Shown here: positions 1-64,000 of the stretch, piece after piece
Layout of the letters: each line of letters begins with the position of its first letter
Position numbering within the stretch: the first letter of the stretch is position 1
Assembly: GCF_000189635.1 (NCBI RefSeq)
Contig: NW_002476554.1
Coordinates: 649,493-713,492, forward strand
Source of the DNA: Tetrahymena thermophila SB210
Lineage: Eukaryota > Ciliophora > Oligohymenophorea > Hymenostomatida > Tetrahymenidae
Length of the DNA stretch: 64,000 nt
Direction of reading: 5' to 3'
Translations under genes and position numbers: made by a program
Notes under the pieces: model-generated
The model's input: the letters and a program-made list of their open reading frames with translations, nothing else
What the model was told of the DNA's origin: nothing
Database searches by the model: none

Positions 1-1
1 A

Positions 2-1201
2 CTGAATGGTTAGAATACAAATATGAACTACGCTTTAAAGGTTCCAGTCCTTTAGTTTAATTCTTACTTGTTAAGTTTAGAAAATGCTATTTTAGAATAG
101 CAAAAGCTGCCTAACAATAGCATAAAAAGTAATGATAGCGAATTAAGAGATTTAAATATGCTACTCAACAAATCATTGATGAAAAATAAATAATAAGATA
201 ACTAATAAAAAGATGGATTAAACAATTAATAGGAAGAAGTAAAAAAGGAACCAGAAAAGAGCGAAGAACATTTATTAAACTACTAATTTAAATTTAGTGT
301 AGCTTCTATGACTGAGTTGAAAATAAGGGAAGATTAAGATGGAAAAATCGTTTATATCAGATATTTACTCCCTCTGGAAGATGAAAATTGGATTGATTCA
401 GGTATCTTTGAGCTGAAATACAAAAAGGAAAATTATTATAGACTGGCTTTATTTGGTACTCATAAAATATTCATTAAGAATACAGAAAATATTTTGAATG
501 TATTCAAAAGTAATGACATATAAATAGAGATAAGAGAATTGACAAATATAAACGAAATAGAAAATAAAAGCGCTTTGGATGATAATTTGATAGCTAAAAC
601 ATAATTAACAATAGATAGCATGTTGGATTTATTTGAAGATGGGTCCAATAATTATGTCACAAGGACCACTATTTTAGCTCTTGAAAACTCTGAAAATATT
701 CCTATTGGTAATATCAACTTTAAGATAGAGTTTAAGAAAGAAATTGTACAGCAAGGAACTCAAAAGTACTAAGAAATTGTCTTTGCAAAAGAACAACAAG
801 TACAAAAACTACTTCCAAAACAAGGATTTTTAACAGTAAATGTGAGAGTTAGCAACATTGAAGAGTAATGCGTAGTCTAGTTTAAATTATTTAAAGATGA
901 CACTTACCTTAATCACCTCTTCAAGCCTATATAATAGAACAATGCAATAGAAAATCAGCAATATTTCATCTCGATATCCAAGGAAGTTATTAAATACCTT
1001 GAGGAAGGAAGCGCTTTGGTAAGAATTCTTGATGAGAATGCTTAAATTTTAATTGCTGAATATGAGTTCAATTTAATCAATATTCTAGTCAACCAATAAA
1101 TACAAATCAGTGAATCAGTTTTAAATTTAATAAGCTAACAACCAATTGGCTTAGATATTCACTTAACATATGAGAAACAACAAAACTAAAAAATTCATTG
1201 A
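2..1201 (+). CDS. C-terminal part of an unknown Gln-rich protein, possibly with C2-like beta-sandwich domains (5' truncated by window edge)
   Basis: The frame is open from the first bases of the window to TGA at 1199-1201, so the true start lies outside; about 399 residues are visible. Many in-frame TAA/TAG codons are read as Gln. A Gln/Glu-rich linker (roughly residues 50-95, with the run EEVKKEPEKSEEH) is followed by alternating hydrophobic/polar stretches such as FSVASMTELKI, VYIRYLLPLEDENW and IPIGNINFKIEF, which look like beta strands of C2-type sandwiches. C2 domains of this style occur in centriole and ciliary proteins, but I cannot name the family, so that is inference only. No signal peptide or membrane segment is seen in the visible part and no intron is needed. 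Confidence 0.8.
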
Positions 1202-3137
1202 TCTCAATTAAAAAGAGTTTACTTATTTATTCAATTTATTTATGAGTATATTTTTATGTAAATCTATCTTTCTATCTACAATATTTATAATATAAATTAC
1301 AATATAAAAACATAATAATAAAATGCATTTAAATTAGATTAATCTAAATTAAAACTATCATAAAAAAATTTATTCATTAAAATAATAAATTTAGATTATT
1401 TATTATTCTTTTAAAAAGCTAGCTAAATAAATATTAAATTAATATAAATTAAAACAATCATAGAAATAATGTTTATTAATAAAATATTATAAATAAATTT
1501 AGCTTATTTGTTATTTTTTTAAAAAGTTTAATAAATAATAACAATTATTTATTATTTTAATAAATAAATAAATAATTTAAAAATATTTTTTAAGATATTA
1601 AGAATTTTTATTAAATTAATAAATTAATGAATTTTTAAATTTGAATAAATATTTTTCTCTCTCTAATATTCATTTTATATTTAATTAGGTAATTTTATTT
1701 TTATATTATTTACCAATTAATTATTCTTTTTAATTTTATAATTTAAATGAATAAGCTAAATTTATTTTATTCTTTTTTTTCTTTCATTCTTTAGCAAAAA
1801 AGTTTCATAAGTATTTTCAAAACTATCATTTTATATTGATATGAATTGAAATTTTTAAAAGACTCAAATCAATTTTAAATTATTTTATTTTCTTTCTTTT
1901 TTTAGGTTTTGAAAAAAAATAATTAATTAATTATCAGATACATTAAAATAAAAATACTTTTTTCATGGTAAAAATAAATAATACCTATGTGAAAGATAAG
2001 CTCTTTTGATAATAAAATTTTAATAAAATTTCATATTATTTTAATAATTTTACTACTTATTTACTCACTTACTATTTATTGATTGGTAAAAATAAAATAA
2101 AATAAATTTAATTTTTAAAATCTCAAATTATTTTAACAAAAATTTTAAATAAAAAAATAATTTAAAGAAAAATTTATTTATATGTAAATGTTAAATAATT
2201 GCTATGAGTGGTGCTTGTTTTTGCATGTATTAAAAATTGATACATAGAAGTATAAAATAAAGGGAACTAATTAATACAAATAATTAGATATATATACAAT
2301 TAAACCAATTCATAATTTAATAATTAAAAATAATTCATTCTTTTTATTAAATCTTTGCAAGCAATTAAGCAAAAAAAAAAACAAACGCAAATGAAGTTCT
2401 AAAAGAGGAACTTTGCACTAACTAATTAATTTTAGAAAAATTGGCAAAAAATGAAATTACAAACAAACCCTGAAGTTGGTGTTTTCAAAGTTTTTTTGAA
2501 TTCGCTATTCTTTTTTACTTTTGAAAGTGGCGCTATTAACAATTCTTTTTATTTCATATAAAAAGTTTGCTAATTTGGCAAATCAACGCTTTCGAAAACA
2601 AGCAGGGGTTAAATAAATGCGTACTTTAATCGCTCTGGATTCTTTCAATGGATCGTGAGTTTCATCAGTATGCAACACCATAACACCATATTTTGCCTAC
2701 ATATATGCTTTTCTTTTGTTTTCACCTAACTATCAAATCTTTTTTGGTTTCAAAATAATTTATTTTGATTGTTATTTGTTAAAAATTCAAAATTAATTGT
2801 TTGCTATATTTTTAGAAAATATCAAACAAATCTTTTATCTATCTATCTGTCTCTTGATAACTTTGATTAATACATACTATTAAATATTGATATTTGTTAG
2901 TGTTTTTAATTTTTTGTATGATTTTATTTGATATTTAATAAATAAATAAATATTAGAATGAATGAGTAGGTGTGTGTGTGTGTGTGTGAATGTGTTTGAA
3001 TGGATCAAAGAAATTATTGAATATTTATTACATCAAATTCACTGATTTTTAAATTGAAATAAAAAACAATAAAATTTTTATTTAGTTGGTTATTTTTAAA
3101 GATTGAAAACAAACATATTAAATTCATTAATTCGTTT
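1202..3137. other. Intergenic spacer with a GC-richer island and a GT microsatellite
   Basis: About 1.9 kb of AT-rich DNA with no supportable gene. Two things stand out. Between about 2380 and 2790 the sequence is noticeably richer in G and C than the rest, with an interrupted dyad (TTTGC..GCAAA, about 2568-2583). A GT dinucleotide repeat lies at 2970-2988. The spacer should contain the terminator of the left gene and the promoter of the coiled-coil gene starting at 3138. Confidence 0.6.
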
Positions 3138-4531
3138 ATGAGTAGTTATATAAATCGCGGCCCTAAGGATAATTTTAATAAACAAGGTAAATTAAAGCTA
3201 AATTCATCACTCATAACTATATTTATGGTTTAGGCAGTTAAGTTTATTCTTAATTAATATCAGATTATAGAAAAGAAATAGAAGATGAGCTGAAATATAA
3301 GAGTAGTCTTTCATAGTATTAGGTATTTCATAATATATTTATTTGATAAAATTTAACATAATTCTTGATAAAAAATTCAATTAATATGTTAATAGAAAGA
3401 TATTTATGAAAAAGAACAGTACATCAAAGAACTTGAAGGTCACTGCAAAGATTTAAAAAGTAGAATTTGAAATATTTTGTTTAATTAGAACGTTTAAATA
3501 TTATTAGATAAATATAGAAATTTATTTCAATTATTAAATAGCATTACTTAGTGAATATAAAAAGATGGGAGATGATAAAGAATACTAAAAAAAGCAGAGA
3601 GAAATTGAAATTGAAAATTTGAATATGAGAGTTTTGTATTGAATTTGTTTAACAATAATAATAAGTTCCTTTATAAATTCTTAATGTTATAGGTAACTAG
3701 AAAACAAGCTTAAATTGTATGAAGATAACGAGCTGGCCAAACAAAGAATTATTGATTCAGAAGTTGAAAAAGAAAAATTAAAGAACTAGGAGATCGTTGA
3801 TAGGTTTAATTAAAAATTTACTTTCTTTGAAGAATAAATATAGATCTTGGAGGGCTAACTCCTTGAAAAGAACAGATACATTTTGGAACTTGAGACTCAG
3901 AATAAAGACTTAAATTTCTTTAATTAACTTGTAGAAGAAAAACAAACACTGATTGAATCACTCAGAAGAGAAAACCAAGTCTTAATTAGAAGGATTCGTG
4001 AACAGTTCAGAGATGAAGCTTTTGGAAAAGAAAAGTTTGATTTTGAAGAAGAGAGGAAATTTATTTAAGAAATCATCAAAAAGAAAGAGTAACAAGGACT
4101 CTTTGTAGATGGCTTTGTTTCCAATCACAGAAAAGACAGTCAAATCTCTGAAAGTGTAAGGTAATAGCAAAATGTTGAGTAAAATAAAAGATACAGAAAT
4201 GAACAAATATAGCAACTCTCTAATTACAATAACGTAACAGAAGAACAGAAACTTGCTAGTGAAAATCGTGCTGATTCAATAATTGACAGATATGAAGCAA
4301 ATTAGACATAAAAGTAAATCCAAAATATCAAATTCTTTATTTGAAAAATATTTTATAATACTCTCAAAAAAATATTTTATTTATCGTGTTAGTAAAATTA
4401 ATTTAAATTTTTTTTTATTAAGAAAACTTTCATAGCAATATCCTTAACCTTCAGAAGCCGAAAAAGAGGAGATTAGAAAACACTAGGAAAGACTAGAGAA
4501 GTTAAAATTAAAATATAGATAAAGTTAATGA
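3138..4531 (+). CDS. Coiled-coil protein, 341 aa, six exons
   Basis: Exons 3138-3186, 3234-3322, 3396-3459, 3542-3635, 3693-4313 and 4423-4531 join in phase through GT..AG introns of 47-109 nt and end at TGA. The protein starts MSSYINRGPKDNFNKQ, then from about residue 25 to 230 is almost continuous heptad-like sequence rich in Glu, Lys, Leu and Gln (for example KLKLYEDNELAKQRIIDSE). A Gln/Asn-rich linker and a short C-terminal helix (EIRKHQERLEKLKLKYRQSQ) follow. No enzyme motif, signal peptide or membrane segment is present. Such proteins in ciliates are often cytoskeletal or basal-body components, but that is a guess. The fourth exon's acceptor was chosen because the nearer AG leads to TGA after a few codons. 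Confidence 0.85.
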
Positions 4532-4689
4532 TTATGGTTGTGTCTATTTCATATCGTTTAATCAAGTTTTAATCTTTCAATTCTATTTTGTAATTTAAAA
4601 TGTTTTAATTAATAATAAAAAATATCTATTTCACCCACAAATTTTCTGAATTTAAATATAAAAAAATTAATAATATTCAATAAAAATAA

Positions 4690-5400
4690 AGATAACAAAT
4701 TTTTTTCTTGAAAAAGATTTAACCTAAGATGCGCGTATTTATGAGAATAAATATATATTTTATATTAATTTTATATTATTAGAAATTAATTTACAAATTT
4801 TTATCTAAAACATTTAATAAAAATATTTATATCAAGATATAAAAGTGATAATTTTTGATAAAAAACAAACAATATTTTAAATAATCATTTTTTTTTCATG
4901 AATTAGACTTTATTGATGAAGATTATAATTATAGAGAGGTACATATTTATATTAATTTTTTGTTATTTACATTTATAAATTTTTAATTAAAGCATAATAA
5001 TATCAAGATATTAAAGTTATACTATTAGATAAATAAATAAACAAACGATATTTACATAACAAATTTTTTTTATAGATAGATTTAACTAATTATGAAGATA
5101 TTCTATTTATATTTAATTGAATTTTTTGTTATTTCAATTAAAAAATCTTTATTTAACCTTATTTATATCAATATTTTAGAATAAATAAATGAAAGTATTT
5201 GATTAAAACAAACGATATTTTAAATAAAAAATTTTTTTCATGAGAAAGATTCTGCCAATAAATAAAAAGTATATTTAATAGGGGAAATATTTATTTATAT
5301 AAAATTTTCATTTATTTGAAATATAAAGTTTCTTTATAAAGCACTAAGTAAAATAATTTTTTATTAAACGTATTCATTTTATTTATTTAAAAAATTATTT
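4690..5400. repeat. Degenerate tandem repeat, about 0.17-kb period, with exon-like cores
   Basis: Four diverged units start near 4690, 4870, 5040 and 5210. Each has a CAAACGATATTT-like stretch, then a T-rich tract ending in AAG or TAG, then a GATTTAAC/GACTTTATT-like core with GAAGAT, then a long AT-rich arm. The T-tract plus AG looks like a splice acceptor and the core like a 30-nt exon, but no start codon or consistent phase links them. The block fills most of the gap between the coiled-coil gene and the first paraoxonase gene. Confidence 0.55.
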
Positions 5401-5432
5401 TGTTTAAAAATTGATAAATTTTTTTTGATATT

Positions 5433-6623
5433 TCAATTTTATTTTTTGCATATTGATATTGATTTATCAGCATATGATGTTAAAAATAGAAAATCTCCAG
5501 AATGAGATATTAATCCTCCAGCTACAATTACATTTGCTTTTTCAGCTGTGAAAAGTTCTGAGGTAATAAGTTAATTAGTTTCTTCGTCTAACTTGACAAT
5601 ATCAACGCCTGCCCAATAAGTTATGATGGATTTATTTCCTGGGTTATACTAAACTTATTATACATTTGGAATCAGATTTTACATATCGTTTTATGAATTT
5701 AAAGTTCCAGAAACCAAAAATTAATTCCTAACTTAGTCATAATTAATGTTATCAGCAGCCAATCTGGTATCAATAACCTAGTGAAACTTCAAGGAACCAT
5801 CCTTTTAGATTTTAAATGAGCGTAACTTTTAACCCAAAGTGTCAGAAATCAAAATAGTATCCTTTTGATCAAATGCTACTCCGTTAACCATAACTCCATT
5901 ACTTTCTTCTACAATTTTGCATTCAGCTAGCTAATTGATCTTAAATTAGCATTCCCATAGATGAGATCCTCTAATTTTTTTCTCTTAAAACATTTAAATT
6001 TGATCTCTTTCTGCTTAAGATAAATGACTAGGTCCTTCAAGAGGGAATGCTATTGGGAACCAGTCAGTCACTAAAAACCTTTGATTGTCTAACACAACCA
6101 AGTCATTAGCATCTCCTGTAAATCTTGGGCCTAAATGAGTGAAATATTTAAACACAAGAGATATGTCACCATTTTTACTCTTAACAACTTCAAAAACTTC
6201 TATTCTATCTCCATTTGATTTTTCATAGCCGTGATTGCAAACATAGTAAGTGTTTCCTTTAATATATTATCCATGAGGGAAAAAGTTCAATTCTTTTGGG
6301 TATCCAATTAATTTTAATTGTTATATATTAAACTATTATGAAGCAATTCCTGTCACAGCGTAGCATCCTCCTTTTTCGATCTGATCTAAAGGAATTCCTA
6401 GTATATACATTTTTAAAAGGTTGGTATGACATCCTATCAGTGTGTCTTCATCAAAAAATACTGCATCTTCAGGTCCAATCATCTAGAAATCAGCTTATTG
6501 ATATTCGCATTCCCCATAATATTTAGTGAACTCTCTTAAACCAGTATCGTTGTTAATACCATAGAACAGAATTCCAGACAAAGCTGATATTATTGTTGCA
6601 GTAATAACAATTTTTTTAATCAT
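5433..6623 (-). CDS. Paraoxonase/arylesterase-like protein, copy 1 (396 aa)
   Basis: A single open frame from ATG (6621-6623) to TGA (5433-5435). The N-terminus MIKKIVITATIISALSGILF is an uncleaved-type signal anchor, as in serum paraoxonases. The rest fits the six-bladed beta-propeller PON family: GPEDA at about residues 50-54 (calcium-binding Glu52/Asp53), PHGQY with His117, NHG with His131, DANDLVV with Asn173/Asp174, MVNGVAF with Asn247 and AADNINYD with Asp291/Asn292. These match, in order, the calcium ligands and catalytic histidines known in PON1 (E53, D54, H115, H134, N168, N224, D269, N270), so a calcium-dependent lactonase/esterase fold is likely. The substrate is unknown. Length is slightly above the usual 355. 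It is close to the copy at 9978-11177. Confidence 0.93.
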
Positions 6624-7654
6624 TAAGAACAATTTAAAATGTATTGTTGTTTTAATTAATTCAAATATAAATTATGATCTCTGTTTTTTTCTAATATTTA
6701 AAACTAGCCTTGAATATGATTTATTTTTATTATTTTAATTTAAACTTCAAAAAATAGTAATCAGCTTCATTTATTTCTAATCTTAGATAGATATATTAAA
6801 AACCGAGATATTAACTTAAATAATTCTTTTATTATTAAAAATGAATAAGATTAGTTTCATATAAATTTACATTATAAAAATAAATATTTGAACATAATTA
6901 ATTAAATCTGACAAAATTTATGTAATGTTAAATGTACGTTTAATTTTCTTTAAGATATGTATCTAATATTTATTAATCCATCTTGTTACTTAGTTTTATC
7001 AAATTGATTACAAAATTTTTAACATCTCTAACTAATAAATTATTTATTTACTTTCAAATGGTTTAATTAAAATCCAAAAAAACTATAATTTTGAAAACCC
7101 TAGTTTTATTAAAATAGTTATTTTTTACTTATATTTAGTTTTATTTTAAAACATTTTAGTTATTTTTCAAGAAAAACAATTAAAAATATGGTTTATTATT
7201 AAAATAAGTAGTATTTAATTAAATAAGTAGATATTAGAATTTAACTTTATCTTAAGATAGATTGTGTAAAAATTTAAACTATTTGGCATATTAAAATAAC
7301 TGGAATTATAAAACTTGATTTCAGTAAATAATAAAGTATTAACAGGGGTGTTAGGGTATGCTTTTTCAACCTTACTTACGGATATTGAAAAAATATATTT
7401 TATTATTTATATAATTACATACTCCCTTTTTTAATATTTTTTAATAAAAAAACTCTTAAAATAACTAACTAACTAACTGTATTTTAAAATTGGTTGATAG
7501 ATTTGATAATTTTAATAAATGATTTTATGAAAATATTTTTGTTTCTTTTAAAAAAATTGGCTTACTAACAAATAAAAATGTTTGTGGATTTACTGATAAA
7601 ATATAACTAAAAACATAGTTTAATTTTAAAATGTTTTTATTTTAATAATTTATT
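6624..7654. other. Intergenic spacer
   Basis: About 1 kb of AT-rich DNA between two minus-strand genes. It should hold the promoter of the paraoxonase copy 1 gene on its left and the 3' flank of the ubiquitin-RING gene on its right. I see no gene, RNA or clear repeat in it. Confidence 0.5.
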
Positions 7655-9349
7655 TCACCATATTCTAATACATAAAGGACATAACTTTTTAATATCATTA
7701 GGAAGTTATTCTAAGCAAGAATTATGGCATTTATGCTAATCTTAATCCAAACAAATTTCAAAAATTGATGTTTAGATTTCTTTTTCTACATATTTAGTAC
7801 AAATCGAACACTCAATTTTATTTTATTATAAGGGTTTTGCAAATATGTAAAGTTCCTACCATTAGATTGAATTTGAAGTTAAGTCATCATTGAGTGGATT
7901 GTATCTTGTGTAAGAGTCTTGCGCTGCTATCAATAGAGGAGAAACAACCTACTTTTAACTTCCTTATTCTATTTTTATCCCACTCCATTTATATTTACAG
8001 TTTGAAAATCCACAGGTAACCAATTCAATAGAATTTTGACAATAATAGTAGGGACATTTAATTTCATTATATTCATCTTTAATTACCTCAATCGATTTAT
8101 ATCCAACCTTTGATATAACAAGCTTATCATAATAAGGGCATTTTTCATTTTTACAATAACCTTCAATATTAATTCCATCACAAGCAACCCGATAAACTGG
8201 AGCATAAGCTGAAAATTCGATCACTTTCTTTGATTTTTCATTTTAAATATCAACAAATTTTTTAGCTGTTACTCCGCCACGCTAACATAAGACTAGATGA
8301 ATTGTACTCCCATTTTATATATTATAATCAGATAATGTATATCCATTCTCCAAAATTTTACCAGGAAAAATTAGTCTTTATTGATCTGGAGGGATCCCTT
8401 CTATATCATAAATTTTATTTTTGATATTATCAATTGTATCAGAGCTATCGTAATCTAGTTTAATTGTTTAGCCACTTAAAGTCTTGACAAACAAAAACTC
8501 TTCTTTTTTGAAATACTTTGTTAAACCTTCTTCTGTTTCTGCTTTATGTAAACGCTTTATTAGCTCTTATTCAGGAAACAGTTCATGATAGAGCTTGTGT
8601 ATATCATCTAAACTGTAATCACTTCTTATTTTTTACAAGGAATCCTCGATATAAACATCAATAATTCCTAATGAAGAGAATTTTTCTCCATTTTATATTT
8701 CTAATTGAATTAAAGCCTTATTAAGATTTACCATTTAATTTTACTTGAAAAGATAAGGGAATCTATTAAAATCAAACAATACACCATTTTATTTTAAAGT
8801 AAGATTCATATCAACAAAATATTAATTTTCATCAATATAAATGTAGTTTTCAGTGCAATATAAATTTAATTTTTTGTACTTGTTTAGATTATCATCAATT
8901 AGTTTTTTTGCATCCAATAAATAAAGCTATTTTAATTTGATATGAAACTATTCAGATAAAATACCCAGCAATTTTTCATTTGAAATGTTATAAGGCAATG
9001 TTAAATGAACTAATTCATTATTGAACTCAATATCAATATCGAAAGATATTTATTTTTGACTAAAGTAAATAGGAAGTTAATTAAATTGAGATTTTGCTAA
9101 TAGTTATTATGAATCAGGAGACATAGCATAAAAGCTTTTAATTGAATATTAATCAATTTCAAAATGCTTATTTTTAGAGGCAAATACAAGATTAGCCTTA
9201 TCATACAAAGCCTCTAAACTTAAAAAATCATACTCTTTTTCATTGATATTAAGGAGAAAACTTTTACTTGGATTATCAGTGCATAAAAAGAGTTTTGCTG
9301 TTTTAGGAAGAATACAACAACAATTATCTTATTTTTATAAATTTTCCAT
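7655..9349 (-). CDS. Protein with internal ubiquitin domain, Cys-rich segment and RING-like finger (564 aa)
   Basis: One open frame from ATG (9347-9349) to TGA (7655-7657). Residues 1-285 are unrecognised but contain ubiquitin-like-fold style strands. Residues about 286-359 are a clear ubiquitin domain: FVKTLSGQTIKLDYDSSDT, EGIPPDQQRLIFPGKILENG, then LSDYNIQNGSTIHLVLCQRGG ending in Gly-Gly. A Cys-rich stretch follows (about 366-460) with ACDGINIEGYCKNEKCPYYD, IKCPYYYC and TCGFSNCKYKWSGIK, probably a zinc-binding module. The C-terminus has a RING-like pattern: CSICTKYV, then HKCHNSC, then LCPLC. The RING suggests E3 ligase activity. Whether the internal Gly-Gly is ever cleaved is unknown. It lies between two paraoxonase paralogues on the same strand. 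Confidence 0.9.
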
Positions 9350-9977
9350 TTATTTTCTTTTAAATATAATTACTTACTTTTTTAATAAATGAATTATATT
9401 TTTTACTTTATTATATTATTTATATTATTTATAAATGAGTATGTATCATTTATAGGTAATAAAATTAAGATTTTTCACATATCTTAAATCCCACCTTAAA
9501 AGAAAATTTAATAGTTTTTTCTTCTATTTCTATGGTTGATAATTTTTTTTCTTATTTCAGATTCCCTTTATTTAACTATCAATCAGCAGTAGAAATATTT
9601 TGAATTTTAATTATCTTACATAATTTACGAAACCCCACTCTTTTTTCTTGATTTTTTTTATTTTTTTGTTAAGAATACATAAAAATAAATGGTGGGTATG
9701 ATCTGATAATCGTTTTTAATGATATTTTTAATTATTTCTAACAATAGTAAATTTTAAAATATAATTTAACCTTAAAATGAATGAGAAAAATGTGTAACAA
9801 ACATGCTTACTTTTATATTTTTTAATTTTATAATGAAACTTATGTATGTATATATATAATTTGCTTTTTATATTTATTATAAATTATAAATCTGTAAACT
9901 TTCTCTGTAAATCTGTAAATGTATATATAGATAGATAGATTAGCAGTAAAAATTTCTTAAATCTTTATTCTGCTCTT
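9350..9977. other. Intergenic spacer
   Basis: About 0.6 kb of AT-rich DNA upstream of the ubiquitin-RING gene and downstream of paraoxonase copy 2. Short runs of TATATA and GATA-like repeats near 9840-9940 are the only structure seen. No gene is supportable. Confidence 0.5.
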
Positions 9978-11177
9978 TCAATTTTATTTTTTGCAAACGG
10001 AAATTGATTTGTCACCATACGATGTTAAAAACAGAAAATCTCCAGAATGAGATACTAGTCCTCCAGCTACGATTACATTAGCTTTTTCAGCTGTGAAAAG
10101 TTCTTCTGTAATAAGTTAGTTAGTCTATTCTTCTAACTTGACAATATCAACACCTGCCCAATATGTTACTAAAGATTAATTTCCTGGGTTATTTTAAATT
10201 AATTCTATACTAGCTGTCATATTTTTTGCAAGAACTTAAGAGTCTTTTTCAGAGTTTAAAGTGCCAGCAACTAAAAATTAGTTTCTAACTTTATCAAAAT
10301 TAATGTTATCGGCAGCAAGTCTAGTATCAATGACCTGATGAAGCTTCAAAGAACCATCTCCTTATATTTTAAATGAGCGTAGCTTTTAGCCTATGGTATC
10401 TGAGGTTAAAATAGTTTCCTTCTGGTCGAATGCTACACCATTAACCATCACTCCATCACTTCCTTCTACTATTTCGCATTCAGCTAGTTAATTAATCTTA
10501 AATTAACAATCCCATAGATGAGATCCTCTAATTTTAAGAGCTTAGAATGTCTAAATTTTAATTTTTTCTAAATTTGTCAAGTGACTAGGGCCTTCAAGAG
10601 GGAATGCTATTGGATACCAGTCAGTCACCAAAAATCTTTAATTATTTAATACTACCAAATCATTCGCATCTCCTGTAAATCTAGGGCCTAAATGAGTGAA
10701 ATATTTAAATTATAGGTAAATTGTATTATTTTGACTCTTGACAACATCAAAGACATCTATTCTATCCCCATCAGATTTTTCATATCCATGATTACAAACA
10801 TAGTATGTATTTTCTATAATGTATTATCCATGAGGGTAAAAGTCTAATTCTTTAGGATACCCAATTAATTCTAATTTTTATATCTAGAGATTTTAAGAAG
10901 CAATACCAGTCACAGCATAGCAGCCACCATTTTCTATCTCATTTAAAGGAATTCCAATATATATTTTTAAAAGATTGGAATGACAACCTATTAGTGTATT
11001 CTCATCATAAAATACAGCATCTTCTGGTCCAATCATAGAAAAATCAGCTTACTAATAGGTACAATCACCATAATACTTTGTGAACTCTTTCAATTAAACA
11101 TAATTCTGCTGACTACAGAACCATAATCCAAAGAGAGCTGACAATGCTATAGCAGCTAATACAATTTTTTTTAGCAT
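9978..11177 (-). CDS. Paraoxonase/arylesterase-like protein, copy 2 (399 aa)
   Basis: Single open frame from ATG (11175-11177) to TGA (9978-9980). It starts MLKKIVLAAIALSALFGLWF, a signal anchor, and then follows copy 1 (5433-6623) closely through the whole length: GPEDAVFYDENTLIGC, FYPHGQY, VCNHGYEKSDGDRI, TGDANDLVVL, MVNGVAFDQK, RLAADNINFD. All calcium-ligand and catalytic-histidine positions of the PON family are kept, so both copies look functional. The strongest divergence is near the N-terminus after the membrane anchor and in the segment before WAGVDIVKLE. The two copies are separated by the ubiquitin-RING gene, so they are not a simple adjacent tandem pair. Confidence 0.93.
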
Positions 11178-11687
11178 ATTTTATTTTTCTATTTTTTATA
11201 TTTTAATGAATAAATAAATTTAGTATAAATTAGCTATAGCTATTTTTATAAACTAACTAGCAATATATGACTATTTACTTGTTTAATAGTTTAGAAACCA
11301 ATATAGAATTAATTACCATGGATACATGCATGTTTCCTGAAAAGAAAGAAATTTTTGATGTGGCCAAGAAATCTTATTTGCAAATATGAGAATTGAATTT
11401 TTTATTAGATTTTATAAATAAATTTAAAAATGTTACTCATGATTATGTGGAAGACTAGACAATACTTCTTGGGAAATTTAAAATTAGTAATTTTTTTTGA
11501 AATAAAATAAAGTCTAATAAATTTTGATTATTTCATTTAGAATAAATAGATTACATTATTAAATTTTTAACACATGATTGTAAATTTATTTTTTCTTTCT
11601 TATTTTAATTTTTTTTACTCACCAAAAATAGAAACTAATAATAATATCTGAAGAATTTACAATATTAACTGAGATATGATAGAGAGA

Positions 11688-11718
<31 letters not shown>

Positions 11719-13575
11719 AATGTAAGTAAAATAATTATTATTAATTTTAATTATTTTTTAATTATTTATTTTTTATAAAAATATTTTATTTCATACAATT
11801 TAAATTTGCTATCATAAATAACTATTTAAACTTTCTTATACTTTTATTTAAAAAAAAGATTTATTGTTTAATTTGATAGTGTAAATGAATAATTTGGCTA
11901 TTATCAATTCTGATAAAATTTCTGTAATCTTAAGTGCATGCATTTTAGAATTTGAAAAAGTTTATTTATTGCTTTTAACTAAAACTAACAAAGAAACAGC
12001 ATAAAATAAAATTAATTTAATTTTTTATAAAAAAAATATTTCTTATAATTTTATGGTGAATTAATTTTTTAATTTTTCAGTATAAAAGTAAAATAATTAA
12101 AAATACAATATTTGACTAAACTCTAATCAAATAAATAAACGATTATATTTAAACTAATAAAATTCAAATATATATATTTAATATGTTGATAGTGAAAACA
12201 AATATATTTTTATTTTATACTACTTCCAATAGTTAAATGACTTTATAAAATCTAGTGAAGTGGAATGTATCACTATTTTTTAGAAAGGTCTTTCTTTATT
12301 TTTTAATAATTTATTTCTAGGATAAAAATATTTATAATAGATTTATAATCATCAAGTGAGCTTCCATAAAAAGTCTACTATTTTAATTCGATTTAAAAGA
12401 TCTTATTATTAGAAATAAAAAAGAATTTTTTAAGAATCTCTTTAAACATAAGCATAAGTAATCTTCTTATTTGATATCAAGGACAAAGATCTTGCAAATT
12501 TACTTGGCATATAAAGGGCATTCTTTCACTAGGAAGGAAGCATTTATATTTAATCATTATTATTTTGAAAATATTCTTGATTATATTTTGAATATTAATT
12601 AATTATTACCTTTATAAAATTAAATAGATTTTGAAAAAATATATAGATGTCTATCTCAAATAAATCAACTATGAATGATTTTTAATATCACTCAACTAAA
12701 TTACTTTCTTTCAATTAAAAAAAGAAACTATCCAGTAAAATGTTTAAAACGTTTTGATTAAATATTAATTTTAATAAATTATTTCTTGAACCTTTTCTTT
12801 TAATTAAATAAAATAATTTTTTTGGTTATAAAATACCATTCTAAAATAAATAAGAGATTCAGTCATTTGATAAAAAAAATGTATTTATTTTTTTAATTAT
12901 TTATCAAATTCATTCTTATATTTTTTAATACGACATTTTTATTTCATCGTAAAGGAGGAAATATATTTTTAAAATTATTTTAATGATTTTAGAATACATC
13001 ACAGTTAATAATTTTATAAGTTTAAATCTTTCTAAAAACATTTAAATATTAATTTAAATTGAGAATAAAAATGAGGACTGGCTGATAAAATTTGATAAAA
13101 ACTTAATCTTATTTATTCTGAGTAGTAATAATCTTTTCTATCTTTAAAGATGATTTAGAAATAATCATTTTTTATCAAATCTGATCTGATAATTAATGTT
13201 GGCTAGATTTTTTAATGATGTCTATTCAAACAATAGTTATTGTTTCTAGCTAAGATTTTATTTTTATTAACGAAAACAATCTAAACACTTTCTTTCTTTG
13301 TTTGTTTCCTGTTTATTATTTGCATTAAATCATGAATTAATTGATTGATTAATTAATCAAGTCTATCAAAAAGAATAAATAATAAATATCAAAATCCTTA
13401 AAAGAATAAAGCAAAAACTACTTTTTTTCCCATTAAATAGATATTATAATTAAGTAAATAAAAATAGTATCCAACTCGCAAATCTTTTTGATAGAAGTAA
13501 TAAATAACAAAAATATTAATAAATAAACAAACTTTTACATCAATTATACAAAAAAGTAATTTAGCAAATATAAAA
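11178..13575. other. Long intergenic spacer with an AAAT microsatellite
   Basis: About 2.4 kb upstream of both paraoxonase copy 2 (leftward) and UBA3 (rightward), so it should carry two divergent promoters. It has an AAAT repeat at about 11687-11719. Two short coding-like stretches, a 23-codon frame at 11318-11389 and an open stretch near 12340-12560, have no homology I recognise and are discussed separately. Otherwise nothing is seen. Confidence 0.5.
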
Positions 13576-15580
13576 ATGGAATTAGAGATTAACGAAAGGA
13601 ACCGTTGGAAAGATATCACCAACATTTTTGAAAGAGATACCTAGTTCAAGGGAGATTTGTTTGAGCCTAGTGATGAGCTTTTAGAAATGTATCTTGAATC
13701 AGCTAAAGTTTTAGTTGTCGGAGCTGGTGGTTTAGGTTGTGAAATCTTGAAGGATTTAGCCTTATCTGGAGTCAAGGATATTCACGTTATAGATTTGGAC
13801 ACTATTGATCTTACTAATTTAAATAGATAGTTCCTTTTTAGAATGAAGGATGTAGGTAAATTCAAAAGTCAAGTTGCTGCTGACTTCATCATGAGAAGGT
13901 ACGTGTTCAATTATATCTCATTACTGCTTTAAATAAGTTTGCATCATACTTGTTGACTCATTTTTAATCAATTAATTATTATAGAGTTCCAGGATGCAAG
14001 GTTACTGCCCACATCGGAAAAATTTAAGAAAAAGACGATGAATTCTATAGACAATTTTAAGTTATTATTGCAGGTTTGGATAACGTAGAAGCTAGAAGAT
14101 GGTTGAATTCTCTTGTCCATGGCTTATGCTAATTTGATGAAGACTAAAAAGTTAAAATTGAAACATAAATCCGTTTAGTCGATGGAGGTACTGAAGGCTT
14201 CAAGGGCTAAGCAAGAGTAAATAATTAACAAGCATTTTTAAGAAAGCCTAAATTCAACATATTTTCTTTATCTTTTTAAAGCAAAAAATAAACAAATTTC
14301 ATAAAATTTTCTTATTCAGAATGAAATAAATTGTTTATTGATTTATTTGATCTTTAAGATTGATTGAAGCACATAAATTATATCAACATTTAAAACAAAA
14401 ATAATCTAAATATGAGAATGGAATAAGAGCTAACTTAGCAAGCAAAATAGAATTTAATAAATTTTTAATTGTTTGAGTTATCAAATCAATGATAAATAAT
14501 TTATTTAGCAAATCAATAAATTATTCAGAGGAGGATATTTTATTTTGAATAATTGAAAAAATTTTTATAATTTATTGAATTAAATGACATTTAAAATTTT
14601 GAAATGAATTGATTAATTCTATTTCGTATCAAATAGCTTATTGTTCCTTATGAAACTGCTTGCTACGAATGCACTTTAGGAACTTTACCTAAACAACAAA
14701 GTTACAACTCTTGTACTTTGGCTAGTACTCCTAGAATTCCTGAGCATTGCATCATGTATGCTTATCTTCATGAATGGGATTTAGCTTTCCCTACTAGAAA
14801 GGCTGACAAGGACAGCATGGAAGATATGACTTGGATTTATGAAACTGCTAAAAAGAGAGCTGAATAATTCAATATCAAGGGAGTCGACTATAACAAGACT
14901 ATTGGTGTTGTCAAAAATATTATCCCTGCTATTGCCTCTACTAATGCTATTATTGCCGCTTCTTGTGCTAATGAAGCTTTCAAGGCTTTCTTGCAACAAT
15001 CTCTCAATATCAAAGATTACTTCTAATATATGGGAAATACTGGGTAAATACTTATTTTAATCAACAATTAATATGCCAATTTGTATGTATTAAGCTAGCT
15101 CAATATTTTAAAAGTTTCTTATAATTTTTAAATCTTTCTTTTATAATTTAATTTTAAACTTAATTAAATTTTAACAAAAAAATAAATAAATAATTATTAA
15201 ATTAAATAAATAAATAATATTTATTTTATTAAATTGCATAAATTAGAGTTTCTACATTAACTTTCCCCTATGAAAGAAACGAAAAATGTATTGTCTGCAG
15301 CAGCTTACCTCAAACAGTGAAAATCAGCAGAAGCACTAAATTATAAGAATTATAAGATTTACTTAAAGAAAAGCCTTTCGAATTAACTGATCCTAGCTTG
15401 ACCGCTGATAATGGTTCTATGTTAATTCCTGTTGTCATGAGAAACTAACATGCTGAAAAACTACCTATGAGTTTTACTTAACTTATCGCTGAAGGTCATT
15501 ACTAAGAAGGTCTTATTATTCACGTAACTGACAAAAAGCTCTTTGCTCCTGCTAAAATTCAAATTCATTTCACAGATTGA
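13576..15580 (+). CDS. UBA3: NEDD8-activating enzyme catalytic subunit (UBA3-like), 431 aa, four exons
   Basis: Exons 13576-13898, 13985-14216, 14637-15043 and 15247-15580 join in phase. The protein carries the ATP-binding loop [20 protein letters not shown] (about 45-64), the Asp-rich strand [34 protein letters not shown], the catalytic-cysteine motif [14 protein letters not shown] (Cys211), and zinc ligands CYEC (194/197) and CIVC (335/338). [18 protein letters not shown] and [20 protein letters not shown] match UBA3 rather than UBA2 or UBA1. The C-terminal ubiquitin-fold domain, which recruits the NEDD8 E2, follows after about residue 345. In other eukaryotes UBA3 works with NAE1/APP-BP1 to charge NEDD8 for cullin modification. 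Length is close to the family norm. Intron 2 is long at 420 nt. Confidence 0.95.
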
Positions 15581-16936
15581 TTTGTTATCAGAATAATAAA
15601 ATATTTATTTCTGTTTTATTTATTTTTTGTTTGTTTACATGCATGCAAGAGATTAATTATTTCTTTTTAAAGTGATTTTATCCAAGTTGAATTAAATTTA
15701 AAGAAAGTTAATAAATAATATCACACTTAATTCATTTCATCTGATAAAATATGGTCAATTAGTTTTTCTGCTTGAATATTTTTTAATTAAAAAGTTATCA
15801 ATTTCCCAATTATTTATCTTGATTAAATTTCTTTCTTTTTTTCCACTCACACAAACTTCTTCAAGGAAAAAGAAAATAATATAATAATTAATTAATAAGA
15901 AAAAATTATTAAAAAAAAAAGGTAAAAGTATATTTTTTTGATTAGACTTTATCTAAGTTTTTAAAGCCCATATCCTCATTTAAAGCAAAAAAACAATGCG
16001 ATATAGTCAAATCAACCTTATTTGCTAAATGAGATTAAACACAAAGTTTTTAAACAATCGATTAAAAGATAATGGCCTAGTCAAAAAATATAATTTTACT
16101 AATAAATGTCTATTTAAAACAAACATATTAATGGTTTTAAATTAGACGATTGTTAATTCAAAAACAAAAAAAATAAATAAACAAGATATAATCTTAAAAT
16201 TCTTTATTAGTATTCTAAAATGTATAATTAGTATTTTTTAAATAAAACTCGAAGATTATAAAAGAGAAGCATAGAGACAGATAGACAGAGATTTGAGAAT
16301 GTGAGGAAAAATGACGTTTGAGGAACTATTCAAATAAATAATTTTTAAAGAAAAAGAGGAAAAATCAAATAATTAAAAGCAAACAAAAACTAGACAATAA
16401 AAATTAAAAAATAAATAAATTAAATTAAATAAAAACAAATAAAAAAATAACTAAATAAATAAATAAAAAATACAAATAATAAAAGATAAAAGATAAAAAA
16501 TATTAAGATTAAAAACAAAAATAAATTAATAAATAAAAACAAAATCAAGAATAAAAAATTAAATTTACAAATAAACTAAATTTTCTATTTTTTAATTTTT
16601 TTTTTTTTAAGAATTATCTGATCTGAAAATACTAAATAAATAAATAAAACAGACAAAGGAATTAAAATTTTCATTTAAAATAACAATATAAAGTTAAAGT
16701 AATAATATATATATATAAATCAAATATTTTTAAATGTTATTTTTGTAAAAGAGTATTCCAGCCAGTTTTTGTAAAAATTTATAGTAAGAATAAATAATAT
16801 ATATAAAAATAAATAAATAAATAATTTACTAACTAACACATACATTTGACTCAAAAGATAATTACAGAAAGTATTTATTAATTATATAATATAAATAGTT
16901 TTTTTATGTATTTAAATAAGTAAATCAAATTTTATG
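15581..16936. other. Intergenic spacer between convergent genes
   Basis: About 1.36 kb separating the 3' end of UBA3 (plus strand) from the 3' end of the kinesin-RCC1 gene (minus strand). It is AT-rich with a very A-rich stretch at about 16360-16580 built from AAATAAAT-like units. No gene, RNA or promoter is seen, and none is expected between convergent genes. Confidence 0.5.
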
Positions 16937-19900
16937 TCAGACAACTAAGACTGAGGTGTGGAAATATCCACAGCTACTTTATTTTACATTTAATCCGCTA
17001 AGTTTTGTTACCTTGGTAGGCCTTTTTTTGTTTTTAATTGTTAATAATATTTTTAAAAAGAATATTTTACTGTTGATAATCTTTCTCAGAGTCACCAAGA
17101 CCAAGCTGGTCATAGAAATTGAATCCCCAAGTATATACTTTACCGTCATTTGTTATTGCTACAGCGTGTCTACATCCTGTTGAAACAGAAGTTATTTTGA
17201 AATTTTTAAGCGATTCTATTAATTTAGGCTCATATACATTTTGATTTGTTTGTATATCTAAATGACCTAACCTATAATACGAACCCTTACCAAAAGAATA
17301 TACTTAGCTTTACTCTTTTAATATAAAAAATATAATAAAAAATCTCTTAAAATTACAAAGAAAAATAAATGCATACCATTTATTACTAATGTAAAGCTAT
17401 CGCCACAAGATACTTAAATTGCTTTATTTTTCTTGTTGAAGAAATTGACTTTGTTAAAGTAACATATTCTATCAAATTAATCTTAATTTTCTTATTGTTC
17501 TTCTTCAAATTTAGAATATTCACTCATTTCGTTGCTATTTTTTTAAATCATCAAACTATTAGGAGTATCTTCACTTATAAAACTGCCTAGTTGACCTTCA
17601 TTTCCAAGGCCACTTGTATATAAATTTCCATTTTCTATTAGGATGTAAAAGATTTTTTTGTTTTTAAAGAAATTAAATTAAAATAATTACTTGTTATCAC
17701 AGCAGAGTGATTGACACCTAAAGATGCCTTAACAGCATTATAATCAGAGCCGTATTCCTATCTTAAAAATTCAAGCTCAGTTATACAAGGCAAAAATTAG
17801 TTTTAATTAGTTTTATTCATTAATCTATGGTCTATATTACAGCCAAACATCATGAAAATACCTTCTGAGGTAATTACTGAAGAATGACTGTGACCTGCAT
17901 TAATTTAAGTTACAAAATACCCTTCTAGTGAGTTTATAAATTAAGGACTATTTTGACTTTAATAATCACCCAAACCAAGTTATCCATCTTCTCCAAACCC
18001 CCATGAAAAAACTCGTCCATCATTACTGAGTGCTAAAGTATGCTACCATCCACAACCAACACTGACTATGGACATCTATTTTAATTTAATTTTTTTATTG
18101 AATTCATTAAGTTAGTTACTTATAAACCTTATTTTTTCTTTTTTCTGAAAATAATTTTTATATTTATCTCATTAATCGTTATTTTTTAAAAATAATAAAA
18201 ATTAAAGAGCTTAAAAATAGTAATTTATATAAGTTCTTAAAGTTTGCAGTAATAATATGTAGATAAATATATATCTATTAATGTCAAATAATTAAAAAAT
18301 ATATTTTTACCTTGCTAAAGAAATTGACAGGTGTTGGTAAAAGACAGTTTTCAAAACTAGAATGTCCTTTTAATAAATAAATATTTATTGAAGAATTTAA
18401 TAAGATATAAAAATTTACCTAATTGCCCTCTATTTCCTCTACCCCATGTAAGAATTTAACCTTAATTTGAGATACAAGCTGAATGGTGATAGCCAAGACT
18501 CACTTAACAGGCTTAAATATTAGGTATAATTTGTGGGAATTTAAAAGGTTTTTCTCCTTCTATTCCTAATCTACCATCTTTACCATTACCCCATATGTAA
18601 ATGATGCCATTATATTATGGCTTTTAGAGGGTTATTTGACTTTCTAATTCGTTTTGTATCCTATTTGGTTCATTTGATCTTGTAGAATTGTTTTGCTAAA
18701 AAAAATTTATAAATTTACAAATAATTTTATAAAAATATTTATTTAATGTAAATTACTTACATTTATAATAAATTAATCGAATTTCGGTGTTTTAAAAAGT
18801 GCCTATTGCTGCTTATTAGCTTACAAAAACTTTTAACTGTTTATATCTTTTCTATGAAGTGAGTTGTCTCCTGCTTTAGACATCCCACTTTAATTAATGC
18901 TAGACGCATAACTTGAATCGTATTAAAGAGAGTTTTCTGTTTAACTTTCATCATAATTTCTAAAGTATCCAGCTTCTTTAAGATTACCATTGCTTAATTT
19001 GTACACTTCTTAATTGTTATAGGGAATGCTACCATACGAATTTCTATGAATACAGTCTTCGATTTGCTTAATAGTAGCAATATAAGCTTATTCCAGATGA
19101 TTCTTTTCTTATTCGTATATATGTCTTAAAATGGTTAATTTGCTTTCATGATCTTAAGTGATTTCTTACAAAAGAGATATAGAATTATAACCAGAAATCT
19201 GTTAATTTTTGATGACACTAATTTTTCTTCTGTAAAAGAACTCTAGCTCATTTCTATATTTTTCATATTCATCATCATATTACTTCTAAAGCTAATCGTA
19301 TTGATTCTTAAGAGAAAATAAAATAATTTATATTTATTACTCATTCATACTTTCTTTAAGCTCTAATTAATTTATTATATCCATAAAGCTATATTAAATA
19401 TTTCTAAATAGCTACTTTTCTTCTATTTTTTATATAAGAATCCTTCCACTCTACAAAACTTCATCATTTTCTTCCTCTTAATTACTAGCGTTTTGCTTTC
19501 TTTAAACTTATTTATCTAATCCCTCATTAGCTGCCTAGGACCCTTTTTTCTAAAAATCTTTATTTTCCCAATTCTATTAGCTGATGCTATTGAGAGTGCT
19601 CAAAGTCTCTACGAAAGATTTTATTGGTAAAAATTATTTCTCTTCTTAGCATATTTATTTAACAATCTGCTTAATACCCTCTGAGTATTTATTTTATAAT
19701 GTGTACAATTCTTTTCTATTTTTGTAAGTAAATAATTGGTTTATTTAATTATTAATAAAAATTTCAAAGAAAATAACATTTTTGTAAATTTTTATAAAAT
19801 TTTGATTATCTTGAATAGATAATTTTATTTATTCTTTAAACATGTTTTTTGTTTACTTAAAAAGAATAAAATTTCAATTAAATAGAAATATATTTTGATA

Positions 19901-22315
19901 TTATCAAAGCTCAATTTACTGATAAAGCTATGCTATCTTTTTACTTTCAACATAGAAGTATTCCATTTCATGAGATATATCTTGAGTTTTTAACTGAAGA
20001 GCTTCTTTAATCATAGGGATTACGAGGTTAATAGCATTTTCTAAAAATGTCTACTCGTTGTTAATATTTTTTAATAAGCTATTTTAAAGCTTATCTTAAT
20101 GGTTTATTGATGCTGGTTCTTAATTCGATTATTAAAGTAAATCATTCCCCTAATAAATAATTATAATAAAAAATAAATAAATCAATTAATCATAAAGGAA
20201 TTTGATTTGTTTTTTAATCTAAATATTAGTTACTGAAGTTATTTTTTATCTCTTTGAATCTTATTCTAAAGCTTCAGATTTTTTTCTTTCTAAAGTGATT
20301 GAATTCATCAACTCATTCAGTTCAAAAGACATATCTGCCATTTTATTCTGTAGCAAAGAAATTTCATTTTTTAATTGAATGTTTTATTGTGAAAGAGTTT
20401 GATTTTCTTTTAGTTGCTGTTCATATTATTTAGAGTTTAAATAAATATATATTAAATAGCTATAAATAAATTAATAAATATATTCTTACTTAGCCTAAAT
20501 TTTCTTCTAATTTTTTATATTCATTGAAGCTAACAGATTAATTATCACTAATGTCATCTCCAATTTCATTTATTATTGGTTTATTTTATATAATTTTAGC
20601 CCTAGTAGCAAATCTTAGTGTTGATAAAGTTTAATTAAAATTGCAAACTGCAGGAGAAACACAACAAATAATTGAAGTAAATGAATTACCACCCAAAGCC
20701 TAAGTTAATATTCTTGTTAGTTTAGAGTCTCTATAAGGGATATGTTGTTTTTTACCTTCTGCTAACTTATTTATGCAATTCGCTAAAATAAATAAACTTT
20801 TATTAATATAACCAGTTTCTCCTAAAGTATTTGGGTTAAAATCTATTTCAGATAATCTCTCTGATCCAGCTAGATCAACTAGATTCTAATTTATATAAAA
20901 AATTTATTAGTTTTTATTTAATTGCATTTGTTTTAATCTCTAAATTAAATTTATTTAATATTTAATTTTTAATCAATAACAGAACATCATTTAATCGTAT
21001 CTTATTGTTATATTTATTTAATAAAAAATAAAATTTTTTTTCAATCCTTAAAAATCAATGAAACAAAAATTCTTTTTTTTAATTTATTTAATATAGATCG
21101 ATCATTATTGGAAAATCTATTTAATTCTTTTATGACCATCAACCATACTTGTATTTATTTTTAACATATTAATAGATTGCTATCTTTTATTGAGGAATTA
21201 AGCTAAATGAAGTTTTACTGTAAATAATTTATTTATTTATTTATTTTTAACTTTTAATGAATTGATTTTATTGAAAAAATAAAAAATGTATTACCAAGCA
21301 TGAATACCTTGTCTTTTTGTATCCAGAGTTGAGGTCTTTACTAAAACTTTCCAAATACTATAAAATATGATGGAAAAAATTAATTTAGGTATGAATGAAT
21401 AAAAAGTTAATTAATTAACAATTAAAAAAATATTCTTTACTATTTTGAAGACTGTGTGAGACCTAGAAGAGTGCTCATGGATTGATGTCTCACGATATTT
21501 TCTATGCTCTTCGCCATAGTTCATCAAGACAATAGCCTATTCAAAATTCCAAACTCTTTGCATTTTAAGTCCTTGGACAATAGTCCCCCACTTTGAATCT
21601 TCAATAATTTTAAGGTTTTATTGTTAGGGAGCCAACAAATCATTAATATTTTCATTATAAATTTCCATATAACTAACCCAAACATTAAATTCCTCATTAG
21701 CTTATTTTTAAATTAAATTAAACATATCTCTTATACTACAAGGTAGAATACCAGGGTTTTCTGGTTAACCTAACATAGTAAACGTTTTTCCTGAAGTAGT
21801 TTATCCATAACATAATATAGATCCATGATAACCTTCTAAAACAGAATTGATGATATGTTTACCCATTTTATTATAAATAGTTTGAGTTCTGACTTCTGGT
21901 CCTTCCATGTTATCTAATTTTAACATCAATTATTATTAGTTACTACTGCCAATTATAATTATACTGAATATGATTAAATCCAAACAGATTTTATTTTAAA
22001 CCTCTTAACAAACAGTAAAAATGTAAATGTTTTACCAAATGTAAAAAATATTGAATTATTCCCTGCTTCGATTAAGCGCTTTCTATCTTTTAAAGACATG
22101 TTTTCAGTAATTTCATTATTTGTCACTAAAGAAGATTTCTGATCAATTAAAGAATAAATTTATTAAGTTTTTTTATTTATATCCCAGGCTTCTTCGTCCT
22201 CTTAAGGTCTTAGAAGAGGCCTTAGTCTTATGCAGACTTATATACATTCAGAAGCTCTGTTAGAATTTACAGAATTTGCTAAACTTTTTTAAGAACTACT
22301 TCTAATGGGTTTCAT
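16937..22315 (-). CDS. Kinesin motor protein fused to RCC1-like repeats (1294 aa, 13 exons)
   Basis: Exons, 5' to 3' on the minus strand: 22036-22315, 21441-21913, 21295-21357, 20490-20885, 20234-20416, 19920-20149, 18761-19715, 18419-18695, 18311-18366, 17691-18075, 17377-17634, 17071-17314 and 16937-17021; every junction keeps phase. The N-terminal motor (about 25-370) shows CIRLRPL, P-loop GQTTSGKT (130-137), switch I HEHSSRSH (239-246) and switch [12 protein letters not shown] (273-282). The switch I wording resembles kinesin-7, but subfamily is unsure. Residues about 400-860 are coiled coil. Residues about 885-1294 are RCC1/beta-propeller repeats: [84 protein letters not shown]. An N-terminal motor predicts plus-end-directed movement; the propeller may bind cargo or a GTPase. 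Confidence 0.92.
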
Positions 22316-23125
22316 TATTTTAGTGCTACTTTACTTACTATTTTTTTAATTGAAAATATTGCTTATTATTTGTTTGATAATTCTAAACAATTGCAAACTA
22401 TTTAATAAATTTGAATTTTTTATAATTTAAAAGAAATTTTGCAATTCTAAAATTAATCTGTTTTTTTTGTTTTTGAATCTATTAATGAATAACAAATATT
22501 TTATAGAACTTTTAAAAAATCTAGCTAGATTATATTGATGATAAATTAACTAACTAACTAGTTAATTAATTTAATAAAAATTAATAAATAATCATTTCAA
22601 TAATTTTATAAAAGAAAATAATATTATTTTATTAAAATTATCTTTTTAAAATAAATATGGTAAGAGAATTAATTATTCTCAAAATAAAATATATAAATAA
22701 ATATATAATTGTTTGTCAATTAGGATATATTTTTATTTCTTTTTAAATAATTAATAAATGAAAAATGGTGATATTAAAAAATTTATTAAATTACTTAGGT
22801 GTTTTATATTTCAACTTTAAAATTAATTATGAATATTTAACCTAGATTATCTTAATAATACATATTAATATATAGCAAATTATTAACAATAAAATTAATG
22901 TAATATAATATTATTTTATAAAAATCTAAAACATGATAATGTTTAAAATATTAAGCACTGATATAAATAAAAAATTAAATAAATGAATGACAGAATAATA
23001 TTTTAATATATTTCTAAAATGTAAAATAAAAATAAATAATTATTATTATTAAATAAATTATAAAATAACTAATATACTTCCGTTTTTATTTCAGCAATAT
23101 ATTACAAATAAGGAGTTAATTAAAT
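21937..23125. repeat. Segmental duplication, copy 1 (kinesin intron 1, exon 1 and promoter side)
   Basis: This stretch is repeated at 25848-27037 with high identity and the same order. It covers part of kinesin intron 1, the whole of exon 1 and about 0.8 kb upstream. The left breakpoint is inside intron 1. It is the beginning of a larger unit of about 3.9 kb (21937-25847) that also contains array gene 1. Confidence 0.9.
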
Positions 23126-23299
23126 ATGAATTTTTAAAAATCTTTTAAACAAAATATTTTTTATTAAAATTTATTTAAATTATTATAAACTACATACAAA
23201 ATACATAAATATATATAAAATACTATTATATAAATTTATTTAATATTATATTAATCTCTATTACAAAAAAAAAAAATCTGTAATTAGCAATATTCATAC

Positions 23300-23466
23300 T
23301 TTAAAAATTTTATATTTAGAAAGAAATCGCTTTTACAGATCATCTATTCCGCCTTACTATTATGCTTTTTTAAAGGTTTATAATTTCAAAATAGACCAAA
23401 TACATTCAATTAAATTTAAATCGGCACCCTTTGGTGGCCAATAAAGGCAATTGATTCCATTTCTCA
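23300..23466 (-). mobile_element. Relic of a Tc1/mariner-type DDE transposase
   Basis: On the minus strand the frame reads NGINCLYWPPKGADLNLIE, then CIWSILKLQTFKK, then GGIDDLQKRFLSKYK. This matches the hallmark near the last catalytic acid of Tc1/mariner transposases (WP..SPDLNPIENLWSILK). Only about 50 codons survive; the catalytic D,D part upstream and the terminal repeats are not visible, so it cannot be active. It sits in the part of the spacer present before array gene 1 but absent before gene 2. Confidence 0.75.
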
Positions 23467-23642
23467 CTTTCTGTTTTATTTAAATATCCACCCTTATTAG
23501 GAATTAGAATAAATAAGAACCAAGAAAATCTCTGATAAATATTCTAAATTCTTTTTAACATCTCTCTGTTTATTAAATTAAATATAAATTATTATCATTG
23601 AAGAAATTTTTATAAGCTTTACTTATTAATTAATTGAAAAAT

Positions 23643-23674
23643 AAAAGTATTTTAAAAGAAGAAAGGAAAAAAAG
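23643..23674 (+). promoter_or_regulatory. Conserved 32-bp upstream box, array gene 1
   Basis: An A/G-rich box (AAAAGTATTTTAAAAGAAGA followed by AAGG) about 40 nt before the start codon. The same box occurs at 27782-27813, 30854-30885, 33787-33818 and 36745-36776, each 34-40 nt before its ATG. Its conservation amid drifting spacer suggests a promoter or 5' leader element. Confidence 0.6.
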
Positions 23675-23713
23675 TTTATATACACTCTCATATTTAAGCT
23701 TATCTAATAAAAG

Positions 23714-25099
23714 ATGGATACTTTTAATAATTTAACGGGATAATCAAAGAATATTTATCATAAAAGAGAAGATGAGATGAAAATAGCGGAATCCATTTAT
23801 GTTCAATCATTCTTGAGAAATCAGTAGCAAGGTAGTAGTGATATTTTTTAAAAAGTGGAAGAAAAAGTTAAATCTATCAACCCACATTTGAAAGGGATAG
23901 TTAAGGAAGACTTAATGCTTTCAAGCTGCTGTACTCTAACTAAAAATGTTGTGAACTAAAAATCAGAAATAGTGAAAAAATTAGAATAAGAGTCTTAATA
24001 TTATATGGATTAGAAGATTTTAAATATATAATAAAAAAATTAGCCTTTAAATAAATTAAATTCTTAAGACTAAAAAGATATTTTGAAAGCTGCTTTATTC
24101 CAATACTTCAGATAGGAAGGTTGTTAAGTTTAAATTACTAGTAATATCAACAACGATTAAACATACGCCAATTCTTACTAGTCCCAGCTAGTATTAACTG
24201 GGTAAACAGATAAACTTAAGTATCTTTAAGTGGGTATTAATGATCAGTTTTATACTTACTAAAAGATTGTTTCAGACGATGTAACAAAAAAAGAAGTTAT
24301 TTCAAAATTCTTAAAGGCTACTTCAAATCAATATGGAGTTTCTAAAGACCGTATTACTATCTTAGACATATAATAAGGCTGTTAAAGTATGGTCAATTTT
24401 ATTTTTTCAATCAAAGGCTTAAAAACTGATCAAATATTTAAGACTGCAATAGACTAATACTAAATAGAGTTTCCAAAAGCTTAAATATCTGCTATGGCTA
24501 AGTCTCTAATTGATAACTATTAGATCAGTGATGAATACTTGGATGAGAGGTTTAATATGTATTGGGGCGATAGTTACAGTACATAAATAGACTACAGAGG
24601 ATCTCTTCCTAGATAAGGCTACGGCTCAGTACCTTAAAGATACTATTTCCCTGTAGGCTTTTAAGGTTATGGCATTAACGTATAGAAATGGCTTGCAGTA
24701 GATTAATCATGGTTTGGTCAAAGTAAAGATAAAAATGTATGGATTGTGCTTTATCATGCAACTAATGAAAACGGATTAAAAGGTATTTCTTCATCTTATA
24801 TTAAACCTGGATTAAATAATGCTTATGGAGGAACATAATGTAGGTTAACAAATAAAACAATTTTAAGTGGAGCTGGGGCTAATACTTACTTCTCAGATCG
24901 TGCAAGTGGACCTAATTCATCAGAAGGCTATGGAGGAAAAATATAATTGGGAAATAAAAATTATATTATAATGTTCTAATGCAGAGTTAATCCCATTCAT
25001 GTAAGAAGTCCTTATAATATGGAAAGTTACTACACTGTCGAATAAGAATATGCAAAATAAAGTGTGAGGCCATACAGAATACTCCTTAAAGAAGTTTGA
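23714..25099 (+). CDS. Array gene 1: protein with C-terminal ART/PARP-like domain (461 aa)
   Basis: One intronless frame from ATG (23714) to TGA (25097-25099), the shortest array member. The N-terminal 130 residues are Gln/Lys-rich with SINPHLKGIVKEDLMLSS. A middle domain (about 150-300) has YLQVGINDQFYTYQKIVSDD and TSNQYGVSKDRITILDIQ. The C-terminal domain has YRGSLPRQGYGS, YYFPVGFQGYG, SWFG, VWIVLYHATNENGLKGI (His348), TYFSDRASGPNSSEGYGG, QCRVNPIHVR and VEQEYAKQSVRPYRILLKEV. The order His-Thr, Tyr-Phe, then a late Glu/Gln before a Tyr-Arg-Ile-Leu strand resembles the H-Y-E layout of PARP/ART enzymes; that assignment is inference. No signal peptide or membrane segment is seen. Confidence 0.9.
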
Positions 25100-25847
25100 A
25101 ACATTAAAATATTCAAAAAGGATATACATAATAAAGTGACAGGACCTACCTATATAATCCTCAATGAAGAAGTTTTAATTTTTTAAAATTACCTACAATT
25201 TAGTTATTATATATAACTGTTTGAAGTATTTATTTAGATCATGAATGTTTTTTCTGGTTTAAAATATCAAATAGAAATATTTAGAATTTATTTTTTTATT
25301 TTTTTTATTTTTAATATAAACTTAAATTTTGTAGAAATAAATTTTAATTATTATTTAAAATTTGATTAAATAAAATCATATAAAACTAAAAAATTAATAA
25401 AATCTTAAAAAAAATAAATAAATTTGTTACATAGATAGATAAATAGTCTAAAAAGAATTTAGAACTAGTTTTTATTCCGCTTAGTGAAATTAGTCTTTCT
25501 ATTTGAACACACTTTTTGTTAAAATTACAAAATAGGATATACTAATTAGCTTTATGGATTATTTTATATTATTCTTCTGAATGCAAGTAAATTATTCATG
25601 GTAAATTGTTTTTTCTGTACTCCATTTTAAAAAATCATTTGTCAAATACATTTTCAAAATAAATTAAATAAAAAGATAAAAATTCTATTAAAAAAAAAAC
25701 AATTTTAAATAATTTTAAAAATAAATAATATTTTTTTATTTTTCTTTCTATAAATAAAATTCAAATACATTTCTTAATATAAAATTTAAAATAAAGTATA
25801 CTCTATTATAAATAGAGATAAACGAAAAAAAAAAAGGTGATCAACAA
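25100..25847. other. 3' flank of array gene 1 and end of duplicated unit 1
   Basis: AT-rich flank. From about 25180 to 25665 it matches the flank of array gene 2 (about 29980-30490), and part of it (near 25490-25570) also matches the flank of gene 5 near 38870-38940. The junction with unit 2 falls at about 25847, next to an A-run at 25825-25836. No gene is seen. Confidence 0.6.
25120..25178 (+). repeat. Decayed second copy of the C-terminal coding tail, after array gene 1
   Basis: This stretch after the stop aligns with the last 54 coding bases (25046-25099): GAATATGCAAAATAAAGTG in the gene versus GGATATACATAATAAAGTG here, then similar bases to GAAGTTTTAA. Equivalent tails follow the other four genes (29923-29980, 33174-33215, 36055-36103, 38557-38610). 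Confidence 0.75.
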
Positions 25848-26226
25848 TAGTTACTACTGCCAATTATAATTATTCTGAATATGATTAAATCCAAACAGAT
25901 TTTATTTTAAACCTCTTAACAAACAGTAAAAATGTAAATGTTTTACCAAATGGAAAAAATATTGAATTATTCCCTGCTTCGATTAAGCGCTTTCTATCTT
26001 TTAAAGACATGTTTTCAGTAATTTCATTATTTGTCACTAAAGAAGATTTCTGATCAATTAAAGAATAAATTTATTAAGTTTTTTTATTTATATCCCAGGC
26101 TTCTTCGTCCTCTTAATGTCTTAGAAGAGGCCTTAGTCTTATGAAAACTTATATACATTCAGAAACTCTGTTAGAATTTACAGAATTTGCTAAACTTTTT
26201 TAAGAACTACTTCTTACTGGTTTCAT
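25848..26226 (-). pseudogene. Truncated 5' copy of the kinesin-RCC1 gene
   Basis: On the minus strand this repeats kinesin exon 1 at the same length (280 nt, 25947-26226, ATG at 26224-26226) and its GT donor, plus about 100 nt of intron 1, then stops at the duplication junction. There is no frameshift. A few residue changes are visible, for example KPVRSS for KPIRSS, VFIRLRP for VCIRLRP and RHQEDEE for RPQEDEE. Motor exons 2-4 with the P-loop and both switches are absent, so no motor can be made. Reading into the retained intron fragment gives only a short peptide. Confidence 0.9.
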
Positions 26227-27037
26227 TACTTTAGTGCTACTTACTTACTATTCTTTTAATTGAAAATATTGCTTATTATTTGTTTGATAATTCTAACAAT
26301 TGCAAACTATTTAATAAATTTGAATTTTTTATAATTTAAAAGAAATTTTGCAATACTAAAATTAACATGTCTTTTTTGTTTTTGAATCTATTAATGAATA
26401 ACAAATATTTTATAGAACTTTTAAAAAATCTAGCTAGATTATATTGATGATAAATTAACTAACTAACTAGTTAATTAATTTAATAAAAATTAATAAATAA
26501 TCATTTCAATAATTTAATAAAAGTAAATAATATTATTTTATTAAAATTATCTTTTTAAAATAAATATGGTAAGAGAATTAATTATTCTCAAAATAAAATA
26601 TATAAATAAATATATAATTGTTTGTCAATTAGGATATATTTTTATTTCTTTTAATTAATAAATGAAAAATGGTGATATAATAAAATTTATTAAATTACTT
26701 AGGTGTTTTATATTTCAACTTTAAAATTAATTATGAATATTTAACCTCTTTTATCTTAATAATAAATATAAATATATAACAAATTATTAAATAAAGTTAA
26801 TTTAATATAATATTGTTTTATAAAAATCTGAAAAAAGATAATTTTTAAAATATTAAACACTGATATTAATAAAAAAATTAAATAAATGACAGAATAACAT
26901 TTTAATATATTTCTAAAATGTAAACTAAAAATAAAAATAAATAATTATTATTATTAAATAAATTATAAAATAACTAATATAATTCCGTTTTTATTTCAGC
27001 AATATATTACAAATAAGGAGTTAATCAAATATGAATT
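25848..27037. repeat. Segmental duplication, copy 2
   Basis: Copy of 21937-23125 in the same orientation, with scattered substitutions and small indels. It carries the truncated kinesin exon 1 and its promoter side. It begins duplicated unit 2, which continues through array gene 2 to about 30490. Confidence 0.9.
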
Positions 27038-27851
27038 TTTAATATAGCAATAAATAAACCTAATTATTTTAAATATTTGGAAATAACTACATATTTATTA
27101 AAACAATACTTTTAAATCTTTAAATTTATGACTGTAATTAAAATTGTTTAACTGAAATTAATTTGAATATCTAAATTTAGATAATGACTGAATTAGGGAA
27201 ATAATCTCTTTAGTTAAAAACTATGAATTTTAAAAAATATACAAATTAATTTTTTTTCCAAAAAGTATCTTTCATTAAAAAATGGATTATTTTTTTAAAA
27301 ACTGTAAAGTTTGCTAATAATAAAAGCTTCTAAATGGTTAATCTATAAATATAAAATTTTCCTTTTTTTTGAGGAAAATATTGTTTAATAATTTATTATG
27401 ATGTTAGTTAATATAGCTAGTCAAAGGCCATCACAAAGATTTTTAATCCTTCATTATAGACTTATTCTAGTAATGTCTAATAGTAGGATTATGGGAGAAT
27501 TACTCGGGTATTAATTCGATAACTAACTACTCGGTTTCTGGTTATTAAAATATATTAAATATATGGTATTTATTAAAATCTTTATCCTTTAATTTTAGAA
27601 ATTGATTGATTTAAATTTTATATAGGTACCCTTTTTAGGAATTAGAATAAATAAGAACCGAGAAAATCTCTCTTAAATATTCTAAATGCTTTTTAACATC
27701 TCTCAGTTTATTAACTCAAATATAAATTATTAGCAATTAAGAAATTTTGATAAACTTTATTTATTAATTAATTGAAATAAAAAAAGTATTTTAAAAGAAG
27801 AAAGGAAAAAAAGTTAAAAAAACACGCATATTTAAGCTTATCTAAGCAAAG
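27038..27851. other. Upstream spacer of array gene 2
   Basis: 27038-27626 has no counterpart in unit 1 and no gene I can recognise. 27627-27851 matches 23490-23713 and contains the conserved 32-bp box at 27782-27813, so it is the duplicated proximal promoter. Confidence 0.55.
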
Positions 27852-29903
27852 ATGGAGGAAAAAGTAAAATCAGGTATTTCACATATTAGTAAATAATAAA
27901 CAGAATAAAAAGAAAAAAAGAATACTTTTAATAATTTCACAGCATAACCAAATAAAAAAGAAGAATATGGTATTTCTTGTCATATTAAAGATGGTAGTAA
28001 ATAAAATAATCTTTTGAATTATTTAACTAATATAAAAAAAGAAGAATCAGACATTTCAAATCATACTAATTAAAAAACAAAATAAAGAGAATAAAATACT
28101 TTTAATAATTTAAGTTCATATCCATAGAAAAGTTATGATAAAAAAGAAGAATAAGGTATTTCTTGTCATATTAAAGATGGTAGTAAATAAAATAATCTTT
28201 TGAATTAATTAACTAATATAAAAAAAGAAGAATCAGACATTTCAAATCATACTAATTAAAAAACAAAATAAAGAGAATAAAATACTTTTAATAATTTAAG
28301 TTCATATCCATAGAAAAGTTATGATAAAAAAGAAGGATAGGGTATTTCATGTCCTATTAAAGATGGTAGTAAATAAAATACCGAATAAAATTAGTAAAAG
28401 AATCATTTTCATGAATAATTACCTAAAAATTAAGATCAAAAAGAAGTATCAGGTATTCCAAATCATAGTAAATATGGAGGTAAATAAAATACAGAATAAA
28501 AAGGATAAAAGAATACTTTTAATAATTCAATGGGATAACCATAGAAAACTTATCATAAAAATGAAGATGAGATGGAAATAGCGGAATCCATTTACAAACA
28601 GCAATTCTTGAAAAATAAGTAGCAAGATAGTAGTGTTCTTTTGTAAAAAGTAGAAGAAAAAGTTAAATCTATCAACCCACATTTGAAAGGGATAGTTAAG
28701 TAAGACTTAATGCTTTCAAGCAACTATACTCTAACTAAAAATGTTGTGAACTAAAAATCAGAAATAGTGAATAAATTAGAATAAGAGTCTTAATAATATA
28801 TGAAGGATGCAAATTAGAAGATTTTAAATATATAATAGAAAAAATTGCCTTTAAATAAACTAAATCCTTAAGACTAAAAAGATATTTTGAAAGCTGCTTT
28901 ATTCAAATACTTCAGACGGGAAGGTTGTTAAGTTTAAATTACTAGTCATTTAAAAAATGATTAAACATGCGCCAATTCTTACTAGTCCCAGCTAGTATTA
29001 ACTGGGTAAACAAATAAACTTAAATATCTTTAAGTGGGTATTAATGATAAGTCTTATACTTACTAAAAGATTGTTTCAGACGATGTAACAAAAAAAGAAG
29101 TTATTTCAAAATTCTTAAAGGCTACTTCAAATCAATATGGAGTTTCTAAAGACCGTATTACTATCTTAGACATATAATAAGGCTGTTAAAGTATGGTTAA
29201 TTTTATCTTTTCAATCGAAGGCTTAAAAACTGATTAAATACTTAAGACTGCAATAGACTAATACTAAATAGAATTTCCAAGTGCTTACATATCTGCTACG
29301 GCTAAGTCTTTAATTGATAACTATTAGATCAGTGATGAATACTTTGATGAGGAGTATAATATGTATTGGGGCGATAGTTACAGTACATAAATAGACTACA
29401 GAGGATCTCTTCCTAGATAAGGCTAAGGCTCAGTACCTTAAAGATACTATTTCCCTGTAGGCTTTTAAGGTTATGGCATTAACGTAAAGAAATGGCTTGA
29501 AGAAGATTAATCATGGTTTGGCCAAGATTCTGATAAAAATGTATGGATTGTGCTTTATCACGCAACTAATGAAAATGGATTAAAAGGTATTTCTTCATCT
29601 TACATTAAACCTGGACAAAATAATGCTTATGGAGGAGCATAATGTAGGTTAACAAATAAAACAATTTTAAGTGGAGCTGGGGCTAATAGTTACTTCTCAG
29701 ATCGTGCAAGTGGACCTAATTCATCAGAAGACTATGGAGAATAAATATAATTGGGAAATAAAAATTATATTATAATGTTCTAATGCAGAGTTAATCCCAT
29801 TCATGTAAGAAGTCCTTATAATATGGAAAGTTACTACACTGTAGAATAAGAATATGCAAAATAAAGTGTGAGGCCATACAGAATACTCCTTAAAGAAGTT
29901 TGA
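27852..29903 (+). CDS. Array gene 2: ART/PARP-like domain with an expanded N-terminal 62-residue repeat (683 aa)
   Basis: Intronless frame from ATG (27852) to TGA (29901-29903). From about residue 235 it is nearly the same as array gene 1, including SINPHLKGIVKQDLMLSS, YYFPVGFQGYG, VWIVLYHATNENGLKGI, SYFSDRASGPNSSEDYG and SVRPYRILLKEV. The extra N-terminus is built of a 186-bp (62-codon) tandem repeat with phase points at 27969, 28155 and 28341 (GISCHIKDGSKQNN, ISNHTNQKTKQREQNTFNN, SSYPQKSYDKKEE), plus a shorter degenerate unit near 28452. The repeat is Lys/Gln/Asn-rich and probably disordered. Its seed, an NTFNN..QP..YHK motif, is present once in array gene 1, so it grew by internal duplication after the gene duplicated. 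Confidence 0.9.
27969..28480 (+). repeat. Intragenic 186-bp tandem repeat in array gene 2
   Basis: Two almost identical 186-bp units (27969-28154 and 28155-28340), a third partial unit from 28341 and a degenerate fourth from about 28452. The period is a multiple of three, so copy-number change keeps the frame. Confidence 0.9.
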
Positions 29904-30920
29904 ATCATTTAAATATTCAAAAGGATATACATAATAAAGTGTCAGGACCTACCTATATAATCCTAAATGAAGAAGTTTTAATTTTATTAAAATTACCTAT
30001 TATTTAGTTATTACATATAACTGTTTGAAGTATTTATTTAGATCACAAAATATTTTTTTCTCGTTTAAAATAGCAAATAGAAATATTTAGGATTTATTTT
30101 TTTATTTTTATTTTTAATTTTAACTTAAATTTTGTATAAATTAATTTTAATTATTGTTTAAAATTTGATTAAATAAAATCATTTAAAACTAAAAAATTAA
30201 TAAAATCTTTTTTAAAATAAATAAATTTGTTACACATATAGATAGATATTCTATAAAGAATTTAGATCTAGTTTTTATTAGACTTAATGAAATTAGTCTT
30301 TCTATTTGAACACACTTTTATTTGTACAAAATAGGATATACTAATTAGCTTTAAGGACTATTTTATAATATAATAGGAAAAGCGAGGTCTATAACAAAGC
30401 TTTTTTACATATTATTCTTTTGAATGGAAGTAAATCTTTCTTGATTTGTTTTTTCTTTAATCCATTTTAAAAAATCATTTGTCAAATACATTTTAAATAT
30501 ATTTTTTTAAATCAGCAAATACATCCTATCTTATATTTTATAAAAATAATTTTAATTTAAATATTCTAAAAAATCGTTTAACTAATTTAATTTTGGTATC
30601 TATTTATTCATGAGTGCTTGAGTTTTAAATATTCGGAATCATACAATAAATATTTTATATTTTTTTTTTAAGAATAAAATATATAAAAAAAAGATTTATT
30701 TTTCTCAATAATTAGAAATAAGAATTATTAAAGTAGCATCATAATTAAAGCATAATCATTGATAATAATTATTCTAATTTTTTTTCAATATCTTTCAATT
30801 TATTAACTCAAATATAGAAGTTTGTTATGATAAATTTTATTAATTGTAAAATTAAAAGTATTTTAAAAGAAGAAAGGAGATAAAGTAAAGATACGCAAAT
30901 ATAAACTATTCTGAGAAAAT
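29904..30920. other. Spacer between array genes 2 and 3
   Basis: About 1 kb. The left half to about 30490 matches the flank of array gene 1. The right end (about 30780-30920) matches the leader of genes 4 and 5 and contains the 32-bp box at 30854-30885. A decayed C-terminal tail copy lies at 29923-29980. No gene is seen. Confidence 0.55.
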
Positions 30921-33104
30921 ATGGACTCTCTCAATAATCGTTAAAATAACAGCAGAAGCTATTAAAGAAACTAAAGAAATAATAGAAACGCTTACGGTAT
31001 AAAACCATTTAATAGATAAAATAACAATAGAAATATGAATAGATCTAATAACCTTCGTTTAGAAAATAAAAGTATGATCTAGCCATAACTTAAAGAAGAT
31101 ACATCATACGCAAAAATAATAGGACCATGCTGCTTTTATGAAATAAATAAAAACACCTTTTTCTCAGTTTTGATGAAGCGTGTTGCTTAAAAATTTCTTT
31201 CTGTAGACTAGAAGACAAATAAATTAATAAATGAGATTATGATTAGGGCTTAGGGTAAAGAAGAACTAAAAAAGCTGAGAAAGATATTATTCTTATTGTC
31301 TGATAGATTGAAAGGTGTGTCTACAATATTTAATAAATGCTTCACTCGTATGATGTTTTCAGAAGACAGAAATAAAGCTCCAGATTACAAGCTAAAGAGA
31401 TGTGTAGAAGTAATTTTCATAAAGAATCCAACAGATACTCAAAAAAATATGAAAGGATTTAGGAATCCTAAACATGAAGGGTAGATCATCGATTATGAAG
31501 AATATAAGAAGACTTATAATTATAAAAAGGAATTAGACAAGGAAATTGAAGAGAAATAAGAAGACGAGCTGTAAATTGCGGAAGCCATTTTTGTCAAGTC
31601 GTTCTTGTAAAATTAGTAGCAAGATAATACAAATGATGTCTAAAACATTGAAGAACAAAAGTAGGATTTGTAAAAATAAAATTAATTTTAAAATGAGGAA
31701 GAAGAAGAAGATTAGGATGAAGAAGAAGAAAAAGATGAAAGCAGTGACGAAGAAGAAGAAGATGATAACGATGAAGATGATTTTATGGTAGAAGAAATTG
31801 AAGAGACTAAAAATTATTAGAATATACCAGAAAAGGTTCTTTTTGAAAAAGTAGAATAAAAAGTTTAATCTATCAACCCACATCTGAAAGACATAGTTAA
31901 AGAAGACTTGAGGTTTTCATGCAGCTATACTCTAACTAAAAATGTTGTGAACTAAAAACCAGAGGTAGTGTAATAATTAGAATAAGAGTCTGATTAATTT
32001 ATGAAGAATGTAGCTTAGAAGATTTCAAATATATAAAAGACAAACTAGCCATTATATGAATTAGATTCTTCAGACTAAAAAGATATTGTGAAAGCTGCTT
32101 TATTTCAACACTTCAGACAGCAAGGTTGTAAAGTTTAAATTACTAATAAAATTAATTAAGATGAAACATACGCCAATTCTTATTAGTCCTAGCTAGTTTT
32201 GACTGGGTAAACAGATTAACTTAAGTATATTTAAGTGGATATAGATGATAAGTAATATAATTACTCAAAGATAATTTCAGAGCCTGCAACAAAAAATGAA
32301 GTTATTTCAAGATTCGTAAAGGCAACTTCAAATCAATATGGAGTTTCTAAAGATCGTATCACTATTATAGACATAAAAAAGGGACTAAAAAATATCATTA
32401 ATTTTATTACTTCAATTGAAGGCTTAGAAATTGATCATCAATTTAAGACTGCAACAGATTAATACTAAAAAGAGTTTCCAAAAGCTTAAATATCTTCTGT
32501 GGTTAAGTCTCTTATTGATAACTATTAGATTAGTGATCAATACTTTGATGAGAGGTATAATATGTATTGGGACTCTGATCACGATGAATTAGTCACTTAC
32601 AGAGGATCTCTTCCTAGATAAGGCCAAGGCTTAGTACGTTAAAGATACTATTTCCCTGTAGGCTTTTAAGGTTATGGCCTTAATGTATAGAAATGGCTTA
32701 AAGAAGACTAATCATGGTTTGGTCAAAATTCTGATAAAAAAGTATGGATTGTACTTTATCATGCAACTGATGAAAAAGGATTTAAAGGTATCTCTGAATC
32801 CTATATTATGCCTGGATATCGTAATGCATATGGAGGAACAAAATGTAGGTTAACAAATAAAACAATTTTAGGTGGAGATGGGGCTAATAGTTACTTCTCA
32901 GATCGTGCAAGTGGACCTAATTCATCAGAAGGCTATGGAGGAAAAATATGTTTGGGAAATAAAAAGTATATTCTATTATTCTAATGCAGAGTTAACCCCA
33001 ATCATGTGAGAAGTCCTGTTGATAGGGAAACGTACTACACTGTAGAAAAAGAATATGCATAATAAAGTGTGAGACCATACAGAATTCTCCTTAAAGAAGC
33101 TTGA
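30921..33104 (+). CDS. Array gene 3: ART/PARP-like domain with a distinct N-terminal domain and acidic tract (727 aa)
   Basis: Intronless frame from ATG (30921) to TGA (33102-33104). After an Asn/Arg/Gln-rich start, residues about 55-205 form a domain absent from genes 1 and 2: DTSYAKIIGPCCFYEINKN, LFLLSDRLKGVSTIFNKCF, KRCVEVIFIKNP. I do not recognise it. A linker with a Glu/Asp-rich block (EEEEDDNDEDDF) leads into the shared part: SINPHLKDIVKEDLRFS, YYFPVGFQGYG, VWIVLYHATDEKGFKGI, SYFSDRASGPNSSEGYGG, VEKEYAQQSVRPYRILLKEA. It is closest to gene 4. The acidic block and the lack of a signal sequence point to a cytoplasmic or nuclear protein. Confidence 0.9.
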
Positions 33105-33853
33105 TAATAAGATAGTTCACTTATTGTAAGCAGAAAAGTAATAAAAAAATATTTATATAAAACTATCCAAACAGAATATACATAATAAAGTGTAAGGGCC
33201 TATATAAAATTGAAATACATTATTTTGTTAAAGATATTTTTTTTTGGTTTAAAATAGTAAATTAAAATATTTAATTTTTAATATATATTAGCTTAATTTT
33301 GTATAAGTTAATTTTAAAAATAAAATCATTTAAAACTAACAAATTAATATTTTTGAGTGAAAAAATTCACAAAATCTCAGATCTTTTTTTTTGCAAATTA
33401 ACTGGTATTCTACAGTAAATTAGTTTTATGTAAATTTTAGAAATTTTTGTAAAACTCAAAATCTTCTAAATAATCTATCCAACAGATAGATATTAGTATT
33501 ATTTTTGTATGGTGCTAATTCAATTATCGTATCTATTAATAAATAAATACTCGAGTTTCAAATATTCGTAATTGTACAATATTATATATCTTTTAGATAA
33601 TAATAATAAATATCAAATAAAAGATATTTTTTCTCAATATTTGAATACAAAAATTATTAAATTGGCATCAAAGATAAAGCTTAATCAAAGATAATAATTA
33701 TTCTAATTGCATTTCAATATCTTTCAATTTATTAACTCAAATATATTAGTTTTTATAAATTATATTAATTAACTAATTGTAAAATTAAAAGTATTTTAAA
33801 AGAAAAAAGGAGATAAAGGTAATATATATACATATAAACTAATCTGAGAAAAG
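33105..33853. other. Spacer between array genes 3 and 4
   Basis: About 0.75 kb, AT-rich. The right end repeats the leader found before genes 3 and 5, with the conserved box at 33787-33818. A decayed tail copy lies at 33174-33215. No gene is seen. Confidence 0.55.
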
Positions 33854-36034
33854 ATGGACTTTTTCAACTTTGGTTAAAAAGACAACAGCACCAATAAGAT
33901 AAACTATTTAGGAAATAGCGGCTTGGGCTAGGGTAAAAAGCCATATAGTAAAAAAAAAAAATAAAATAACTATCCTAAAAAGTAGAGACCAAATAAACCT
34001 CATTAAGAAATTCAATCTATGATCTAGCCATAAATTAAATAAGATACATCATATGCAAAAATAATAGGCCCATGCTGCTTTTATGAAATAAATAAAAACA
34101 CCTTTTTCTCAGTTTTGATGAAGCGTGTTGCTTAAAAATTTCTTTCTGTAGACTAGAAGACAAATAAATTAATAAATGAGATTATGATTAGGGCTTAGGG
34201 TAAAGAAGAACTAAAAAAGCTGAGAAAGATATTATTTTTATTGTCTGATAGATTGAAAGGTGTGTCTACAATATTTAATAAATGCTTCACTCGTATGATG
34301 TTTTCAGAAGACAGAAATAAAGCTCCAGATAATCAGCTAAAGAGATGTGTAGAAGTAATTTTCATAAGGAATCCAACAGATATTCAAAAAAATATGAAAG
34401 GATTTAGGAATCCTAAACATGAAGGGTAGATCATCGATTATGAATAATATAAGAAGACTTATAATCATAAAAAGGAATTAGACAAGGAAATTGAAGAGAA
34501 ATAAGAAGATGAGTTGCAAATTGCTGAGGCCATTTTCGTCAAGTCGTTCTTGAGAAATCAGTAGCAAGATAATAATACCAATTATATCTAAAACATAGAA
34601 GAACAAAAGTAGGATTTCCAAAATTAAAATTAATTTTAAAATGAGGATAAAGAAGAAGAAAAAGATGCAAGCAGTGACGAAGAAGAAGAAGATGATAACG
34701 ATGAAGATGATTTTATGGCAGAAGAAATTGAAGAGACTAAAGACTATTAAAATTTACCAGAAAAAGTTCTTTTGTAAAAAATAGAATAAAAAGTTTAATC
34801 CATCAACCCACATCTAAAAAACATAGTTAAAGAAGACTTGAGGTTTTCATGCAATTATACTCTGACTTAAAATGTTGTGAACTAAAAACCAGAAGTAGTG
34901 CAATAATTAGAATAAGAGTCTGATTAATTTATGAAGAATGTAGCTTAGAAGATTTCAAATATATAAAAGACAAACTAGCCATTAAATAAATTAAATTCTT
35001 CAGACTAAAAAGATATTGTGAAAGCTGCTTTATTTCAACACTTCAGATAGCAAGGTTGTAAAGTTTAAATTACTAATAAAATTAATAAAGATGAAACATA
35101 CGCCAATTCTTATTAATCATAGCTAGTTTTGACTGGGTAAATAGATTAACTTAAATATATTTAAGTGGGTATTGATGATAAGTAATATACTTACTAAAAG
35201 ATTGTTTCAGAACCTGCAACAAAAAATGAAGTTATTTCAAGATTCGTAAAGGCAACTTCAAATCAATATGGAGTTTCTAAAGACCGTATCACTATCTTAG
35301 ACATATAAAAAGGTTTTAAAAGTATTGTTAATTTTATTACTGCAATCGAAGGTTTAGAAATTGATCATCAATTTAAGACTGCAACAGATTAATATTAAAA
35401 AGAGTTTCCTAAAGCTTAAATTTCTTCTGTGGTTAAGTCTCTTATTGATAACTATTAGATTAGTGATCAATACTTTGATGAGAGGTTTAATATGTATTGG
35501 GATCCTTACCACAGTACTATGGTCGATTACAGAGGATCTCTTCCTAGATAAGGTTAAGGCTTAGTAGCTTAAAGATACTATTTCCCTGTAGGATTTTAAG
35601 GTTATGGCCTTAACGTATAGAAATGGCTTAAAGAAGACTAATCATGGTTTGGTCAAAATTCTAATAAAAACGTATGGATTGTACTTTATCATGCAACTGA
35701 TGAAAATGGATTTAAAGGAATTTCTAAATCTTATATTAAGCCTGGATAAAATAATTATTATGGGGGAACAAAATGTAGGTTAACAAATAAAACGATTTTA
35801 GATGGAGCTGGAGCTAATAGTTACTTCTCAGATCGTGCAAGCGGACCTAATTCATCAGAAGGCTATGGAGGAAAAATATATTTGGGAAATAAAAAGTATA
35901 TTCTATTATTCTAATGCAGAGTTAATCCCATTCATGTAAGGAGTCCTGTTGATATGGAAAGCTACTACACAGTCGAAAAAGAATATGCATAATAAAGTGT
36001 AAGACCATACAGAATTCTCCTTAAAGAGGCTTGA
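33854..36034 (+). CDS. Array gene 4: close paralogue of array gene 3 (726 aa)
   Basis: Intronless frame from ATG (33854) to TGA (36032-36034). The first 50 residues (MDFFNFGQKDNSTNK, then a Lys/Gln-rich stretch) differ from gene 3, but from DTSYAKIIGPCCFYEINKN on the two are nearly the same. The unknown N-terminal domain, acidic block, middle domain (TSNQYGVSKDRITILDIQ) and C-terminal domain (VWIVLYHATDENGFKGI, SYFSDRASGPNSSEGYGG, SVRPYRILLKEA) are all kept. The predicted His, Tyr and late Glu/Gln positions of an ART-like site are unchanged. The abrupt switch from divergent to near-identical sequence inside the N-terminus suggests recombination or gene conversion with gene 3. Confidence 0.9.
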
Positions 36035-36810
36035 AATATTTAAATACACAAACAGAATATAAATAATATAACGTATTGGCCTCTATAATTCTCAGTATAG
36101 AACTTTTAAATTTATTAAAATTATTACTTAATATTTAGTTATTACTTATAACTATTGGAAATACTTATTTAGTTCATTATGTTTTTTTGGTTAGAATTAA
36201 TTTTTATTCAGTTAAAAGTGAAAATTAGTCTTTCTACTTGACTGAACACACTATTTTTTTTTTTTTTCAAAATTGAGGATATATAGTAGCCCTCCATCAA
36301 AAAAAAATGGTGGAGGACCTCCATATAAATAAATAATTGAAAGTTAAGGGGAGTGAGTATTGAAATTTAATTTTATAAATTATTTATGTGTAAATTATAT
36401 AAAATTCTTAAAAAACTCAAAATCTATATATCCAACACTTAGATATTGATATTATTTTAGTAAGGTTTTTTGTATGATGCTAATTGAATTATGCTATTAA
36501 TTTTTCATAAATATTCTAGCTTCAAATATTGAGAATAGCACAATATTTTTAAAAGTTTTTTAGATAAGAATAAAACAAAAGATTTTTTTTCTCAAAAATT
36601 TTGCACAAAAATTATTAAATTGGTATCAAAGTTAAAGCTTAATCAAAGATAATCAATATTATTATTTCTTTTACTCAACTTTTAATAATTAGTGTAGAAG
36701 AAGATTAGATAAACTTTATTTATTAATCAATTGATTGTAAAATTAAAAGTATTTTAAAAGTATAAAGGAGATAAATTTAAAAAACGCATAAAAAACTAAT
36801 CTGAGAATAG
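36035..36810. other. Spacer between array genes 4 and 5, with a small inverted repeat
   Basis: About 0.78 kb. It has a T-run at about 36253-36268 and a hairpin-like inverted repeat at 36291-36316 (CCTCCA, A-rich loop, TGGAGG), followed by another CCTCCAT at 36318. The right end carries the array leader with the box at 36745-36776. A decayed tail copy lies at 36055-36103. Confidence 0.55.
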
Positions 36811-38523
36811 ATGGACTCTTTAGACTTAAATAAGAATTTAAACAGCATCTAAAGTAGTGACCTGAGTGAAAATAAAAGAATGGGTCAGGGTAGAGAGCCA
36901 TTAAATAAGAGCACCTTCTCAGTTTCGATGAACAAAATTGCTTAAAAACTGAGAAATATATTCTCCTTATGTTTTGATAGATTTAAAGATAAGAAAATTG
37001 ACAAAAAATAAGAAGATGAGCTGTAAATTGTGGAAGCCATTTTCGCCTAGTAGTTCTTGAAAAATCAGTAGCAAGATAATAATATCAATAGTGGCTAAAA
37101 CATGGAATAACAAAAGTAGGATTTCAAAAATGAAAATTAATTATAAAATAAGAAAAAAGATGAAGAAATGCACGCAAGCAGTGACAAAGAAGAAGAAGAT
37201 TTTTAAAACAAAGAAATTGAAGAGACTAAAAACTATTAAAATTTACCAGAAAATGTTCTTTTGTAAAAAGTAGAAGAAAAAATTTAATCCATCAACCCAC
37301 ATCTGAAAGACATAGAAAAGGAGGACTTGATGTTTTCATGCAGCTATATTCTAACTAAAAATGTTGTGAACTAAAAACCAGAAGTAGTGCAATAATTAGA
37401 ATAAGAGTCTGATTAATTTATGACGAATGTAACTTAGAAGATTTCAAATATATAATAGAAAAACTAAACATTAAATTAATTAGATTCTTCAGACTAAAAA
37501 GATATTGTGAAAGCTTCTTTATTCTAACACTACAGACAAAAAGGTTGTAAAGTTTAAATTACTAATAAAAGTAACAATGATTAAACACATACCAATTCTT
37601 ATTAGTCCCAGCTAGTTTTGACTGGTTAAACAGATAAACTTAAGTATATTTAAGTGGGTATTGATGATAAGTAATATACTTACTAAAAGATTGTTTCATA
37701 ACCTGCAACAAAAAAAGAGGTTATTTTAAAATTTGTAAGGGCAACTTCAAATCAATATGGAGTTTGTGAAAAAAATGTCACTGTCTTAGACATATAAAGA
37801 GGCTTTAAAAATTCTGTTAATTTTATTACTTCAGTCGAAGGTTTAGAAATTGATCAACAATTTAAGAATGAAATAGATAAATACTAAACTGAGTTTCCAA
37901 AAGCTTAAATATCTTCTATGGTTAAGTCTCTTATTGATAACTATTAGATTAGTGATCAATACTTTGATGAGAGATTTAATATGACTTGGAGTCCTTATCA
38001 CAGTAATATGGTCGATTACAGAGGATCTCTTCCTAGAAAAGGCTAAGGCTTAGTACCTTAAAGATACTATTTCCCTGTAGGTTTTTAAGGCTATGGTCTT
38101 AATGTATAGAAATGGCTTAAAGAAGATTAATCATGGTTTGGCAAAGATTCTGATAAAAATGTATGGATTGTTCTTTATCATGCTACTGATGAAAAAGGAT
38201 TTAAAGGTATTGCTTAAAGCTATATTATGCCTGGACATCGTAATTTATATGGAGGATCTATATGTAGGTTAACAAATTAGATAATTTAAAAAGGAGCTGG
38301 GGCTAATAGTTACTTCTCAGATCGTGCAAGTGGACCTAATTCATCATAAGGCTTTGGAGGAAATATAAATTTGGGAAATAAATAATATATTCTAATATTC
38401 TAATGTAGAGTTAATCCCATTCATGTAAGAAGTCCTATTTATAAGTAAAGCTACTACACAATCGAAAAAGAATATGCATAATAAAGTGTAAGACCATACA
38501 GAATTCTCCTTAAAGAAGCTTGA
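36811..38523 (+). CDS. Array gene 5: internally deleted, diverged ART/PARP-like paralogue (570 aa)
   Basis: Intronless frame from ATG (36811) to TGA (38521-38523). Compared with genes 3 and 4 it lacks most of the unknown N-terminal domain: a short remnant (STFSVSMNKIAQKLRNIFSL) joins directly to KQEDELQIVEAIF. The acidic block is reduced and mixed with Lys. The middle and C-terminal domains are complete: YYFPVGFQGYGLNV, VWIVLYHATDEKGFKGI, SYFSDRASGPNSSQGFGG, SVRPYRILLKEA. Substitutions are more frequent than between genes 3 and 4 (for example NLYGGSICRL, NKQYILIFQCRV). The frame is still open over its length, so it is probably expressed. Confidence 0.88.
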
Positions 38524-39624
38524 AATATTTAAATTAATAATTAAAATATCCAAAAAGAATATGTATAATAAAGTGTAAGGTTCAATATTATCCTCAATAA
38601 AAAGTTTTAATTTGTAAAAATTCTTTAACATTTAATCATTATTTGTGATTCTTTGAAATACTTTATTTAGTTTATGAATTTATTTTATGGTTTAAAATAG
38701 CAAATTAATTTTTAATATTAACTTAATTGTGTTGCTTAAATTAATCATAAATATTATTTTAAATTCTAATAAATTAAATCATTTAAAACAAACAAATTTA
38801 TAAAATCATTTAAAAATAAACAAAAAAATAAATAAATTAGTTTGATAGTCTAAAAAGAATTTAGTATTTCTATTTGAATAAGCTTATTGTTCAAATTACA
38901 AAATAAGATATATTAATTAGCTTTATGGAATATTTTATAAATAGATTAATTAGATTTAGAAATATTTGCGTATTTTATTTGTAGAATTTATTTTAAATTT
39001 AATGATATTGATTTTTTTCTCAAAGCAAGGTGTACTTTTGAAAGTAGGATTAAGATCAAATCGTAATTGCAAAATAAAAAGATGTATTGTAATAAATAAA
39101 ATATTGAATTTAAAAAAATAGGCAGATTGTTAGCAAGTAGAAAGGTGACTGGTCTATCAATCAATTGATGAATTAAAGATTAGTAAAAATTAAGTAATTG
39201 AGAAGCATCGAGTAATATCAAGATTTAAATGAAAATTTAGAGTGTAATAAAATGAGATAACCAAGCAAATTTTAATATTAGAAAAATCTTTGTATTTTTA
39301 TTAAGAAGATTGATAGATAGTCAATAAATCATTAATCGAAAAGGAAACCTTAAAGTAATCGTAAAATTTAAAAAAGATAGAGTTTTAAAAATTAAAAATA
39401 GTAGTAAATACTAATAATAACAGAAAACAAAACAAAAAAACAATGTTTGCTTGTTAATTTATTTATTTATACATTTAACTAATTTAAGTGGTAAAAAGCA
39501 GAGATTTTAACATTAATTTATTATATAAGTAAGAGAGAAAGGATTTTGTAAATCTTTGCAGTAATAGAATTTTTTTAGTATATTTCGTTTTTACTTTTTG
39601 CTATCAACTAATGAACAGAAAGCA
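38524..39624. other. Right flank of the array and a possible small open frame
   Basis: The first 0.4 kb is the decayed array flank (tail copy at 38557-38610; match to flanks of genes 1 and 2 near 38870-38940). 39168-39614 on the plus strand is open for 148 codons from an ATG, Lys/Gln/Asn-rich and without recognisable motifs. With one stop codon and AT-rich DNA this can occur by chance, so I do not call it a gene. Confidence 0.4.
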
Positions 39625-40269
39625 TCACTCAGGGGTGAACCCTAAGCTTTATTCTAACTTTTTTTCATCGCATGAAACTTGACAGTAATGCCAGATAACC
39701 TCACCATTACTTAGATTTGCGAATTTTTTGTAGAGCTTAAATACTTCATTTTCAACTATCCTAGGTTCATGGAAGTAGCCTTTTGCTATTAGTGTGCTTC
39801 CGATAGCGAAGGCAAATGAGAAATGAATAGCGTTCTTATTAATATATCCCCTATTTATAAGCGAGTTGTAAAGCATTTCGAGTGCTCTTCCTCCTAAATA
39901 CATTCTCCATGTGTACCAGTTCTTTTTGTTTTCGAACATCATTCCAATGAAGGCTCCAAGAAAGCCTGAAACAAATGAATTAAATCCATCCTCTTTTTGT
40001 CTGATCCTTCTAAGCAGACATTATGCTAGCTTCATTAGCGAGTTCATTAAAGTTATGAAAAGTGGGAGACGGAAATCGCCATCACACAACAGTATTTTGT
40101 ACAAAGTTTTAGGTAACTGTTGCAAGCTTTTTTTGAGACTGAAAAGCGTAAAAAGGGTATTAAGTGAAACTCTCAAGCCATACCCGATTAAAAAGGAGCG
40201 CTTGACCTCCTTCAAAAAACTTTCAAAACAGCTTCCTTCATGCTTACAAAATTAAGTCTTTGATTTCAT
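39625..40269 (-). CDS. TMEM135-like membrane protein (214 aa)
   Basis: Intronless frame from ATG (40267-40269) to TGA (39625-39627). It starts MKSKTQFCKHEGSCFESFLK and then VKRSFLIGYGLRVSLNTLF, a Cys/His motif followed by a hydrophobic stretch. This matches the second half of TMEM135 (CKH..C...C..GF.R.F.VGY), and RLPLFITLMNSLMKLAQCL, EDGFNSFVSGFLGAFIGMMF and YLGGRALEMLYNSLINRGYI follow in the same order as in that family. TMEM135 proteins act in mitochondria, peroxisomes or lipid droplets; their repeats resemble Tim17-type membrane domains. Here only one half of the usual roughly 450-residue protein is present. I found no other half next to it, so this is a half-length family member rather than an obvious truncation. 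Confidence 0.85.
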
Positions 40270-43200
40270 AAGAGTATGCAAGATATGTTAGGGCTTTTCA
40301 TGGTCTTAGTTGCTCATTTCAGTCTTTTAAGTAATAAGTTTTGCTTTATTTCTTTGTTTCTTTGTTTTTTTTTGCTTGGTTGCTTTTTTGTAGTGTGCTA
40401 CTTATATGCGAATTATATTTTGAAATTCTTTCTGAGTTGCTTTTTTTATATAATATTATTATTGTTTAATTCAAATTTACTATTAAAATAATATATATGG
40501 TATTTCCAATCAACCAAAAATGAAATTTTAATATTTAAAATAAAAACTAAATAAATAAATATTTAGTTATTTAACCTCAGTTGTGTGGGTACTATTGCAG
40601 AAATTAAGTTGCGATTCAACTAGCTATTATTGCATGCAATATACGCCTAATTTCATAAACACATTTCCGAAAAGATCTATTTAATCATTTTTCCAAAACA
40701 AAAATCTGTTTAATTGTGTTTATTGCGTCATTTACCAATGTTCAAATTTTCTTTTTTTCTAAATATTTAATTTGAAAAGTAAATTTAATACTAATAATAC
40801 GAAGTATTAAAGTTAATATCTATCTTAATCTCCTGATTATTGGTCTCAGAGATATTAGTGATATCATTTACGTAATACATATGTAACTATACAAGTTTTC
40901 TTATAATTTACTAAAAGATTCAATATCAACTTTTCAATACTCACAAGATAAAAACCACAATTAAAACAGAATATGCTGAATCATCTCATCCAAAGCTAAT
41001 CAAATTATTGCTTTATATCATTTTAAATGCATAATTCGAGAAAATTATATTGGCTAGCCACACAAACAATAATATATACTAATATATATTTAGAATTTAT
41101 ATTGCTTATTTCTATGAATTAGTAAGTAACCACATAAATAAATACTACTAATAATGAAAGTATATATAAAAAGATTCAATTTTTTAAAAATTATAAGAGA
41201 ATTTCTAATTTTAGAATTTATTTCATAGATTAAATTTTCATTAAAAAATATTTTTAAAACAAATTAAAATATTTTCAAGCAGCTAAAAAATAATTTATAT
41301 TGGAAATAATTTAAAAAAAGCAATCAAATTGAAAATTAAATTTACATTTACATTTAATTTGCTTTATATTGATTGATAAGATTAATTATCTCCTTTTTTA
41401 TCTCCTTTGAAGTATTTGTAATTTATTAAAACTATGTACTTTTGTATTTATTGAATAGCTAATTAAAAGTGTCTTTAATTTTAATTTCAAGAAGAACATA
41501 AAGCAAATTAAAAATTTTACTGATTGATTAGTATTTTTAAAACCTATTTTTTTACCACAATAAATAAATTTGAAATTCATAAAATATTTTAATATTAATT
41601 AATTAATTTATGAAAAAATAAATTACTTTTTCTGAAATAATAATTTTGAAGAATATTTTATTTATTTTTAATTTATTTTTTTAAAAACATTATTAAAAAA
41701 ATTATTTCATTAAATTTTTGTTCATGAAATATTTAGACATCAAAAAAAGAAAAATAATTTATATTTATGGGAAATTTTAATAATTATTTTTCAGAAGATA
41801 TTAAATTTATTTAAAGACACATTAATAATAAATTAATTAATTAATTAATTAATTAAAGGATTTATTAGTCGAAAAAGATATTTTAATTATTTTTCATTCT
41901 TTTTGTAATATAAGGTTACGATTGCTTAAAACTCCAATGCAAAATTTAATTGCTTGAATTATTTATGGCTATTTTAGATATATTTGAAATAAAATTTATA
42001 TCCAATAGAAAATAATCTAAATAAATTACATAATTTGGCTGACTTAGTTTAGCATAATTTTAAGCATTTAATTAACGAATTGCGGTTAAAGATATAACTG
42101 TTACTTAAGCAAATCAACTGTAAATAAAACAAATAAAATCTTAGTTAAGTGTTTCAGACTGTAAGTAAACAATACTAAATATAAAAAAAACTTACAGCTA
42201 ATTTAAAAAACTTCTCAGTTAAATATACTTGTTTGCATGTAATAAGGTAGATTTATCAATGTTAAATTTTATAAATACTTATCAAATATATTTATTTAAA
42301 ATCATTATATCTTTTTCAATAAATTTTTCTAGCAGGTACGTTTTTTTACATGTCTCTTTAAAAGTATAATTCTGATCAAATATATTAGTTATTTTAAGGT
42401 TGGTTAAATTGATTACAATATTTTACAAATTACCTTTATAAATAAAGTAATTAAGGGATATAATTTCCTTTTATCATAAAAGACAAAGTGTAACAAAAAA
42501 TAGATGTGAGTCAAATTATTAATTTGTAAATTAATTAATAATGTATTTGCGTTTTTTTTTTTTTTTGTAAGAAGAATCTATTAATCTACGAGAAATAATT
42601 AATTATCGTTGCTAGAATAGCTAAATGTTTAATAAAATAATCCTGATTTTAGATGAAAAAATGCAATTTAATGTTATAGCACTATAGTTATAGAAGAAAA
42701 ATTCAACCAGTAAATTATATTTCTTATTTTTATAATCTAGACTAAAGTGCAAAGCTTTAGAAAATAGTAATTAAAATGTTATTCATAAATAAATATGTGA
42801 GTGTATTTGTATATTACTAATGAATAGTCAAATTAAACAATAATTGATTAAAATTTTCTACTAAAATTTTATTAAATTTAAATTTGAAAGTAATCTAAAT
42901 TATTAAGGAGTTTTTGATGTAGGAGGATAACACTATATTTAAACTAATAGACAAGACAAAAAATAACTAAACAAATATAATTTATATCTGTATGTGTATT
43001 AGTGAGTAAGTACACTTGCACTCTCTCACTCTTAATAAATAACTAGCAAAAGAAAAATAGAGTAGACAGCTAGTTATATTAAATGACTGGCTTATATATA
43101 GAAAGAAGATTTTTAAGGAAAAAAGGAAGAAGTAGTATTAAAATAAATATGATATAAGACTGCTTTATAATTCATTCAAAAGTTGATTGTTATTGCTTTT

Positions 43201-43627
43201 ATTATTAATAAATTAATTAGATAAGAGATCGATCAAAGTATTTATTTATTTATTTAGATCAATATATTACAAGAATTTTTTATTTATTATTGTTATAGTT
43301 GTTTTTTATTTATTTATTTATTGTTTGTTTGCTTCCTCTTTTTTAAGTGGAAATATCCAAATATTTAAATTTTTTAATTTAATGGATGAATTCTTTACTT
43401 AATATTTAGGAAGAACGGAGTTAATTATTTAAAATTAGCAGTAAGGTTGTATGATTGAAATTAATTAGTGCGCTAGAATGGCTGGTTCTAAAAAAAAAGT
43501 TATTTTTTTTAAATTAATACTATGACAGTCCAAAGCATGCTCGAAATTAAGCAATTTCTACTTTTAAATTTTTGAGCTAGCTATGTAAAATCAATATTCA
43601 GGAAAATTATATTTAAGATTAAAGTCT
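40270..43627. other. Long intergenic spacer, nothing identified
   Basis: About 3.4 kb of very AT-rich DNA, upstream of the TMEM135-like gene and downstream of the Gln-rich gene at 43628-44356. It contains short ATTA/AATT runs (near 41830) and T-runs (near 42550). I found no frame with protein-like composition, no RNA gene and no duplicated segment. Confidence 0.5.
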
Positions 43628-44356
43628 TCATGATTTATATGAAATATTTTTATTTTGCTATTGATTGAGGTTATTAAATTAGCATTTCATTTGAGCTTCT
43701 CTTCCTGCTGATTCGTCATAGTATACATTCATATTTTTAGTCACTTCTGTTTCGAACTCTTAGAGGCATTCAAGCTATAACATTTTGCTTGCCCAGAAGA
43801 GACTTGACAAAGCATCGTGTATTTCTACATCGTTTGGATCTTCCCATAATTTTTAAGACTTTTCTTATATAAAATCAGCTAATTTAATAATCGTGTTATA
43901 GCAGTGTATTTCGTTTGATTATTAAATATTTTATACGGAAGATTGATTTTGATCTATTGAAATATGAGTTGAGGATTATTATCTGCTAGTAAGATGGTTG
44001 TTTGAGTTTGAAGAAGCAACTGTTTGGCCATATTTTTTGAGATATTCTTGCATCTTCTTTTGTATTTTAATCTTTTCTTACTCCATTTTGTGTTTGAGAG
44101 TAATGCATGCCTCTTCAAGAAGTACAATTTATTGAATGGGATCCTAAGCGGTGTCAGGGTTATGGAAGCAACTGACGTATCCCTACTTAGCTGATTATTT
44201 GTTTTTGGAGTTTTTGCAATCTTGCTTTTTATTTATAGACAAGGAGAAGTTATTTTTTTACGCCTCAGAAACCTCTTAGAAGTGTTCTGAATAAGAGGAA
44301 TTTTAGTCAATATCAACTTATATTTCGTTTTGGGAAGGAAGAGCATATTTATTCAT
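43628..44356 (-). CDS. Unknown Gln/Ser-rich protein with short coiled coil (242 aa)
   Basis: Intronless frame from ATG (44354-44356) to TGA (43628-43630). The first 70 residues are Gln/Asn/Ser/Lys-rich. A coiled-coil stretch lies at about 78-115 (LLEEACITLKHKMEQEKIKI), a polar linker follows, and a better-conserved-looking helical region ends the protein (IIKLADFIQEKSQKLWEDPN, ALSSLFWASKMLQLECLQEF). I recognise no family. Base composition and codon choice are like the neighbouring genes and clearly unlike the flanking spacer, which supports a real gene. No signal peptide or membrane segment is present. Confidence 0.75.
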
Positions 44357-45255
44357 GCTTTTTTCAGGAAGAGTGGAGGCTGTCCTTCTTTTTTTTGCAG
44401 TTAATTTATATTACTTGGCAGTGCAGGTACCCATTAAAAAAATTAAAACTCTACAAGTATGTATTTATTTTTTAATTAAGTTTATAATTAAAATTATAAT
44501 TATTATTATATGTATGTATGTGTGTGTGTGTATGTATTTAGGCTGACTTCTATTTTAATTAGTTTTTTTTGCTTCTTTTTATTTGTTTGTTTTTCGGTAT
44601 CAAATTTGTTAATTAATTAATATTTATACGATTAAACAAATGTATAGATCTAGCTAGCTAGCTAATGTGATTAATATTGCTTGATTAATTGACTAATTTA
44701 TTTATCTCTTTATAAATAACCAATCTTTTGAATATTTCTATCTATATTCTTAAATTACCCAAAGATATTAATAGTTTTAAATTTTAGTTTATTATTTCCG
44801 ATTTTACTTTTCTATTTAATTTTTTTGTATTTTATTGATTAATTTTTTATCAAATCTCTCAAGTTACTTACAAACTAATTTTCTTTGCAATTTTACTATT
44901 TAATTTTTAGAATCTCTCTTTCTTTCTCTTTCTCTCTCTCTATCTTTTTTCTTTTTACATTTTGTATCTATTTAATTTGTTTACATTTTCCAATTAATTC
45001 TTTGCACTCTAACAAAAGTAGAAGAGAAGTGAATAGAGCTTACTTACTATAAATAATTCAATGAAGTAATATTTTTCAGTATGCTACAGAATTCGTTATC
45101 AAAACTTTAATATACATTAATATCACTTTTAATATATTCTGAGGCTTGATTCTAATTTTCAGACTAGTCAGGTTGCGAATTAAGATAAAAATATAACTAT
45201 CGCATAATAAAATTTTTTCTTTTGCTTAAATAAAGAAATTATTCCAGCATTATTT
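44357..45255. other. Intergenic spacer with microsatellites
   Basis: About 0.9 kb with a TATG/GT repeat at about 44509-44536, a CTAG-rich run at 44651-44662 and a pyrimidine (TTTC/CT) tract at about 44912-44955. A hydrophobic minus-strand frame near 45060-45200 could be an extra exon of the gene to the right, but no splice phase supports it. Confidence 0.5.
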
Positions 45256-48200
45256 TCAAAGAATCAAAATAAGATTGTAAATATGAAATCTTAAATAAGG
45301 AATTTCAAAATATTTAGGATCTTTTGGATCAAAAGGGAAGTTCTCTGAAAAAAAATTAACAAACAGAATATTGCTATTTAATTGATGGTAAAAATTTGTA
45401 AAATATTACAAAGATAAAAAGAATTTTAATTACCCGAAGCCCTAAGCAATAAATTATACTATAAAAATTTATATTCAGCACAGCCATCAAATAAATAATA
45501 ATAATATCAAAAAAAGAATCAATCAATATATTTATCAATACCTTAGTTCGTATTGAATAACCAGATTTAGATAAATACTTGATATAAATTATTCAAAATT
45601 TAAATCCCCACTTTACTAACTCACTAACTTAGACTTTATAAAATCTCTTTGCATCAATTTTCATACTCATAATGCAAAAAGCTGATTCTCACCACTTTAA
45701 TATTATTATTGTTAAATAATTTAAAAAGAATCAAAAATACTAAGTGTAAAATCTTATTAATTTCAATGCGCAATTACATAGAAAATAAAAATATGTTTTT
45801 TAGCCTGTTTTTAAAAAAAACTCACAAAACACAAATACAAATTGGAGAATTTAAATTTTACTATTACAGTTAATTTATTGCTTAATTAATTATTTTTCTA
45901 GGCAGAGTTATTTTTTAAATAAAAATCTATTGCTTTTTACCCTGTATCTCAATTTGTTTGTTAGTTCAAATCATGGAATTGATAAAATATAATTTAAATA
46001 GATACTCAAATATTATCTGATACTAAAATTTATTTCGCACTAAATTTAATTTTCTTTGATTTTTCAAGGTTGATTGCAAAACTTTATAAAAGCAGGAGCA
46101 TTCTCACCTTAAGAGAACTTCGTTTTCAGTTTCTACTAGAATTCTTTCTTCAAATACTTTAGGAATTTAGCCTGAGTTAACTCTTCAGCTGAATTTTCTA
46201 TTTATTATATTGTATATTATAGTATAATGCTACAGTAAGTGGTGCCGTACATATTTACTTAGAATAGAGTAATTAGAAAACTGATTCCCAGCACAAACTA
46301 ATAAATTTTAAAAGTTAATTGAGAAATTTAAATTTTCTCTTTAGAAATTAAACGCAGTGCTAATTAATAATAATTACAATTGACGTAGTGGTGTAAGAAG
46401 AAATAGAAGAACTAGCGTATATTAGCCTCAAAAAAAGATAGAACAAAATAGTTATGATCATACATATAGAAATGTTCATTTAATTCTCAAATATCTCTGA
46501 CATATCGACTAGGCTCTCTATCCATCTATTCTTGTCTAATATTTCATTTTGGAAATGCAATCCTGATTCTACAAACTCTTTATTTTTTCTTGCATTCTAT
46601 ATTGAAAAAGGGATTTAATTAATAAATAGTGTTTAAATTACACTTATTTATTTTTTTAATAAATCTTTAATTCGAGTCTAAGTCAATACAAAATTTGCTT
46701 TATTAAAATTAAACCATTCAAATTCTTATTTATTTTTATCAAATTAAAAGAACTTTTTGATGAAATTTCATGTACTCGTTTTATATGGTTTGGAGGTAAA
46801 AATATTTTTAATCTGTTTTGAAATATCTTTGTTAATTTTATCTTATCTATTTTGAAAGCTTACACTTTTAAAAGTGATTTCCAATCATTCTCAAGAGTAA
46901 TTTTAATTAATTTCTTACTATTTTTGACAAATTTCACCTCATTAAAAAATAAATTTCATCACTAGTAATTTGATTTAATTTGTAAGTTAAATAAACAACT
47001 TTTCTTTAATAAAGGCCAAAATTCTTTTTTTTAACTTACATCTATATAGGCGTACTTTGTGTAAGATTTTAACTCGGTGCTCTGGTAAAAATTACATATC
47101 TTTTATTGCATTCTCCTCACGCAATTTAAATCTTCAATTTTATTTTTTTTCAAATACTCCTGAAAATTATACTAATATTTTGATAAAATATAGATCCATT
47201 AGCTATAATTTACCGAATCGAAATTAATTCAAAATATTATTACTTCTAATAATTCTAGTGGTGTCCTAATCCAGTCAGTAAAGCCAATCAAAAAGGCTCC
47301 TATTTTTTAAATTAATATTACTATCAGAAATTTATATTTTATAATCATTACTAATGAATGCTATTTTATGTAAATAAATAAAAAACTTTTCTAATGGAAT
47401 AATATATTCTGATAATTAAATGAAATATTTAATCACAAATACAATTTTTTTTTTTTTTCCACAAATTTTTACTTTATTAAGTTAACATAAAATACACTTT
47501 TAGCTTGAAAATTTATTTTTATAGTAAGCTATATATTATTACTTAAAAATTCGTTGTAATATCAGAGGGAGGGAAAAAACGACAAACATCAGATAAAAGT
47601 CTTTTCAAATTTTAAATGCTCTTAAACTAACAACAACAAAAATTAAAATCTTACCTTTAATAATTGTTCCCATTCTTTATGAGAAAACAGTCTAGAGCAG
47701 CTATTTAAAATCATATTCTTGATAGTTGTCTAATGTGTGGTAAGTTGATTATAAAGTGATATATTCACATGTTTATATTATAATAGAGATCATCCAGATA
47801 AAGATAGGGATAATCAATATATTCAAAATATAAGGTTCAATACCTCTACGGACACGGTCAAAAGGCGATAGATATATATTCACTTCTATGCTTACAATAG
47901 AAAAGATATTTCTTTCTATAATAAACATAATCAAAAATAGAAGAAGTGTTACAAAGAAAGCAAATACTGGAAGAAATTCCAAGTATTTACGAGCATTTAT
48001 TACTTCTGGGATATTCTATAATTTACAAACAAAAAAAAAGGTATGTTAATTATTATAAATTCTGCTGCTAACCTTAAAATATATCAATAGAAATAATTAA
48101 AATTTTTTGAAATTAAAGAAAATTAAGCAAGCAAACAAACAAATAAAATTTTTGCATTTTTTATCAAGAAAGTTTACACTAAATATCTTTATTCTTATCT

Positions 48201-50288
48201 CATGGTTCTTCATTGTTTCATTTGATACTTGATCTTTCACAAACACTAAAAATTAATAGAAGCACATAATGGAAGCAAATAGATAAAAGACTAGTGAGGA
48301 ATTCTAGCTTGATGTATATTAATAAGCGTCTGATGATGTTGAAAGTACTTGTGTTTTATTTCTAAATTTTTTAGTAATATGAGACTATGTAAACGAAAAA
48401 TAAAAATAAAGTTACTCTGGAGAATCAAAAATTATATGAACGAATTTGTTAAATAGGACAACTCCTAGTATAAAGCATCCAACTGCACTCAAAAAAAACA
48501 CTATAAAATAGGTTATCCTAGCTATTTTATCATTGTCTAAGAAGTACTTTGAATAGAAGCTGTTAGTATAAAAATAATTTTTTAAAGCTATTTTATTAAA
48601 AAATGTTACATATAAAATAAAATAGTAGTTTTTTTATTTTATACTTTTAAATATCACAACATTCATTTTTATAATAATAAGAAGAAGAGCCAAGAAATTA
48701 CTTTGATAATTGTAACTAAATAATTGCATCAAAATATTTATTTGTTTATTTTTAATTTATAGATCTAAATTAATCCTCAAAATTTTCATAATTTCTATTT
48801 TTCTTCAGTAAATAGTAATGATTAATTTAAGGAATATTTATAGCATTAAATTTAATAGATCGAATTACTCCAATCTTATAAAATCTAAAAATAATTGCAT
48901 TTTATTCTTTAAGTTTAGTTCTAACAAATTTGAGCGAATTAGTTAGTGGTTTTACTTAATTAAAATTTAAGCTTATTCCTCTCTTAAAAAAGTTATTTTA
49001 TTTTAAATTAACAGAACAAATTTAACAAAATCTAAAAATAGTTGAATTTAATTATTAAAAATTAGTTCTAATCAATTTGAGTAAATTAATTATTTCACTT
49101 AATTAAGTTCTAAGCTCATTTCGATTAGATATTTGTTTATATTACTGTTTAAAATAACAGAAGTAATTTCTCTTATGCTTAGCACTCGCCTAGTAAACTA
49201 AAAAAAGATATAATGTAAAATTATTTGCCTTACTTCTAATAAATTTTAACAAATTAAAAGTTTCACTTATTAAATTTCTTTGCTTAAATTAACAGAAGTA
49301 ATTTATATTTCTTTAAGATAAATTTAACAAATAGAACACACAATTTTTTCTAAAATTTTATTATTCAAATTTAGCTCTAATAAATTTGATTAAGTGAAAG
49401 CAGTTTCATTTATTAAATTTTAATTTTACTCATAAAGCAGTAATATTTAAATTTCTACTAAAATTAGAAGAAGTAGTTTCTTATTTCTTTTTGAATGGCT
49501 TAAAAAACTAAAAATAACACTATTCATTATTTTATGCATTTTACTTTGCAAATATTATGATTTCTTTATAGTTGGTTTAATAAAAAATGAGAAAATCTTT
49601 TACCTTAAAAGCGTGCATGATATAGTAAAGAAAATAATTAGAGGTAAGGAAGAGGTAATGTCATTAAATATCAAATCAATTTTGCCAATTAATAGCTTTT
49701 CTCTTATGACTTCAAAATATTTATTATTAGCTGGCAAGCACACTTTGTTAAGGTCTTTTAGATTTATTTTAAATAATATTATTAGTTTTTTAATCGATTA
49801 TTAATAAATTAAGAAATCTTAATTAATTTTCAAATTATTTTTGTTTTTTATAGGGAATAAATGAATTCAACATTTTTTTAAAATTTGAAATATATACATG
49901 CATAACTGTCGTAAATCAAAAAGAAATCTTTTATGTCAATTGTAATTCCTATATTGAGTTAGCAATTTCTTACAACTGAATTTGTAGCACACTCTATCGA
50001 TTGCTATAACTTAACTGAATTAACTTATGGACATTATTTTATACAAACATTTCTGTAAAGCTATGTCTTTTAAGGATTAACGAAATAAATGTATGGATAA
50101 TCTTCCAAATCCCCTATCCCGCAAGGTCTATTATCAGGATCAAAAGGTTTTGACAATAAGGAAGGTTATCCTCTAATTAAGGCATACAAACTTACAACAA
50201 AAAATACTCCTAATGCACCTGCAAAATTAAATATCCACTTTTTATCTGTTTATACTTTAGAATCTGTTTATGAATTATTGCTTAACAT
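45256..50288 (-). CDS. Choline-transporter-like (SLC44/CTL) membrane protein with atypical C-terminus (610 aa, ten exons)
   Basis: Exons on the minus strand: 49898-50288, 49604-49742, 48178-48559, 47655-48015, 47244-47299, 47040-47159, 46866-46937, 46464-46596, 46108-46197 and 45256-45344; all junctions keep phase. The N-terminus has TM1 (FNFAGALGVFFVVSLYALI), then the CTL signature KPFDPDNRPCGIGDLEDYPY and CIKQCPQ, then LCLPANNKYFEVIREK. Further membrane segments include LPLIIFFTISCTLL, ITYFIVFFLSAVGCFILGVV, FLPVFAFFVTLLLFLIMFII and ILNILIIPIFIWMISIII. GAFLIGFTDWIRTPLELLEEY and the SYTKYAYID segment match the conserved CTL loop before the last helices. The final 120 residues (exons 7-10) are soluble and not CTL-like. 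Family members move choline or shape membranes. Exons 1-6 are firm; 7-10 less so. Confidence 0.78.
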
Positions 50289-50859
50289 TATTAAAACCAA
50301 CCCTTCCTTTTTTATAAATTTATATATCAACAACTTTTATATTAGTTAGAACTTGAAGCCTTTTAAATAAGTCTATTGTAATATTTTTATAATTATTTTA
50401 AATTAAAATAAAGATTCTATTTTAGTATCTATAATTCCTTTTGATAAACTATTTAATGTATTTATTATTAATCAATTTCTTAATAAAATTCACAAATAAG
50501 TAAGTATTACTAATAAATTAATATATTTCAAATTAAAACTTATCGCTACCAAAAACTAATATTTTTAATTATAATTATATTATAATCTCCACATATTTAT
50601 TTTTTCACTTTTAAAAAAATATATTATAAGGTAAATTATCTTTAATAATTCAAATTAATATAAATAATTTTATTAATTTTAAATATAAATTTAATATTTA
50701 TAAAATTTATATTTTAAAAACAAAACCTTAGAAACCAAATTTTCAAATATATATTTCGTTTTAATTTATACAATATATTAAAAATCTTTATTATTAAAAA
50801 TATAGTTTGATAAGAAAATGATGAATGAAACAATTAATAATTTAGAATAAATAAATGAA
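50289..50859. other. Intergenic spacer
   Basis: About 0.57 kb of AT-rich DNA between two minus-strand genes (promoter side of the SLC44-like gene, 3' side of the TPR gene). Nothing else is seen. Confidence 0.5.
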
Positions 50860-51980
50860 TCAATATATCTTTTAATTTATAATTATTTGAGAATTTTTTT
50901 TCTTATTTTTATTTTTTTCAACAATACTTTCTAAAATTTAATTGATCCTATTTATCATAGCAAGGTTGTTAACTTTTTTTGCAAATATAGCTGACTATTC
51001 GTAATAATTTAAGCATTAGTTTCTTAACCCTAAAACTTCGCTTTCATTTGCAAGGTTAAAGTAAGACACCATAGATAAATAATTAATTTAAGCCTTTTCT
51101 TATTCTGTCTTAGCTTTAGACTCATATCTTTTTATTGCTGACAGAGCTTTTTCAACACTTTACAGTGCTTTGTCATGCCTATTTAGCTCACTTAATATAG
51201 CTGATTTATTTAAGTAAGAAGTTATAATATCTTTTTAACAATTATCATAATTTTCTTCAGCTAATCTTTCTTCTAAAGAGATAGCATAATTAACAGCTTT
51301 TAATGCCTCTTAGAATTTCCCCAACTCTCTAAATTTATAAATAAAAAAAGAATCATAATCTTTTTCAAACAATCTTTATTAAAAATCCAAATATTGATAA
51401 AATCACTCATGCAATATCTCTACTAAATAACAATTAGATTGTTTTTACTATTGACTTTTGGGTTAAAATCAATGTTTATTGAAAATATATTTTTAAAATA
51501 ATAATTTTTTATGTAAAAATATTAAAAGATATTAAATTACCTATAAATATAACTTAAATTGTTAAATGTGAGAACTCTCAAACGATTCAAAGGTTAGTAT
51601 TGCTTGAAAATTTTAGGAATTTGTTTATTAAAAAGTATGTCAACAGCTTTTAAAATAATTTTAGAATCATCACTAAATTTATTTAACTGTATTGACGTCA
51701 TATTATATTTGTTAACTCTCTCAACAAAATCTGTAATTTCAGATTAGAGAGAAAACCCTAAATCTTTCATGTTACCATCTTCAATGCAAAATAATCCACA
51801 ATATATTAACTTTTCTTAAACTAATATCTGCTTTATGTTTGATTAGTCACTTTCACTCTTCAAAATTTCTGAAAAAGTATGAAGAACTTTTAAACCGCTC
51901 TATGTGACCACATTGTCCTGCTTGATTTCTTCTGTATTCTGTATTTTAACCAAACTTAAATTTTCTTTATCAATATTCAT
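50860..51980 (-). CDS. Tetratricopeptide-repeat protein (302 aa, two exons)
   Basis: Exon 1 is 51541-51980 (ATG at 51978-51980) and exon 2 is 50860-51328, joined in phase (AG/A) and ending at TGA 50860-50862. Helical repeats of TPR type are visible: RLRVLTFNNLSYIYRELGKF then QEALKAVNYAISLEERLAEE, and SYLNKSAILSELNRHDKAL then QSVEKALSAIKRY. The paired pattern (aromatic/small residues, then Leu-Gly-x-x-x-x-Ala-Leu) is typical of the large TPR families in ciliates. The N-terminal 100 residues are not recognised. The C-terminus is a Lys/Asn-rich coil (ILESIVEKNKNKKKN). It probably acts as a protein-binding scaffold; its partner is unknown. Confidence 0.85.
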
Positions 51981-53150
51981 CTTTGTATATAATAAAATTC
52001 TAATAATAACTTAACAGAAATAATTAACTTTCTAATATTTCTTTATAATTGAATGAAAATTTATTAAAAATCATTGATTAATATTTTTAATCATTTAAAG
52101 AAAATAATCAAACAAACAACCAAAAAGCCACAGTAAAATTAGTCTAAACAAATATCGCAAAAATTTTAATAATTTAATCTATTAAAATTTAATAAATTAA
52201 TTCTAATTTCTAATAAGATTTAAAATTAATTTTACAAATAAATTTAAATTCATTTTTCTTGATTATTTTTTACATAGCAATACAAAAATAGGCGATAAAC
52301 TTTTTATTTAATATGTTCTTAATTAAAATTATTAATTATTTTTTTTTTATATAATTTTATTTTGTTATTGATTAATTTAAGTGTAAACTTTTTTTTACTT
52401 TTTTAGTAAAATATTTCAAGGGAAAGGATATAGATATTAATATTATTAATAGTAGCTTAATTTTTGAGAACTTCAATAGGATAAATAAATCATTATTTAA
52501 ATTACCAAAAATAATAATCTGATTAAGTAAATAAAATTATAACAATAAATATTTTTTTAATCTAAATTTTGATTTACTGAAATTCTTCATATTCTTTTAA
52601 TAGTATGAAGTCTTTGATCAAAAGAAAGAAAATATTCAAAATAAAATATTTGTAATTAAATTGAATTATAAAAACAATTAATTTATCTCTTTACTTAAGA
52701 TTGCATTAATGCTTGAATTAGAAGATCCTTTATTATATTATTTAATGTGGATAAAATATTTCTAATGACACTTATTATTAATATAGAAGAATATATTTTT
52801 TGCATTATATATATTTTTTTTTAAATTGATTAATATTTAAAAAAAGAATTATAAATATGATAAAATCCAAATCTAAATTTGAAATTTAAATTAAATCTCT
52901 TTTTTTAATTCCAACTTTAGAATCATACAAAGATAAATTTACAAATAACGTTTTTTCAAAATGTTTATATGTTTAATTAGGTGAATAAATACTTATCAAC
53001 TAAAAATAAATGCTATAATAAATATTGTTTTATATAATATCACAAAATAGTAATAGTATAAAGTAAATAAGGTAAACTTTATAAATTAATTATCTAAGCA
53101 TATAGATTTATACAATAGTAATCATCAAAATAAGTATTATAAAAATTGAG
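51981..53150. other. Intergenic spacer
   Basis: About 1.2 kb of AT-rich DNA between divergent genes (TPR gene leftward, small secreted protein rightward), so it should hold both promoters. No distinct motif or gene is seen. Confidence 0.5.
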
Positions 53151-53513
53151 ATGAAGTTTTTACTATTTCAACTTTTATTTTTATCCTTAATTTGCAAAAT
53201 TTATGCTGAAAATTAAAACGAAGGAGGAAAAGTATAAATAAAAATAGTTTAGAATTGCATTTTAGATATTGATAAACCACTACCATTCACTTTAGAATGT
53301 GGTTTATTTTACCTTAAGTATTAAAGTTGTTTAAACAATTGCTTCAAAAAATAAATTGCAAATACTTTAAACAACTGTACTTAATCTTGTGAGTCAAATA
53401 ATCCTTGTAGTGATAAAGAATTTGAATCTGTTGGAAAATGCTCTATTCTAATAACTAGTTCCTTAATCTAATAAATCTTTATAGGATTAATTTTTATTTG
53501 TATGCTTCTATGA
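53151..53513 (+). CDS. Small secreted cysteine-rich protein with hydrophobic C-terminus (120 aa)
   Basis: Frame from ATG (53151) to TGA (53511-53513). The N-terminus MKFLLFQLLFLSLICKIYAE is a good signal peptide with likely cleavage after about residue 20. The mature part has evenly spread cysteines (QNCILD, LECGLF, QSCLNNCF, NNCTQSCE, NPCSDK, GKCS) that should form disulphides. The last 20 residues (ILITSSLIQQIFIGLIFICM and on) are hydrophobic and end at the C-terminus, like a GPI-anchor signal. A small surface or secreted protein is the natural reading; I know no named family with this spacing. Base composition is clearly different from the flanks. No intron is needed. Confidence 0.75.
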
Positions 53514-54717
53514 GTTTTTTTATTAAAAATACGAACATAAAAATTGAAATAATTACTAAGATTAATATTAATTATCTGTTTTATGTTATTTTTATTTCCC
53601 TTATATAATATTTTAAATAGACAATAAATAATGTTAAATATAAAAACAAGAAGGTTGGGAAACAGACAAATAGAAAGTCAGAATATTTCTATAAAAATAA
53701 ATATAATATTAAAAAATATTTATGACTGTTTATTCATCTAAATTAATAATCTATCTTAAATAAATATATTTTTTTTTAATTTTATATTAATTTCTTCCTC
53801 AATTAACTTTTTAATTCTCTTTTAGTAATTTTTTGATTATTAATTATTTGGTGATTTTTTTAAATTTTCTTCAATACAATCTACATTTATAAAGTAGAAA
53901 AAGGATAATTGGATGACTTTTCGATAATAGAAATTATACCCTAAATACTTTAGAATTATATATATATCCTATATTCACATTATTGACACTTTCCTAAAAT
54001 TTAAATTTTAACACATGTTTTAAAAGTTAAAAATAGTAACTCGCAAATTTAGTGACTTAATTGATTGTGATTTAACCGATATTCTACAGTATATGCAATT
54101 TATTTGTAAATTTTATTGTTAAATCTATAATTTATTTAAAAACGCTCAGGGTAGAAACTTTATTTAATTTTTTAGCAATATTTTTACAATTAAAGCATTT
54201 AGTAAATAATCTAAAATTAATACACTCTGATTTTTATTAATTAACTTTTGCTAATTAGTATAGCTTACTGATACTCATTAAAATCTATCTTATTAAGCTT
54301 ATGTAAAAAAAATATTTCTATTAGCAATATATCTTCATTTTAAAAATTAATTGTATGTTGGTTTAAATTCTGCTATTCAGCTAATTCATAATAATATAAT
54401 TTTAATATGTAGAAGTGATTATTTTACTGTGAAAAAAATATTAATTAATTATTAAATTAAAAAATGATAATAATAATAGTGTAATTTAAAAATGATATTA
54501 GAGAAATGAAGAATAATTTGAAAAAAATACAATAATAAAAATTTTAGAATTTTGGGTATTGATTCTATGAAACATTTAAACAAACATTCTAAATTTCCAA
54601 TAAATAAGATAAAATAATATTGATAAAAATTAAATTAAATTTATTTATTTGTTTTATGACTTTATTTTCATATTTTTGGTAAGTAAGAAATAAATATAAA
54701 TATTTATATTTATTCAT
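53514..54717. other. Intergenic spacer between convergent genes
   Basis: About 1.2 kb of AT-rich DNA with no supportable gene. The block near 54030-54130 (AACTCGCAAATTTAGTGACT, TTCTACAGTATATGC) loosely recalls 33370-33440 in the array spacer (TCTACAGTAAATTAG with a similar context), but the match is too weak to call a repeat. Confidence 0.45.
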
Positions 54718-57700
54718 TCAAACTTTATCATATTTATTTTATATTTTCCTTTGCTTTTTAGAGCAGTCAGATACTCCTGATTTATTGCTAATTTATTGTG
54801 GTCCTTATTCAATGTAGTAAGCATTGGGTGTAATTCTTTAGAATTCTTTTAATTGATTATACCCATTTCTTTCGAAAACTAGATAGGATTACAAGTCAGA
54901 GAAGAGAGGTCTTGGAGCATATATAACAAAGTTACCTTTTAAATCAGTATAGGTTTAAGCTATCAATGTGCCATCCTATCCTTACTAGCCTTCGAAATAA
55001 AGAGAAACTTTAACGAATGGTAAATACTTATTAGGGTAGAGTTTGCAAGTTGTTTTTTCATAGACCTTAGATTTGATAGGGATAGTATTTCTTTCATCAA
55101 CATAGTACAATTTCTAGAAAGGATTCATAGCTAATTAGAAATTTGCATCACTCTTTAAATAAAAATCATCGTTAGATGCAGCATTTGCATCATATTGAAG
55201 GGTAATTTATGGAGTCAAAGTTTCATAACCAGCATGGATAAAGACAAGCTTACCATCGTAATTAAGTCCTTTGGCAACCGTTCCAGTTAGAGTGAATTCA
55301 CCTTCTTGGTTGGAATAAGTATATGAATTATCGATAAACCTTTAACTAATAAATGAAACTGTGATATATGTGCCTCCTAAAACTAAACCAGAGTTTTTAT
55401 CATTGATTTTTCCTTTAATTGTGTATTTGACCCTCAATCTTTCAGCTGCTAAAGTCAAATTATTGTACTGGTAGTTATCGTTGACAGAAAGGTGAATTCT
55501 GCGCTACTTTTTATCAAAGTTAGCATCAGCTGGTTGCAGTTCTATAACAAAAGCATAGACATTACCTGTTACTAATCTTAAATCTGGCAATGCAAAGAAT
55601 CCATTAGCGTCTGTAGTTGCTTAGAATTTAATTGATGGTTCTACTTCTGAATAAGCTACAACATTGCTTTAAGCGATAGGATCTCCAGTAATAGATAATC
55701 CATGACCGTGGATAAATCCATTAGTATAATCAGTTTCAGCTGCTTTATTTAAAAGAATTTGAATACCAGTAATGGTAAATTTATTTTCAACAGATAAAAT
55801 AATATCAACTGAATTATCTTTATAGTTTTGTTTTTTTCCTTCAGCTTTAGCAACATAAAAGAAGCCTTCTTAAATTTAAGTCTTGATTTCAAATTGACCC
55901 TATTCATTTGTGTAGACAAATAAAGTATAATCTGAGAAATCAGTTTAAGTGAAGTGGAGAATAGCTTAAGCGCTTGGAAGAGGAGCTTTAGTTTCTGCAT
56001 CTAAAATGACACCACTAATCAAGCAGTCAGTAAGGGACTTCTTAATTTCTATTTCTTTATGAACCTTATAATTATTGCTATCGTTAAATTGTAAATCAAA
56101 GCTATAAGTTTAGTAGTCAGCATCAATAGCCTCTTTAGGGAGCTATATTTAGACATTTGCTTTATAATTATAACCCATCATTACTTTTTATCTAAAGTCA
56201 AAACTACCTATTTTTTTTAATTTAAAACAATTATAAAATGAATAATAAATTTATAAAAATGAAAAATTGTTAGCTTGAAAATTAATTTTTATTTTATTGG
56301 TTGATTATTCTTTGCATAAGATTTGTGTTTGGACAAATAATTCATATTAATTAAAGATTTTACCATTTCTATTGAATCCTTCACCCATATCATGGATTCC
56401 ATGAGTATGAGACTCATAGTCAAAGGTTAGCTGAATAGAAACTCCAGCAACAGGTTCACTAATCGAATTTAGAACAGAGCCTGAAAATTAGAGCATAATC
56501 AGTTTTCTTTCCATTTTTGATATTCTGTTTTCAATCTTGTATTGGTTTTAGTTTCCTAACTTAATGGGTTCTATTCTATCAATAAAGTTATTACACTTGA
56601 TAGATAGATAACTCATATAATCATCATCATAATTTACATCTATTGAAAACAAGTAATCTCCTGATAAGACACTAACTGTAGTATAAGGTAAAGGTGTAGT
56701 TGGTTCTTTGAAACTGTCTTTCAAAACAAGAGAGAGTGAGCAGAAAGGAACAGGTAAATTATTTTCATCGATAATTTTTCCTGTAAATGAAGATTTCCAC
56801 CAATCACCTGCTAATGTGATTTTATAATTTGTTACTTAAAATGAGTTTTCTTTAGTAAATTAAACAGTGTCGCTATACTATTTGAATTTCTCTTTGTCGA
56901 CCTACATTATTTTTTTAAATAATTTTTATTATTAAAAATATATTTTAACCTAAATCAAAAATAAAATCTATAATTTTCCTTTTATATATTTTCAATTTAA
57001 ATTAAAAGATGAATATTACTGTTATTTTGGCGTTGAGAACATCTTAAGTAGTTGGTGAAGGTACTTTGATAGTAAATTGACCCTTTAGATCTGTTGAACC
57101 TGTGAATGGATTGGGGATATTATCAATGAAAACTTTAATAATAGCATTCTAGACAGGTATAAATTGCTTAGTAATGACTGAACCACTGAATAATCCATTT
57201 AATTGCATTCCAAGATTAATTTATAGGTTTTCCAAAGTATACTTATTTTTATAATTAAGTGAAAACACTTAATCGCTAGCAGGAAGAGCTCCAGAGGCAA
57301 ATTTAACTTTAATAGTATATGAAGGTCCTAGATGGAGGTTCAATTATATTTTGAAAGTACCATCACTATTTACATTAACTGCTTTGTTAACTAAAGTATC
57401 TTAATTTTCAATAGCTGGATCAATAGAAGTAATTGTATAACTACCTTCAGTAATAACCTAGTTAGTTTCACCGTTGTAGAGAGTACCAGAAATTAAACCT
57501 TACTAGGGTATAATTTCAAATTTAACACCACTTTTAAGGCCAGTTATTGTGTAGTTATTTTATCTATTTAATTATCCTACATCAGTTTTAGCACTCATGC
57601 CATAGTCAGTGTCTATTTGAATTTAAGAATCGTAAGTCAAATACTTTTCAACAACGAAATCACATCTAAAGTTTCCATTATCCTTAAATGCACATTTCAT

Positions 57701-60246
57701 ATTTTGTTCTGGGAAAGGCTTATCAGCAATAACTGATATTCTACCTTCTGTCAAAGGCTTATTGGTATTTATATCATAAAGATAGCCTATAATTAAACCA
57801 TAAGTTTGAACTCTAGATACTTGCACCTATTTAAAGTCTGCATCGAATAAGCTAGCCTTATTAGGACCTAATTCTCTCTTCAAACTCAATTCTTAAAACT
57901 CTTCTGATGCTTAACTTGCAATAGTAATCACATAATTTTCTGTATTTTATCCTTAGAATTGGTGAGAGAAAAAACCTTAGCTATCAGTTTTCAAAGGAAT
58001 AGTGTCAGTATTTTTATCTATTTAAAAAAACAAAAAATGTAAACAATAAAGTTGATATTTGATTCAAATAAATTTATAAAAATTATATTCTTAATTTATT
58101 TTTTTATATTTTTTTTAAGTTTAAATAATTTTTCCATGCTTTTTGTACTAATTTGAAAATTTTATTTTTTTTTATAATAGTGAATTTTATAATAAATAGT
58201 TATTTACTGCTGGAGTAAGAAATGGTGATGACAATATCGTATTCTGGAAGTGGAGTTTTCAAAGTTTTTTCAAGGAAAGTACCAGTGACATTTATAGTAA
58301 CAGGAACAGGTTTTAAAGTTGCTTTTAGTATGCCTACATCTTCTGAATAGAATTTATCTTCAGTAATTTTTAAGGGATAATTAAAACCAGGATCATAGAT
58401 ATCAGAAGTGTAAACTATTGAACCTTCGTATTTTCCTTCGTTTTTGAAACCAGTTACTAAAATGGTGAATTTACCATTACTGTCAGTTTGAACTGGATCT
58501 GCCAAAGCCTTTACTGCACTAGTTTAGGCAAATGAAACCAAGAGATTTGGTATGGCAGAATTGTCGATAGAGCTTTGAAAAATACCAGTTATAGTTCCTT
58601 TTATTGGTTCAGTGGTGATGTATACAATCACAGGATCAACTTTAAATTAGTTTTGGCGAAGGAAATTAACTGTGGCGGTGCTTCCATATAAATTATTTGA
58701 ATTTACTGCAGGAGAAGCTGTTATCACACAAATAATTTTTTCTTCTTGATTGAATTCTGTTGAATCTTAGAAATTAAGTTTTCCATCGTCACCTGTAGTT
58801 CCCAGCTAATATTACTTAACATGTTAAGAGTTGCTACCACTTTAGCAAGAAACATTAACTGCGGAGCCACTGTAAGGTTTATTAGTAGAGTGCTCGACAA
58901 CATCAACTTCTAAATTTAGATTAACGCTTCCCTTCTTGAGAACAATAGGCTTATCAAATTCGAAATATAAATGATCAACTATGTAAAAACCTTAAGTATA
59001 TTCAGTGTCTTTCTTAATATTCCAAGGTAAGTACCCATCAGCATCAATTGAAAGATTACCTTTAATAACAAATTTAATTTTAATATATATTTTAATTATA
59101 TATTTAAAAGTTGAATTGTTTCCTTATTATAATTTGATAAAATATTCATTCTTAATTACTAGTAAATATTTATGTTTTATTAAAATTTGTTTTCTTCGAT
59201 GTAAAAAATTTATTAGATTTTTAATAACAAATACATCTATTTGCCTTTGAATAGTATTTTTTTAGATTTTTATTTTAAAATTTTTATTTGCCTTCAATAA
59301 AATTTTTTGCTATTAATAATTTATTTAGCTGTTTTAGATTTTAACTGAATTTTTTTTAATAGCTAATATTTCTTTTTATCTATTTGTATTTCTATTATGC
59401 TTTTTTAGAATGAATAAGTTTCTATTTAATTATTTTATTATTAAATAATATTATATTTCTTGTTTAAGCAAATAGAAAGAATGAACAATCATTAAATCCT
59501 AATTACCATAAATTGGGTTAAGCTATTCTAAGTACATTACAACATCAAATTAACCATTATCTCCTGTGTAGACAGTCAAAAAATCTTAGAAAACAGGATA
59601 ATCAATTGAAATTGATAATTTTGCATTAGCTATGCCTTGACCTTCTTCATTCTAAACTGTACCCTTCAAATGAGCTTCTTTTGGAATGTTAGGATGGTAA
59701 ATAATTTGATCGTTTAAGTCATATTCGTTTGCATTTGTAGCACTTTTAGTTAAGTCTTTGGTGATAGTATTTGCTAGAATGTTTTCGCCTTAACCAGATG
59801 AGATTTCTATTTGAACTGGAACTGTATCATCTGTGACCTATCTCTTAAAAGATCCTTTCAGTGCAACTAAACCATTCACATCGTGAGTCGCTTCATAAGC
59901 ATCAGAGTCGACTGTAATTTTTATCTGTTATAAAATTAATTTGGTTTTTTATGATAAAATAAAGTAAAGAGAAAGTTACTGAGCAATTTTAAACAGGAGC
60001 AAAGTGCTGTGTTACAAATTTTAATTTGATGCTAAAAGAAGGAAATTCAGAAGGTACAGTTTCATCAGCACTGATTCTAGATTTATCTATTAGATAAATT
60101 TTAAAGTATTTTTATAATAAAATATGTTAAATTTTACAGAAAGCTTGTATGGTAGGCAAATATAAAATGGCTATCAGGAATAAAGAATAAAGAGCCCTAT
60201 TGCGTGACTTTATTTATAGCAAATTCTTGCTTTTAAATTTCGACAT
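54718..60246 (-). CDS. Large secreted protein of repeated beta-sandwich modules (1503 aa, seven exons)
   Basis: Exons on the minus strand: 60138-60246, 59980-60086, 59507-59924, 58208-59059, 57020-58017, 56364-56901 and 54718-56207; all junctions keep phase and the frame ends at TGA 54718-54720. A signal peptide or anchor lies at about residues 18-37 (ALYSLFLIAILYLPTIQAF). The rest is about 10-12 modules of the carboxypeptidase-regulatory/CnaB-like type: a GxI/GxL strand, a P-rich turn, then T-D-x-x-G-x-F. Examples are AHLKGTVQNEEGQGIANAKL, SNGKFTILVTG, SFTGKIIDENNLPVP, TNEQGQFEIKTQ, TDANGFFALPDL and TYTDLKGNFVIYA. No enzyme motif is visible and the C-terminus (SDCSKKQRKIQNKYDKV) has no membrane helix. 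It is likely a secreted or surface-coat structural/adhesive protein. Confidence 0.85.
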
Positions 60247-62002
60247 AAATATGGCTTGCTGGATTTTTCACTAACTAACTTACTACTTACTAACTAACTT
60301 GTTGAACAAGTGGTCTATATTATTTTTTGTAATTGTTTTTCTAGTTTATTTAAAGATGCTAACAAAAAGTATTAACTAAGATTGCTATTTGTTAATTTTT
60401 CTTAATAAGTGTTTAAATTCTTTTGATATATTTCTTAATCAAAATTTTATTTAAAAATATTTATTATTCTTTAGTTTGATTGATAGTATATTTTTTAACA
60501 CTTTTTAAGAAGTCTATATCTTTCTTTCTTTTGTATTCATTTATGAATTTCTTTCATTTGTATATTAATTAAAAGCTGTTAACATTTTTTCATAAAAGTA
60601 AATGATTTGATATATTTATCTACTTATTTACAATTACAAAGTATCTTAAAAAAATCTATTAATTTTAATCATTTTCAATATAAAATATAATAAATATTAA
60701 TCCATCTTATTAATAGATGTCTTAATTATGGTAATTTTAAAAAAATTAATATTTTATATGAGAATAAATGTATTCAAATAACCAAATTAATTACATTTTT
60801 AGATTTTGCATCCAGTAGTTTAACAGAAAAAATACATCTTTTAAATAAATTAAACTAAATTTTTGTTCAAACAAGCCAAATACTGGACTATAAAATGACT
60901 AATTTTTATTTCATTATAAAATTATGAATATTAATAAAGAAATACTATTAATAATTCGAAAAATGTTATTTAGAAAGTTTAAATTTTTACATTTAAACAA
61001 GAAAAAAATTATTTATTTTATCAACTGATAAAAAAAAGTCATAAAAGAGCCAGTAAATTTAAATGCATTGAATTTTTAAAAAATTTAATGATGATTTTGA
61101 TAAATTAAGCATTTTAAATTAATAAAAGAACTTAGAGTAGCTTATATGAACTATGATTTTAAATAAGATTGTAAAAAATAAAGATTAATCTATATTTTAA
61201 GAAATCTATTTAAATTATCTTTTTTATCTTATTAAAAAAAAATATGAATAAATAAAATTTAATTAATCCATCTCGAATAAATAAATAGAATAATTGTAAA
61301 GAACTAAAATTGAATGAATGTTTAAAAATAATTATTCATAAAAAAAATTTCAGATTATTTAGTAATGAATAAGATTTTTTAAATACTCTCGAAATACTAT
61401 CAATAATTTATTTTAATTTGTTAAAATAAAAGTTTATTTAAAGAAAATAATATCCAAAAAACTAAATAAAGCAATAGTTAATAAAATATATATTTTTTTT
61501 TAAAGCAAGTTGTTTTATTTTTATTGTAATAGAATTCTTTTATGCTATAGTAAGAAAGATATAAATTTAATTCTTAAAGTAACATAGATTGGTAGATACT
61601 TTGAATTAATCTTTCAAGTATAATTTCTATGCTTATAAATATTCTATGAATTTTTATTTAACAAATTTAACGATCAAAACACTTTTATTAATAGGGTTGT
61701 TTATTCTATTTAAGTAAATTTAAAGGTATAAATTTTGTCACAGTTATTGTTATCTTTACAGGTAAAAAGGTTTCTTGGTAAATTGAATGTATTAGTATGG
61801 AAAGAGGATAGCTTTTTACATATATATTACTATTGTGGAGAATAAGATTGAATAAGATATTGGTTATCTTTAAAAAGGAAAGAAAGCAACCAAAAATCAA
61901 TTTTTAATAGATTTTAGAAATATTGGTTGATTACTAAGCAATCTTTTTAATAAATTTAAATTTAGAGTTTTTTACTTACAAAAATCAAAAGAAAATTGAC
62001 AA
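60247..62002. other. Intergenic spacer between divergent genes
   Basis: About 1.75 kb of AT-rich DNA with the promoters of the large secreted protein (leftward) and the phosphatase (rightward). An ACTAACTTACTACTTACTAACT run at about 60272-60298 is a short degenerate tandem repeat of ACTA/ACTT. No gene is seen. Confidence 0.5.
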
Positions 62003-63160
62003 ATGTTTTTAGGTAACAGAAGATTCCTCTTTCATAATTATTCTAATATGAATAAAATTGTGGAGGAAACTCCTGATTCAGGTTGCTTGTGGTTAGGAGA
62101 TTATACGGCTGCGATGGACAAGCGAGCACTGAAAGAGAAAGGAATTAAAACTGTTTTGACAACAGCAAGTGGATTAGGCGTATCATATCTGCCATCAGAT
62201 GGAATCACTCATAAGCAATACAATTTACTAGATATAGAAACTTAGAATATTTCAAACTGCTTCGATTCAACATTTAGGGAAATAGAGGAGGGATTAAAAA
62301 GAGGAGGTGTTTTGGTGCACTGTGCAGCAGGAATCAGTAGAAGCGCAACCTGTGTGATTGCGTATTTAATGAGGAAGAATAATACATCATTAAGAGAAAC
62401 AATGAATTATGTAAGATCTAAAAGAAAAGTCATTTGCCCTAACTTTGGATTTGAAAGGCAGTTGAGATAATTTGAATAGCATCTAGGAATTTCTAATCCA
62501 GCAATCAAAATAACTTCAAATAATTAAAATGTTCTGTAAAGCTAAAATTCAAATAGGTCTGCAAGTTTAAATAAAATAGCTTTTTAAAACCTTTCAAATA
62601 ATTTAAACACTCTAATGAATCCTAAATTATCGTCTGAGCAGGAAGACCCCTTAAATTAACAACCTCCACCAGCTCTTTTGATAAATCACAATTAAAAAGT
62701 TAGTTTGCAATCTTAATCTCAAAAAAACGCTCTTAAAAGAAATTAAAGATTGCAACCCATGACCAATAAAAATATGGCTTAAATATTAGCTTAGAAGCTT
62801 GCTTAAAATAATGAAAATCTTCAAGTTTTAGGTATACACAAGCTAATTAATAATAATAATTAACCAGTATTCAATAAGCAAGAAAAGGAAAGTAATAATA
62901 ACAGCAATTAAAACAGTGCCAATAAACAATAAGCATTAAAAGAAGCAGCATAATTAAGTCTTATTCAACAGTAATATCCATATAATTAAATGAACAACGG
63001 TCCTAATATAGTAACCTATAACGCTAAAAGTAACCTTAGAACATCTTCAAGAGGACCAATACCAATCTTCAACAATGTACAAACAACATCTAATAAAACT
63101 AGCAATATGATTACTTAGAATTAATTTCGCAAAAGGCCTGTAAAAAATTTGTATTAATGA
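62003..63160 (+). CDS. Dual-specificity protein phosphatase with long Gln/Asn-rich tail (385 aa)
   Basis: Frame from ATG (62003) to TGA (63158-63160). An in-frame ATG at 62048 (MNKIVEETPD) could be the real start. Residues about 15-160 are a DSP catalytic domain: CLWLGDYTAAMDKRALKEKG, HKQYNLLDIET (general acid Asp77), and the P-loop VLVHCAAGISRSATCVIAYL with catalytic Cys107 and Arg113. The signature HCxxGxSRS is intact, so the enzyme should dephosphorylate phospho-Ser/Thr/Tyr proteins; substrate is unknown. The remaining 220 residues are low-complexity, rich in Gln and Asn with a PPP patch (NQQPPPALLINHNQK), and end in FRKRPVKNLYQ. No membrane segment or second domain is seen. Confidence 0.93.
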
Positions 63161-64000
63161 ATGAATATTTTCTAAAATTCATAAACTAAAAATCCATAAA
63201 AATTCTTTTATATATTAAAAATGATATAGATTTTGTTAAGTAAATCTATCAATATACTAAATAATAGTTTACATATAGCTCTATTTATAGTTTGTTAAGC
63301 ATAATACTTTTATAATTTCTTCATATATAGTTGTTTCTCTTTTTTCTATATTTCAATATAAATAAGTAATTTTTTAAAAATTATTAATCTAAATTTTTAA
63401 AATAAAAAATATTTTTTAAATTTTTATTATGCTATTTTATTAAATTTACAATAAACATATTTTTAGTAATATTTAATTTGATATTATTAATTAATTTATA
63501 ATAATCTTGTATTATTAGTTTTAAGAATGTTATTTATTGCATTATTTCAAATTTGAATTTGATTTTTATTTGTAAGATGAAATAAATTATATTTTTAATG
63601 AATTAATTAATTAGTTAAGATATTTATTTTTTATTTTGTGATTGTTTAATTTTAAGTTTCTTTACTATTTGTTTTAGTATTTTTAATCAATTTATTTGTT
63701 TTAATGTTTTATTCTATAATAATTTCTTTTTTTGTTATTGTTTTTTTGTTTTTAAATCTTTTTATTATTTTATTTTATATTTATTTTTCTTTTTTAAGAG
63801 CAAGAGCAACTGACTGAATGATTGACTGATTGTTAGTTAGACTGACTGTTTTAGATAGCTATTTCCTAATGTTTTAAAAAATACTTTTTATATATGACGG
63901 CTAAGAGAGAGTTCTATAATAGTGGCCTCTGAAATTAATGAGAGAGTTAATCTGGTATATATCCGTGGAGAAAGCACAATAATCGAGAAAATAATTATAA
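63161..64000. other. Right-edge spacer
   Basis: About 0.84 kb after the phosphatase gene. It is AT-rich to about 63790, then GC content rises, with ACTGACTGAATGATTGACTG-type short repeats at about 63808-63850. The last 110 bases could belong to a gene continuing beyond the window; no frame can be fixed. Confidence 0.45.

Follow-up and report, generated by a model that had tools for sequence, protein, structure and literature searches.

The PARP catalytic domain (PF00644, e.g. in PARP1), with which PARPs attach ADP-ribose to proteins, is the closest described counterpart of the proteins analysed here. Its His lies within an HG[ST]-type motif, its Tyr within a [VI]Y[FL]x[DA] motif that is followed by the next strand, and its Glu stands ahead of the last strand with the spacing E+13=Y. 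Together the three residues form the H-Y-E triad of poly-ADP-ribosylation. PARP1 also carries helical and WGR domains, and the S-A-N-Y residues of PARP contact nicotinamide. A second point of comparison is the RNA 2'-phosphotransferase of the KptA/Tpt1 type, which we take to be an ART relative and in which Arg residues near HGT are part of the active site. Tetrahymena itself has 'Clade 3D' PARPs with a changed third triad residue. According to Citarelli et al. 2010 (PMC2964712), Glu is kept in one of four members of this clade and no known domains occur outside the C-terminal domain. The same study states that, in animals, PARPs lacking the Glu can retain mono-transferase activity.

Here, we describe an array of five genes (g1-g5) in a 64-kb window (the whole stretch of DNA that was analysed), together with the family to which they belong. 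The family shares with the PARP catalytic domain the His motif, the Tyr motif and the next strand, and three paralogues also share the Glu at the same spacing. It differs in scoring below the Pfam cut-off, in its YRG...YxFPxGxxGxxLxV lead-in and FQCRVNP signature, and in having a mid region where PARP1 has the helical and WGR domains; the array in addition has Ser/Thr for Glu and HAT for HGS. Like Clade 3D, the array proteins are Tetrahymena proteins with an altered third triad residue and without known domains beyond the C-terminal one, but the H/NNSK motif that the published treatment of that clade places past the triad is absent from the array family (judged by eye). The PF00644 loci of this genome that carry HNSK (L034 and L035) are distinct from the family. 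The HGT motif and its context are common to KptA/Tpt1 and the family, while the two best matches are less than 40 residues long and the Arg residues past HGT are missing.

Five coding paralogues in tandem

Read with genetic code 6 (Tetrahymena-like), the five genes lie collinearly on the + strand as uninterrupted reading frames (Table 1). This agrees with the preliminary description of this DNA as a set of five same-strand paralogues, and the motifs quoted there were all found in g1-g5. The start of g1 at 23714 is supported by an alignment of the upstream sequences of g1 and g2 (23490-23718 with 27628-27856, 89.6%), in which both ATGs stand at equal offset.

By itself, ORF length is modest coding evidence in code 6. 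In 20 order-1 shuffles of the 64 kb, the longest TGA-free run per shuffle was 390-560 codons. The TGA-free frames containing g1, g2, g3, g4 and g5 measure 702, 765, 729, 728 and 572 codons, so that g5 is only narrowly above chance. That the genes are coding follows from their G+C content (0.26-0.30 within g1-g5 vs 0.17-0.20 in intergenic DNA), from a constant-region dN/dS of 0.26-0.79 in all ten array-gene pairs, and from homologues elsewhere in the same genome (best E 8.8e-74). Bootstrapping the constant region gave dN>=dS in 0/500 for five pairs and in 21-65/500 for the remaining five.

Table 1. Features of the array and its flanks, in window coordinates.
Feature	Position	Strand	Remarks
Duplication unit 5' of g1	21937..23137	.	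95% identical to 25848-27042
Second copy of unit, between g1 and g2 (upstream of g2)	25848..27042	.	holds truncated kinesin-like 5' fragment
Array gene 1 (g1)	23714..25099	+	461 aa; N-terminus shortest of five; ORF under code 6
g1 conserved mid region	24062..24535	+	
g1 C-terminal PARP-like domain	24536..25093	+	186 aa; similarity via family profile
g1 His codon	24755-24757	+	
g1 Tyr codon	24887-24889	+	
g1 Ser codon	25025-25027	+	inferred Glu site
Array gene 2 (g2)	27852..29903	+	683 aa; ~60-aa tandem repeat in N-terminus
g2 N-terminal tandem repeats	27859..28380	+	27859-28194 vs 28036-28380, 89% match
g2 conserved mid region	28866-29339	+	
g2 C-terminal PARP-like domain	29340..29897	+	Tox-ART-HYD1 match, E 0.10
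Array gene 3 (g3)	30921..33104	+	727 aa
g3 leader block	31074..31553	+	160 codons; also in g4, remnants in g5
g3 conserved mid region	32067-32540	+	
g3 C-terminal PARP-like domain	32541..33098	+	Thr in inferred Glu site; Tox-ART-HYD1 match, E 0.093
Array gene 4 (g4)	33854..36034	+	726 aa
g4 leader block	34019-34498	+	
g4 conserved mid region	34997-35470	+	
g4 C-terminal PARP-like domain	35471..36028	+	
Array gene 5 (g5)	36811..38523	+	570 aa; most of leader block deleted
g5 conserved mid region	37486-37959	+	
g5 C-terminal PARP-like domain	37960..38517	+	

The wider gene family

The array is one branch of a family represented by at least 18 loci in this genome, of which the proportions below cover 17 members. 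The family is without existing annotation, and the five array genes belong to it. It has zero overlap with the canonical PARP loci, which number about 11 in our grouping of 16 PF00644 matches. Three more tandem pairs occur in the family (C174, C78 and C115). The N-termini of the paralogues are varied and comprise a protein kinase in a putative fusion at C174, MORN repeats, an MGCC sequence that would be of the acylation type, a Cys-rich RBR-like region and coiled coils. Relatives were sought in this genome (the sole eukaryote), in prokaryote contigs and in viral contigs. One scan of each contig set with the family profile returned 47 pattern stretches from prokaryotes and 11 from viruses, with no confirmed relative among either. 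A literature search found no publication on the family among the papers listed.

The C-terminal domain, previously described as the constant part of the array genes, is indeed shared, but the constant stretch is longer and spans about 410 codons. A short motif upstream of this region, EDExxIxExIxxxxFLxN, is also common to the array genes; its EDExxIxE stretch was considered as a ubiquitin-interacting motif and dropped for a spacing mismatch (judged by eye). The mid region was aligned for 15 of the 17 members (L024 and L025 omitted), and Pfam and PDB searches with these 15 gave scattered weak matches, none of them consistent. A TRADD-N adaptor (PF20694) was matched by one member in 15 (E 0.0059) among 32 scattered families and was rejected. 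TRADD-like_N also matched the whole L020 protein (E 0.008), and we treat the match of the mid region as chance. A FAZ1-type domain was likewise rejected, with FAZ1_cons matching only 3/15 members (best E 0.0035).

Similarity of the C-terminal domain to ADP-ribosyltransferases

PF00644 (PARP) matches nine of the 17 family C-termini (best E 4.4e-5), with no array gene among them. The top score is 23.5 bits (L019), and every member is under the gathering cut-off of 26.7 bits. Two further ADP-ribosyltransferase models, PF18760 (ART-PolyVal) and PF15633 (Tox-ART-HYD1), match 2/17 C-termini each, and all three models overlap at the His motif. Pfam returned nothing relevant for the five array proteins at E<=10, and phmmer against the PDB gave no match for g5. 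By hmmsearch, the best of four PDB matches was an RNA 2'-phosphotransferase (E 0.0016), on the HGT motif.

By hhalign, the family aligns with four canonical PARPs of its own genome with a score of 44.3 (Prob 86.8, E 4.3e-6), His to His and Tyr to Tyr, with the last strand carrying the Glu left unaligned. The controls scored 11.9 (reversed), 10.6 (mid-region profile) and 19.2 (top of 30 column shuffles). Ten members, taken without the array and the C174 pair, gave Prob 87.8 and E 3.3e-6, and in genome searches the array is clearly homologous to some of these ten. The array profile alone gave Prob 1.6 and E 0.031.

When the family profile was run against 1064 ORFs, the top non-array ORF was a canonical PARP (E 0.067) whose main alignment lay outside the motif, and the matches at E<=1 were a mixture of PARP ORFs and chance ORFs. 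The reverse search with the canonical PARP profile reached 3/17 members at E<=100 (best 0.022). Unrelated models attain similar E-values (Ig_NUP210_4th, 5e-4 on whole L020), and five further unrelated Pfam models matched one family member apiece (E 0.024-0.23). Two AlphaFold models, the second from the g2 domain as a single sequence, had pLDDT values of 30.4 and 29.9, too low for a fold to be read from them. Taken over the whole family, the profiles support an ART/PARP-like domain in the array, mainly through the paralogues, and the family domain very probably has an ART fold.

Catalytic positions

The His and the Tyr of the two motifs are invariant in 17/17 members. We placed the Glu site by the spacing E-Y-x-x...YxxL of canonical PARPs, not by profile alignment. 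At this site four array genes have Ser and one has Thr. Across the family, Glu is found in three of 17 members, among them a paralogue at C115, and is replaced in the other 14 (7 S, 1 T, 2 H, 2 D, 1 R, 1 N). The ART/PARP resemblance proposed in the preliminary description is supported by the profiles, and its choice of H and Y was correct. Its 'late Glu-Gln', however, is probably the wrong residue and not catalytic, because the spacing puts Ser/Thr at the Glu site in all five genes.

HGT is replaced by HAT throughout the array. C328, the 18th locus, has YLPAT in place of the HGT-type motif (read by eye), which means that this motif can decay in the family. Downstream of the Tyr, the array keeps S-x-x-Y/F, where the PARP chain 1efy has S-A-N-Y. 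Five residues past the Glu site, a Glu is found in 12/12 members of the largest branch vs 0/5 of the other members. This residue could be the mark of a reorganised active site.

N-termini and duplication history

The N-termini had been described as swapped, expanded or deleted. The differences are mostly due to repeats, deletion and gene conversion, and what looks like a true swap separates only g1/g2 from g3/g4/g5. g2 corresponds to g1 with added repeats, each about 60 residues long. A genome search with the 160-codon leader block at E<=1 found no copy outside g3 and g4, and in g5 remnants of the block are left after the deletion. With a dN of 0.021 and a dS of 0.045, the block is homogenised between g3 and g4, not diversified. 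Over their first 51 codons, g3 and g4 show a dN of 0.465 vs a dS of 0.281, in low-complexity sequence of uncertain alignment. The unit upstream of g1 consists of the 5' end of a kinesin-like gene (name given by eye) and divergent intergenic DNA.

Proposed function and alternatives

We propose, with a probability of roughly 55%, that the array arose by recent local expansion within a ciliate family whose C-terminal domain is a divergent PARP-like one (ART superfamily) with the function outlined here. One branch of the family would have expanded through unequal crossing-over and gene conversion. The C-terminal domain would adopt an ART fold that binds NAD+ via the half with the His and Tyr motifs and would have Ser/Thr in the third triad position. 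Because of this residue, the domain would most likely transfer single ADP-ribose units, or else only bind NAD+/ADP-ribose. Mono-transfer is suggested by analogy with animal H-Y-[non-E] PARPs; given an ART fold, the odds of ADP-ribose transfer activity are about even. The variable N-termini may guide the individual proteins to particular sites or partners, a role that the kinase, MORN, MGCC and Cys-rich N-termini would have in the paralogues. Judged from sequence, the proteins are best read as mono-ADP-ribosyltransferase-like or as binding NAD/ADP-ribose, with N-termini that vary and would serve in targeting.

It is possible, if rather doubtful, that these proteins are pseudoenzymes, in which an ART fold without ADP-ribose transfer acts as a scaffold binding NAD+/ADP-ribose or protein. 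The replaced Glu site in 14/17 members, the array-wide HAT and the decayed motif of C328 would fit this, but His and Tyr are invariant, the array retains the counterpart of S-A-N-Y, and Glu-less animal PARPs can be mono-transferases according to PMC2964712. An unrelated fold, with the H-T and Y-F motifs present by chance, is very unlikely. It would account for the lack of a significant Pfam match for the array genes and of a PDB match for g5, for AlphaFold models without a confident fold and for the weak E-values of unrelated Pfam models; against it, a single motif is matched by three Pfam models of ART type as well as by the RNA 2'-phosphotransferase, and the profile score of 44.3 compares with a control maximum of 19.2.

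Within the ART superfamily, we see hardly any chance that the domain is a KptA/Tpt1-type NAD-dependent RNA 2'-phosphotransferase or another RNA-modifying ART. RNA 2'-phosphotransferases take the first two places among the four PDB profile matches (E 0.0016 and 0.049), but both alignments are limited to 37-38 residues at the HGT motif, the two Arg residues that the matched chains (HGTVRRN) carry at +4 and +5 relative to the His are missing in 17/17 members, and PARP is more frequent among the Pfam matches. The earlier suggestion that the array is a rapidly evolving system of conflict or recognition, in which a constant effector domain is combined with variable N-termini for recognition, is unsupported and highly improbable. 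The tandem arrangement, the variation of N-termini by repeats and deletions, and the excess of dN in the first 51 codons of g3/g4 would be in line with it. However, dN/dS exceeds 1 in none of the ten constant-region pairs, the leader block is near-identical, the N-termini vary by low-complexity repeats and indels, and the Pfam search of the five proteins gave no immune- or recognition-type domain.

Implications

Starting from the preferred reading of an expanded PARP-like family, we tentatively suggest a second, unannotated ADP-ribosylation network beside the canonical PARPs. It would comprise at least 18 loci in which a PARP-like domain is joined to varying targeting modules, with a largest branch lacking the Glu site and the array as a young part of that branch. 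If the preferred reading holds, PF00644-based surveys overlook a whole PARP-like group in this ciliate. Fusions of PARP-like domains with kinase and RBR-like modules would couple ADP-ribosylation, within a single polypeptide, to phosphorylation and to ubiquitin signalling. The table of ADP-ribose eraser homologues in PMC4245714 has the entry '+7' in its first column for Tetrahymena thermophila, an entry that might reflect extensive use of ADP-ribosylation in this organism. The array itself offers five natural variants with Ser/Thr at the third triad position for probing the effect of the replacement.

Coding evidence and membership of the family

Read in code 6, in which TAA and TAG encode Gln, the window holds five open frames on the forward strand (g1-g5; see table), which bears out the five same-strand paralogues of the preliminary description; translation in table 11 gave no ORF of 120 aa overlapping positions 22000-40000. 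The TGA-free frames containing g1 to g5 measure 702, 765, 729, 728 and 572 codons. Long frames are cheap in code 6 (the longest TGA-free runs reached 390-560 codons in 20/20 order-1 shuffles of the 64 kb), and G+C content, homology and selection are better proof of coding. The window has a G+C content of 17-29% (2 kb steps), and within the array the genes (0.26-0.30) stand above the intergenic DNA (0.17-0.20). All ten array pairs have dN/dS values of 0.26-0.79 over the 407-410 codons of the constant region; dN equalled or exceeded dS in 0/500 bootstrap replicates for five pairs and in 21-65/500 for the other five.

A search of the genome (101 Mb, 445 contigs, with the window on C22) using g5 returned 17 places. 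One of two divergent queries found the same 17 and a partial match on C328, and the other found 16 of the 17. For the C174 pair, we infer that the kinase and PARP-like parts form a single transcript. The VAIK-type Lys of the kinase N-lobe in L060, the locus extracted from C174, seems to be replaced by Arg (IALRI), so that this kinase may be unusual. The C328 copy (L064) has, by eye, lost the HGT-type motif, and would be a decayed or repurposed copy.

Array genes, family members elsewhere in the genome and other features of the window
Feature	Location	Strand	Observation
g1	23714-25099	+	open frame, 461 aa
g2	27852-29903	+	open frame, 683 aa
g3	30921-33104	+	open frame, 727 aa
g4	33854-36034	+	open frame, 726 aa
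g5	36811-38523	+	open frame, 570 aa
Tandem pair	C174		protein-kinase exons immediately upstream, same strand; Pfam Pkinase E 1e-11 (above cut-off) and 2.9e-7 (just below)
L060	C174:611001-619500, ~1885-5162		kinase exons directly upstream of PARP-like frame
Further family locus	C174, at 164 kb		
Three proteins	C172 and C78 pair		coiled coil (by eye)
Family members	C162, C112		MORN repeats, E 0.0013 and 0.0061, both below cut-off
Family members	C13, one C115 gene		start MGCC, a putative acylation signal
Second C115 gene	C115		start position ambiguous
Family member	C129		Cys-rich, RBR-like N-terminus by eye; no RBR found by Pfam
L064, 18th member	C328:311001-317000, ~2162-2896	-	lead-in and RPYRIL end kept
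1.2 kb unit, two copies	21937-23137; 25848-27042		95% identical; upstream of g1 and of g2
Kinesin-like motor gene	18500-22315	-	beside g1; RCC1-like repeats downstream (both by eye)
Truncated kinesin-like 5' end	25654-26226	-	duplicate, between g1 and g2
Second duplicated pair	5436-6623; 9981-11327	-	DNA 81% identical; paraoxonase-like by eye; no Pfam match at E<=0.01
Ubiquitin-domain protein	7658-9349	-	564 aa; domain mid-protein (residues 286-356, Pfam E 2e-25); C-terminal stretches Cys-rich, RING-like (by eye)
Large protein	54721-56907	-	carboxypeptidase-regulatory-like and transthyretin-like matches
Adjoining large protein	58008-60065	-	carboxypeptidase-regulatory-like match

Probable relationship to PARPs

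The array proteins alone gave no useful Pfam match except Tox-ART-HYD1, which matched two of the five (E 0.093 and 0.10), and g5 had no match among PDB sequences. Across the family, PARP (PF00644) matches 9/17 C-termini at E<=1, all below the cut-off: L019 (4.4e-5), L018 (1.7e-4), L017 (3.9e-4), L021 (0.0015), L024 (0.0028), L025 (0.0037), L022 (0.0045), L016 (0.0064) and L020 (0.062). ART-PolyVal matched two of the 17, and five further Pfam models matched one C-terminus apiece (E 0.024-0.23); Ig_NUP210_4th matched the whole L020 protein at E 5e-4. Weak E-values of this size can arise by chance; more telling are how many members match and that they do so at a common location. An hmmsearch of PDB sequences (E<=10) gave four matches, namely three RNA/tRNA 2'-phosphotransferases (0.0016, 0.049 and 0.98) and ribosomal protein S2 (0.95).

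In hhalign, the family profile aligned to an alignment of four canonical PARPs of the same genome with Prob 86.8, E 4.3e-6 and score 44.3, pairing His with His and Tyr with Tyr. Control scores were 11.9 for the reversed profile, 10.6 for a profile of the mid region, conserved upstream of the domain, and at most 19.2 in 30 column shuffles. The ten non-array members reached Prob 87.8 (E 3.3e-6), the array with the C174 pair 46.8 (2e-4) and the array alone 1.6 (0.031). Plain hmmsearch between family and canonical PARPs was weak both ways, and AlphaFold pLDDT was 30.4 (five window rows) and 29.9 (one array domain); we therefore only infer the ART fold. The ART/PARP-like C-terminal domain proposed earlier has a good case in the sequence profiles of the whole family, while the array by itself is nearly unmatched.

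The putative active site

The preliminary description likened the order His-Thr, Tyr-Phe and 'late Glu-Gln' to the H-Y-E site of ADP-ribosyltransferases. The His and Tyr stand, being invariant in 17/17 members; the 'late' Glu probably does not, as it lies five residues beyond the likely Glu column. In the canonical PARPs L026 and L027, the Glu is found 13 residues before the last-strand Tyr, and that of L026 aligns with the equivalent residue of PARP chain 1efy. Two HNSK-type canonical PARPs have equal spacing with Gln or Met at this site, and the Glu-bearing paralogues L022, L024 and L025 are spaced like the canonical proteins. Located by motif spacing, the column reads S in seven members, E in three, D and H in two each, and T, R and N in one each; within the array it is Ser in g1, g2, g4 and g5 and Thr in g3. 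In the array, three additional residues separate the column from the Tyr of the last strand, and the column is therefore placed by reference to the YY that comes after it. The 'late' Glu occurs in 12/12 members of the branch with the array and in 0/5 of the remainder; we would not assign it to the triad, because five residues along a strand should place it well off the site. After the three-residue insertion, the array carries S-[EQ]-[GD]-[YF] at the place of S-A-N-Y in 1efy, in which the Ser and Tyr contact nicotinamide.

Possible function

Pfam at its cut-offs does not assign the family, and a non-exhaustive literature check found no paper on it. Citarelli et al. (PMC2964712) describe Glu-less PARPs as either non-enzymatic or mono-transferases; of four canonical proteins that they describe from Tetrahymena, one retains the Glu. 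These four carry an H/NNSK motif, which by eye is lacking in the array family. Because of this description of Glu-less PARPs, we favour a family that would perform mono-ADP-ribosyl transfer, or else bind NAD/ADP-ribose, with N-terminal targeting. The unlikely alternative of a conflict or recognition system, raised previously, is favoured by nothing beyond the array itself and one 51-codon low-complexity stretch of g3/g4 (dN 0.465, dS 0.281; alignment uncertain).

Variation and duplication history

The earlier picture of a constant C-terminal domain behind changing N-termini holds for the shared C-terminal part, but the constant part is larger, spanning 407-410 codons from INPHLK in the alignment of g1-g5. 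It is preceded in 5/5 array genes by the short motif EDExxIxExIxxxxFLxN. Relative to g1, g2 carries insertions made up of ~60-residue repeats (27859-28194 vs 28036-28380, 89%). A 160-codon leader block is common to g3 and g4 (dN 0.021, dS 0.045); against their constant-region dS of 0.197, this points to gene conversion in the recent past. Searched for across the genome (E<=1), the block was matched in g3 and g4 only, and fragments of it persist in g5 in the alignment.

In a tree of the C-terminal domains of the 17 members, g1 and g2 join at 99/100 inside a five-gene array clade (98/99), which adjoins the C174 pair at 82/83, a value that is not firm. The duplicated 1.2 kb unit, which ordinary unequal crossing-over explains, contains the 5' end of the divergently oriented kinesin-like gene (named by eye); this gene runs on leftward at the first copy and is truncated in the second. 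Its motor and the RCC1-like repeats possibly belong to one kinesin-RCC1 protein.
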